Positions 1 to 64,000 of a DNA stretch of 64,000 bases are shown here, piece by piece. The notes beneath the pieces are model-generated. The model saw nothing but the letters and a program-made list of their open reading frames with translations, was not told where the DNA came from and searched no databases. Source of the DNA: Zanthoxylum bungeanum (taxonomy: Eukaryota > Streptophyta > Magnoliopsida > Sapindales > Rutaceae); assembly GCA_019454045.1 (NCBI GenBank), contig SKCR01023730.1, forward strand, positions 62,001 to 126,000, written 5' to 3'. The stretch's first letter is position 1. Each line of letters opens with the position of its first letter. Both the position numbers and the translations under genes were made by a program.

Positions 1-10
1 TTATCACCGG

Positions 11-1114
11 ATGCCAGAACCAAGCAATACCACATTTGCTCAACAGAACTCAATGAGGAGATGTGACATATGTAATGGTAACCACCATAGAGATTATTGC
101 GAATACAACTACCATACAGGGTGGCAGAGCTATCAAGATCCTTCATGGTATGACAAGCCATCACATTTCATAAAACCACATTTTCCATCTTATCCACCAT
201 CTACCTATGATCTTCATCAACAATCAGAACAATCAGAAAAAGATCAGTTGCTAAACATGCTCAAAGATGTGTTCAAAAAATGAGAAGAAAAGATGGATAC
301 AATGCTTGAAACATTCCAGAATCAACTCAAAAGCATTCAGAGTAACGCAGAATCCATACAGAGAATGACAGATCAAATCAGATAATTAACAGAAAACCAG
401 AACTACATACCTCAAGAACCAGTTTCAGATGACACTGATGAAGCCTTCGATTACCAATCATTTCACAATGACACTTCAACAGAGGAGGAGGCTGAGCAGT
501 ATCAACAACCAGAGGTATCAGTTCAGGAGCCCGAACTGGCAAAGTCTCGATTTGATTTTTATTATTCAGATTCTGACGAGGATGAAGCTGATCTATTTGT
601 ACCAACTGCACCAACAAATGAGGATGGAATTCGGTGTCCTCAAAATGAAGATCTTGGAGAATGCTTTGCACAAATGTTTGAAGAAGATCTTCCTGAATCA
701 TCCAATCCAGTCATATAAGAGGATGAAGACCTAAAATCTAACATTTCTTTTCATTCTCAGGTTGACAATTTTGAAACATGTATTTCACAGATGACAGATG
801 AAGAACTAAATACAGCAATTTTAAAAGACATCTGTAAAGAAAAGATGGAGCAAGAAGCAGAGCAAATGGAGGAGCAAATGTCTGACCTTAATAAAGATCC
901 AGAGCATTCAGGAAAAACATCGCTGTGTTGGGGAGTACAAATCAAAGATATCACCCAGAAGCTTAACAGAATGGAACTTCCATTCCCAGTCAAGCACCAT
1001 ACGAGACCTCCTAATTTTCTTTCTTTCTTTTCAGGAACCAAGAGAGCGATAAAGATTAAAAAGGTGGCACGAGCGCTGAATGAGACAAAACTCTTTTTGC
1101 CACTTTACCGTTAG
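11..1114 (+). pseudogene. Gag-like reading frame, broken by three stops
   Basis: One frame runs the whole length, interrupted only by stops at 281-283, 382-384 and 716-718; there are no frameshifts. Near its start is a Cys/His cluster, CDICNGNHHRDYC, resembling the nucleocapsid knuckle of Athila Gag although the spacing is not the classic CX2CX4HX4C. The rest is Gln-rich, then very acidic (Asp/Glu runs around 430-900), then a basic tail with IKIKKVARAL. This is likely the Gag C-terminal half of element A. The true start lies left of the window; the ATG at 11 is only the first one visible. The acidic and basic parts match no domain I recognise. An alternative is a captured sequence fused to Gag. 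Conservation of frame despite three stops suggests recent decay. Confidence 0.6.
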
Positions 1115-1233
1115 AAGAGACCCTTCAAAAGCAACGCTCACGGGATTGTCTTTAATCGGACATCCAAAACGACAATGAAACCTCCTTGACAGATAGATTT
1201 CAGTCACGTCTGGCTGAAGACGAAAAAATTACC

Positions 1234-1260
1234 GCTAGCAGGGAGGCAACCCATGCAATT
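1234..1260 (+). other. Conserved GGGAGGCAACCC junction motif
   Basis: GCTAGCAGGGAGGCAACCCATGCAATTTGT-type sequence just after the gag-like frame; GGG and CCC can pair around a six-base loop. The same block follows the gag-pro frame of element E (about 51860-51890, minus strand). I know this motif from the end of the coding region of Athila-like elements. Downstream in both copies is a T-rich run ending in TAG or CAG, which would suit a splice acceptor. Confidence 0.6.
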
Positions 1261-1641
1261 TGTCGTAATTTTTTTTCATATTTTGTGTGAACTTTTTAAT
1301 TTTGTGTGTTATTTTTGTAGGGAAAGGCACAAATGGAGCATTTTAAGACAGAAGGAATTGTGTTTGGCAATCAAAGATGAGAAACAATTCATTAGCAATG
1401 GCTGAATAAGGAATGAAATCTTGAGACACATCCTAATGAATTTATACTAAGCAAGTGGCATATTGCGTACACAATTCCGTTGCCTTAATTATTGCTTTGA
1501 TTCACTTTTCTGTTGTAATTATCTTTATTTTCGTAGACAAGATCCAGACTTTTTGACCTTTCACAATTTCTTTTGTTGTTTAGCTAACAAACGTCATCTG
1601 GAAGATACTAGTGCTATTATTACTCACCCTTTTTCAGGTAC

Positions 1642-1648
1642 TATAAAT
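1642..1648 (+). promoter_or_regulatory. TATA-like box before captured LOG
   Basis: CTATAAATTCAGCCCG lies 65 bp before the LOG start codon. The same box and spacing (66 bp) occur in element E (51030-51036, minus strand). Its retention in two diverged copies suggests that the captured segment includes the gene's own core promoter or 5' leader. Promoter activity is inferred only. Confidence 0.4.
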
Positions 1649-1706
1649 TCAGCCCGTCATTGCACTTTTGAAGGCATCCTAATTTGAGAAAGAAATACAT
1701 TAAAAA

Positions 1707-2359
1707 ATGGAACCCACTTCAAGAAGACGAGTTGAAAACATCTGCGTGTTTTGCGAGAGTAGTGTTGGTGTTAAGCCACAATACGTAGAAGCAGCACATG
1801 AATTGGGTCGAGTCTTAGCTGCAAGGAATATGCACTTAATATATGGCGGAGGCAATCTTGGATTAATGGGGATCGTTTCAAAGGCTGCACAGGAAGGAGG
1901 CAGTCACGTTTTGGGAATCATCCCAAAACCCTTCTCAGAGGCAAATCTTATTGAACCATCAAACGGAGAGGAACTAATCGTGCCAGGTATGTCTGAACGA
2001 CTGGTAGAAATGATTAACCGTGCTGATGCTTTTATTGCTTTGCCAGGTGGCTTGGGTACATTGGAGGAAAGTTTTATTGTACTATCTTGGGCGAACCTGA
2101 ACATACACCAGAAACCGCTTAGACTACTCAACGTTGACGGATTTTATGATTTTATTTGTGTGTTTCTTGATGATGCTCGGAGAAATGGGTTCGTGCAAAA
2201 CCTATGAAAGAACTCCTATTTACTGCTAGAACTGCTACGGATCTGATAGACCAACTCATAGCCTATGAACCACAAGTTGACCCTATCCTATCAAAAATAA
2301 ATTGGTCTGAGGACGATCGTGGTAAGAGACGTAGAATTAATCTGGATCTTAACCTTTAA
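1707..2359 (+). pseudogene. LOG-like: Captured LOG cytokinin-activating enzyme, one frameshift (copy 1)
   Basis: LOG enzymes (cytokinin riboside 5'-monophosphate phosphoribohydrolases) release free active cytokinin from its nucleotide in the cytosol. The frame from ATG 1707 shows the family core in order: ICVFCESS, the phosphate-binding YGGGNLGLMG, VLGIIPKP, MSERLVEM with the conserved Arg, PGGLGTLEE with the catalytic Glu, and LLNVDGFYDF. PGGLGT replaces the common PGGYGT. A stop at 2205-2207 follows a one-base deletion at 2195/2196; in the next frame the C-terminal third (MKELLFTART..., ending INLDLNL) stays open to TAA at 2357-2359. The full length would be about 217 residues, normal for LOG. 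There are no introns, unlike plant LOG genes, which points to capture from a spliced transcript. It lies inside element A, downstream of gag. About 88% identical to the 50318-50970 copy by eye over 160 residues. Confidence 0.88.
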
Positions 2360-3636
2360 TTTCCTGTAGATTTTCAGCTAAACAGGTACGACCTTCTAAA
2401 CTCTTCTTCTACTTTTTAAGACATTGGGGACAATGTCTCATTTAGGTTTGAGGGAGGGAATTAGTTAATCAGTACCTTATTTTTAGTTTGTGTGTTGTTT
2501 TTTATTTTTAGTCCAAAATTTTTCGAAAAATAAAAAAAAAATGAAAAATTTTCAAAAATTACAAAAATATTTTGTGTTTTTGTGTTTTTATTTTGACTAA
2601 AAATGTGAAATTGGTGAGAGATAGCCGAGTAAGGAGTTTCCACTCCTGAGACGTATCTCAAACCTATTTCGAAACAAGTTAATTTTTGTTTGTTTCCTTT
2701 TGAATTATTTAATTTGTGAATTCTCCTTAACACTGACTAAAATGGACCTTCATATGCCCAGTTGGCAGGTATTATCAATATGCATTGTAACATACGGTCG
2801 TGAGCTAAAATTGGAAAGTTTGTAATATTCAGTTCTCTAGTTTAATTGGAGGAAGCATCTGAAATAGTGATGGAGTAAAAAAAAAAAGTCCAAGATCCGA
2901 GTTATTGAGTCTGTAAGGGTGTTTTAACACCTAGTGCCCTAAAGCCAACTGGTTTGGGAGTCACTGGCCCAAAGCTCGCTACATGGATCAAAGATGCTGC
3001 AAAAATATATATATATCTGAAGTCTGAGTAATTAAGTTCGTAGGGGTGTCTTAACACCTGGTGCCCTAAAGCTCGCTACATAGACGGAAGGTATTGTATA
3101 TAAATAAAAAAAATCAAAGAAAAAATCAGAAAAATTATTCCATTGCTACAAAAAGGTGTGAAATCTGATAGAACTTTAGGACAAAAATATTACTCTCTTA
3201 TCAACTGCACTTATGGCTGTTGTGGGCAAAAATGAGTTGATTAATATTTTGTTGGTTGTGTATATGAAGAATGGTAAATATAATCGGAGAATTTACTTAT
3301 TCGGTAATTTAGAAAGAAACAAAACAACTAGTAACTTGGAGTAGAAGTTTCATCTGACTAGTCACTAACTTCTTTATTCTCTTTTCGCTTGTCTTTTTGC
3401 TTTTGTGTGCATTAGTTTCACTGCCTTTTTACTTTTTTAAAATGTTTGTGGGTATCGTTGCTGTAAACCCTCACGAGACTACAACTCGTCCACTAGGGAC
3501 ACCTAGGGGTTTAAAGGCTTGTTGCATACGCTAAATGCAACCGTGATCCATACGAAAGTGGCTTAGTTAAATTTTAATTATGTTATTTTATTCTATGTTT
3601 TGCTCGAGGACTAGCAAAATGTTAGGTTTGGGGGTG
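2360..3636 (+). other. Non-coding 3' region of element A with purine tract
   Basis: No credible gene. It starts with GACATTGGGGACAATGTCTC and a GGGAGGGAATTAG purine run, a signature I know from the 3' side of Athila-like pol regions. An A/T homopolymer zone follows (2515-2600). Two imperfect direct repeats at about 2889-2945 and 3018-3075 each carry GGTGT..TTAACACC, able to form a hairpin, followed by GTGCCCTAAAG. The tract GGTTTGGGGGTG (3625-3636) directly precedes the LTR and is the likely plus-strand primer. Confidence 0.6.
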
Positions 3637-5619
3637 TGATAAGTGGTAAATCTATCACTATTTCCCACTCATTTAACCTAATATTTTGTATATTTTCTTG
3701 AGTTTTGTGAATATTTTGATGTGTTTTGTGTTATTTTGTAGATAAATAAAGTTTCAGGACATTCTGGAGGTGATTTGGCCCAAAACGAACAAAATTAGAC
3801 AAAAAGGCATTTTCGTCATTTCGGCGTTGCGACGCCCAGCACTACAGCGTCGCGACGCCCAACATGTGCAGAATCTGCTAACATGCGCCTGGTCAACGGG
3901 TTAGAATTTGAGAAATTTGACTTTGCTAACGTGCGCCTTGCCACGTGTCACCATCACATCGGAGATGCTAAAGTGCGCCGGTGCCACGTGTCACGATCTA
4001 ACGGTGCCGATAATCGCCCTCCACATCATCAGTGTGACATCATCAATGACGTCATGAACAGTGCCACATCATCAGTGTGACGTAAGCAATGACGTCATGA
4101 ACAGTGCCACGTCATCGGATAAGAATCTGAGCCGACGAATCAGCAAGTGACACGTGTCACTATAGTTGGCATCGCGACGCTGAACCCTTTAGCGGTGCGA
4201 CGCTGGACCCCTATCCGTGCCTATAAATTGAGCTCGAGATTTCAGAATTCAGTGTACCTTCCTCTCTCTTCAATTCCTTCTAAAGAGAGAGTTTCTCTCT
4301 CTAAAATCTTTAGTTTTTATAGTTTTTATTTTTAATTTTTAGTTTTGTAAATAATTTTATTTCGTTTTGTAATAATAGTAATTTAATTTTTACTTTTCAC
4401 TTTTTACAGTTTTTACTATTTACTTTTTACTTTTTACAGTTTTTACTATTCACCATGATAAGGTAACTTCCTTATGTTAGGGTGAAAGGTAATTCTTTTA
4501 CTATTACTATTTAGATTAATCTCCCTTAAAAAATAATATATTTACTATTTAAAATTTGACTTAATCAGGATACCGCCAGATTGGTCGGTTGGTAATAAAA
4601 CTTATATTCCGCTTTTATTGCTGGTTATTTTGGTTCCGCCTTTATGGCTGGTTATTTTGGTTCCGCTTTTATGGCTGGTTATTTTGGTTCCGCCTATATG
4701 GCTGGTTGGTAATAATCACAAGTTTATATATTATTTTATTGGGAGATATCTAAATAAGTAGTAGTAGAAATAATTCCTTTTACCTAGTAGTAGAAATAAT
4801 TCCTTTTACCTTAGCATTTTATTTTATTTTATTTTTCAATATTTTTACTTTATGTCTTTTACTTTTATGTTTTTACTAGCCCTAGTTATGTGTTAGTTAT
4901 CTAGGGTTGTGATGACTTTTAATATCACTGGTTTATAAGGGGTTATTTTATAGTTTGGGTAATTTAAAAGTTTACTTATTAAGTCTTAAGCTTAATGCTT
5001 CTTGTTGTCTGATCACTAATAAGATTGATATGGTAAATCTAAAATGAACTAAACATAGGGATTTTAAGTTTCAGCCTTAGACTTAATAGCCCACGATCTT
5101 CCTTGAGGATAAATAACCCTTTAATAGATTTCCTTACAGGATAGGAATATACCTGTCGGGCGGGGGTAGCCATAATTGGAACTTAAACTTAATGAATCCA
5201 GATAATTTGGTTGACATAGACATATGATTCAATTGGGTTAAACTGGGTATTTGTAGTTGACCATCGACAGAGGCTTTTGCATAATTTAGTGTTCCAGGTT
5301 AGTAAATCGATTTATTACACAAACATAAAATAATCACTTCATCTTTTAAATGATATTAAAAGAAATCACAACCTTAGATCTTTGTGTCTTTTATTTTCCT
5401 TAGTATTTTCTTTTATCTTTTTATTTATTTATTTAGCAAATCTACAATCAACCAAATCAATCAAGCAATCATTTTCTTCTCCCTCAATTAGATATATGTA
5501 AATAAATAAATTCGATAATTAATAACAACAGTAGGAATTAAGTCCTCGTGGGATCGATATTTTTATACTACTTGAACGATATGTGCGCTTGCGTTATACG
5601 TGTGTGTTTACGCCGGTCA
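3637..5619 (+). repeat. 3' LTR of Athila-like element A
   Basis: Starts TGATAAGTGGTAAATC and ends CGCCGGTCA (TG...CA), 1983 bp. A TATA-like GCCTATAAATTG lies near 4219-4230. The terminal 80 bp (CCTCGTGGGATCGATATTTTTATACTACTTGAACG and onward) are nearly identical to the ends of the LTRs at 27066, 50149 and 54724. The central part differs between copies and holds a short tandem repeat. Confidence 0.85.
4607..4709 (+). repeat. 27-bp tandem repeat inside LTR
   Basis: About four units of TTCCGCCTTTATGGCTGGTTATTTTGG with single-base variants. The solo LTR at 27066-28924 has spaced copies of the same GGCGGT/CCAGCCATA core (about 27890-28070), while the LTRs of element E have a different 14-bp array at this place. 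Confidence 0.8.
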
Positions 5620-6929
5620 TCATGGCTTAGTGCCATGAGTCCGAAGTGGATTCCATGTATATCAACTATGTTTGAACACTAGTTGTTGTCCCGGAAAGGC
5701 ATTGTGCCTACTGGTACTATATAAGTCTTCAAGGAAGACATACATGGAAGGCAAAATACCAACGTACTAAGCTAGGCTTGTAGCGAAAAGGTATCGTTAT
5801 CAACATTGTGTCGATTACAATGAAACCTTTTACCTGTTGCCATGAATAAATCCATTTGGATAATGCTTACTGATGCTGCATGTTACATTTATGAAATATA
5901 GCAGCTGAACGAAAATTCGCTTTCCTGAAAAGGAAACATTTTGAAGTATGTTTACAACATCCTGACGATTTTATCGTATCAAAACTAGCAAACAAGGTTT
6001 GCAGGTTATTCGATCCATGTTTGGATTGAAGCAATCATTAGGTTCTTGGAATTATCGTTTTGATGTAATCATAATGGTTTATGATTTAATTCAAAACGAG
6101 AAATGATTCTTGTGTATATAAGGAGGTTAGTGGGAGCGCACTGAAAGTGACTGTCCTAATAATGATGATATGTCATTTCTTGGAAATGATATTCCCATAT
6201 TACAATCGGTGAAAGCTTGGCTTTCATGAAAATTCTTCGTAGAATTCTTGGGAGAAACAACCGTTATTCTAGGAATAAAGATCTATTGGGATAGATTTAA
6301 AGTTGTTAACACTCTCCGAGAACTCGTACATTGAAAAATGTACGTGACCTGGTGTCTCATACGCTTTGAGCATATGGAGTCACAAAAAGGTCAATCCAAG
6401 TGATAGTCACTGGATTGATATTAAGAACATCCGTCAGTATCTTAGAGAACTAAGGATGATGTCTTAAACTATGGAGAATGAGAACTTGAAGTGACTGGGA
6501 TCACTGCTGCAAGTTTCCTAACCGATAAAAACAACGGTACTATACAGTTTGAATAACAGAACAGTGAGCTGGAAATCTTCCAAGCAAGATACTGTTACCG
6601 AATAAACAACAAATGCGGTTTATTGTTGTAGCTGAGGCAGCAATAGAAGCCATTTGGGTCGATGATATATCTAATTAGATTCGATATAGTTTTGTTAGCA
6701 GCTGAGCTAAGCGTCAGCACAAGCTAAAGAATTAATAGTCTCATCAACGATCCAGATATATACTTAGACTATTCATCTGATTCGTTCGGATTATACATCG
6801 TGGAGATGTGATGATCAAATAAATCACATCAGACGATAATCATGCAAATCCGCTGACGAAAGCCTTTCCTCAGCAATTTGAGCGAACCGTACATAGTTCG
6901 GGTGTATGACACTCGAGTGACTGGCTATA
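5620..6929 (+). pseudogene. Copia RT/RNase H relic of element F
   Basis: No open frame survives, but the order of fragments matches the end of a copia polyprotein. Near 5785 the sequence reads like the RT entry (KRYRYQHC, then NETFYLLP). At about 6570-6690 come the RNase H remnants SWKSSKQDTV-like and EAAIEAIW-like. At 6720-6900 come RDIVERG-like and SDDNHANPLTKAFPQQFE. Stops and frameshifts are frequent, and many are shared with elements C, D1 and D2, for example TTTGAATAAC at about 6547. The protein would have been the element's reverse transcriptase and RNase H; it cannot be made here. Confidence 0.75.
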
Positions 6930-6944
6930 GGCCAAGTGGGAGAT

Positions 6945-8888
6945 TGTTGGACAATTATGACCCATAGCGTCACTATTTGTACAGATCATGGTGTTGTTGT
7001 ACAAATTAACCATGTGACAAGGAGATTGCACTCTTATCAATTATGATTAGATCACCTAGATGTATAAATGATAGGAGGTCCTTATGATTAGTTCCTGGAT
7101 TGAGATGATATGAGACAGTATCAGTCCTCGAAGGTTTAATCATTAAATATCCCTAGTTGTAGTATTATCGAGACTGGACATCGATAATGCGGAATAGACT
7201 AGTATCGCACTTGTGCGCGTTATGGGAGCATAACGGCATAGTTCTCATATATTTAAGTATTGGATACTTTTGCAAGTGTGATAGGAGGTTGTGTTTACCG
7301 ATGGTACGGAAACAGCTTCGCTTTGGATAGACCCATCGAAATTCCATTGGTAGTATGACTATGTGTCTATGGAAGTCTGAAATCAGGGTAGGTGTATTTG
7401 GTCTTAACCTGAGACTTGCACCGCTAATACTTGCGAAAATCAATATGCTTTGGTTTTGGTCGTCTAGGGCTTTAATCGGTTCTGTGTACGCCTCTGCTGG
7501 GTATATTGAGAATTGTAGTGTATTGGGTGTGATGTCAAGATGGAAGTATCACTCCAGTCATAGTGGAGATGATGTCACGTAGGATACGGTACTAGTGCTC
7601 TTAAGTACTGCAGTCATCGGGATATTATGACTAGGTCATGTATTTTCGATTATAGAGACTAGTTACCAGACATCTGACATGTGCTTCGTACGGGGCATAC
7701 ACAGTTCCAGCCCTAGGCTTAGGACGTGACTATCCGATAATGGATCGATATATGCAATACTACGTATACTACGCCTGACATATATTATATATTCCAGTAA
7801 GAATATTTCTTGAGAATTGGGTAGGCACGGTGCTTTGCTAGAAGCCAACCATGTCTTGTAAATCGGTGAGCACGTGGTACGAGGTACGCACGTATTCGGA
7901 TAATCCGATGACCGTATTTACTGCCAACATATCCAGGGATCTCTTGGATCACTTCCCAAAGATTCACCGATGACAGTTGATTTAAATTAGAATTAATCTG
8001 GGATTAATTAAGAGAGAGAAAATTAATCTGGGATTAATTGAGGCTTTATTTAATCTGGGATTAAATGTGTTCGGAAGAGAGAGAACGCGATTAATTTGGA
8101 ATTAATCGGTAAAATAAATTTAATAGTTAAATTTGATTTTTCTATTTAATTTATTCGTATGGGCTAATATTAATATATCAGATATATTAATATGAATTGG
8201 ATTTCATTACAAAATTAAAGTCGAACTTTAATACGAACGAACGAATTAATTTAGAATTAATTCAAAGACGACGTTCGTAATATATTTGCGAGGCATCGTT
8301 ATTTATTTAATTAAATTATATTTAATTATTTAACGATGAGAGTTCGTTTAATCGGATTAAACGGATCCGGGCCGCGGCAAATGTTCGTAGAGACATTTGA
8401 ATTTTGAATTCAAATGTGGGGCCCACATTAATGTAGTAGTGGGAGAGTGGTTGGCATTTATGCCATACCATCCATTCCAACCACCTTGGAATGGTTTTGG
8501 CAAAACCATTTACCCAACCACCTTGTTTAGGTGAAAAGGGTAAATTGGCTTTTACCAAAACCCTTCTCTCTCTCTCATTTGGTGTAGAGAACATACTTGG
8601 AACAAAATGAAACCCTAATACACTCTAGAATGGGCGTGAACTTGCTTCATCTTTCTCTTTGATTTTGTTGCAAAATCAAAAAAGCTAGCACTTCATTGAA
8701 TCAACTAAGGTGATAGGGAAACCAACTCAAAGCATGGAATCAACACAAATGAAGGATCTTGGAGTTCTTCTTCTCAAAATTTTAAAAGCTCAAATCCATT
8801 CAATGTAAGTAATTCCGTAACTTATTTTGAATTTATGAACACCTTTTCTTGCTTATTAGATCCTTGGCATGTTCTAGGAACACTAACA
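6945..8888 (+). repeat. 3' LTR of copia-derived element F
   Basis: Begins TGTTGGACAATTATGACC directly after the purine tract and ends GTTCTAGGAACACTAACA, 1944 bp. It is the same LTR type as D1 and D2 in the opposite orientation. It carries three TTAATC-TGG-GATTAA inverted repeats at 7992-8066 and a GGGCCCAC-type element near 8420. Confidence 0.9.
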
Positions 8889-9671
8889 ATTGTATCCTGA
8901 GTGCAGACCATATTACTGTCCATTCGGAATCAGCTATGGAATTTATGTCCGGGTTTCCATCCTATATACCAATGGAATTTATTATGCACTAATTAAGCCC
9001 AATATATTAGAATTCAAATTTTAAACCATAAATCCAATTAATCTAATTAATTGATTTCCATGCATATCATATTCTAACTTAAACATTTTAAATTACATAA
9101 AATCATAATTTTATGTCTATAATGATAATGCATCTATGACATGTTATGGCAAGTAAAATGCATGAGTGGGCACCCTAAGCTATATGACATGTTATTCAAA
9201 CAATTCGAAATAAACATACATACAATATAAAAATTATTTTGCATTGACCGGGCTCTTATTTTTCCTATACTAATCTAATTAGTACACAAAATATACCAAG
9301 GCATTCCTTGGTCTTCAAATCCCGCTCCAAAGTGGTGTTGGCTCCATTTGCGACTTCGGTGCTCCAAATTACAAAATTGAAACTTTACTTTGAAAAATAA
9401 AATTACAACAAATGTAAACATTGGCCTTATGGCCTTACAACCCAAAAAACAAAAGCAACTACAAAAATAAGAGCCAGAAAAATTTATGACCAATGCAAAA
9501 TCCATTCATCACATGAAATAACAAAACCATTCATCATATGAATATCACAATGTGCCCACTCATCTAAACATGCATTTCATATTTATAACTCATACAAATA
9601 TATTAAAATCAGAAACTTTAAATGAAAAAGTGAAGGGTTAAGAACACTTTTCAACCTCGCTCTTGATGTCA
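8889..9671 (-). mobile_element. Leader fragment of copia-like element G
   Basis: No gene is visible. At the right end, TTGACATCAAGAGC read on the minus strand (about 9660-9673) resembles the iMet primer site of copia elements (11 of 13 bases match that of D1/D2). This places an LTR to its right and leader sequence to its left, with F inserted at 8889. The first 80 bp (8892-8970) match a motif found twice in the Tat LTR at 59365 and 61042, so this stretch could be a mixture of two repeats. The leader assignment is an inference. Confidence 0.45.
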
Positions 9672-12006
9672 ATTGGAGGAAATACTTTCCTCTTGCAGCG
9701 GAAGCGATTAGGCACACGGATCGAACTTGAAAATTTTTTCTGCTTTTCCTTTCCTTGGCTGAATGTAACCAGTGGTTATACCTAAATTTTGCTTATGTTT
9801 TAGACAAGATTTCAGCCTCGAAATGCCCCCGAAACAGTCCCCGAACAGCCCCCGAACTGAAGTGAATTAATAGACTGTTTAGCACTCGTTACACAACCGA
9901 ACTACACACAAAACAGTCCACTATTTGCGTGAAATGTTGCAATGGTTAAGATCTGATTTTATCACTCAAAAACAGTCCCAACTCAGCCCCAAAAAGTCCC
10001 CAAGGTGTTTCCCAAAATCCCGAATTAAAACGAAACAAAACAAGCCCCGAATCAAGAGGCAAAGGTGCAGCAATGAGGTGAAATAAAGCCTCACTGCCGT
10101 GACCTTGATGAATGGAGGAAGAGGATGATTTTTTCGTCACCACAAAGTCTTCCGAGCTATATCTCGTTACCAACGGAAAGTAGTGTGGGCTACACTCACA
10201 AAACAAATCCCTAAACTATTTAGAGATTCAATCACACACTTGATTTTATTTTGTTTTCTTCTTATTGTTCTTCAATGGAGTTTCTCAACTTTTGAGAGAA
10301 TAAAGAAGAAGAAGAAGATTCCTAGGGTTGCAAGAATGGGAGAGAGTGTAAAAAGAAAATCAAATATTCTTTTTATACTTAGGTCAAATTATTTCCAAAA
10401 TAAATCAACTAATCCCCTCCCTATTAGTGTAATAATCGGCCAAGGTAGGAATTTTCTTAATGAATTTTGTAAATGTAATATTAATATTCATAAAGGAATT
10501 ATATGGTACAAAAATAATTAGTTATTACCATTCAAAAGGATGTAACTACTAAAACCAAAGCCAAGGATTTATTGTTTCCCAAACAATCAAAATTTTCCCC
10601 TTATGCATTAAAGAATTCGGCCATGGCATACATTATTTCATTAATTTTGTAACAATAATATTTACTTTCCATAAAGCCAATATATGTTACAAATTAAATG
10701 TATGATTAATATTTTGAAAGTCATTACTTCGAAAATTAACTCAAGGGTTTCCAAAACCCATAATATAGAAATTACAATCTCAGCCTTATTAAATTATATC
10801 ATATATATAATTCAATATTTTATATTTAATAATTATCATATAATTATTAATACCATACATTAACATTTAATATATAGTTCAAGTGTGACATAATTAATAT
10901 TATTAATCATATTAATAATATTTATTCTTTTGTGAGTATATAATTGGACTATCCAATTTATTAACTTCGCTATAGTATATCGAGCTAGCACGAGGACCAA
11001 ATGGACCTACGGTTCTGAGCTTCAATAATCTTAAAATATTAATTAAGCTCTTAATTAAATATTCTGAATTATTAACTCCCGGTTATTCCACTAAAAACCC
11101 AAAGTTGCACTCTTCGTTTCCGCAGATGAAATATTAAGCCGAACCAAGTCGATGTCCACCGATATAGTCATTACATATAAATTTACCCTGAATGAGTATC
11201 TCGTAATTAGAGCTGGGTCATAATGTCCGTTATACCCCTCCAATTATTTTACCTTAAGTTCCATTGATTCTCTAATGAACGACTTTTCATAACTATTATG
11301 AATATTAATCTTTCTATTCGTAATAGAAAGACTCGAGCGCTCAAATCGTTCAAGTACCGAATCAACCCTTAAGAAAGATACTCATCTACTTCTCGCAAGA
11401 AGGAGTGAACTCCATGTCTATATAAAACATTCCCAGCTACAAAACAAACTGTGACCCCAAAGTACGTAGCTATTGGTCGGGACTGCTACACCAACCTCAC
11501 CTTTGTAAATCAAAGGACACAGCCTACCATGCAGGAGTTCATAGTACACTCAAGATTAAGATCAATCCATATATGACCATCAAGTAGATTGAAATGACTT
11601 TCTTTGCTAAACAGATATATAAGAATGTCATTTCTATCTGGGTCCAGTCGTATATGATCAAATCATACGAGGTGCCTTCATTCTCATGTCGCTACATGGA
11701 TGATCCGGATCAAGGTCGCCATACAAATATAGAATGGACCGCAGCTATAGATAAACTGTAAACAAATTACCCGCTTTGTTTGCTCTCTACGGACTATTTA
11801 AGATTACTAACTTCAGACTTAAATCCTCTTGTATATGACACTCATACACTAAGTCTGAAGGTATATACGTAATCTAGGGTATTTAAGAAGATATGTAATA
11901 TGCGAAAATTATACAAAAAATTTTATAAATGAATAATGCATCGTTTTATTTCAAAACACATGAAATCATTTACATCACATGTAGCTCTAGGGCATACATA
12001 CCAACA
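9672..12006 (-). repeat. Long LTR of copia-like element G
   Basis: Read on the minus strand it begins TGTTGGTATGTATGCCCTAGAG at 12006, a start I recognise from plant copia LTRs. It ends near 9672 with a CCTCCAA sequence just before the primer-like site. The length is about 2.3 kb; the left border is uncertain by a few bases. The right neighbour is T1 protease sequence, so G was inserted into T1. The reading frames inside it (for example 10183-10521) look accidental. Confidence 0.55.
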
Positions 12007-12030
12007 GTTACCACGGTAGAAAAGTGAAGA

Positions 12031-12720
12031 TTGACATTCAATAATGTCTCTCATGATGCACCGGTCACGTTACCACCTTCTGGGTGGGACATGGGAGGAG
12101 AAATACCTCGAGCCAATAATGAGAATGAACAAACAATGGAGATAGGCCTATCAGGGAAGGTAATATTCCCAAAACCGCCACCACATATGACAAAGCACCT
12201 GCGCCCATTGTATGTTAAAGCAAAGGCCAATGGAATACCCATCACCAAAATGCTGATTGACAATGGAGAAGCCATTAATACGATCCCGGTTAGGATGCTG
12301 GGACGTTTGGCAAAGTCATAGGACGATCTCATCCCCACGGAATTGGTGTTAACAAGTTTCAATAGAGGAGCAATAACAGCTAAATGGGTCGTCCCACTAG
12401 ACTTGCAAGTGGGGAGTACTACCAAGACAGTAGTGTTCTTCGTCATAGACAGACCATCCACGTATAACATGCTTTTAGGACGAGATTGGATACATGGTAG
12501 CCGATGCATTCCTTCATTTCTTCATCAATGCCTAGTTTTCTGGAACCATAGAGATGAAGTAGAAATAGTACATGTCGACAACAAACCTTTCACTGCAGAG
12601 ACTAATTCGACTGAATTCTTCATGTATGAAGGAAATTACGGGCCGACCAGATTTCTGAATGAATGGGAGATTCGGCCATCGTGGCTCAAAATGACGAGCC
12701 ATACCCAGCAGGTCTGCTAA
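12031..12720 (+). pseudogene. T1 aspartic protease region
   Basis: Fragments in at least two frames read as a Tat protease. MLIDNGEAIN stands where MLID(T/S)GSAVN is usual, so the active-site Asp is kept but the following residues are changed. Downstream come FFVIDRPSTYNMLLGRDWIHG, the usual FVVD.PSSYNLLLGR.WIH block, and EVEIVHVDNKPF. A stop at 12319-12321 and a frame change split them. The enzyme would have cut the Gag-Pol polyprotein; it is inactive as it stands. Confidence 0.75.
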
Positions 12721-13181
12721 ACGATTTGTTCACGCAAACAAGACCAACCTCAGTGGTCTTTGGTGAGTCGACACATAACAGTTCAAATGAAGAAGAACAA
12801 CCTGAGTAAAGAACAAGCCGCACTTGCGGCTACCAAGGACAACTTAATGGCCTATGTAACAGAACGAGAGAATGAAACCGAAGCTCATGTTGTGATTTCA
12901 ACCTTAAGAGATAAATTATTGGCGCAACAAACAGAAGACAGAATAAGAGAGGCATCTGGGGTGGACTGATTGATGGAAGGAAGTCACAAAAGTTAACAAC
13001 CACGAGAAGAATAAGACTACGCTCTGAACAGACGGCATAAGGTGAGCGTCTCAAGGGCACATGATGTATTGGATGAGGTAAATCTGGGAAGTGAGGACGA
13101 TAGACGCATCACCTACATCAGCAAGGAACTAAAGGCTCAGGTACGCGAGAAATTGATTCATTTATATAAAATATAAAAAGA
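12721..13181 (+). other. T1 linker between protease and RT
   Basis: A decayed linker with no domain I recognise. Short pieces such as EEAALAATKDNL-like coding at 12760-12969 are rich in Glu and Lys, as expected for the spacer before the WDY.DMPGL block. Several stops are present. Confidence 0.4.
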
Positions 13182-13800
13182 TTGTTTTTTCGTTGGGACT
13201 ATAATGACATGTATGGTTTAGATAGAACGTTAGTAGAATATAGGTTGCCAATCATGCCAATCCATAGACCACATAAACAGCCTCCCCGGAGGTCTCCACC
13301 CAATGTCATGCCCGATATTAAAAAGGAGGTTGAACGCCTTTTGGAGCAAAGTTTATTAGAACGACCAGATATGTAGAATGGTTGTCAAATATCGTCCATG
13401 TTATGAAAAATAATGGAAAGATAAGAATCTGTGTAGACTTTAGGGATTTAAACCTAGCAACACCAAAAGTTCAATACCCCATGCCGACAGTAGATTCCCT
13501 AGTAGATTCCACGGCAGGGTATCAAGTATATTCTTTTATGGATGGATATGCGGGTTATAATCAGATCTACATCACCGAAAAAGATATACATAGAATGGCT
13601 TTTAGGTGCCCAGGTTTTTTAGGGTGTTATGAGTGGGTGGTAATGTCGTTCGGCCTAAAAAACGCTAGGACCACTTACTAGCGGGCCATGAATTTAATCT
13701 TTCATGATATGATCGGAATATGTGTAGAAGTCTATATGGACGATATAGTGGCTAAATCTGTAACCATGGAAGAACATTTTAGCCATTAGCAACAGCTTTT
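13182..13800 (+). pseudogene. T1 reverse transcriptase region
   Basis: The entry block WDYNDMYGLDRTLVEYRLPI (WDY.DMPGL in intact Tat elements) begins at about 13187. The palm follows: GKIRICVDFRDLN, YSFMDGYAGYNQI with the first catalytic Asp, MSFGLKNA, and the YMDD box near 13734-13745. Stops at 13374-13376, near 13679 and near 13787 and frame changes prevent translation. All three catalytic aspartates are still readable in fragments, so the decay is mild. Confidence 0.85.
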
Positions 13801-13806
13801 GAGCGA

Positions 13807-15118
13807 ATGAGAAAATTTAAACTAAAGTTGAACCCCGGCAAATGTGCTTTCGGGGTATGTGCAGGAAACGTCTTGGGTTTTCTAGTACACCAATGGGGGA
13901 TTGAAATTGATTCTAATAAATTTTGGGCAATCACTGAAGCCAAACCCCCCCGAAATAAAAAAGAGTTGCAAATATTTTTAGGACAAATTATTTTTTTAAG
14001 ACGGTTTGTCTCTAACTGTACAGGAAAAACTAAAGTGTTCTCGTCTCTGTTGAGACTAAAGGACAATGACGAATTCGTCTGGACCGAAGAACATCAAAAG
14101 GCTTTCGACAGCTTAAAGAAATATTTGTCACAGCCGCTAGTGATGGTACCCCATGTGCCAGGACGGCCAATGAAGTTGTACATATCGACTGAAGAATAAT
14201 CTATAGCTGGGATGATCGCGCAAGGCGATAACATGGGCGTCGAAAGAGCCATTTATTATATTAGTAGACAATTGCTGAATTATGAATGTAATTATTCTCC
14301 AATGGAAAAATTATATTTGGCTTTGTATTTTACATGTACTAAACTACGAGTCTATCTTAGGCCGAATACAGTGTACTTGATCACTAAAGTTAATATAATA
14401 AAGTACATGTTTTCTCGTCCTATCTTGCATCATAAAGTTGGTTTCTGGTCATTATCATTATCAGAATTTGACATACGGCATGAGCCCCAAAAGGCTATAA
14501 AAAATCAAGCCTTACCCAATTTCTTAGCTGACCACCCGTGCTTGAGTACCATCAGAGAAATAGAAATGGAATTAGACGAATGCAGTCTGAAACCATGGAT
14601 GATGTACTTTGATGGATCCAGCACAATGAAAGGAGCTGGATGGGGATAGTCTTAGTTAGCCCATTGGGAGAATCGTTCTGTTTCTTAATCCGATTGAACG
14701 AATATTGCACTAACAACCAGGCTGAATATGAAGCCTTGATATTTTAGTTAGAATACTCCTCAATATGGGAGTAACGCATGTGTCTGTTAATGAGACTTGC
14801 AACTAGTGATCCAACTGGTAACATGGACCTTTTAAATGCCAAATCCTATCAGTCATGGCACTATCGGGTGTAGCCAAAGAATTGGTGGATCAATTTGACC
14901 ATGCAGAGTTAGAACATATTCTGAGGGTGAAGAACGAAATGGCCAACAATTTGGCTCAAGCAGCTTCCGGATATAAGCATACAAACATAGATGGTATATA
15001 TAGAAGCGAAGAGGTGAAGTCAGCCCTGATGAGACGAAAGATGGAGACGGATGTCATGACTATTGAAATTGAAAAGGAAGACGATTGGAGGATCGAGATT
15101 AAAGAATTTCTAAAATAG
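13807..15118 (+). pseudogene. T1 RNase H and second (Tat-type) RNase H
   Basis: From 13807 the RT thumb and connection read KLNPGKCAFGV and GFLV, then FVWTEEHQKAFDSLK, the junction to the first RNase H (AIYYISRQLLNYECNYSPMEK). LPNFLADHPC marks the linker. PWMMYFDGSSTMKGAGWG (about 14590-14645) starts the extra RNase H that defines Tat elements, followed in another frame by NNQAEYEAL and later by HILRVKNEMANNLAQAAS. Stops at 14197-14199 and 14647-14649 and several frameshifts separate the blocks. Confidence 0.85.
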
Positions 15119-16353
15119 CCCGAAAGTGGGAAAGATCGAAGGCTGAAACTCGAAGCCTTGAATTACTAGGTATCATGAGATGTGTTGTATAAAAAACACC
15201 AAGACGGTCTGTTGTTGAACTGTGTAGGGCCATCAGAGTTCAAAACTATCATGGCCGAGATACATGAAGGAGTTCGTGGGGCTCACCGGACCGGAATAAA
15301 GATGAGATAGCTGATTATACGGAGTGGCTATTATTGGCCGAAGATGGGAGAATCATGCATCTCATAGGCCAAAGGATGTATTGCTTGCAAGAAGTATGGG
15401 CCCATTCAGTGGGCACCAGCAACCGAAATGATCCTTGTCATTAGACCATGGCCATTCATAGGATGGATGATAGATGTGATAGGGAAAATCTATCCTGCAT
15501 CCAGCAAGAGACACCTTCATTATCGTCACCACAGATTTCTTTACCAAATGGGTGGAAGCTATTCCGGTCGTAGAGATCTCTCAAGAGCAAATCATCAAGT
15601 TCATAAAAGAGCATATTGTTCACCGATTCGATAGACCGCAAACAATAATGGTGGACCATGGCACTTCATTAAATTATGAGAAGGTAAAAGGTTTCCTGGC
15701 CGAATACGAGATCCGATTAGTGAACACCACTCCGTATTACCCTCAGTCAAATGGTCAGGTAGAGTCATCCAATAAAACCCTTAAAGGGTTGATTCAGAAG
15801 ATGGTGACGGACAACGCCAGCGGATGGGATGAATGTCTGAGTTAGGCTCTATGGCCATATAGGACGTCGCTATGAACGAGTACTTCGATCACGCCATTTC
15901 AATTAGTATATGGTCAAGAGGTCGTACTACCAATAGAAATTAATATCGAATCCACTAGGGTGATGTTGCAAAAAGATTTGACAAAGAAGACTACAATGAA
16001 GCAATGATCCAGAATTTTTTGGAACTGGACGACATTAATGCGATGTGATAATCATCTAGAAGCACAAAAGAGGAAAATAGCCGAGGATATAATCAGAGAG
16101 TCATGGCTAAATCATTCAAGAAATGCGAATTAGTATGGAAACTATATTGCCATTTGGTACTAAAGATCCTGTATATGGCAAATGGTCGCCTAATTGGGAA
16201 GGTCCATTCGAGGTAAAAGATGTGTTGCCGAATGGGGCTTATCATTTAAAAGATTTAAACGGAAGGGTGCACGCTAGAGGGATAAATGGCAAATATTTGA
16301 AAAAGTATATGCCCTCACTATGGGAGCATGAAAATGTAATGTCTTTGCAATAA
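15119..16353 (+). pseudogene. T1 integrase region
   Basis: A zinc-binding HHCC set is readable in pieces: EIHEGVRGAHRTG for the two His, and KGCIACKKYG for the two Cys, split by stops. The core has WMIDVIGKI (first acidic residue), MVDHGTSLN (second Asp) and PYYPQSNGQVESSNKTLK with the Glu. At 16123-16353 comes the C-terminal GPF module: KWSPNWEGPFEVKDVLPNGA, ending near YLKKYMPS. The enzyme would insert the cDNA into the genome; here it is broken by multiple stops and shifts. About 85 bp of non-coding T1 sequence separates it from element C. Confidence 0.85.
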
Positions 16354-16438
16354 AAACAAAATGCATTAATATAATAATGTATTTTCATTAATTCGGGATG
16401 AAAACGTCCTCAAAAGTACAAAGATTGGACGATGTAAT

Positions 16439-18455
16439 TGTTGGACAAAATGACCCATAGCGTCACTATTTGCACAGATCATTGTGTTGTTGTAGCAAAT
16501 TAACTATGTGACAAGGAATTGCACTCTCATCATTTGTGATTAGATCACCATAGATATATAAATGAAGAGAGGTCCTATGATTAGTACCTGGACTGAGAAT
16601 GATATGAGACAGTATCAGTCCCCGAAGGTTTAATCATTAAATATCCCTAGCCGTAGTATTATCGAGACTGGACATCGATGATGCGGAATAGGCTAGTATT
16701 GCACTTGTGTGTGTTGTGAGGGCACAACGGCATAGTTCTCATATATATAAGTATTGGATACTTATGCAAGTGCGATAGGAGGTCGTGTTTCACCGATGGT
16801 ACGGAAACAGCTTCGCTCTGGATAGACCCCTCGGAATCCCATTGGTATTATGAATATGTGTCTATGGGAGGCCGAAATCAAGGTAGGTGTGTAGTCTTAA
16901 CCTGAGACTTACATCGCTAATGCTTACGACAATCGATATACTTTAGTTGAGGTCGTCTAGGACTGTAACCCGTTCTCTGTGTACGCCAATGCCGGGTATA
17001 TTGAGAATCGTAGTGTATTGGATGTGATGTCAAGACGGAAGTATCACTCCAGTCATAGTGGAGATGATGTCACGCAGGATACGGTATTAGTGCTCTTAAA
17101 GTGATGCGCATCCAATCGTGATATTATGACCAGGTCATGAATATCCGATTATAGAGACTAGTTACCAGACATCCGATATGTGTTTCGGACGGGGCAGACA
17201 CTTATCCAGCCCCAGCCCTAGCACGTGATTATCAGATACTGGGCCGATATGCACAATACATTAGTATACTACGCTTGATACAGATCTTAATATTCTTTAA
17301 TGGATATGTCCGGAGAATTAGGTAGACTTGGTGCTTTGCTAGGAGTCGACCTTGTCTCGTAAATCGGTAGAACGTAGTACTTGGTATGTACGTGATTCGG
17401 ATACTCCGACGACCGTATTTACTGCCAGATTATCCGGGGATCTCATGGGTCGCTTCCCGATAATCCACCGATGACGCACAACTCGCACTCTTAAATAATC
17501 TGGGATTATAATAGAAGAGAGAGAAAATTAATCTAGGATTAATAATGGAGATATTTTATCTGGGATAAAATGTCGTCTAAAGAGAGAGAGAACGATTAAT
17601 TCGGAATTAATCGATGTATTAATATATTCGATATATTAGACGAAATTAGATTTCGACGCGGAATTAAAATCAGATTTTAATTCGGGCAAACGAGTTAATT
17701 TAGAATTAATTCGTTAGCGACGTAAATAATAATTTCGCTAGGCGCAATTATTTATTTAAATTCGATTTAACTAACGTCGCGACGTAAGCTCGGTATTTTG
17801 GAAATATCGAACCCGAACGCGTGAGTGCACGTGGGCCCACTTTCATTTGGAAACGTGTGGGGCCCACATGACACATGTCATTCTAATGCTTTGCATGTAG
17901 ATTGTGTACATTGCACTCAATCATTGCATGGAGTTTGAGTGTTTGACACTCTAAGCCATTGCATGTTATGTGTCATAATTTTATTATTAATTAATGAAAA
18001 TTATGGCATAAATATAAATTGATTTTTGGTAAATCAATTTTAATACAACACACAATCTATCTCTCTCTCAAATCCTCTCTTCTCTCTCACGCCCAAACAA
18101 AAAATGGACTGGTTTGGAATCAATTTTGGCGTGAACAAAGGGAAGCCAAGAGTGGTTTCTCATGGTGAGAAATCAAGTGCTAGCACACTACGAGTCTTGC
18201 GAAGGTGGTAGGGAGGTTCAACCATGAGCCGGGATCCATCCAACGAAGCTAGGAGCTCAATTTCTTCACTCAAATTTCTGTTTTGCAGTGAGCATGGACT
18301 GGTTGCAGTAAGCTTACCAAGGCAGTACGTTTTTGGCTTGAATCGTCTCCAAATCGACATAACCGATCAATGTGAGTATTCCGCTACCTCCGTTGATGTG
18401 TTCACACATAATTTCATGTCTTGGTTTGATCTTGGGACCTCTAAAATAACCAACA
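16439..18455 (+). repeat. 5' LTR of element C
   Basis: TGTTGGACAAAATGACCC to AAAATAACCAACA, 2017 bp. It holds three inverted repeats with a constant TGG or AGG centre (17495-17570), a perfect ACGTCGCGACGT palindrome near 17774, CACGTGGGCCCAC (G-box joined to a GGGCCC element, from 17828), a TATA-like CATAAATATAAATT near 18010 and a CT-rich tract at 18058-18092. Confidence 0.93.
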
Positions 18456-18456
18456 A

Positions 18457-18469
18457 TGGCATCAAGAGC
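18457..18469 (+). other. Primer binding site of element C
   Basis: TGGCATCAAGAGC directly after the LTR (one base between). It resembles the plant initiator-Met tRNA complement TGGTATCAGAGC used by copia elements; the D1 and D2 sites read TGGTATCAAGAGCC. Confidence 0.75.
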
Positions 18470-21400
18470 TAGGTTGCAAGCATGAAATATTTTAGGTTAA
18501 AATTTGACAAAATTGGTTGAAGCATGTTCTTGTTTCTTGTGAATATTGATTATAAGAAGCTTTACATGTATATAGAATGAGTTAACAATGGAATCAATTT
18601 TATGAAAAATGCATTGGATGATTTTTTCCCCCCAAATCTTGTCCTTGGCCGAATGGTATGAAGAAATTGATATAAGCATGTTCTTGTGAAATTTGATTAA
18701 TAAGTATGCTTGCATGTATATAACATGATGTTATATGGAATCAATTTTATGGAAAATGCATTGGATGATTTTTTCCCCAAATTCATGCCTTGGCCGAATG
18801 TGTTGCTACTTGGAGTGCAATGGAATTTTTTGTGTTTAAGATCATTGGATGACTTAGAACGTGTACGGGACGTAGATTAGTAATTCAATCGGATTGAAAA
18901 ACAAATCGACACAAAAAACTCACCTTGGCCGAATACATAAGACATGTAAAGGAGTTGATTTTTGTTAAAATTAATGTTGGACATTTATTTTAAAATTGAT
19001 GATTAATAAATTAAATGGGTATTTTTGAAATATTTGGTTTAATATATTAATCTTGGTATTACACTTTAATTAATTGGACTTTAATGTTTGGAATATTAAA
19101 ATTTGATTAATGGGCTTTAAAAATTTAATTGGGCCTTATGGGCTTAAAATTGGTTTTATGGCATTTAAGGGTGATTCCTTATTTGGGCTTGGTAATTGGG
19201 TTTGACCCACATTGACCAAAGCCCAAGCCTTAATAAATCAATTCTAAGCCCATTTGACTTGAATTAAATTTAACATTGGATGTTAGTTGGGCTTTGAGAC
19301 CCAATAGGATTAGATTTAGAATCTAAGTCTTTAAAGCATATTAAAAGTGTAAACATTTAATTTGGAATTAAATAATAGAATTAGTATTGAATACGAATTA
19401 AATTAGATTTAATAAGTAGTTCGATATAATTCGTGAATTCGTACCTTATGTACTTATTCTCAATCGAGTTGGACTCGTGCAAAATCAAACCGTTGTTTGA
19501 ACATTGGATGATCACTTTAAATAAAGACTAATTAATTGGATTAGATTGGTTGTAAAAGCATGTCTTGTTTGAATATAAATGTGTGTGAATACATGGTTGT
19601 GTTGAATGAATAATGTATATCGGATGGATATTAGACGGGTGGGCAATTTTAGAAATTGTTGTAATAAATTCGATTTATTAAATTGGACCTGCGTGTCCAG
19701 CCTTATCACCTCTATTCTCTTTGTATTCTCTTCTCACCTATTCCCCTCTATATATATGAGGTTTCTTTAGAAGTGTAGTGTAACGGGTAGAAGTAGTACA
19801 AGTGCTAGCTTGAGTGAGAAAGGGAGAGATTTGATCTAGGATCAATGTGTTAAGTATCCATCCGCATATCATTATTATTTATTTCATACTCGCTTTATTA
19901 TGTATTTAGAATGCATGTTTAAGGGTGTATGATGATGAGACCTTAACAAAGATAATTAAATTGGTAGCCAATTTGCACGCGAAAAACCTCATTAAATATC
20001 ATGCGTTTTTCCTTCCATTGAGTGATTCTTACTCAAGATCCGAGATTGGCAGGGGTTGTTGGCCAAAGTCAAGCCCTTGTCCATCAAAGATGTGTTTTAA
20101 TCACGAGGCTTTGTTCCATATCGGTGTCGTGTCCAAGTTGTGGTTTGTTGGCCAAAGTCAAGACCACTTCTTGTCCATTGACATTGATTACGAAGCTTCC
20201 ATGTCAATGGGTCCGCGCTTGACTGGGATCATTAGGTTTGTTGTGCCAAAGCCAAGGCCTAGTTGATTCAGAGGAAAAAGGTTAGGGTATATATTGGATA
20301 TATAGGCATATATAAGATATATGTTTAGGACTTGGATGTCCACCTACTGGATCTAGGAGTTGGATTAGATCCAATTGATCTTCGAGATCTACTTAGTTAA
20401 TTATCATACAATTTGTTGGCCAAAGTCAAGATTGTGTGATATTTAACGGGATCCTAGCCCACTAGGAAACACGGTTTCCCGAGTACTCGACAGAGGGTTA
20501 GAGGCTCGACGAAAAATAGTGGGAGGCAAGTATTGAATTTGCAACATTCATTCGAATACTCGCTAAACGCGCTCATCTATATTTTACTCGTCATATTAAT
20601 CAAAATATTAGTTGGACTAATATTTTATGTTGTTTTAAAAAATACATATAGTTGGACTATATACAAACTCATTCAATATATAGTTGATTTTAAATTGGAT
20701 TATAGTAATCAATATAATTGAATTAAAATGATAGTTGATTTTATAATTGGATTATAGTAATCAATATTAAAATTATAGTTGATTAAATAATTGGATTATT
20801 GTAATCATTATAATAAATAGTACCTTAATAATTTGATTAAATAGTTGGACTATTGAAATCAAGAAAGAATTGAAAGTTGAATATTTAAAATATATAATCC
20901 TTGGATTAAATGTTTTAAATGATTTAATTTTCAATTGGGAATTAATAAGGTTAATTTATTTGATAAAATAACTTATTATTACTAAGCCCATAATTAAGCA
21001 AATAGTAGAGCATAAAGTCTTTGGAAGATTTATGTGATGATGACTTTAGTGCTTAATTGATATACTTATAATAAATCTATCTTTAGATTTAAAAGTATTA
21101 AAATTGCAATTAATAATTCTTGGAGAATTAATTGACTATTCTAGTAGAGAAAAGTCAAAGTTTGCAATTGGGCATGTAGCACAAGGTGCACATCGTTTCG
21201 ATATTCCGAAACCCAAGGCTTGGCCAAAGGTTTGTGAAATATTGAAAAGGATAATTGACATATCCCAAAGTGACTACCATTTGGATATGGAAGACACGAA
21301 GGAATTAAAGAAAGGGCGAGGCTCTAACTTTAAAATATTTGTCAAAGTTAGTGTTCACTACTAGTATTAAAATTGGATTTTAAAATACTTAGTGTGGTAC

Positions 21401-22280
21401 ATAAAATATATGTATTGACGTTCAGAATCCGCTGTGAGCTGGATACTGGCTTCAAGCCGAGATTTTTCTGCGAATTGGAAACGGGACGAAAGTCGCTGTT
21501 TCGACCGTAGATACCTAAGTTTAGGAACTACCCTTCGGGTGTGTACTTAAATTAGGAAATGTTATAATGTAACTAGTTTGACTAGAGACATTATCTCTAT
21601 ATCAGTGTTTAATCCGATGCGGATAAAACCTTTATATTCTAGAACACTAAAGTGTTTCATTATATAAAGATGATACTGAGATAAATACATTAGATGTAAA
21701 TAACATAATTTATATTTTGAATATAAATAAAATCTCAAACATATAAATGACAAATAAATAGCTCAAATTGATTTGATCAATAGAGACTTATTTGTGGCAT
21801 TGTTGTCTGGGACACAATTAAACGAGACTCGTATATCCACACTTTTGAAGAGTGGGTACTAGGACTGATTTGACTATTCAAATAAGGTCTACGAATCTAG
21901 TTTATTAGGTTAAAACCCTAAAATACTATTTACTTGGTAATAGTAAAAGGGCCACCGATCTGTTAGCCCTATTCATGGTGAAGTAAGTGGGCCCATATCT
22001 AGCTAGGCTAAATGTGAACATGCATATTTCGTGACCTTAACGGATGTGGCATCACGTTATGGTTATGTGTTTCTTTTGAAGAACACAAATACGAAACTTT
22101 GAGTTTCGACACGAAGTATGCAAACAGATCGGCTGTAGTATTATGCCGCTGCGGTAAGACCGTATTGGTAAATACTTAAGCAGTAAGTTTCATACGTACA
22201 TGAAAGAGTACGGTATTCTTTCATATGAGGACTCCTCCCGAGACACGTCAATTGACGGTGTGCTAAACTAAAAACCAATT
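18470..22280 (+). other. Long non-coding leader of element C
   Basis: About 3.8 kb with no gene. Imperfect duplications at about 18490-18620 and 18640-18760 share GATTTTTTCCCC and GGAATCAATTTTATG. Three copies of TTGTTGGCCAAAGTCAAG lie at about 20057, 20147 and 20411. A block at 20440-20530 holds consecutive hairpins. Much of the stretch 19700-21550 matches the leaders of D1 and D2 in inverted orientation, so it is family sequence and not random decay. Gag was probably once encoded here, but I cannot read it. Confidence 0.7.
20453..20489 (+). other. Conserved hairpin array in element C leader
   Basis: Three adjacent self-complementary units: CCTAG-CCCA-CTAGG, then GGAAAC-ACG-GTTTCC (sharing GG), then the palindrome CGAGTACTCG. 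The same order occurs in D2 (42231-42267) and D1 (47113-47149). In D1 both sides of the second hairpin differ and it can still pair with one bulge. Candidates are an RNA packaging or dimerisation signal. Confidence 0.6.
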
Positions 22281-24060
22281 TTGTTGGACATGATTATTTT
22301 TTCGGCGAGTCGCTCTGAGCTACTGTTTCCTTCAACAGGATATGTATTAACAGTGCAAAACTTATTTGGAATAAGGTTCCATATAAATCTGTTTGACAGA
22401 TATCATATAGGATATGAACAGGAAAGAAACGGGGTTTCTCATTCTTGATAATTTGGGTATGCCAGGCATAACGTTTGGTTGATACCAAACTAAGGACCCA
22501 AATTGGATAAGTGCCAATATAGGTTATCCTAAGGGAAACCGTAAGTATAGTACTTGTAAATCCCACATGAGAACAATGTAATTGTTGCTCACCATGCGGT
22601 TTTCCTGAGAGGAATACCGATATGCAGTGGTCAGTGGGAGGATAGTATAACTCGATGAAAATCGGAGTAATTGTTCTAGGCATTGAATCGGAATGGAACA
22701 AATATAGTTGATCAAGGATAAAACTATACCATTAATCTTCGAATACACGAGAACTAAGGAAATGATACAAGGTATCAACTCCCTATTATGGCAAAGTGCC
22801 ATGAGTCCGAAATGGATTCCATGTATAACAACTATTTTGGATACTAGTTGTTGTACCACAAGGCATTGTGCCTATTGGTACGTAAACGTCTTCAAGGAAG
22901 ACATACATGGAAGGCAACATACCAACGTACAAAGCTAGGCTTTTGACGGAAAGGTATCGTTATCAACATTGTGTTAATAACGGTTCAACCTTTTACCTGT
23001 TGCCATGGTAAATCCATTTTGAAGATGCTTGTAGATAACTGTATATTTCATTTATGAAATGTGTCAGTTACAAATCAAAATCGCTTTCCTGAAAAGGAAA
23101 CCTTTTGGAGAATGTTTATAACATTCTGACGATTTTGTATAACCGACAAACAAGGTTTGCGGATTATTCGATCCATGTTTGGATCAAGCAAGCATAAGGT
23201 TCTTGGAACTGACGTTTTGAAATAATCATAATGGTTTATGATTTAACTCAAAACAAAATGATTCTTGTGTATATAAGGAGGTTAGTGGGAGAGCGCACTG
23301 ACAGTGAAATTCCCATAAACAATTGGTGAAAGCTTGGCTTTCATGGATATTCTTTCAATAGAAATTCTCCGTAGAATTCTGGGGAGTAACAACCTTTATT
23401 CAAGGAATAAAGATCTACTGGGATAGATTTGGAGTTGTTAACACTCTCTGGGAAATTGTACATTTAAAATGTACTTGTATTGGTGTCTCATACGCTTCGA
23501 GCATATGGAGTCACAATCGGGTCAATCCAAGTGATAGTCACTGGATTGAAGATTAAGAACATCTGTTAGTATCTGAGAGAACTAAAGATGTTGTCTTAAA
23601 CTATGGAGAAGGAGAACTTGAAGTGACTGGGATCACTATAGCAAGTTTCCAAACGATTAAATACTGCGGTACTATAAAGTTTGAATAACGGGACAGTGAG
23701 CTGGAAATCTTCCTAGCAAGATAACTGTTGCCGAATAAACAACAATTGCGGATTATTGCTGCAGCTGAGGCAGCAATAGAAGCCATTTGGATCGAAAATA
23801 AATCTAATAGATTAGATATAGTTCTGTTAGCAGCTGAGCTAGGCGTCAGCACAAGGCTAAGGAATTAAAGGTCTCATCGACGATCCAGATATAAACTTCT
23901 AAATCATCTGATTCGTTCGGATCATACATCGTGGCGATGTGATGATCGTATAAATCGCGTCAGACGATAATCATACAAATCCGCTGACGAAAACCTTTCC
24001 TCAGCAATTTGAGCGAACCGTACATAGTTCGGGTGTTAGACACTCGAGTGACTGGCTATG
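22281..24060 (+). pseudogene. Copia pol relic of element C
   Basis: Sequence corresponding to the end of copia integrase through RT to RNase H, recognisable mainly by alignment to D2, where pieces are still readable. Here 22920-23000 matches the RT entry (KARLVAKGY-type), 23690-23780 the SWKSS...AEAAIEA region and 23920-24020 the DDN.ADPLTK region, all broken by stops and indels. The stop in TTTGAATAAC (about 23680) is shared with F, D1 and D2. Several short open frames in both directions (for example 22294-22701) are accidental. Confidence 0.75.
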
Positions 24061-24075
24061 TGCCAAGTGGGAGAT
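24061..24075 (+). other. Polypurine tract of element C
   Basis: TGCCAAGTGGGAGAT immediately before the 3' LTR; the same AAGTGGGAGAT tract precedes the LTR in F, D1 and D2. It would prime plus-strand DNA synthesis. Confidence 0.85.
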
Positions 24076-26088
24076 TGTTGGACAAAATGACCCATAGCGT
24101 CACTATTTGCACAGATCATTGTGTTGTTGTAGCAAATTAACTATGTGACAAGGAAATTGCACTCTCATCATTTGTGATTAGATCACCATAGATATATAAA
24201 TGAAGAGAGGTCCCTATGATTAGTACCTGGACTGAGAATGATATGAGACAGTATCAGTCCCCGAAGGTTTAATCATTAAATATCCCTAGCCGTAGTATTA
24301 TCGAGACTGGACATCGATAATGCGGAATAGGCTAGTATTGCACTTGTGTGCGTTGTGAGGGCACAACGGCATAGTTCTCATATATATAAGTATTGGATAC
24401 TTATGCAAGTGCGATAGGAGGTCGTGTTTCACCGATGGTACGGGAAACAGCTTCGCTCTGGATAGACCCCTCGGAATCCCATTGGTATTATGAATATGTG
24501 TCTATGGGAGGCCGAAATCAAGGTAGGTGTGTATAGTCTTAACCTGAGACTTACATCGCTAATGCTTACGACAATCGATATACTTTAGTTGAGGTCGTCT
24601 AGGACTGTAACCGGTTCTGTGTACGCCAATGCCGGGTATATTGAGAATCGTAGTGTATTGGATGTGATGTCAAGACGGAAGTATCACTCCAGTCATAGTG
24701 GAGATGATGTCACGCAGGATACGGTATTAGTGCTCTTAAAGTGATGCGCATCCAATCGTGATATTATGACCAGGTCATGAATATCCGATTATAGAGACTA
24801 GTTACCAGACATCCGATATGTGTTTCGGACGGGGCAGACACTTATCCAGCCCCACGCCCTAGCACGTGATTATCAGATACTGGGCCGATATGCACAATAC
24901 ATTAGTATACTACGCTTGATACAGATCTTATATTCTTTAATGGATATGTCCGGAGAATTAGGTAGACTTGGTGCTTTGCTAGGAGTCGACCTGTCTCGTA
25001 AATCGGTAGAACGTAGTACTTGGTATGTACGTGATTCGGATACTCCGACGACCGTATTTACTGCCAGATTATCCGGGGATCTCATGGGTCGCTTCCCGAT
25101 AATCCACCGATGACGCACAACTCGCACTCTTAAATAATCTGGGATTATAATAGAAGAGAGAGAAAATTAATCTAGGATTAATAACGGAGATATTTTATCT
25201 GGGATAAAATGTCGTCTAAAGAGAGAGAACGATTAATTCGGAATTAATCGATGTATTAATATATTCGATATATTAGACGAAATTAGATTTCGACGCGGAA
25301 TTAAAATTAGATTTTAATTCGGGCAAACGAGTTAATTTAGAATTAATTCGTTAGCGACGTAAATAATAATTTCGCTAGGCGCAATTATTTATTTAAATTC
25401 GATTTAATTAACGTCGCGACGTAAGCTCGGTATTTCGGAAATATCGAACCCGAACGCGTGAGTGCACGTGGGCCCACTTTCATTTGGAAACGTGTGGGGC
25501 CCACATGACACATGTCATTCTAATGCTTTGCATGTAGATTGTGTACATTGCACTCAAAGTCATTGCATGGAGTTTGAGTGTTTGACACTCTAAGCCATTG
25601 CATGTTATGTGTCATAATTTTATTATTAATTTAATGAAAATTATGGCATAAATATAAATTGATTTTTGGTAAATCAATTTTAATACAACACACATTCTAT
25701 CTCTCTCTCAATCCTCTCTTCTCTCACGCCCAAAACAGAAAATGGACTGGTTTGGAATCAATTTTGGCGTGAACAAAGGGAAGCCAAGAGTGGTTCTCAT
25801 GGTGAGAAATCAAGTGCTAGCACACTACGAGTCTTGCGAAGGTGGTAGGGAGGTTCAACCATGAGCCGGGATCCATCCAACGAAGCTAGGAGCTCAATTT
25901 CTTCACTCAAATCTGTTTTGCAGTGAGCATGGACTGGTTGCAGTAAGCTTACCAAGGCAGTACGTTTTTGGCTTGAATCGTCTCCAAATCGACATAACCG
26001 ATCAATGTGAGTATTCGCTATACCTCCGTTGATGTGTTCACACATTTTCATGTCTTGGTTTGATCTTGGGACTCTAAAATAACAAACA
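24076..26088 (+). repeat. 3' LTR of element C
   Basis: TGTTGGACAAAATGACCC to AAAATAACAAACA, 2013 bp, nearly identical to 16439-18455; differences are single bases and a few 1-2 base indels. It is followed by the target duplication GTAAT and then T1 sequence. Confidence 0.93.
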
Positions 26089-26836
26089 GTAATGTCTACA
26101 ATATATTATTGGCTTCGGCCCGAAGACCGCCGAAAATCACCGGGCGACTCTTTTATGGCCGAAGAACGTCTCTCTCTTCAGATACCATTCCTTTTGCACT
26201 TCCGAATCCGCTGTCTCCAAGTCGGCCAAGCTCTTCTCAAAATCGATACAGGCCAGACCTTCGTACTCTGCCAAAGATGTATCCAACTCTGTTACTTGGG
26301 CAGCAATGGCCCTCCTTTTAGCCTCTATCCTCATATTTCTCTCCTCAATAAGACGCTAGATTTCCTGTAATTGTCGCTCTAGGTCCCAGAAGAACCAATT
26401 CCTTAGTCACCATTTCATTCGTGGTCTCCCTCAGAGCCTGGTGAAGGCATCAAGAGAACCGGAGCATTTCTTTCTCACCATAGAAGAACGAAGCCCATCC
26501 TTTGCTATGTATATTGTGATACCGAGAGATAATGGTCGTGATATCATTCAACAGTTTTTGAGGAAAATCCGATCATCTACTGATATGGGCAAGCATGGAG
26601 GGCTTGTATTGGCTTAATTCGGAGGAACTTTTGTCTAATTGTAGAATATTTTCTGGCAGAGCGGCCTGGCCAATCTCCAACATGGTAAAAGAAACATATT
26701 GGCCGATGATCTCCCGAAGAGCCTCCAAGTCCATACTGGCTCCGACCGAATGTGAGGAAGGCCGAAGTGGAACAAAAGACAATCGTCCAAGGCGATCCAA
26801 AATGTTCTGGACCGATTGCAGCAGTAGGTCGGATGC

Positions 26837-26905
26837 CTATGTACAAAGAAGAAATTAGCAGATGTAAACTGGAGTAATAAACTAAAAAGTGGAAAAAAGA
26901 GTCAC
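26837..26905 (-). other. Probable intron in antisense gene of T1
   Basis: Donor GTGACTC at 26905 and acceptor TTTGTACATAG ending at 26837, about 69 bp and T-rich. Splicing joins ...SNSGPGV to ASDLLLQSVQN in one frame. The neighbouring donor GTGGTGAC (26908) would put the exons out of frame. Confidence 0.45.
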
Positions 26906-27065
26906 CACCCCAGGCCCAGAATTCGAGCTAGATGGCATATCCATTGAATGCCTCAACAACGTCAGCATACGGCTGCACAAGTTCTCACTGAAGAGACGAA
27001 GGTGAAGGATCTGAAGATGATGGCTACGGACAAATAGGAAATGATGGCTGTTCAGGAGACGCGGC

Positions 27066-28924
27066 TGATTGGTGCATTCACACGTGTATAACGCAAGCGC
27101 ACGTATCGTTCAAGTAGTATAAAAATATCGATCCGACGATGACTTAATTTCTACTATTGTTATTAATTATTGAATCTATTTATTTATGAATATCTAATCA
27201 GAGGGAGAAGATAATGATTGTTTGATTGGTTGGTTGAATGTGGTTTTCCTTAATTAAAATAAATAAAATAAACAAAAGAAAATACTAAGGAAAATAACAA
27301 AAGACTCAAAGATCTAGGGTTGTGACTCCACACAATATTATTAAAAAGGTGAATTGATTCTCTTATATATGTGTAATAAATTATTTTGCTAACCTGGAAC
27401 ACGAAAATATGCAAAAGCCTCTATCGATGGTCAGACGCAAATACCCAGTATAACCCAATTGAACCATATGTCTATGTCAACCAAATTTCATGGATTCATT
27501 AAGATCAAGTTCTAATTATGGCTACCCCCGCCCGACAGGTATATTCATATCCTGTAAGGAAATCTATTAAAGGGTTATCTATCCTCAAGGAAGATCGTGG
27601 GCTATTGAATCTACGACTGAAACATAAAATCCCTATGTCTAGTTCATTTTAAGTTTACCAAATCAATCTTATTAATGGCCAATTAACAAGAAGCATTAAG
27701 CTTAAGACTCAATAAACAAACTAAAGAATTACTCATAAAAAGAAAATCAATTATTAAGTGTGGATATTGTGTTTCATCACTTCCCTAGAAAAAAAATAAA
27801 ATGCTGGGTTGGGGATCCACTTTTACTATTTTTAATTTAGAAATCTCCTTTATTATAATACAGAATTTATCTGTGATATTACCACCGACCATATAGGTGG
27901 TATTCCTCATTAAGTCAAATTTTAATTAAGTCTAACCAGCCATAAAGGCGGTATTATTATTTGTTTATAAACCCGCCATATAGGCGGTAATTATCTATCA
28001 CCTAAATACCAGCCATATAGGCGGTGTTATTTTATGTCAAATAAATAAAACCAGCCATTAAGGCGGTTAATCCTTTTAATTTGAATTATAATTTCTATAT
28101 TATAATTAAGGAGATTAATCTAAACTAAAATAATAAAAGCTTCACCCTTCCCCAGTGGAAAATCTAACTACTGAACATAAAAGAAAAGAAAGGAAGAAGA
28201 AAAGAAACTACTACAATTACTGAAAATAAAAATACATAAATTAAATTACTAAAAATAAACACAAAAGATGCAATCCTTAAATTCCTTACAAAAACCTAAG
28301 GAAAGTATGAGAATTACAAATGAAATGACTTGGTATTTATAGAAAAACCTAAAGGCTTCCCCCAATTTCTCCACCGATTGTTCCACCAAACATGGCATCA
28401 AAGAAGGCACCAAACATGGCACCAAACAAGGCACCAAACATACAATCATGTTTGGTCAAAGTTTGACAATTTTTATTTTTATTTTTATTAATTTTATTTT
28501 ATATTTTGAAAATGACTATAGTAATTACTCAAAATGTACTGGATTTTTCATCAATTTCAGCCTTTAAATTTCTGAATTCAAAAATATTTAAGTCTTCAAA
28601 GTTGTAGATCTTTGCGTCTTCTTTAATCTGAAACTTGAATCAGCTTAATCGGATATCAGATGAAATTGTTATGGCCAAGATACGAAACATGCGCAAAATT
28701 GGAATTTAGGACCGCACTTCGTGACGCGCATAGTAAAATTTCATTTTTGACCATTTTTCCTCCAGATTTCATCGTTTAAGCCCCGAGTTGATTCCATTAA
28801 GTCCTAATATTATTTTTATTGGTATAATAAATAAAAACACATCAAAACGTTCATAAAACTTGAGAAACTATACAAAATATTATGTCAAATGAGTGAGAAA
28901 TAATGATATAATTACCACTCATCA
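27066..28924 (-). repeat. Solo LTR of the Athila-like family
   Basis: On the minus strand it runs from TGATGAGTGGTAATTATATC (28924) to the sequence ending CACCAATCA (27066), 1859 bp. The flanks are GCGGC (27061-27065) and GCAGC (28925-28929), a 5-bp target duplication with one mismatch. No primer site or internal sequence adjoins it, so it is a solo LTR left by LTR-LTR recombination. Removing it and one flank restores an open Ser/Pro-rich reading frame (LEAASPEQPSFP) in the antisense gene. It contains GGCGGT/CCAGCC subrepeats (about 27890-28070). Confidence 0.85.
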
Positions 28925-30160
28925 GCAGCCTCAAGAGGCGACAGCTGAGCATGAGAATGTTGTTGCATAAAGATAGGAGACTCAGCCCGAAGGGGTGATG
29001 ACCATTTAGAAGCAGCAGATAATTGAGCTGGCGAAGCAGGAGCTGCAGGAATAGGGGTCGAAGATTGGGAAGCAAAAGATGACGGCTGTTCAAGCACAAA
29101 AATATCTCTCGCTGAAGGCAGATGAGACTCCGGTCGAGGAGGAGATGGTGGAATAGACGAGGACAACCCAGAGATACTGCCTGTGGCGATGAGTGTTGTG
29201 ACACAGTGGGGGGCTGAGCATCTGCAGGAGAGTCAGAATCGGAAGAATTAGAAATATAAATGACATTTTCTTCTTCATAAATACTACGAAGTACGTCGTC
29301 TTTGTACATACACCGAGCCTCCTCTAGTAACTCCACTTCGGCCAAACTATAAAGGCCGTCTATGTCCCTATAACTCCCCCTAAGCCCTGTGGCAGATATT
29401 CTGCGCACTAAGGGGTAAAGCTATTTGAGATGACGCCAAAGTGGCCCGTCATCCGGCCAGATAGGTTTGAGCACATCAGGCTCGTCATCCGGATCCAATA
29501 CAATTGACACATGATCGTCCATAGAGGGGCATTCAAATGAAGGATGGTCTCTTTAAATTTCCTCAACACTTGGACGTGAGCGATCATACTCTATACATGG
29601 CTCCATACCTTGGGGCTCTGCGCCAGACGACTCATCAGTAACAACTGTCTCGCCCTCTTCTGGCGAATGTTCCACAATATGAGCCTCGACTGCTTTGTCG
29701 TGATCCGATGGAAGTTGAACAATCGGAACCATGTAAGGATAAGCCACTTCATATGGACTTTCAACCATGAGAGTTTCGGGTACTAGAGTATGGGTCGTAT
29801 CGGGCACGGCAAAAGGTGGCTCCGATCTCAGCACCTACACAAGATACAAATGAGACTTCAAAATATCTTAGACCAACGCATAAGAAAGACGAGAGTTTCA
29901 GATCGTGCCTTAGGATGACGTACAAGCGGCACGTCTAAATCAGAGCTATGGTTAGGGGAACGCGGTTGTTTCCTTTTGGCTTGTTTAATATTTTTAGGCT
30001 TGGCTACCTCAGCTGGTTTCTTTGACCCCGCTGGCTCAGAAGACTTTGAAGATATTTGGATAGTAGGGAACACCCTCATAGAGGGCAAAAAAAGAATCTT
30101 TCACGGCCAGGTGGCCATAAACGGTCAAAGAAAGAATAAACCGATTTATAAGAAGCGAAT

Positions 30161-31016
30161 GGAACTATAACAAAATAAGAAAATAAGGAACGAGTCTCCT
30201 CCAAGGAATCCTCTACGTCAGAGACCGTGTAGGCATTGCATTTTTGCATGTGAAACCCGATGATGAGTCTCAGTTGGAGGCACTACCTTTTAAGTCACGG
30301 AAGCCGCGGGAAACGGATGTTGGAAGGGAGGAGTCAAGAATTGACTCACAATCGGATTAAGTTCGCTGGTTTAGCTTCGGGTTACTTGTTGGTTTTCCAT
30401 TTTAAAATTATTCCCGGCCCAAAACACTCACAAATCACCTAATCTCGGCCCAAAATCCCCGCAAGCCCCTTGGCCTTGGCCTAAAACCCCCGCACAAGCC
30501 CACACACCTAGCCCACACAAACTAAACCCACCAACCAAAGGCCCACAAGCCCACAACAAGGCCCACACGCCCATTCACCCTAATACACACCCAAATTAAA
30601 TCAAATATTAAGTTAAATATTAATTAGATAATGTATTTAAATAAAATAATAATTAAATCATTTACCAAATTAAATAAAACATAAAATAAAATCATGCCTA
30701 ATTTAAACAAATCAAATATGTTATATACCTAAATTAAAAAAATGATATACCTAATTAAAATCAATCATAACAAATAAAAAATATTGACTTCCTAATCTAA
30801 CAAATTAAATGCCTAATCCTAACCAATCAAATATATTGTATTCCTAATCTAGCCAAGACATGTCCCCCAATCAAATCCATTGCTTTCCTTGTCTAACACT
30901 AAATCATATCCTAATTGAATGCACCAAATCCCTTCCTTTTGAGACAAGGTGAAGCCCTAACCCTTCTCTATATAAACAACCCCTAACCAAAGCCATCCTC
31001 TCATTCACACATAAAG
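30161..31016 (+). repeat. 5' part (U3) of the long Tat LTR
   Basis: Non-coding. From about 30340 it looks like U3 of a long Tat LTR, rich in GGCCCA/AAGCCCA words (30410-30580) followed by an AT-rich zone. A TATA box (CTCTATATAAAC, about 30966-30977) sits near the right end. Element D1 interrupts it at 31017; the rest resumes at 58537. The left LTR border is unresolved: TGACTCACAATCGG at about 30344 follows a purine run and is one candidate. Confidence 0.55.
30966..30977 (+). promoter_or_regulatory. TATA box of the Tat LTR
   Basis: CTCTATATAAACAACCCC, a strong TATA box. D1 landed about 40 bp downstream, close to the expected transcription start, so this promoter can no longer drive T2 directly. 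Confidence 0.55.
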
Positions 31017-33105
31017 TGTTAGTGTTCCTAGAACATGCCAAGGATCTAATAAGCATGAAAACATGTTCATAAATTCAAAATAAATTGCGGAATTACTTAC
31101 ATTGAATGGATTTGAGCTTTTAAAATTTTGAGAAGAAGATCCAAGATCCAAGATGCTTCCTTTGTTGATTCCAAGCTTTGAGTTTAAGATCTCCAAGATC
31201 TTTCCTTTGTTGATTCCAAGCTTTAAGTGATGATTCCAACTCTTGAAGTAGTTTCCCTATCACCTTAGTTGATTTCTCTAAGTGCTAGCTTTGTTGATTT
31301 TGCAACAAAATCAAAGAGAGGAAGACAAGAAGCTCACGCCCATTTGCAAGGATGAAGCTCACGCCCATTATGAGATGTATTAGGGTTTTTTATTTCCAAA
31401 ATGTGTTACAAGTGTGTTTAGTGAAGTGAGAGAGAAGGCCTTTTGGTTTTGTTAAAGGGTTTTACCCTTTTACCCAAAACCATGTAGTTGGGGTAATTTG
31501 GTTTCACCTAAACCAAGTGGTTGGAAAGTAAGTGGTTTTGGCATAAATGCCAACCACTTTCCAACCACCACTTCACATGTTTGACATGTGTGAAGTGGGC
31601 CCCACCATTTTGAATTCAAAACTCAAAATGTCTCTACGAACATTTGTCGCGGCGCGGTTCCGTTTAATCCGATTAAATGAACTTTCGTCGCTAAATAATT
31701 AAATCTAATTTAATTAAATGACGATGCCTCGCAAATATATTACGAACGTCGTTTATGAATTAATTCTAAATTAATTCGTTCGTTCGTATTAAAGTCCGAC
31801 TTTAATTTCGTAACGAAATCCAATTCATATTAATAAATCCGATATATTAATTTTAGCCCATACGAATAAATTAAATAGAAAAATCAAATTTAACTATTAA
31901 ATTTATTTTACCGATTAATTCCAAATTAATCACGTTCTCTCTTTTCCGAACACATTTAATCCCAGATTAAATAATACCTCAATTAATTCCAGATTAATTT
32001 TCTCCATCTTAATTAATCCAGATTAATTTTCTCTCTTAATTAATCCCAGATTAATTCTAATTTAAATCAACTGTCATCGTGAATCTTGGGAAACGACCTA
32101 AGAGATCCCTGGATATGTTGGCAGTAAATACGGTCATCGGATTATCCGAATACGTGCGTACCTCGTACCATGTGCTTACCGATTTACAAGACACGGTTGG
32201 CTTCTAGCAAAGCACCGTGCCGACCCAATTCTCCAGAAATATTCTTACTGGAATATATAATCTATGTCAGGCGTAGTATACGTAGTATTGCGTATTGCGA
32301 TCCAGTATCGAATGTCATGTGCTAGGCGTGGGGCTGGAACTGTGTATGCCCCGTACGAAGCACATGTCGGATGTCTGGTAACTAGTCTCTATAATCGGAT
32401 ATACATGACCTTGTCATAATACCCCGATGGCTGCAGTACTTAAGAGTACTAATACCGTATCCTACGTGACATCATCTCCACTATGACTGGAGTGACACTT
32501 CCGTCTTGACATCACACCCAATACTCTACGATTCTCAATATACCCAGTATTGGCGTACACAGAACCGGTTAAAGCCCTGGACGACCGCAACTAGAGTATA
32601 TCGATTGTCGCAAGTATTAGCGGTGCAAGTCTCAGGTTAAGACCAAATACATCTACCCTGATTTCGGACTTCCATAGACACATAGTCAGACTACCAATGG
32701 AATTCCGAGGGGTCTATCCAGAACGAAGCTATTTTCCGTACCATCGGTAAAACACAACCTCCTATTACACTTGCATGAGTATCATATACCCAAATATATG
32801 AGAACTATGCCGTTATGATCTCACATAATACGCACAAGTGTAATACTAGTCTATTCCGCATTATCGATGTCCAGTCTCGATAATACTACGACTAGGGATA
32901 TTTAATGATTAATCCTTCGTAGACTGATACTGTCTCATATCATCTCAATCCAGGAACTAATCATAAGGACCTCCTATCTATTTATACATCAAGGTTATCT
33001 AATCAAAAATGATAAGAGTGCAATCTCATTTGTCACATAATTAATTTGTACAACAACACCATGATCTGTACAAATAGTGACGCTATGGGTCATAACTGTC
33101 CAACA
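31017..33105 (-). repeat. 3' LTR of D1
   Basis: 2089 bp, from ATGACCCATAGCG...TGTTGGACAG (minus-strand start at 33105) to GGAACACTAACA at 31017. About 97% like 56444-58536 by eye over the first 100 bases. It carries the TTAATC-TGG-GATTAA inverted repeats at about 31945-32056. Confidence 0.92.
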
Positions 33106-33120
33106 ATCTCCCACTTGGCC
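33106..33120 (-). other. Polypurine tract of D1
   Basis: GGCCAAGTGGGAGAT on the minus strand, directly before the 3' LTR. Confidence 0.85.
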
Positions 33121-35100
33121 TATAGCCATTCACTCGAGTGTCTTACACCCAAAATATGTATGGTTCGCTCAAACTGCTGAGGAAAGGCTTTCGTCAGCGG
33201 ATTTGTATGATTATCGTCTGATGCGATTTATTCGATCATCACATCGCGATGATGTATGATTCGAACGAATCAGATGAATAGAAGAAGTATATATCTGGAT
33301 CCTTGATGAGACCATTAATTCTTTAGCCTGTGCTGACGCCTAGCTCAGCTGCAAACAGCACTATATCTAATCTAATTAGATTTGATATTGACCCAGATGG
33401 CTTCTATTGCTGCCTCAGCTGCAGCAATAACCCGCATTTGTTGCTTATTCGGAAACATCATCTTGCTTGGAAGATTTCCAGCTCACTGTACCGTTATTCA
33501 AACTGTATAGTACCGTTATTGTTATCGGTTAGGAAACTTACAGTAGTGATCCCAGTCATTTCAAGTTCTAATTCTCCATAGTTTAAGACATCATCCTTAG
33601 TTCTCTAAGATACTAACGGATGTTCTTCATATCAATCCAGTGACTATCACTTGGATTGACCTGTTTGTGACTCCATATGCTCAAAGCGTATGAGACACCA
33701 GATCATATACATTTTTCAATGTACGAGTTCTCAGAGAGTGTTGACAACTTTAAATCTATCCCAGTAGATCTTTATTCCTAGAATAAAGGTTGTTTCTCCC
33801 AAGAATTCTACGGAGAATTTTCATGAAAGCCAAGCTTTCACCGATTGTAATATGGGAATATCATTTCCAAGAAATGACATATCATCATTATTTAGGACAT
33901 CATTGTCAGTGCTCCCACTAACCTCCTTATATACACAATCATATTCGTTTTGAATCAAATCATACACCATTATGATTACATCAAAATGATATTCCAAGAA
34001 CCCAATGCTTACTTCAATCCATACATGGATCGAATAACCTGCAAACCTTGTTTGCTAGTTTTGGTACGACAAAACCGTCAGGATGTTATAAACATCCTCC
34101 AAAGAGGTTTCCATTTAAGGAAATCGATTTTGACGTTCAGCTGCCATATTTCACGAATGAAACATGTAGCATCAGCAAGCATTATCCAAATGGATTTAAC
34201 GTGGCAACAGGTAAAAGATTTCGTTGTAATCAACACAATGTTGATAACGATACCTTTCCGCTACAAGCCTAGCTTAGTACGTTGGTATGTTGTCTTCCAT
34301 GTATGTCTTCCTTGAAGACTTATATAGTACAATAGGCACAATACCTTGTGGTACAACAACTAGTGTCCAAACATAGTTGTTATACATGGAATCCATTTCG
34401 GACTCATGGCACTTTGCCATAATTGGGAGTCGATACCTTGTATCACTTCCTCACACGTAGTCAGTTCGTATTCCTCAATAAGATTGACATATTTATGAGG
34501 TGAGATCAGAAACCCATACCCCAGGTTGTTTTCTGACTCTCTCCGACCTACGCGGTTCTTGTGTATTCGAAGATTACTGGTACAGTTTCATCCTTGATGA
34601 ACTGTTTGTGTTCCATTAAGGACTTGGTGCCTTGAACAGTATAACTCTGATTTTCATCGAGTTTTACTATCCTCCCACTTGTCATTGCATGTCGGTATTC
34701 CTCTTAGGAAAACCGCATGGTGAGCAACAATTACATTGTTCTCAAGTGAGTTGTATAAGTATTATACTTTGGTTTCCCTAAGATAACCTATAATTGGCAC
34801 TTATCCAATTTGGGTTCTAGTTTGGTATCATCCCAACATATGTCTAACATTCCCAAATCATCAGGAGTGAGAAAGCCCAGTTTTTTTCCTGTTCATATCT
34901 AATATGAAATATGTCAAACAGATTTTCATGGAACCTTATTCAAAATAAGTATTGCACTGTTAAATGCTTATCCCTTTGAAGGAAAATGGTAGCTCAGAGC
35001 GACTCATGATTAACCTTATCATGTCCAACAAAATTAGGTTTCTCCGTTCGGACACACCGTCAAATTGACGTGTTCCGGGAGGAATCCTCATTGAAGAATA
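33121..35100 (-). pseudogene. Copia pol relic of D1
   Basis: RNase H and RT remnants in the same order as F and D2. On the minus strand, sequence for SWKSSKQD and the EAAIEAIW-like block lies near 33400-33490; the RT entry lies near 34200-34450. The TTTGAATAAC stop is at about 33490-33499. Stops and indels are dense; the open frames 33950-34315 and 34048-34272 lie on the wrong strand and are accidental. Confidence 0.75.
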
Positions 35101-36129
35101 CTATACTTTCAAGTATATGAGAAACTTATTGTTTAAGTATTTCCATTATGGTCAAACCGTGAGTGTTTTAATACTTTAGCCGATCTTTTTTGTTTACTTC
35201 GTGTCGAAACTCTAAAAGTTTCCGATTTATGTTCTTCAAAAGAAACACAACCAGAAAGCGATGCCACATCCATAAAGGTCACGAAATATTCATATCCACC
35301 TTAGCCTAGCTAGACATGGGCCCACTTACGTCACTATGAACAAGGCTAATAGATCGGTGGCACTTATACTTTTACCAAGAAAGGTGTTTAGGGTACTTTA
35401 CCTAATAAACTAGATTCGTAGACATCATTTGAATGGAATCAAATCTGTCCTTGTATTCACTCTTAAAAAGTGTGGATATACGAGTCTTGTTTAATGTGTC
35501 CCAGACAACACTGCCACAAATATGTCTTATCTGATCAAATCCGTTTGAGCTATTTGTTCGTCCATATTATATGTTTGAGATTTATTTATATTCAAAATAT
35601 AAATATGTTATTCACATCTAATGTGTTTATCTCAATATCATTTTATAAATAAAACACTTTAGTGTTCTAGAATATTAAAGGTATATCGCAATGAGTTATA
35701 TACGATATAGATATATTATTTCTAGTCAAACTAGTTACATTTTAACAGTTTCCTAATTTAAGTACATACACGAAGGGTAGTTCCTAAACTTAGGTATATA
35801 CGATTGAAACAGCGACTGTCATCCCGTTTCTGATTCGCAGATTAATCTCATCTGAAGTCAGTATCCTGCTCACAGCGATTCATGCACATCAATGCATATT
35901 TATGTATCCACACTAAGTATTTAAAATCCAATTTTAATACTAGTAGTGAAACATATTTATACAAACATATTGAAGTCAGGCCTTGCTCGTCTTCAATTCT
36001 TCATGTCTGCTTTGTCCCTACGGCAGTCTGCTTCAATGACCCCGTTTGCCACAATTTTAGGCAGGAATCTTGGGGATTATGTCATTTATCTTCTAGAAGA
36101 TTATAAGATTTTGCCTTTGCCCTTTTCAT
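35101..36129 (-). other. D1 internal non-coding stretch, left of D2
   Basis: Matches 40250-41240 of D2 closely. It includes integrase-side remnants and an AT-rich run with ATTCAAAATATAAAT. No gene is seen. It ends at CCTTTTCAT, where D2 is inserted. Confidence 0.6.
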
Positions 36130-38205
36130 TGTTAGTGTTCCTAGAACATGCCAAGGATCTAATAAGCATGAAAACATGTTCACAAATTCAAAATAAGTTG
36201 CGGAATATACTTACAATGAACGGATTTGCTTTTAAAATTTTGAGAAGAAGATCCAAGATCCAGATGCAAGATGCTTCCTTTGTTGATTCCAAGCTTTTGT
36301 TGAAGATCTCCAAGATCCTTCCTTTGTTGATTCCAAGCTTTAAGTGATGATTCCAACTCTTGAAGTAGTTTCCCTATCACCTTAGTTGATTTCTCCAAGT
36401 GCTAGCTTTGTTGATTTTGCCACAAAATCAAGAGATTATGAAGGAGCTCACGCCCAAATGGAAGATGAACTCACGCCCATTTTGTCTATTAGGGTTTCCA
36501 ATTGTTTCAAGTGTTGTGTTACATAGTGTGAAGAGAGAGAGCTAGGGTTTTGTTAAAGGGTTTTTACCCTTTTCACCAAAACCATGTAGTTGGGGTAATT
36601 TGGTTTCACCTAAACCAAGTAGTTGGAAAGTAAGTGGTTTTGCATAAATGCCAACACTTTCCAACCACCACTTCACATGTGTGACATGTGTGAAGTGGGC
36701 CCCACCATTTTGAATTCAAAACTCAAAATGTCTCTACGAACATTTGTCGCGGCTCGGTTCCGTTTAATCCGATTAAACGAACTTTCGTCGCTAAATAATT
36801 AAATCTAATTTAATTAAATAACGATGCCTCGCAAATATATTACGAATGTCGTTTACGAATTAATTCTAAATTAATTCGTTCGTTCGTATTAAAGTCCAAC
36901 TTTAATTTCGTAATGAAATCTAATTCATTTTAATATATCCGATATATTAATTTTAGCCCATACGAATAAATTAAATAGAAAAATCAAATTTAACTATTAA
37001 ATTTATTTTACCGATTAATTCCAAATTAATCGCGTTCTCTCTTTTCGAACACATTTAATCCCAGATTAAATAATACCTCAATTAATCCCAGATTAATTTT
37101 CTCCATCTTAATTAATCCCAGATTAATTCTCTCTCTTAATTAATCCCAGATTAATTCTAATTTAAATCAACTGTCATCGGTGAATCTTTGGGAAGCGACC
37201 CAAGAGATCCCTGGATATGTTGGCAGTAAATACGGTCATCGGATTATCCGAATACGTGCGTACCTCGTACCACGTGCTTACCGATTTACAAGACATGGTT
37301 GGCTTCTAGCAAAGCACCGTGCCTACCCAATTCTCCAGAAATATTCTTACTGGAATATATAATCTATGTCAGGCGTAGTATACGTAGTATTGCGTATTGC
37401 GATCCAGTATCGGATGTCACGTGCTAGGCCTGGGGCTGGAGTCGTGTCTGCCCCGTACGAAGCACATGTCGGATGTCTGGTAACTAGTCTCTATTATCGG
37501 ATATACATGACCTAGTCATAATATCCCGATGACTGCAGTACTTAAGAGCACTAGTACCGTATCCTACGTGACATCATCTCCACTATGACTGGAGTGACAC
37601 TTCCGTCTTGACATCACACCCAATACTCTACGATTCTCAATATACCCAGCATTGGCGTACACAGAACCGGTTAAAGCCCTGGACGACCAAAACTAAAGCA
37701 TACCGATTGTCGCAAGTATTAGCGATGCAAGTCTCAGGTTAAGACCAAATACACCTACCCTGATTTCGGACTTCCATAGACACATAGTCATACTACCAAT
37801 GGAATTCCGAGGGGTCTATCCAGAGCGAAGCTGTTTTCCGTACCATCGGTAAAACACAACCTCCTATTACACTTGCATGAGTATCCTATACCCAAATATA
37901 TGAGAACTATGCCGTTATGATCTCACATAACACGCACAAGTGTAATACTAGTCTATTCCGCATTATCGATGTCCAGTCTCGATAATACTACGACTAGGGA
38001 TATTTAATGATTAATCCTTCGTGGACTGATACTGTCTCATATCATCTCAATCCAGGAACTAATCATAGGGACCTCCTATCATTTATACATCTAGGTGATC
38101 TAATCACAAATGATTAGAGTGCAATCTCTTTGTCACATAGTTAATTTGTACAACAACACCATGATCTGTACAAATAGTGACGCTATGGGTCATAATTGTC
38201 CAACA
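36130..38205 (-). repeat. 3' LTR of D2
   Basis: 2076 bp, same type and ends as D1. The inverted-repeat cluster lies at about 37060-37155. The apparent frame 37180-37362 is LTR sequence and recurs in the other LTRs only in part. Confidence 0.92.
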
Positions 38206-38220
38206 ATCTCCCACTTGGCC
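38206..38220 (-). other. Polypurine tract of D2
   Basis: GGCCAAGTGGGAGAT on the minus strand next to the 3' LTR; identical to that of D1. Confidence 0.85.
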
Positions 38221-40250
38221 TATAGCCAGTCACTCGAGTGTTTTACACCCGAACTATGTACGGTTCGCTCAAATTGCTGAGGAAAGGCTTTCGTCAGCGG
38301 ATTTGTATGATTATCGTCTGATGCGATTTATTCGATCATCGCATCGCCACGATGTATGATCCGAACGAATCAGATGAATAGTTGAAGTATATATCTGGAT
38401 CGTTGATGAGACCATTAATTCTTTAGCCTGTGCTGACGCCTAGCTCAGCTGCTAACAGAACTATATCTAATCTAATTAGATTTGATATGGACCCAGATGG
38501 CTTCTATTGCTGCCTCAGCCGCAGCAATAACCCGCATTTGTTGTTTATTCGGTAACAGTATCTTGCTTGGAAGATTTCCAGCTCACTGTTCCGTTATTCA
38601 AACTGTATAGTACCGTTTAGCGACTTAAGTCGTTTTATCGGTTAGGAAACTTGCACAGTGATCCCAGTCACTTCAAGTTTTCCATCTCCATAGTATAAGA
38701 CATCATCCTTAGTTCTCGAAGATACTAACGGATGTTCTTAATATCAATCCAGTGACTATCACTTGGATTGACCTGTTTGTGACTCCATATGCTCAAAACA
38801 TATGAGACACCAGGTCACGTACATTTTTCAATGTACGAGTTCTCGGAGAGTGTTAACAACTTTAAATCTATCCCAGTAGATCTTTATTCCTAGAATAAAG
38901 GTTGTTTCTCCCAAGAATTCTACGGAGAATTTTCATGAAAGCCAAGCTTTCACCGATTGTAATATGGGAATATCATTTCCAAGAAATGACATATCATCAT
39001 TATTTAGGACATCATTGTCAGTGCTCCCACTAATCTCCTTATATACACAAGAATCATATTTGTTTTGAATCAAATCATACACCATTATGATTACATCAAA
39101 ACGATAGTTCCAAGAACCCAATGCTTACTTCAATCCAACATGGATCGAATAACCTGCAAACCTTGTTTGCTAGTTTTGATACGACAAAATCGTCAGGATG
39201 TTGTAAACATCCTCCAAAGAGGTTTCCGTTTAAGGAAAGCGATTTTGACGTTCAGCTGCCATATTTCATGAATGAAACATGCAGCATCAGCAAGCATTAT
39301 CCAAATGGATTTAACGTGGCAACAGATAAAGATTTCGTTGTAATCAAACAATGTTGATAACGATACCTTTTCGCTACAAGCCTAGCATAGTACGTTGGTA
39401 TGTTGCCTTCCATGTATGTCTTCCTTGAAGACTTATATAGTACCAATAGGCACAATGCCTTGTGTACAACAACTAGTGTCAAAAAGTAGTTGTTATACAT
39501 GGAATCCATTTTGGACTCATGGCACTTTGCCATGATAGGGAGTCGATACCTTGTATCACTTCCTTATACGTAGTCAGTTCGTATTCCTCAATAAGATTGA
39601 CATCTTTATGAGGTGAGATCAGAAACCCATACCCCAGGTTGTTTTCTGACTCTCTCCGACCTACGCGGTTCTTGTGTATTCGAAGATTACTGGTACAGTT
39701 TCATCCTTGATGAACTGTTTGTGTTCCATTAAGGACTAGGTGCCTTGAACAGTATACTCCGATTTTCATCGAGTTTTACTATCCTCCCACTTACCACTGC
39801 ATACGGTATTCCTCTTAGGAAAACCGCATGGTGAGCAACAATTACATTGTTCTCTAGTGAGTTGTATAAGTACTATACTTTGGTTTCCTTAGGATAACCA
39901 ATTATATTAGGCACTTATCCAATTTGGGTTCTAGTTTGGTATCATCCAAACGTATGCCTAGCATTCCCAAATCATCAGGAGTGAGAAAGCCCAGTTTCTT
40001 TCTGTTTATATCTAATATGAAATCTGTCAAACAGATTTTTATGGAACCTTATTCAAAATAAGTATTGCACTGTTAATGCTTATCCTTTTGAAGGAAAATG
40101 GTAGCTCAGAGCGACTCATGATTAACCTTATCATGTCCAACAAAATTCGGTTTCTCCGTTCGGACACACCGTCAAATTGACGTGTTCCAGGAGGAGTCCT
40201 CATTGAAAGAATACTATACTCTTTCAAGTATATGAGAAACTTATTGCTTA
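38221..40250 (-). pseudogene. Copia integrase-RT-RNase H relic of D2 (clearest copy)
   Basis: This copy best shows the origin of the family. Read on the minus strand, 40227-40039 gives FDGVSERRNRILLDMIRLIM, the end of the copia integrase core with its catalytic Glu, then LPFSF and ILILNKVP. At 39533-39297 comes the RT entry: ESKMDSMYNNY, then YYARLVAKRYRYQHC. RNase H remnants follow near 38500-38600 (SWKSSKQDTV-like) and 38290-38420 (SDDNHTNPLTK-like). Each block is short and separated by stops or shifts, so no enzyme can be made. The same blocks are harder to read in C, D1 and F. The copia lineage cannot be settled from these pieces. Confidence 0.85.
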
Positions 40251-43200
40251 AGTATTTTCATCATGGTCAAACCGTGATGTTTTAATACTTTAGCCGATCT
40301 ATTGTCTACTTCGTGTCGAAACTCTAAAAGTTTCCGATTCGTGCTTCATAAGAAACACATAACCATAACGAGATGCCACATCTGTAAGGTCACGAAACAT
40401 TTATTTCCATCTTAGCCTAGCTAGATATGGGCCCACTTACGTCACTATGAACGAGGGCTAATAGATCGGTGGCATTTTATATTTCTACCAAGTAAAGGTT
40501 TTAGGCACTTTGCCTAATAAACTAGATTCGTAGACTTCATTTGAATGGAATCAAATCCGTCCTAGTATCCACTCTTCAAAAGTGTGGATATACGAGTCTT
40601 GTTTAATGTGTCCCAGACAACACTGCCACAAATAAGTCTTATCTGATCAAATCAGTTTGAGCTACTTGTTTGTCATGTTATATGTTTGAGATTTATTTAT
40701 ATTCAAAATATAAATACTGTTGTTCACATCTAATGTGTTTATCTCAATATCATCTTTATAAAATAAAACACTTTAGTGTTCTAGAATATAAAGGTATACT
40801 CGCAACGAGTTATACACGATATAGAGATGTTATTTCTAGTCAAACTAGTTTATTATAACAGTTTATAATTTAAGTACATACCCGAAGGGTAGTTCCTAAA
40901 CTTAGGTATCTACGGTTGAAACAGCGACTGTCGTCCCGTTTCCGATTCGCAGATTAATCTCAAATGATGTCAGTATCCTGTTCAAAACAGATTCTGAACA
41001 TCAATACATATTTTATGTACCACACTAAGTATTCAAAATCTAATTTTAATACTAGTAGTGAACATAATGTTTGACAAACATATTTGAAGTCAGAGCCTTG
41101 CTCGTCTTCAATTCCTTCATGTCTGCTTTGTCCATACGGCAGTCACGGTTCAATGACCCCGTTTGCCACAATTTAGGCAGACATCTTGGGATATGTCCTT
41201 TATCTTCCTAGAAGATTATAATGATTTTGCCTTTGCCCTTTTCTCATTCCAGAAGTCTTTGGCCAAGCATTGGCCTTCTAGAATATCGAAGTAAGATGCG
41301 CCTTGCGCTACTTGCCTTATTACAAACTTCGACTTTGGTCTCCTTGAGAATAGTTATTAACTCTCCAAGAGTTTTTATTGCAATTTAATACTTCTAAGAT
41401 CTAAGAATAGATCTATGAAGATCCTTCAATTTCATTATCATACTTTAAGGATCTAATCCTTAGTTCTGATTAAGAAATTAAGGAGTCATTATGCAAGTAT
41501 AATGAATTAAGCACTAAAGTTATCATCACATGAATCTTCCAAAGATCATGCTCTACTATTTGCTTAACTCTGGGCTTAGGCCTAATATGTTATTTTATCA
41601 AATAAAGTAACTTATTAGTTTCAGGATCATCCTGAAATTTATTCCCAATTTGAAAATTAAAGTCGTCTAAACACATTTTCCCTAGGATAATGTTTTAAAC
41701 ACTAATCTTTCAATTTAATCTTGATTCTAATAGTCCAACTATTTAATCAACGATTTCAGGTACATTTAATGTAATGATACTATAGTACTATATAATCAAG
41801 TATATTTATGGTTATCAAAATCTATTGTTAATAATCAATTATTAATCATATATAGTACTATATTATAATGATATATATCAATATATAATCAAGTATATTA
41901 TTGGTAAAATCAAATATTTGATTACTATAATCCAATTATATAATCAAATATAAATGACGGTACTAATTATAAATTATACATCCAAATATATATAATTACT
42001 AATTCAATATATTGATTACTATAATCAATTATAAAATCAACCATTAATTGAATAGTTTGAATACAGTCCAACTGTTTATTAAAACAACAATTAAATATTA
42101 GTCCAACTAATAAATATAATTTATTTGACGAATGATATTTGATTGAGCGCGGTATGGCAAGTAATTAAACGAATATTGCAAATTTAATTCTCGCCTCCCA
42201 CTATTTTTCGGCAAGCCTCTAACCCTCTGTTGAGTACTCGGGAAACCCAGTTTCCTAGTGGGCTAGGATCCCGTTAAATAACACACAACCTTGACTTTGG
42301 CCAACAAGCTGTATGATATTTAACTAGGTAGATCTCAAAGATCAATTGGATCCCATCCAATTCCTAGATCCAGTAGGTGGACATCCAAGTCCGAAACATA
42401 TATTTTATATATGCCAATATATCGAATATATTACCTAACCTTTTTCTCTGAATCAACTAAGCCTTGGCTTTGGCACAACAAACTTAATGATCCCAGTTAA
42501 GCGGAACCCATTGACATGGAAAGCTTCGTAATCAATGTCGATGGACAAGAAGTGATCTTGACTTTGGCCAACAAATCACAACTTGGACAAGACACCGATA
42601 TGGAACAAAACTCTCATGATTCAAACACATCCGCAATTGACAAAGGTCTTGACTTTGGCCAACAAACCAATGCCAACTTTGGATCTTGAGTAAGAATCAC
42701 TCAATGGAAGGAAAAACGCTTAATATATTGTGAGGGTTTTTCGCGTGCAAATTGGCAACCAATTTATTATCTTTGTTAAGGTCTCATCATCATACACCCT
42801 TAAACATGCATTCTAAATACATAATAAAGCGCGTATAATTAAATAAATTAATAATGATATGCGGATGGATATCTCACAAATTGTTCCTAGAACAAATCAC
42901 TCCTTTTCCTCTCCCCGGCTAGAACTATTCTAACTTCTACCCAATTACAAAATACAATAAAGAAACCTCATTTACATTGAGGGGAATAGGTGAGAAGAGA
43001 AATACAATGAGAGAGGAGATAAAAGGCTGGACACGTAGGTCCAATTTAATAAATTCTAAACTTATTACAACAATTTCCAAAACTGCCCTTGCCCTTCTAA
43101 TATCCATCCGATATACATTATTCATACAACACATTCATGTATTCATACAAATCATGTTATTCAATCAATTAATCCATTAATAATCTTGATTTTATTAATG

Positions 43201-44270
43201 ACCATATAATGTTCATACAACGATTTGATTTGCGTGAGTCAAACTCGTTTAAGAATAAATACTCAAAGTAAGTATTCTTGAATTATATTGAACTACAACT
43301 TTAAATCCAATTTATTTGTATTCAATACTAATTCCAATTTAATTCCAAATTAAATATATACACTTACTTTTAAGCCTTAAAGACTTGGATTCCAAATCCA
43401 ATCTTAATGGGTCTCAAAGGCCCAATAACATCCAATGTCATTTCAATTAAAGTCCAATGGGCTTTTAATTGATTCTTAAGGCATGGGCTTTGGCCATAAT
43501 GGATCAAACCCAAAATGCCAAGGCCCAATAGGAATCACCCTATTGCCAACAAATCAATTTAGGCCCATTAGGCCCAATTAAATTCTTTAAAGGGCCAAGT
43601 GATGTATTTGGACTTTATGGAATTGGTTTTGGGCCCAATTGGATCCAATCCAAAAGTCCAAAACCAAACTTAGTCAAACCAAGCCCATTAAGCCCAAATA
43701 CACACTTTTAGCCCAATTCATAATTAAAGGCTTATTAACATAATTATAATATTCCAAATATCACAATTATTTTAATTAAAGTGTATTAGCCATGATTAAT
43801 TAATTAAACTCAATATTTCCAAAATACCAATTAACTTAATTAATCATGCTTAATTCAATAATTCATGCTCAACACAAATTGAAGCCAAAATACATCATTT
43901 CATGCTCAACACAAATTGAATCCTAAAATCATCATTTCATGCTCAACATGCTCTTTGATTTTAACATAAACATTATTGACTTTGATTCTAATCTAATCAA
44001 ACCAACAATCAACATTTAAACATGCATTTAAACACATCATTTCATGTTACAAAAAATCAAAAAACTGCAGTCCACTGCCTAGTCATATTCGGCCATGCTA
44101 AATATTTTTTAATTTTTGATCCAATCAATTTATTTCAAATCTAATCATGCACAACTCTAAGTTAACATAATCTAAGCATGCTCAAAGCATCAATTTGAAA
44201 GAATCATGCTCAAAACATAAAAGCCCCAAATTTTAGTCTCATGAACCCTAAAATTTTCATGCTTAAAATT
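40251..44270 (-). other. Long non-coding leader of D2
   Basis: About 4 kb without a gene, AT-rich, with runs like AATCAATTATA (41750-42120). It holds three CTTGACTTTGGCCAACAA copies (about 42290, 42557 and 42650) and the hairpin array (42231-42267). GGCCCA/GGGCCC-rich words lie at 43400-43720. Near the primer end are short repeats of TTCATGCTCAACACAAATTG (43850-43950). It aligns to the leaders of D1 and, in part, C. Confidence 0.65.
42231..42267 (-). other. Hairpin array in D2 leader
   Basis: Read on the minus strand: CCTAG-CCCA-CTAGG, GGAAACTGGGTTTCC and GAGTACTC, the same order as in C and D1. Confidence 0.6.
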
Positions 44271-44284
44271 GGCTCTTGATACCA
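44271..44284 (-). other. Primer binding site of D2
   Basis: TGGTATCAAGAGCC on the minus strand, next to the 5' LTR; close to the plant iMet tRNA complement, with one extra A. Confidence 0.8.
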
Positions 44285-44285
44285 T

Positions 44286-46313
44286 TGTTAGTGTTCCTAG
44301 AACATGCCAAGGATCTAATAAGCATGAAAACAAGTTCACAAATTCAAAATAAGTTGCGGAATATACTTACAATGAACGGATTTGAGCTTTTAAAATTTTG
44401 AGAAGAAGATCAAGATCCAAGATGCAAGATGCTTCCTTTGTTGATTCCAAGCTTTGAGTTGAAGATCTCCAAGATCCTTCCTTTGTTGATTCCAAGCTTT
44501 AAGTGATGATTCCAACTCTTGAAGTAGTTTCCCTATCACCTTAGTTGATTTCTCCAAGTGCTAGCTTTGTTGATTTTGCCACAAAATCAAAGAGAAAAGA
44601 TGAAGGAGCTCACGCCCAAATGGAGATGAAGCTCACGCCCATTTTGTGTATTAGGGTTTCCAATTGTTTCAAGTGTTGTGTTACCAAGTGTGAAGAGAGA
44701 GAGCTAGGGTTTTGTTAAAGGGTTTTTACCCTTTTCACCAAAACCATGTAGTTGGGGTAATTTGGTTTCACCTAAACCAAGTAGTTGGAAAGTAAGTGGT
44801 TTTGGCATAAATGCCAACCACTTCCAACCACCACTTCACATGTGTGACATGTGTGAAGTGGGCCCCACCATTTTGAATTCAAAACTCAAAATGTCTCTAC
44901 GAACATTTGCCGCGGCTCGGTTCCGTTTAATCCGATTAAACGAACTTTCGTCGCTAAATAATTAAATCTAATTTAATTAAATAACGATGCCTCGCAAATA
45001 TATTACGAATGTCGTTTACGAATTAATTCTAAATTAATTCGTTCGTTCGTATAAAAGTCCAACTTTAATTTCGTAATGAAATCCAATTCATTTTAATATA
45101 TCCGATATATTAATTTTAGCCCATACGAATAAATTAAATAGAAAAATCAAATTTAACTATTAAATTTATTTTACCGATTAATTCCAAATTAATCGCGTTC
45201 TCTCTTTTCGAACACATTTAATCCCAGATTAAATAATACCTCAATTAATCCCAGATTAATTTTCTCCATCTTAATTAATCCCAGATTAATTCTCTCTCTT
45301 AATTAATCCCATATTAATTCTAATTTAAATCAACTGTCATCGGTGAATCTTTGGGAAGCGACCCAAGAGATCTCTGGATATGTTGGCAGTAAATTTACAA
45401 GACATGGTTGGCTTCTTAGCAAAGCACCGTGCCTACCCAATTCTCCAGAAATATTCTTACTGGAATATATAATCTATATCAGGCGTAGTATACGTAGTAT
45501 TGCGTATTGCGATCCAGTATCGGATGTCACGTGCTAGGCCTGGGGCTGGAGTCGTGTCTGCCCCGTACGAAGCACATGTCGGATGTCTGGTAACTAGTCT
45601 CTATTATCGGATATACATGACCTAGTCATAATATCCCGATGACTGCAGTACTTAAGAGCACTAGTACCGTATCCTACGTGACATCATCTCCACTATGACT
45701 GGAGTGACACTTCCGTCTTGACATCACACCCAATACTTACGATTCTCAATATACCCAGCATTGGCGTACACAGAACCGGTTAAAGCCCTGGACGACCAAA
45801 ACTAAAGCATACCGATTGTCGCAAGTATTAGCGATGCAAGTCTCAGGTTAAGACCAAATACACCTACCCTGATTTCGGACTTCCATAGACACATAGTCAT
45901 ACTACCAATGGAATTCCGAGGGGTCTATCCAGAGCGAAGCTGTTTTCCGTACCATCGGTAAAACACAACCTCCTATTACACTTGCATGAGTATCCTATAC
46001 CCAAATATATGAGAACTATGCCGTTATGATCTCACATAACACGCACAAGTGTAATACTAGTCTATTCCGCATTATCGATGTCCAGTCTCGATAATACTAC
46101 GACTAGGGATATTTAATGATTAATCCTTCGTGGATTGATACTGTCTCATATCATCTCAATCCAGGAACTAATCATAGGGACCTCCTATCATTTATACATC
46201 TAGGTGATCTAATCACAAATGATTAGAGTGCAATTTCTTGTCACATAGTTAATTTGTACAACAACACCATGATCTGTACAAATAGTGACGCTATGGGTCA
46301 TAATTGTCCAACA
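44286..46313 (-). repeat. 5' LTR of D2
   Basis: 2028 bp; nearly identical to 36130-38205 apart from a deletion of about 50 bp after GGCAGTAAAT (45394), which removes the CGGTCATCGG...GCTTACCG segment present in all other copies. Confidence 0.92.
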
Positions 46314-49121
46314 CTTTTCACATTCCAGAAGTCTTTCCAAGCCTTGGCCTTCTAGAAAATTGAAGTAGATACGCTGCGCTTCTTTCTTATTACAAACTTT
46401 GACTGGTCTCCTTGAGAATAGTCATACTCTCCAAGAGTTTTTTTATTGCAATTCAAGTATCTAAGAATAGATCTATGAAGATCCTTCAATTTCTTCATCA
46501 TAATTTAAGGATCTAATCCTTAGTCTGATTAGGAAATTAAGGAGTCATTATGGCAAGCATAATGGATTAAGCACTAAAGTTATCATCACATGAATCTTCC
46601 AAAGATCATGCTCTACTATTTGCTTAACTCATGGCTTAGGCCTAAGATGTTATTTTATTAAATAAAGTAACTTCTTAGTTTCAGGACTATCCTGAAATTT
46701 ATTCCCAATTTGAAAATTAAAGTCGTTTAAACACATTTTCCCTAGGATAACGTTTTAAACATTAATCTTTCATTTTAATCTTGATTCTAATAGTCCAAAT
46801 ATTTAATCAACGATTTTAGGTATTATTTAATATAATGATTACTATAGTCCAACCATTTAATCAATTATAATTAAATTGGTTAATTCAATTATATTGATTA
46901 CTATAATCCAATTATAAAATCAACCATTAATTGAATAGTTTGAATTACAGTCCAACTGTTTATTAAAAAACAATTAAATATTAGTCCAACTAATAAATAA
47001 TATATATTTGACGAATGATAATTGATTGAGCGCGTAATGGCAAGTAATTAAATGAATATGCGAATTTAATTCTTGCCTCCCACTATTTTTCGGCGAGCCT
47101 CTAACCCTCTGTCGAGTACTCGGGAACTCCAGTTTCCTAGTGGGCTAGGATCCCGTTAAATAACACACAATCTTGACTTTGGCCAATAAATTTTATGATA
47201 CTTAACTAGGTAGATCTCTAAAATCAATTGGATCCCATCCAATTCCTAGATCCAGTAGGTGGACATCCAAGTCCGAAACATATATCTTATATATGCCAAT
47301 ATATAAGATATATTACCTAACCTTTTTCCTCTGAATCAACTAAGCCTTGGCTTTGGCACAACAAACTTAATGATCCTAGTTAAGCGGAACCCATTGACAT
47401 GGAAAGCTTCGTAATCAATGTCAATGGACAAGAAGTGATCTTGACTTTGGCCAACAAATCACGACTTGGACAAGACACCGATATGGAACAAAACTCTCAT
47501 GATTCAAACACATCCGCAATTGACAAAGGTCTTGACTTTGGCCAACAAACCAATGCCAACTTTGGATCTTGAGTAAGAATCACTCAACGGAAGGAAAAAC
47601 GCTTAATATGTTTTGAGGGTTTTTCGCGTGCAAATTGGCAAGTAATTTATTATCTTTATTAAGGTCTCATCATCATACACCCTTAAACATGCATTCTAAA
47701 TACATAATAAAGCGCGTATAAATAAATAAATTAATAATGATATGCGGATGGATATCTCACAAATTGTTCCTAGAACAAATCACTCACTTTCCTCTCCCCG
47801 GCTAGAACTATTCTAACTTCTACCCAATTACTTAATACAATAAAGAAACCTCATTTACATTGAGGGGAATTGGAGAGAAGAGAAATACAATGAGAAATGA
47901 GATAAAAGGCTGGACACGCAGGTCCAATTTAAATAAATTCTAAATTTATTACAATTTCCAAAATTGCCCTCGCCCTTCTAATATCCATCGGATATACATT
48001 ATTCATACAACACATTCTTGTATTCATACAAATCATGTTAATCAATCAATCTAATCCAATTAATTAATCTTTGAATTAATGATCATCCAATGTTCAAAAA
48101 ATTATTTGATTTGCGCGAGTCAAACTCGTTTAAGAATAAATACTCGAAGTAAGTATTCTTGAATTATATTGAACTACAACTTTAAATCCAATTATTTGTA
48201 TTCAATACTAATTCCAATTTAATTCAAAATTAAATATTTACACTTATTTATTTGCCTTAATGACTTGGATTCCAAATCCAATCTTAATGGGTCTCAAAGG
48301 CCCAATAACATCCAATGTCATTTCAATTAAAGTCTAATGGGCTTTTAATTGATTCTTAAGGCATGGGCTTTGGCCATAATGGATCAAACCCAAAATGCCA
48401 AGGCCCAATAGGAATCACCCCATTACCAACAAATCAATTTAGGCCCATTAGGCCCAATTAAATTCTTTAAAGGGCCAAATGATGTATTTGGACCTTATGG
48501 AATTGGTTTTGGGCCCAATTGGATCTAATCCAAAAGTCCAAAACCAAACTTAGTCAAAACAAGCCCATTAAGCCCAAATACACACTTTTAGCCCAATTCA
48601 TAATTAAAGGCTTATTAACATAATTATAATATTCCAAATATCACAATTACTTTAATTAAAGTGTATTAGCCATGATTAATTAATTAAACTCAATATTTCC
48701 AAAATACCAATTAACTTAATTAATCATGCTTAATCCATCAATTCATGCTCAACATAAATTGAAGCCAAAAATCATCATTTCATGCTCAACACAAATTGAA
48801 TCCTAAATTCATCATTTCATGCTCAACATGCTATTTGATTATAACATAAACATTATTGACTTTGATTCTAATCTAATCAAACCAACAATCAACATTTAAA
48901 CTAGCATTTAAACACATCCAATACGCTTCAAAAAATCAAAAAATCTGCAGTTTATTCACTGTCAAATTCGGCCATATAAGGAATTTTTTAAATTTTGATT
49001 CTTTTGATTTTTCTCAAATCTAATCATGCATAACTCTAAGTTATCATATTGTAAGCATGCTCAAATAATCAATTTGAAGAAATCATGCTCAAAACATAAA
49101 AGCCCCAAATTTTAGTCTCAT
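46314..49121 (-). other. D1 leader between D2 and E
   Basis: Continuation of D1's non-coding leader; it matches 41240-44240 of D2 throughout. Holds the hairpin array (47113-47149) and three CTTGACTTTGGCCAAYAA copies (about 47165, 47439 and 47529). No gene. It ends at GAACC, the target site of E. Confidence 0.7.
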
Positions 49122-49126
49122 GAACC

Positions 49127-50149
49127 TGTTTATTTATAGCTTTTAGTAATTAATTTTCGCTTTTGCATTTTCTTTTCTTTACCTTTCAGTTTTTACTTTC
49201 CGCAATTTACTTTTACGCACAATACTTTTCTTTCTTTAATTTTCAGTTTTTACTTTTCAGTAATTTACTTTCAGCAATTTACTTTTCAGTAATTTACTTT
49301 TCAGTAATTTACTTTCAGCAATTTACTTTCAGCATTTACTTTTCAGTATTTCATTTTCAGTATTTTACTTTATGTCTTTTATTTTATTTACGTTTTTTTA
49401 CCACCTGTAAATATGTGTCGTAACTAAGCCAGTTATCTGGGGTTGTGATGAAATCCAATATCACCGGTTTATAAGTGGTTAATTATAGTTTGGGTAATAT
49501 AAAGGTTTATTTATTGAGTCTTAATCTTAATGCTTTTTCATTAACTGGCCATTAATAAAATTGAACTGGTAAACTTAAAATGAACTAGACATAGGGATTT
49601 TAGGTTTCAGCCTTAGACTCAATAGCCCACGATCTTCCTTGAGGATAGATAACCCTTTAATAGATTTCCTTACAGGATAGGAATATACCTGTCGGGCGGG
49701 GGTAGCCATAATTGGGACTTAAACTTAATGAATCCAGATAATTTGGTTGACATAGACATATGGTTCAATTGGGTTAAACTGGGTATCTGTGTCTGACCAT
49801 CGACAGAGGCTTACACATAATTTAGTGTTCCAGGTTAATAAATCAATATATTACCCAACTTTAAGATAACCACTTCATCTTTAAAATGATATTGGAAGAA
49901 ATCACAACCCTAGATAGTTTTTAATATTGAATTTTCTTAAAACATATTTTCGACAATTTTATTTACTTGCTTTTAAATTTAGAATCGTCACCATTTCAAA
50001 TCAATCAATCAAATAATCTGTTAGATACTAGTAATCATTTGACCTCATAAAATTAATAGTTTTGATATTAAGTCCTCGTGGGATCGATATTTTTATACTA
50101 CTTGAACGATACGTGCGCTTGCGTTATACGTGTGTGTTTATGCCGGTCA
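49127..50149 (+). repeat. Truncated, inverted LTR of E
   Basis: 1023 bp that correspond to 54724-55800 of the right LTR read in the opposite direction. It starts TGTTTATTTATAGC and ends TGCCGGTCA. The start lies about 80 bp downstream of the TATA box position in the full LTR, so the piece is close to R-U5. It carries a 14-bp-type array (TTTTCAGTAATTTAC, about 49180-49370). Confidence 0.88.
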
Positions 50150-50155
50150 AGTTTT

Positions 50156-50173
50156 TGGCGCCGTTGCCGGGGA
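50156..50173 (+). other. Inverted second tRNA-Asp primer site of E
   Basis: TGGCGCCGTTGCCGGGGA, an exact complement of the 3' end of plant tRNA-Asp as I know it. It points rightwards into the 3' end of E, opposite to the functional site at 54700-54717. Confidence 0.88.
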
Positions 50174-50317
50174 GTTAAAAATAACATACAAGCTAAAAAC
50201 AAGGTACTGATCAACTAATTCCCTCCCCCAAACCTAAATGAGACATTGTCCCCATGTATTAAACAGTAAAAGGAGAGTTAAGAAGGTCGTACCTGGTTAG
50301 CTGAAATCTACAGGAAA

Positions 50318-50970
50318 TTAAAGGTTAAGATCCAGATTAATCCGACACCTCTTACCACGATCATCCTCGGACCAATTTATCTTTGAAAGGATAGGGTCAA
50401 CTTGTGGTTCATAAGCTATGAGTTGATCTATTAGATCTGGAGCAGTTTTGGCAGTAAAGAGGAGTTCTTTCATAGGTTTTGACACGAACCCATTCTCCGG
50501 GCATCATCAAGAAACACACAAAGAAAATCATAAAATCCATCAACATTGAGCAATCCAAACGGTTTCTGGTGTATGTTAAGGTTCGCCCAAGATAGAACTA
50601 TAAAAATTTCCTCCAATGTACCCAAACCACCTGGCAAAGCGATAAAAGCATCAGCACGGTTAATCATTTCTACCAGTCGTTCAGACATACCTGACACGAT
50701 CAGTTCCTCGCCGTTTGATGATCCAATAAGATTTGCCTCTGCCAAGGGTTTTGGAATGATTCCCAAAACATGAATGCCTCCTTCCTGTACAGCCCTTGAA
50801 ACGATCCCCATAAGTCCAAGATTTCCTCCGCCATATACTAAGTGCATATTCCTTGCAGCTAAGACTCGACCCAATTCTTGTGATGCTTCTATGTATTGTG
50901 GTTTAGTACCAACACTACTACCGCAAAACACACAGATGTTCTCAACTCGTCTTCTTGAAGTGCCTTCCAT
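50318..50970 (-). pseudogene. LOG-like: Captured LOG cytokinin-activating enzyme, one frameshift (copy 2)
   Basis: Same gene as 1707-2359. From the ATG at 50970 the frame shows ICVFCGSS (the usual form; copy 1 has Glu for Gly), YGGGNLGLMG, VLGIIPKP, MSERLVEM, PGGLGTLEE and LLNVDGFYDF, then ends early at 50470 after a one-base deletion in the A run at about 50493. The C-terminal part stays open in another frame (MKELLFTAKT..., INLDLNL) to TAA at 50318-50320. This copy keeps the base that copy 1 has lost, and the reverse, so both decayed separately. It lies in E downstream of the Cys-rich frame, with a TATA-like box at 51030-51036 and the same 5' leader as copy 1. If translated as is, it would lack the last 50 or so residues. 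Confidence 0.88.
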
Positions 50971-51029
50971 TTTTTATATGTATTTCTTTCTCAACTCTGG
51001 ATGTATTCAGAAGTGCAATGACGGGCTGA

Positions 51030-51036
51030 ATTTATA
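51030..51036 (-). promoter_or_regulatory. TATA-like box before LOG copy 2
   Basis: ACTATAAATTCAGCCCG on the minus strand, 66 bp before the ATG, conserved with element A together with about 120 bp of leader that starts after an AG (TTTTCTCCGACAG at about 51140). Confidence 0.4.
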
Positions 51037-51237
51037 GTTCCTGAAAAGGGTGAGTAAAAATAGCACAAGTATCTTCCAAAGGACGATTGTTAGCTAAACA
51101 ACAAAAGAAATCGTGAAAGGTCAAAAGGTCTGGATCCTGTCGGAGAAAAAAAAAAAAAACAACAAAACAAATCACAATTATTAAGAAAAGACAAAGAGAT
51201 ATAATATTTACAAGAAAAGTAACTGCTTGAATGACGT

Positions 51238-51726
51238 CTATGCGTCAGGGACAAGCTTCCCATCCAATTTTCTTATAAATTGGCAAACAGGGTCTTTTTG
51301 AGTCAGATTCCCGAGACTTAACAGTTGTCTTTCCTTTTGGAATTGTGTATGTAATTTGCGAATGGCTATATGAACATATCCACTAGGATGCGTCTTAAGA
51401 GTCGAAGATATATCATCTAAAGACTCCTTACTCAAGCCATCCCTAATGAATTTAATTTTGTCTTCGCGATTATCAGACACCATTCCTAAAGAACGACAAC
51501 GAGTATTACAATTCCAACGTGCACATTTGAAACAAACACCCATTTTCTTAGCTCTACGTTTCTTTGCATATGTGCTTCTTCCACAACCAGGCAGATGTGA
51601 AATAAAAGAGTCAGAAGACTCACCTGCCAATCGGACTCGTGCTTCAATTACCCAACGAATATCATTAGGCACACCATGGATCGTCAGTAGTCTCATCCGT
51701 TCCAAGCGAGCTTTGTAAACTTTCAT
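51238..51726 (-). CDS. 162-residue Cys-rich basic protein of unknown function
   Basis: Intact frame of 162 codons between gag-pro and LOG in element E. I do not recognise the family. Visible features are a basic patch STYAKKRRAKKMG followed by a Cys cluster VCFKCARWNCNTRC (CX2CX4CX3C, possibly zinc-binding) near residues 60-75, then a charged helical C-terminal half (IRDGLSKESLDD, LHTQFQKERQLL). An AG after a T-rich stretch (TTTAATTTTTGCAG, about 51803) lies just upstream, so it might be expressed from a spliced transcript, as proposed for the third gene of Athila elements. A 19-codon frame (ATG about 51789) ends in TGATG overlapping this start. Element A lacks this frame. It could be an env-position gene or a captured gene. 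Confidence 0.5.
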   Translation of the reverse strand: MKVYKARLERMRLLTIHGVPNDIRWVIEARVRLAGESSDSFISHLPGCGRSTYAKKRRAKKMGVCFKCARWNCNTRCRSLGMVSDNREDKIKFIRDGLSKESLDDISSTLKTHPSGYVHIAIRKLHTQFQKERQLLSLGNLTQKDPVCQFIRKLDGKLVPDA

Positions 51727-51923
51727 CAGAGATTTTTGAGGAGAGAAGGAAATTGCTTGCGAAGATTTGCGAGAGCTTCTTCCATATTGAAATGACTAAA
51801 CCTGCAAAAATTAAACACACAAAAATAAAACACATCAGATCACAATATATACACAAATTGCATGGGTTGCCTCCCTGCTAGCGCTAAGTTTAAAGTCGTC
51901 AGCCAGACTTGACTTCTCGAACG

Positions 51924-53261
51924 TTAGGCTAGATCTGAAAGTGTGACACTTTCTTTTTGTCGCTCAAATGATTCTCCCCAGTAGTGCTTGACACGCTTGT
52001 TTTTAACCTTGAAAGTTTTGTTAGCGTCAGGATCATGTATCACAATGGCTCTATTTGGTAAAACTTTGGTGATCACAAATGGACCTGACCACCGTGATTT
52101 TGGCTTCCATGGGAAGAATTTCACCCTTGATTTGTTTAACAGTACCTTCTGCTCTGGTTCCAGTTGTATGCGCACTAACTTCTCATCATGTCTTTTCTTG
52201 CCCTTTTCTTTGTACAATTTGGCATCTTCAAAAGGCTGATTGTGAAATTCCTCCAATTCGTTGAGCTGGTGGAACTTTTTCTCTTCTGTTGCTTGTAGAG
52301 CAAGAATTGGCTCTTTCAGTGCAAAAGATGCTTTATCTTTAGGCTCCACAGGCAATTGACATGTTTTAAGTTTGTCAGTAGAACTTAGTCTTTCATCGGA
52401 GTTCTGAATGGTACTGTGTATCACATCGAGTTTGAAACATTCCTCCTTCTTTTCATCATCTGGGAAATTCATGGCCTTGAAAACATTGAATGTTACTTCT
52501 TGGTCCTGTACCCTCATGGTTAGTTCTCCTTTTTGTACATCAATAATGGTTCGACCTGTAGCCAAGAATGGTCTCCCAAGGATGATTGGCACGTCTGCGT
52601 CTTCCTCCATATCAAGGACAATAAAATCTGCTGGGAAAATGAATTTGTCAACCTTGACCAGCACATCCTCAACTACGCCTCTTGGAAATACGAGCGTTCT
52701 ATCAACAAGTTGCAGTGAGACTGAAGTTGGCATTGTTTCTCCAATCTGTAATTTCCTGAAAATAGAAAAAGGCATCAAGTTAACACTAGCACCTAAATCA
52801 CATAAAGCCTTACCAAAGTTATGTTCTCCTATGACGCAAGGAACAGTGAAACTGCCAGGATCTTTCAACTTCGGGGGAAGTTTCCTCTGAATGATAGCAC
52901 TGCATTCTTCTGTTAATGCTACTGTCTCGTAATCTCCCAATCTCCGCTTTCGTGAAAGAATATCTTTCATGAATTTGGCATAGGTGGGCATTTTTTCCAA
53001 CGCTTCTGCAAATGGAATGTTGATATGTAGATTTTTGAAGATCTCCAGAAACCGGGAAAATTGTTTGTCCAATTTATTTTTCTGAAGACGTTGAGGAAAA
53101 GGTGGAGGTGGAGTGATCTGTTCTTTTTCCTTTGCTTCTTTTTCCTCCATTTGTTGCTTTGTTTCTTTTGGAACTTCCTCAGCAGTTGAATTGACTCCAA
53201 CATCTTTGTTGATTTCAGTACCGCTCTTTAACATGATGGCATGACATTGTTCCTTCCCCAT
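51924..53261 (-). CDS. Gag-protease joined to integrase C-terminal tail, 445 codons
   Basis: One uninterrupted frame. Residues 1-60 are a Lys/Glu/Pro-rich Gag end. Residues 65-140 are the pre-protease block (FLEIFKNLHINIPFAEAL, ILSRKRRLGDYETV, SAIIQRKLPPKLKDPGSF). The aspartic protease runs to about residue 270, with ALCDLGASVNLMP (Athila elements use DLGA) and IILGRPFLATGRTIIDV. From about residue 330 it jumps to the end of integrase: LNELEEFHNQPFEDAKLYKE, then SRWSGPFVITKVLPNRA, the GPF module, and VKHYWGE. RT, RNase H and the integrase catalytic core are absent, though the join is in frame. The first residues overlap the preceding gag in another frame, so the true Gag start is upstream and a frameshift separates them. 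Confidence 0.85.
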   Translation of the reverse strand: MGKEQCHAIMLKSGTEINKDVGVNSTAEEVPKETKQQMEEKEAKEKEQITPPPPFPQRLQKNKLDKQFSRFLEIFKNLHINIPFAEALEKMPTYAKFMKDILSRKRRLGDYETVALTEECSAIIQRKLPPKLKDPGSFTVPCVIGEHNFGKALCDLGASVNLMPFSIFRKLQIGETMPTSVSLQLVDRTLVFPRGVVEDVLVKVDKFIFPADFIVLDMEEDADVPIILGRPFLATGRTIIDVQKGELTMRVQDQEVTFNVFKAMNFPDDEKKEECFKLDVIHSTIQNSDERLSSTDKLKTCQLPVEPKDKASFALKEPILALQATEEKKFHQLNELEEFHNQPFEDAKLYKEKGKKRHDEKLVRIQLEPEQKVLLNKSRVKFFPWKPKSRWSGPFVITKVLPNRAIVIHDPDANKTFKVKNKRVKHYWGESFERQKESVTLSDLA

Positions 53262-54526
53262 GTTTCTTGGATTTGGCTCTGTGTTGCTAGGAAGGTTACT
53301 GGCGGTCTGTAACTCTGAGCATTTGCCAGTTGTCCCATTTGATTCTCCAGTGCTTTAATAGAAGCAGATTGACTTTGAATTAATGTTGCTTGGGATTGAA
53401 ACATAGCATCGTATTTTGCTTCTTGCTTTTTGAACATCTCTGCAAACCATTCTTTCATTTCTGGTTCTTTTTCATGCTCCTGGCCTTTGTTCTGCTGTTG
53501 GAATCCAAGTGGTGGATAGTTTTGATGTTGGCCTGAATTGTTGCTCCATGCTAAATTAGGATGATTCCTCCACCCTGGGTTGTAGGTGTTGGAATATGGA
53601 TTGTTCCCCTATCTGTTGAAATTGTTGACATAATTCACCGCCTCTTCATGTTGGTTTGACTCTAGTGCTCCTCCATATGGTGAACTTGTGGTTCCAGCGA
53701 TGTTCACAACTTGTGTGCTAAGTGTTTCTAGACATTTACATATCTGATCCAGCCTGGTATTCACTGCTGTGTTTGCTCCAACTTCATAGATTCCTGCAAT
53801 TCTTTGGATCATGCTCCTTTCTGTTGGCCACAACGAATTGTTGTTGGCCATTTCTTCGATTAGGTCCCAGGCTTTATCTTCTCCTTTTGCCATCAAGGCT
53901 CCTCCAGCAACAGCATCGACTGTGGTTCTCATTATTCCAGAAAGCCCATTATAGAATGTTTGGACTTGAAGCCATTTTGGAATCTCATGGTGAGGACATT
54001 TCTGGAGTAAATCTTTGTACCTTTCCCAAGCTTCGCAGAGGGATTCTGAATCTTGTTGTACAAAGGATGTGATGTCATTCCTCAGATTTCCGGTTCTGGC
54101 TGATGGAAAGTATTTTGCAAGAAATTTGGTGGCTAAAGTGTTCCAAGTTGTGATAGAACCTGCTGGTAGTGAATGTAGCCACGCTTTAGCTCTGTCCTTC
54201 AAGGAGTATGGAAAAACACGCAGTCTCATTGCTTCTTCAGCTTCTCGGTTGTAATTAAAAGTGCCGCAAACTTCCAGGAAGTTACAGATGTGGGCATTAG
54301 GTTCTTCAGTTGGATTCCCCCCAAATTGAACTGACTGCTGAATCATCTGAATGCATGTTTTGATGTCACATGCATTTGCTGGTAAGGGAGGAAGTACAAT
54401 ACAGGAAATGAGTCTGTCAACCATCGGAATGGTTCTGTCTCGAATGGGAATTGGTGGTGCAACGTTCAAAGGTTCAGGTTCCATATTGACTAAAACTCCT
54501 TGGACTTCTCGCCTTTCCCTTCTCAA
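53262..54526 (-). pseudogene. Gag of element E, one stop and one frameshift
   Basis: From the ATG at 54526, 305 codons read as an Athila-type Gag: VQFGGNPTEEPNAHICNFLEVC, MRLRVFPYSLKDRAKAWLHSLP (capsid core), EAWERYKDLLQKCPHHEIP, VQTFYNGL and AVAGGALMAK. A stop at about 53609 interrupts the familiar NPYSNTYNPGWRNHPN block, which continues in the same frame, followed by KEWFAEMFKKQEAKYDAMFQ (coiled coil) and ALENQMGQLANA. A one-base shift near 53280 then leads into the gag-pro frame. The protein would form the virus-like particle in the cytoplasm. Only these two lesions stand between Gag and protease, so the decay is recent. Confidence 0.85.
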
Positions 54527-54699
54527 CTGTCTGATAGTTCTTTCAATTTATGGGTCAAGCGATCGGAGTTCAAAGCTTTTGGTTCGTCTCATGTAGTTTC
54601 TGAGAACCTGAAACACAAGAAAATAACGACAATAAGTAAAAAGAAATTAGATACAAGTAACGTATCTAACCCCTAAATTAATAGTGAAAGATAAATAAG
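54527..54699 (-). other. Leader of element E
   Basis: About 170 bp between primer site and gag; no gene or clear structure. Confidence 0.5.
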
Positions 54700-54717
54700 T
54701 CCCCGGCAACGGCGCCA
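54700..54717 (-). other. tRNA-Asp primer binding site of E
   Basis: TGGCGCCGTTGCCGGGGA on the minus strand, six bases after the LTR end CCGGTCA. Complementary to the 3' end of tRNA-Asp, the primer I know for Athila-like elements. Confidence 0.9.
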
Positions 54718-54723
54718 AAAACT

Positions 54724-56400
54724 TGACCGGCGTAAACACACACGTATAACGCAAGCGCACGTATCGTTCAAGTAGTATAAAAATATCGATCCCACGAGGA
54801 CTTAATATCAAAACTATTAATTTTATGAGGTCAAATGGTTACTAGTATCTAACAGATTGTTTGATTGATTGATTTGAAATGGTGACGATTCTAAATTTAA
54901 AAGCAAGTAAATGAAATTGTTGAAAATAGTTTTAAGAAAATTTCATATTAAAAACTATCTAGGGTTGTGATTTCTTCCAATATCATTTTAAAGATGAAGT
55001 GGTTATCTTAAAGTTGGGTAATATATTGATTTATTAACCTGGAACACTAAATTATGTGTAAGCCTCTGTCGATGGTCAGACACAAATACCCAGTTTAACC
55101 CAATTGAACCATATGTCTATGTCAACCAATTATCTGGATTCATTAAGTTTAAGTCCCAATTATGGCTACCCCCGCCCGACAGGTATATTCCTATCCTGTA
55201 AGGAAATCTATTAAATGGTTATCTATCCTCAAGGAAGATCGTGGACTATTGAGTCTAAGGCTGAAACCTAAAATCCCTATGTCTAGTTCATTTTAGATTT
55301 ACCATATCAGTTTTATTAATGGCTAGTTAATGAAAAAGCATTAAGTTTAAGACTCAATAAATAAATCTTTATATTACCCAAGCTATAATCTAACCCCTTA
55401 TAAACCGGTGATATTGGATTTCATCACAACCCCAGATAACTGGCTTAGTTACGACATATATTTACGGGTAGTAAAAAAAACTGAAATAAAATAAAAGACA
55501 TAAAGTAAAATACTGAAAATGAAATACTGAAAAGTAAATGCTGAAAGTAAATGCTGAAATTAAATACTGAAAATTAAATGCTTAAAGTAAATTACTGAAA
55601 GTAAATTGCTGAAAGTAAATTACTGAAAAGTAAATTGCTGAAAAGTAAATTGCTGAAAGTAAATTACTGAAAAGTAAAAACTGAAAATTAAAGAAAGAAA
55701 AGTACTGTGCGTAAAAGTAAATTGCGGAAAGTAAAAACTGAAAAGTAAAGAAAAGAAAATGCGAAAGCAAAAATTAATTACTAAAAGCTATAAATAAACA
55801 AACAAGATACAATCTTCTTAGTATTCTTAAGGAATTCCTTAGAAGAAAGTATGAATTTTACAAATGAAATGGCTTGGTATTTATAGGCAAAATTTTGCCA
55901 CCATCAAATCATCAATCATTTCTCCACCAATCCATTATTAATTTCTCCACTAATTACTCCACCAAATCCATAATTGCTCCACTAATTGCTTATCTTGTTT
56001 GGTGGTGATTTGATAATTTTTATTAATTATTTATTAATTAATATTTTGCTTTGAAAATGATTGATAATGACTTTTAATAATTACACTCCACACACGTCTG
56101 GATGGTTCATCAATTTCGGTCATGATATCATCAGAATTTGAAAATATTTTCTCTTTCAAAATTGTAGATCTTTGAGTCTTCTTTAATTTGGAACTTGAAT
56201 CAGCTCAATCTGATATCTAAGTAAAACGTTATTCCCAAAATACGACAGATGCACTTCGTTCTAAATGATTTCATTAAGTCCCAATATTATTTTATCTGCA
56301 AAATAAACTAAAACACATCAAAACGTTCATCAAACCCGAGAAACTAAACAAAATATTAAGTTAAAGGGGCGGTAAATATTGATATATTTTCCGCTCATCA
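54724..56400 (-). repeat. Full LTR of element E
   Basis: 1677 bp on the minus strand from TGATGAGCGGAAAATATATC (56400) to CGCCGGTCA (54724). TATA-like GCCTATAAATACC lies near 55876-55888. A 14-bp-type array of TTTACTTTCAGCAA variants lies at about 55490-55740. Its first 60 bp match the LTR starts at 3637 and 28924. Confidence 0.9.
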
Positions 56401-56428
56401 GAACCCTAAAATTTTCATGCTTAAAATT

Positions 56429-56442
56429 GGCTCTTGATACCA
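56429..56442 (-). other. Primer binding site of D1
   Basis: TGGTATCAAGAGCC on the minus strand next to D1's 5' LTR; identical to that of D2. Confidence 0.8.
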
Positions 56443-56443
56443 T

Positions 56444-58536
56444 TGTTAGTGTTCCTAGAACATGCCAAGGATTTAATAAGCATGAAAACATGTTCATAAA
56501 TGTCAAAATAAGTTGCGGAATTACTTACATTGAATGGATTTGAGCTTTTAAAATTTTTGAGAAGAAAATCCAAGATCCAAGATGCTTCCTTTGTTGATTC
56601 CAAGCTTTGAGTTGAAGACCTCCAAGATCCTTCCTTTGTTGATTCCAAGCTTTAAGTGATGATTCCAACTCTTGAAGTAGTTTCCCTATCACCTTAGTTG
56701 ATTTCTCTAAGTGCTAGCTTTGTTGATTTTGCAACAAAATCAAAGAGAGGAAGACAAGAAGCTCATGCCCATTTGCAAGGATGAAGCTCACGCCCATTAG
56801 GAGATGTATTAGCGTTTTTCATTTCCAAAATGTATTACAAGTGTGTTTAGTGAAGTGAGAGAGAAGGCCTTTTGGTTTTGTTAAAGGGTTTTACCCTTTT
56901 ACCCAAAACCATGTAGTTGGGGTAATTTTGTTTCACCTAAACCAAGTGGTTGGAAAGTAAGTGGTTTTGGCATAAATGCCAACCACTTTCCAACCACCAC
57001 TTCACATGTTTGACATGTGTGAAGTGGTCCCCACCATTTTGAATTCAAAACTCAAAATGTCTCTACGAACATTTGTCACGGCGCGGTTCCGTTTAATCCG
57101 ATTAAACGAACTTTCGTCGCAAAATAATTAAATCTAATTTAATTAAATGACGATGTCTCGCAAATATATTACGAACGTCGTTTATGAATTAATTCTAAAT
57201 TAATTCGTTCGTTTGTATTAAAGTCCGACTTTAATTTCGTAACGAAATCCAATTCATATTAATATATCCGATATATTAATTTTAGACCATACGAATAAAT
57301 TAAATAGAAAAATCAAATTGAACTATTAAATTTATTTTACCGATTAATTCCAAATTAATCACGTTCTCTCTTTTCCGAACACATTTAATCCCAGATTAAA
57401 TAATACCTCAATTAATCCCAGATTAATTTTCTCCATCTTAATTAATCCCATATTAATTTTCTCTCTTAATTAATCCCAGATTAATTCTAATTTAAATCAA
57501 CTGTCATCGATGAATCTTTGGGAAGCGACCTAAGAGATCCCTGGATATGTTGGCAGTAAATACGGTCATTGGATTATCCGAATACATTCGTACCTCGTAC
57601 CACGTGCTTACCGATTTACAAGACATGGTTGGCTTCTAGCAAAGTACCGTGCCTACCCAATTCTCCAGAAATATTCTTACTGGAATATATAATCTATTTC
57701 AGGCGTAGTATACGTAGTATTGCGTATTGTGATCCAGTATCGAATGTCACGTGCTAGGCCTGGGGCTGGAACTGTGTCTGCCCCGTACGAAGCACATGTC
57801 GGATGTCTAGTAACTAGTCTCTATAATCGGGTATACATGACCTTTTCATAATACCCCGATGGCTGCAGCACTTAAGAGTACTAATACCGTATCCTACGTG
57901 ACATCATCTCCACTATGACTGGAGTGACACTTCCGTATTGACATCAAACCCAATACTCTACGATTCTCAATATACCCAGCATTGGCGTACACAGAACCGG
58001 TTAAAGCCCTAGACGACCGCAACTAGAGTATATCGATTGTCGCAAGTATTAGCGGTGCAAGTCTCAGGTTAAGACCAAACACACCTACCTTGATTTCAGA
58101 CTTCCATAGACACATAATCAGACTACCAATGGAATTCCGAGGGTTCTATCCAGAGCGAAGCTGTTTTCTGTACCATCGGTAAAACACAACCTCCTATTAC
58201 ACTTGCATGAGTATCCTATACCCAAATATATGAGAACTATGTTGTTATGATCTCACATAACACGCACAAGTGTAATACTAGTCTATTCCGCATTATCGAT
58301 GTCCAGTCTCGATAATACTACGACTATGGATATTTAATGATTAATCCTTCATGGACTGATACTGTCTCATATCATCTCAATCCAGGAACTAATCATAAGG
58401 ACCTTCTATCATTTATACATCAAGGTGATCTAATCACAAATGATAAGAGTGTAATCTCCTTTGTCACATCGTTAATTTGTACAACAACACCATGATCTGT
58501 ACAAATAGTGACGGTATGGGTCATAACTGTCCAACA
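56444..58536 (-). repeat. 5' LTR of D1
   Basis: 2093 bp, TGTTGGACAG start at 58536 and CACTAACA end at 56444 on the minus strand; partner of 31017-33105. The TAAAG duplication follows on the right. Confidence 0.92.
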
Positions 58537-61500
58537 TAAAGTTCACGCCCATCACAAGAAGAAAACAAGAAAAGAATTTCCAATCACATTCACACAATAT
58601 CATTCACGGTAATAGCATAAAGAAGTAAAACAATTTCTCTCATACACCTCTTTCAATAACCAAAACAACCACCCCTCCTCCAAGTCTCTCCATAGCTGAA
58701 TACACAGCCCCATACCACAGCCTTAGGACACGTAAATACAGCCCCATAAACCCCCATATCACCGAAAAACAGCAGCCCCATAAGCCTCTCCATTACCTAA
58801 AACTGCAGTCCAAAAAACTGCACAATTTAACCACCAAAAATAGCAGTAATTTAACCCCTAAAACAGCAGCAAAATCCACTTAAAACATTCCCTAAAAACC
58901 TTAAAACAGTAACATAAAAAACTGCACTCAAAGCCTCCTTAAAACCGCAAAAGCAGCAACCCAAACCCCCCTAAAAAAATGTAAAAAATAGTCCGTTGAA
59001 ACATCAAAACAGTGACCTGAATAGTGAGCAGAAAATACAGAGGAAACAACAGTAAAACGGAGGCCATACAGTAAGCAAAATAGCAAAACAGTGAACTAAG
59101 ATGCTAAACCAGTGAACCGGAGAAGTGGAGGGGCTTTACCCTTCCGATCTTCGTGAAATGCAAGTCCGAAAGTTGGCAAAAAATGTTAGACCTGAGGGTA
59201 TTTTCCACATTCGTTTTCTGTTTTATTTTTTATTTTCATTGAGTATTGTTCGCATGATTGTTATGTCAAATGCATGTTGTGCCCTTGAGTAGATAAATAT
59301 GCTGTATCATGAAATATTGTGTGTTGTGGACTTGGAATAAAATAAAAGATGTGTCAACTCTCGCGGTATATCGGATGGAAACCCGGACACAAATTTCATA
59401 GCCGATTCTGAATGGACGGTAGTATGATCTGTACTCGGGATACAACTCCACGTACCACTTGAGTAAACGGCACCCTATTTTGTTTTATGTTGCTTTGGTT
59501 TATTTATTTTTCGTCATTAGAATTCTGCATGTTACTTGTTTATGCATAATTCAATCGAGCGCATGAGCTTAGTAAGTGCGATCAAAGGTCCACTATTTGG
59601 AGGGGTTAAAATCCTTTACCACGATGCTTTGCCGTGCCGGTTGATGTGTGTTCGGTTGAATGCAAGATATGTTCAATCGGGCATACTAAGGTTGATATTA
59701 TTGTTTTTAATTCTTTGTATGCATGATACAATCGAGCGCATGGGCTTAGTAAGTGTGATAAAGGTCCCCTATTTGGAGGGGTTAAAATCCTTTACCACGA
59801 TGCTTTGCCGCGCCGGTTGATGTGTGCTCGGTTGAATGCAAGATATGTTCAATTGGGCATACTAAGTTTGATATAATTGTTTTTAATTCTTTGTATGCAT
59901 GATGCAATCGAGCGCATGGGCTTAGTAAGTGCGATGAAAGGTCCCCTATTTGGAGGGGTTAAAATCCTTTACCACGATGCTTTGCCGTGCCGGTTGATGT
60001 GTGTTCGGTTGAATACAAGATATGTTCAATCGGACATACTAAATTTCATATAGTTATCTTTATCTTTGTACTCATTGTAACGAAAGGCGCATGGGCTTAT
60101 TGTGTTGGATTAAAAGGTTCTCCATTTGGGGGAAGAAAAGCCTAAAAGGCTACCTTTACTACGATATTTGCTGTGTCTTTCATCTATTGATTGCATCGTC
60201 TATCCCTGTCTTGGCTCGATCTATTGTCATTGGTGTACCCATATTCTCAGCCCTTGCTTCAGCATATTACCAGCCACTAGCCACGCATATACACGTGCAC
60301 CCTCCACACGTCCTCTGCGCAAGAAATCAACACACATGCCCTTGGCCTCAAGCCATTAGCCACATCAACGCACTCATAGCCTTCCACAACGTCTCACACC
60401 CATTCAACGCCGCACAACACCATCACCACACAGCCCCATTCAGCACGTTGCCTCTCTTCTATCAACACATCTGCCTTTCGCTCAAACCCTCACGCATAGT
60501 CAATCCACAAACTGCCGCCCAGACTTGCACGCCACAACACCCACGCTCACGTCCTATACACTCACGCACACACTGCCATTAACTCACGCATACTCAACCT
60601 AGTACACTAATCTAATACTCACCCACTGACTATCGATAATTCCCCTCCATTGCCTTCACTCCCTAAACTACAAACAGTCCCCACGCACTCAAACAATTCA
60701 CGCAATTCGCCATATATTAAGCCGCTTACCACAAGCACAACTCCTCACGTCATTAGCCCTAACCTAGCACTCCCGCCTAGCCACACTGCCAGTGCACACA
60801 CTCACAACTCCTCACGTCATAAACTCACATTGCACTCACAGACACACTCACAACTCTCACATAAAGCCAACTATACCATTCATGCATGTATTATGAAATC
60901 CCATATAGTCATTCTTATCTTTGTACGCATCATAATGAAAAGCATGTTTATTCCATTGGTTGCATCATTTACCTTAATCTTGGCTTAACGTATTACAATT
61001 CATATATCCATGTCATGATAGCATTTGAGTATTATTTCTTGTGGTATATCGGATGGAAACCCATACATAAATTCCGTAGCCGATTCCGAATGGACGGTAG
61101 TGCGGTCTGTACTTGGGATACATTTCCACGTACCACTTGGAAAGTGCTCACATGTGTGGTTAGTGTGTGCTTGTGTTTTCGTGAATACAATATGCCAATG
61201 AAGTTGTATGTTCATTGCTACTTTGATGTACTTTCAAGCATGCAATCTCAGATGTGAAATATATGTAAATTTAGGTGTAAGTTTTATTTTTGTACATGTG
61301 AATTTAGAAGCATGATACTCTTGGAAATAAGTGTTACTTAAGCTTGATTAAATTATTACACAAATCCTTTCATTATAAGTGACATAAGTAAGGGACCGTT
61401 CCGAACCCAACGGTTTGAGGTCTTCCCTTGCGAGGGGTGAGTGCGGCCTTAAATCTCATTTTCCTGGTTCACACCAGGTGGCGACTCCATTATTCTCTAG

Positions 61501-61583
61501 TTTAGTTCCCCGCGGGCTACTCTGTACTCCTAACTAGGGCGCGAGCCTAGGATAGCATGCGTCGCCCAGATTCTGTGTCCCAT
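58537..61583 (+). repeat. 3' part of the long Tat LTR
   Basis: Resumes the LTR cut by D1. 58600-59130 is rich in AAAACAGCAGC/CAGTGAAC words. Two copies of an 80-90 bp motif (GGTATATCGGATGGAAACCC...) lie at 59365 and 61042. A 177-bp tandem array fills 59540-60110. A C/A-rich low-complexity stretch (CACACACTCACGC) runs 60250-60870; the open frame 60091-60582 there is accidental. TGGCGACTCCAT at about 61480 foreshadows the primer site at 61588, so the LTR may end near 61470 or 61583. With the left part it is about 3.7 kb, long as in Tat/Ogre elements. Confidence 0.6.
59540..60110 (+). repeat. 177-bp tandem repeat array in Tat LTR
   Basis: Three full units and a diverged fourth, each with ATCGAGCGCATGGGCTTAGT, GGTCCCCTATTTGGAGGGG, CTTTACCACGATGCTTTGCC and GATATGTTCAATCGG; unit anchors at about 59555, 59729, 59906 and 60086. 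Confidence 0.85.
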
Positions 61584-61587
61584 AGTC

Positions 61588-61605
61588 TGGCGACTCCACT
61601 GGGGA
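61588..61605 (+). other. Primer binding site of T2
   Basis: TGGCGACTCCACTGGGGA, the site I know from Tat/Ogre elements, where tRNA-Arg is the reported primer. A partial copy, TGGCGACTCCAT, lies about 110 bp upstream. Confidence 0.75.
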
Positions 61606-62638
61606 TAGAGAATCAGCCCCGAAATATTGTCTTGTAATGTTTGGATTTATGTTCTAATTGACCATGTCTATAGTGGATGAAATGGGGGTTTAATCAAAGG
61701 CATTTTGAGGCTAGGTAATGGTTTGGTGTCTTCCTTCACTCACTACCTTTCTAGAAGGAAAATCTGTGAAGGCATCTAGATATCCATCTACTCATAGACT
61801 ATTGTGATGGACTAATTTGGAGGACTTGTTGTTTATTCCTGACACCAAGCGATAAGAGCCTAAGAGGCTTGGATATTTAAGTGAGCCTCGCTCCACCCTC
61901 CCTCTGGGGAACCTACAACGGGAAGTCCATTTGACAGTCGGTAACATACCATAGCTCACTGGCATGTACCTTAGTGTATAAAAAAAGGTGCGCTCACTTG
62001 GCCGCTTGAACCGTTGATTGGGGAGACCTAGTTGTGGGCCATCCTTCGCCGGTGAGAGCCTTTGTCTACGCTTTTGCGAACCCACCCATAGACCGAGGTT
62101 GTATAGTTAAAGTAACAATTATTTCCTTGAGTATGTGCTTGTGGACCATCCTCATTTGGATGCAGTTGGACTATTGTCAGAAATGCGGACTTGCTGGGCC
62201 ATTTAAACTGGGGCGAGTTTGTACCTTATGACTATTAGGCCCAAAGCTTCTGAAATGTTGATGGGCCATTATGTAGAAATTATACTTTATGTTTGCATTA
62301 TCTTTCTTTTATGCTCGTGTTTGGGAACATCGTCGTTTGGATACATTTGGACCATTTGTCATGAGATATGGGCTTGTTGGGCCATTTAAACTGGGACAAG
62401 AACGTATTTTATGACGATTGGGTCAAAGGCTTCTAAGTGTTGATGGGCCACTTTGTGCTTGTGTTCGGAACATTACCATTTGGATTTAGTTGGGCTCCTT
62501 GTCATGATATGTGAATTCGTTGGGCCATTTAAACTGGGATGAGTTCACTCATATGACAATTAGCCCGAAAGCTTCTAAAATGATAACGAGCCGATTTGTT
62601 TGAAAATTTTAATTGATTTAGTATTATATATATGTTAA
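61606..62638 (+). repeat. T2 leader with diverged tandem repeats
   Basis: No gene. Three units at about 62128, 62312 and 62456 share CATTTGGATNCAGTTGGACC, TTGTTGGGCCATTTAAACTGGG, ATGAC.ATTNGGCC and AAAGCTTCTAAA..TTGATGGGCC. Upstream, 61606-62100 is unique non-coding leader. Confidence 0.7.
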
Positions 62639-64000
62639 ATGCATCTCATGCACCTCGTACATACATATATCATGTTAACACCATCTATGTCTCAAAAAGA
62701 CATCATAGATACCATTTGGGTTAGAGAAGGGACGAAACTCACTAAAAGAACAGTAACAAGTATGATTGAATATGATAATGAGGTGTCCCATATGGATCAG
62801 TTAGAGAACGGTCTCGCCAAGTTCACTGAACAGTTACAAGCTTTGACTACTGCTGTGGCTGGCATAGTCGGGTCTCGTGCTGGGGGTAGTTCTGGGGATG
62901 TGAGGCAAGAGGAACATCCGAACAGATTGGGGGATGATATCCCCACTTTTGATGATGTTATGGCAGAGTATGCAATAGGCAGAGTATCTGGGTCTCAGGC
63001 AGAGTTATAGAAGCTCCGGGATCAGGTTGAGTCAGTTACCCGCAAGATGAGGGGTAAGAACGAGGATTTGCTGGATTATGACACGCTGAATTTTGAAGAA
63101 CAGTTGCCGGCACAGTTCAAGATGCCCGATATGGCTAAGTTTAACGAGAATGGGTATCCAATGGTGCATCTCCGACAGTTTGTATCAGTCATGAGTTCAG
63201 TTGGCCTATCTCAGCGCCAAGTGCAGAAGATGTTTGGAATGTCACTCGAGGGAGCTCCCGTGGTGTGGTACCACAGTTTGGAGAAGAAATTAAAGGAAGA
63301 TTGGAGGGAGTTGGGTGATGCTTTCCTGAAGCAGTATGTCACTGACCTAGAGATCGATCTGTCACTCCGCAATCTGGGGAATGTTAAGCAGAAATCGGAG
63401 GAGAGTTTTAAGGAGTAAGTTGACCGATGGAGGGGTCAGTTGTTGAAAATGCAGACTAGGCCCTCGGAGTAGGACCAGATTAAAATGATCATCAAGGACA
63501 CCAAGCCCTCCATCTATGGGAAGCTAAGGAGGATGACCTCCATGATTACTGATTTTCGGCAGTTGAGGGAAATTGTCATGGATATTGAGGAAGAAGAGGC
63601 CAAAAACAGAAAATTCTATGGTCTGAACAGGAGGCCCATCGGGAGCATCGGGAACAAAGCCCGTTTCTGCTGAGATTACCGCTATCCGGAACCGGAGATT
63701 CTCCAACTTGGGTAGGCCATTGTCCAAAGTATTAGAGAAGTTGAAGAGACAAGGGCTTCTGTCACCCCTAGAAGCCAAACCATTACCCAATCCCCCACCA
63801 TCACATTATAACCTAAGCATTTACTGTCACTTTCACCAACAAAAGGGCCATGACACCGACAATTGGGCCCGACTCCACCATGAAATCCAAGACCAGATAG
63901 ACTCCAAGAAAATACCTGACCCAGAAATAGAACAGCCTAACACACACAGAAACCCCTTACCCAACTATCGTGCCATACCACCACCAACCTATATGATTAA
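62639..64000 (+). pseudogene. Tat-lineage Gag of T2, partial and decayed
   Basis: A single frame from ATG 62639 is broken by stops at 63008-63010, 63416-63418, 63470-63472 and 63671-63673, then continues in another frame to the window end. The capsid core reads MPDMAKFNENGYPMVHLRQF, QVQKMFGMSLEGAPVVWYHSL and LGDAFLKQYV. After the shift come LLSPLEAKPLPNPPPSHYN and the single knuckle CHFHQQKGHDTDNW (near 63825), where the final Cys is now Trp, then HEIQDQIDSKKI; this tail is diagnostic of the Tat lineage. The protein would form the particle coat. Protease and pol would follow beyond the window. T2 may be the same family as T1, but the two overlap in no coding part here. Confidence 0.85.

What the first reader, a model, noticed from the sequence alone, without database searches (positions are those of the whole stretch)
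1707..2359. A plant LOG cytokinin-activation gene captured by an Athila-like retrotransposon family
Two elements of one family (A and E, opposite strands, different genomic hosts) each carry an intronless LOG frame in the same place downstream of gag or gag-pro, with the same leader. Plant LOG genes have several introns, so capture from a spliced RNA is likely. The N-terminal 160 residues are about 88% identical between the copies and keep the GGG..GLMG, MSER and PGG.GTLEE motifs. A retrotransposon carrying a hormone-activating enzyme could alter the growth state of its host cell or simply be a passenger.
Basis: partly seen in the sequence, partly recalled or inferred. Interest (0 to 1): 0.92.

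Follow-up and report, generated by a model that had tools for sequence, protein, structure and literature searches.

The report
Retrotransposons carrying a LOG-type enzyme gene
A very abundant plant retrotransposon family carries an intronless, still-selected relative of the cytokinin-activating enzyme LOG, often beside a gene resembling a plant-virus nucleic-acid-binding protein, so the element may act on the growth state of its host cell.

Summary
In detail: window copies A (1707-2207 +) and E (50470-50973 -) are intronless LOG frames inside LTR (gypsy-type) elements; both are broken, their last ~50 residues lying in another frame. LOG domains in Gypsy elements are already in print (Citrus, poplar: PMC9289625, section read). 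New here: (1) scale, about 25,000 leader copies in a 3.96-Gb assembly; 40 of 40 leader-picked loci carry LOG, 13 with an unbroken frame. (2) Not a passenger: dN/dS falls from 1.1 (3 closest pairs) to 0.18 (106 distant pairs); single-copy variants 45 S/131 N, shared ones 46 S/22 N, p=3e-9. (3) Element LOGs keep catalytic R99/E122 but lose the canonical prenyl-pocket trio H97/K100/E125 (50 of 51 tailed homologues) and share a basic-LxLxL tail. (4) Gag-carrying copies hold a second selected ORF above Pfam cut-offs for carlavirus nucleic-acid-binding proteins. (5) A-type elements without gag-pol still keep LOG under selection. Best reading: an element-serving phosphoribohydrolase that shifts host-cell state; cytokinin as substrate is unproven.

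The parts
1707..2207 (+). LOG frame of element A (166 aa, then stop)
   Evidence: PF03641 E 2.7e-31; TIGR00730 149.2 bits
2204..2356 (+). C-terminal ~51 residues of A's LOG, in another frame, ending in a basic stretch and LDLNL
   Evidence: tblastn
1645..1706 (+). LOG leader of A, with the 23-base word used for genome counts
1531..1540 (+). A-type 3'-splice-site-like stretch upstream of the LOG leader (tcgtag / acaag)
   Evidence: read, aligned; splicing not shown
2..1111 (+). A-type ORF remnants (2-280, 386-715, 719-1111): zinc-knuckle-like and acidic; no Pfam family at or above its cut-off
   Evidence: same arrangement in L009 and L012
3637..5619 (+). 3' LTR of element A
   Evidence: TGATAAGTGG... 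to GCCGGTCA; matches E's LTR over 109 and 843 columns at about 80%
50470..50973 (-). LOG frame of element E
   Evidence: PF03641 E 3.3e-31
50321..50473 (-). C-terminal ~51 residues of E's LOG, in another frame
   Evidence: tblastn
51137..51160 (-). pyrimidine tract and ACAG before the LOG leader of E (3'-splice-site-like)
   Evidence: read; splicing not shown
51238..51795 (-). NABP-like frame (carlavirus-type nucleic-acid-binding protein); start of the protein lies in another frame in this copy
   Evidence: PF05515 28 bits (cut-off 23), PF01623 25.8 bits (cut-off 20.9); full-length 182-aa relatives
51802..51810 (-). TTTTTGCAG just before the NABP start (3'-splice-site-like)
   Evidence: read; TTTTT[GA]CAG in 27 of 31 upstream stretches by my count
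51924..53354 (-). pro-like frame fused to an integrase-end-like part (476 aa); RT, RNase H and integrase core missing
   Evidence: no Pfam hit; in fuller copies 2.6 kb with RT/RNase H/integrase lies between the two parts
53609..54547 (-). gag of E
   Evidence: PF03732 E 1.5e-23
54703..54718 (-). primer binding site TTGGCGCCGTTGCCGG
54724..56400 (-). 5' LTR of E
   Evidence: TGATGAGCGG... to GCCGGTCA; self-match
49127..50149 (+). inverted, truncated LTR abutting the 3' side of E, with its own PBS at 50155
   Evidence: 94.1% to 55701-54696 in opposite orientation

Best explanation
A LOG-type gene was captured long ago, through spliced RNA, by a Ty3/gypsy (probably Athila-lineage) element. It became a permanent accessory gene placed between integrase and the 3' LTR, and it is kept by selection acting on the element. 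Shown: LTR-element context, intronless state, very high copy number, purifying selection, conserved catalytic residues and LOG fold, conserved tail, altered pocket, and a second conserved ORF (NABP-like) upstream. Inferred: LOG and NABP are made from spliced subgenomic RNAs (conserved pyrimidine-AG stretches lie before both); the LOG protein hydrolyses an N6-substituted AMP (a cytokinin nucleotide, or a related one because the pocket is changed) to the free base, pushing the expressing cell towards a dividing, permissive state; the NABP-like protein damps RNA silencing or acts in the nucleus as its viral relatives do; the basic-LxLxL tail sends LOG to the nucleus and/or to co-repressors. Both would favour new insertions in cells that reach the germ line.
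For: Copy number: 10,327 places of the 23-base leader word (reversed control 1), 17,104 of the E-type and 7,933 of the A-type 22-base words (controls 0). LOG present in 40 of 40 leader-picked loci, 13 without gap or stop. Selection: dN/dS 0.261 over 780 pairs of 40 copies (38 leader-picked plus A and E; 2 partial loci dropped), 1.10 in the 3 closest pairs, 0.181 in 106 pairs at dS 0.2-0.3; regression slope 0.024 (-0.048 to 0.099); forward control frames 0.746 and 1.722; singletons 45 S/131 N against 46 S/22 N for variants in at least 4 copies, Fisher 3e-9; the same in A-type and E-type apart (p 1.4e-6 and 2.5e-5). Catalytic pair R99/E122 kept in 99 of 103 proteins and in 39 of 42 and 40 of 42 genome rows (residue roles from PMC4979012 passages). 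Fold: AF2 pLDDT 85.2, pTM 0.82; top Foldseek hit 2a33, TM 0.94 by target. Tail: LxLxL in 37 of 40 genome copies and in 51 of 56 members of the group, none of the 47 others. Intronless against a split canonical LOG. Fuller copies encode RT, RNase H and integrase. LTR pairs K2P 0.020-0.028 in 7 of 9 loci, 0.045 and 0.070 in two: recent activity. NABP: PF05515/PF01623 above cut-off in 6 of 8 NABP proteins scanned for PF05515 and 7 of 8 for PF01623; dN/dS 0.414 over 23 distinct copies; passages of PMC12172455 describe viral relatives as silencing suppressors and one as a transcription factor inducing hyperplasia.
Against: No expression or enzyme data. The pocket residues tied to the prenyl group are replaced (50 of 51 tailed proteins lack the H/K/E trio; 41 of 41 readable genome copies have S/L/I), so cytokinin nucleotides may not be the substrate. 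The windows' LOGs miss the NCBIfam equivalog cut-off for cytokinin phosphoribohydrolase widely (about 111 against 300 bits). LOG distances between A- and E-types equal those within types (dS 0.156 against 0.165 and 0.139), so A-types may take LOG from E-types by recombination and the selection seen in A may be borrowed. One reverse control frame also gave a low ratio (0.388; the others 1.051 and 2.076). Only 3 pairs stand behind the value 1.1. Many copies (27 of 40) are broken. The AF2 model of NABP is poor (pLDDT 63.6, pTM 0.31), so its kinship to the viral proteins rests on profile matches alone.
Confidence: 0.5

Rival explanations
1. Altered-substrate enzyme: the element LOG is still a nucleotide phosphoribohydrolase but no longer a cytokinin enzyme; it acts on another N6-substituted or plain nucleotide (for example N6-methyl-AMP or AMP) and tunes nucleotide pools or RNA-modification by-products.
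For: K100 and E125 of the prenyl pocket are replaced in 50 of 51 tailed proteins and H97 in 45 of 51, while R99/E122 and the PGGxGTxxE core stay; S, L, I at these places are the only residues read in 41 of 41 readable genome copies, under purifying selection.
Against: No substrate was tested; pocket roles come from passages on a bacterial LOG (PMC4979012), where they are themselves proposals from superposition.
Confidence: 0.25
2. Non-enzymatic role: the folded LOG serves as a scaffold whose conserved basic-LxLxL tail recruits TOPLESS-type co-repressors or brings the element's products into the nucleus.
For: Tail conserved in 51 of 56 group members and absent from the 47 other proteins; tail dN/dS 0.238, as in the core; tail disordered in the model (residues 203-217). 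That LxLxL is the EAR-type motif is recalled.
Against: The catalytic pair would not need to be kept; it is (99 of 103).
Confidence: 0.15
3. Passenger: LOG is a transduced fragment copied along without function.
For: 27 of 40 leader-picked copies are broken; the 3 closest pairs show dN/dS 1.1.
Against: Shared against single-copy variants 46 S/22 N against 45 S/131 N, p 3e-9; distant pairs 0.18; a group of related tailed LOGs in other plants.
Confidence: 0.04
4. Host gene duplication: the copies are segmental duplicates of a host LOG that happen to lie among retrotransposons.
For: None found.
Against: The copies share leader and downstream element sequence at 90%, occur about 25,000 times, sit between LTR pairs in 9 of the 20 ten-kb loci, and are intronless unlike L098.
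Confidence: 0.01

Closest known systems
LOG/YgdH-domain Gypsy elements of Citrus and Populus (PMC9289625, section read, citing Steinbauerova et al. 2011; that paper not held; its wording 'two Athila-like elements with similarities to LOGL4' is recalled)
   Same: LOG domain as an accessory domain of plant Gypsy LTR elements
   Different: Those reports, as far as I saw them, give presence only. Poplar proteins called LOGL10 (P0031 and others) fall in the same group, so they are probably the same gene.
Canonical plant LOG (AtLOG3, PDB 2a33)
   Same: Fold, PGGxGTxxE, catalytic Arg and Glu
   Different: About 46% identity in the structure alignment; prenyl-pocket H/K/E replaced; extra basic-LxLxL tail; no introns
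Carlavirus-type nucleic-acid-binding / cysteine-rich proteins (PF05515, PF01623)
   Same: Basic stretch followed by a Cys-rich finger; Pfam scores above cut-off
   Different: Longer (182 aa), encoded in LTR elements of many plants, no virus genome context; profile match covers only the middle of the protein
Orchid Gypsy elements with an AlkB-type m6A demethylase (PMC9289625, abstract and section read)
   Same: Gypsy element carrying a host-like enzyme domain
   Different: Different enzyme; tested in vitro there, not here

Membership tests
LOG (TIGR00730 / type-I LOG) | Score above the TIGR00730 cut-off | tested here: met
   149.2 and 153.5 bits against 96.35
LOG (TIGR00730 / type-I LOG) | PGGxGTxxE with catalytic Arg99/Glu122 | tested here: met
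   Kept in 99 of 103 proteins; genome rows 39 of 42 (R) and 40 of 42 (E)
LOG (TIGR00730 / type-I LOG) | Prenyl-pocket residues His97, Lys100, Glu125 shared by AtLOG3, OsLOG, CpLOG, CgLOG (PMC4979012) | tested here: not met
   S/L/I in 41 of 41 readable genome copies; Met96 and Trp129 kept
LOG (TIGR00730 / type-I LOG) | NCBIfam equivalog for cytokinin phosphoribohydrolase (NF058542) | tested here: not met
   110.5 and 111.1 bits against 300, on the truncated window frames
LOG (TIGR00730 / type-I LOG) | Cytokinin riboside 5'-monophosphate hydrolysis | not testable with these tools
   needs protein
Ty3/gypsy LTR retrotransposon | RT, RNase H, integrase in that order; LTR pairs; PBS | tested here: met
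   909-aa frame in L027 with RVT_1, RT_RNaseH, Integrase_H2C2, rve; LTR pairs in 9 of 20 loci; PBS
Athila lineage | No additional (archaeal-type) RNase H, unlike Tat (PMC6317226 passages) | tested here: met
   No further RNase H family found in the 909-aa frame of L027; one copy examined in full
Athila lineage | RT/RH/INT phylogenetic position | not tested
   No reference set was aligned
Carlavirus nucleic-acid-binding protein family | PF05515 / PF01623 above the gathering score | tested here: met
   Window frame 28.0/23 and 25.8/20.9; L022 frame 26.9 and 29.6; two distant plant relatives (P0167, P0190) fall below one or both cut-offs
Carlavirus nucleic-acid-binding protein family | Shared fold | tested here: inconclusive
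   AF2 pLDDT 63.6, pTM 0.31; no fold search made

The most novel reading that the evidence does not exclude
A plant retrotransposon lineage has evolved a two-gene host-state cassette: a retuned LOG (new substrate pocket, nuclear/co-repressor tail) that changes the proliferation or identity of the expressing cell, and a carlavirus-type nucleic-acid-binding protein that blunts silencing or reprograms transcription. The cassette is expressed by splicing and is shared by recombination between gag-pol-carrying and gag-pol-less elements, much as small DNA viruses push cells into a permissive state.
Probability: 0.25. Interest if true: 0.88.

Novelty: new variant of a known kind. Interest (0 to 1): 0.68.

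Why it matters
If the enzyme works, tens of thousands of element copies hold the means to change a growth hormone (or a related nucleotide base) in the very cells where the element is active. That would make testable how transposons pick or create permissive cells. It also warns annotators: many 'LOG' or 'LOGL' models in plant genomes (the poplar LOGL10 proteins fall in this group) are probably transposon genes. The link to carlavirus-type proteins bears on where those viral suppressors come from, or where the elements got theirs.

Tried and rejected
Passenger and segmental-duplication readings: rejected (see rivals). Viral contigs: scan with the NABP alignment gave 21 pattern stretches, none confirmed; scan with the LOG alignment gave 19 distant LOG loci, 27-59% identical in their best segments, not followed. 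Host LOG: two protein searches were swamped by element copies; a 36-aa query gave two places at 77% identity, one of which was read (L098). Fold search of the NABP model was not made because the model is poor. The tail-only protein search returned 12 hits, all unnamed ENA entries, so it did not help to name other plants. The plant behind G000 was not identified. Literature; no paper seen there describes selection, the pocket change or an LxLxL tail of an element LOG, or a carlavirus-type ORF in LTR elements. One search was too broad (11,695 papers; the 12 listed hold neither LOGL4 nor LOGL10), most subscription journals are not held, and the key 2011 paper was not held.

Dropped rows: of the first 42 exact leader matches up to contig C390, two near contig ends were not fetched; L056 and L078 (141 and 376 aligned bases) were left out of dN/dS. 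L009-L028 and L029-L038 were picked by profile score and are biased to intact frames; some are near-duplicates (L010/L011, L018/L019). 11 of the 20 ten-kb loci could not be typed A or E by the leader word.

Full report
What is there. The window is G000:C20136:62001-126000 of a 3.96-Gb assembly in 51,709 contigs. Two LOG frames lie in it, A at 1707-2207 (+) and E at 50470-50973 (-), both PF03641 at E about 3e-31. In both the conserved C-terminus lies in another frame, so both are broken copies. They share 998 columns of leader, LOG and downstream sequence at 90%.

The elements. E reads on the minus strand LTR 56400-54724, PBS, gag (PF03732), a pro-like frame fused to an integrase-type end, an NABP-like frame, LOG; it then abuts an inverted, truncated LTR at 50149. 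Fuller copies elsewhere keep 2.6 kb between the two parts of that fused frame; in L027 one 909-aa frame holds RT, RNase H and integrase. Of 20 ten-kb loci picked by LOG profile score, 18 carry at least part of NABP and the two others (L009, L012) match window A upstream. In this A-type the stretch from PBS to LOG encodes only a zinc-knuckle-like, acidic ORF without a Pfam family at its cut-off. LTR pairs in 9 loci differ by K2P 0.020-0.028 in seven and 0.045 and 0.070 in two. With a recalled rate of 0.7-1.3e-8 per site and year that is roughly 1 to 5 million years; these loci are biased to intact LOG.

Numbers. The 23-base leader word occurs at 10,327 places with up to 2 mismatches (reversed control 1). 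Longer-standing variants of the upstream stretch give 17,104 (E-type) and 7,933 (A-type) places, controls 0; the two words differ by three bases where they overlap, so slight double counting is possible, and the assembly may hold two haplotypes. Forty loci picked by exact leader match, blind to the coding state, carry LOG in 40 of 40, with 13 free of gap and stop.

Selection. NG86 over 40 copies (38 of the 40 leader-picked plus A and E): mean dN/dS 0.261; 1.10 for the 3 pairs under dS 0.03; 0.456, 0.305, 0.243, 0.181 in rising dS bins; slope 0.024 (bootstrap -0.048 to 0.099), intercept 0.037. This is what neutral decay after insertion plus purifying selection between insertions would give. Control frames: forward 0.746 and 1.722; reverse 1.051, 0.388, 2.076 (the 0.388 frame is low too). 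Variants seen once are 45 S/131 N; those in at least 4 copies 46 S/22 N; Fisher 3e-9. A-type (22 copies) and E-type (14 copies) show it apart; 4 copies were unassigned. LOG distances do not separate the types (0.156 between, 0.165 and 0.139 within), so recombination of the LOG module between types is likely and selection in A may be inherited from E. NABP, on 23 distinct profile-picked copies, gives 0.414 with control frames 0.932 and 0.958.

What the LOG looks like. AF2 of the relative P0001: pLDDT 85.2, pTM 0.82, residues 203-217 disordered; best PDB match AtLOG3 2a33. In 103 proteins of at least 195 aa, R99 and E122 are both kept in 99. H97/K100/E125 are all kept in 48; only 1 of these 48 (P0042) has the tail, and 50 of the 51 tailed proteins lack the trio. 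In the genome copies these places read S, L, I in 41 of 41 readable rows. Residue roles are from passages of PMC4979012. A tree from the core only (tail cut off) puts all 51 tailed proteins and 5 tail-less ones (short or altered ends) on one side of a branch with support 100/98, and 47 proteins on the other (the label still needs 6 changes because of those 5). Nine proteins, six of them named Xanthoceras sorbifolium, have the canonical pocket and lie beside the canonical LOGs; some end in KKRRLA or KRRRLD, as if the tail arose in steps (inference). A canonical LOG of the same genome, L098, aligns in three separated blocks, with breaks inside the stretch that is continuous in the elements, and keeps H, K and E. 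This fits capture from spliced RNA, long ago.

The neighbour. The NABP frame passes PF05515 and PF01623 cut-offs in the window. Its 182-aa relatives number 368 at E <= 1e-3; the 120 listed include Xanthoceras, Populus, Acer, Orobanche and Rhamnella entries. Passages of PMC12172455 say that viral proteins of this type suppress silencing and that chrysanthemum virus B p12 acts as a transcription factor inducing hyperplasia. Whether virus or element had the protein first is open.

Expression. TTTTT[GA]CAG stands just before the NABP start in 27 of 31 stretches (my count), and ACAG|GATC or TTTTCAG|G before LOG in 32 and 38 of 42. These resemble 3' splice sites; no RNA was seen. The nearest LOG homologues are short unnamed ENA entries; whether they are transcripts is unknown.

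Verdict. The kind is known (PMC9289625). The evidence that it is a selected element gene with altered pocket and tail, joined to a carlavirus-type ORF and kept even without gag-pol, makes it a new variant worth bench work.

Noticed in passing
G000:C23952:418412-429796: Seven NABP matches on one strand at about 1.86-kb spacing: a tandem array of the NABP module.
   Followed up: no
L014 (3170-7142), L018 and L019: LOG-LTR units repeated in tandem at about 3.5-3.6 kb spacing, 97-98% alike.
   Followed up: no
window 49127-50177: Element E is bounded by two LTRs in opposite orientation; the left one is truncated and joined through its PBS to E's interior, as if by strand switching or recombination.
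   Followed up: partly
window 31017-41243: A 5.1-kb unit repeated in tandem at 93% identity, with further diverged copies at 41238-49126 and 56441-58536.
   Followed up: no
window 12322-15845: Frames like protease, RNase H and integrase of another gypsy-type element; one weak Pfam hit (RT_RNaseH_2, below cut-off).
   Followed up: no
P0007, P0008: Homologues whose frame runs on upstream into the element leader (TSAIITHPF in P0007), across the second splice-like CAG, so the leader is conserved in another source.
   Followed up: no
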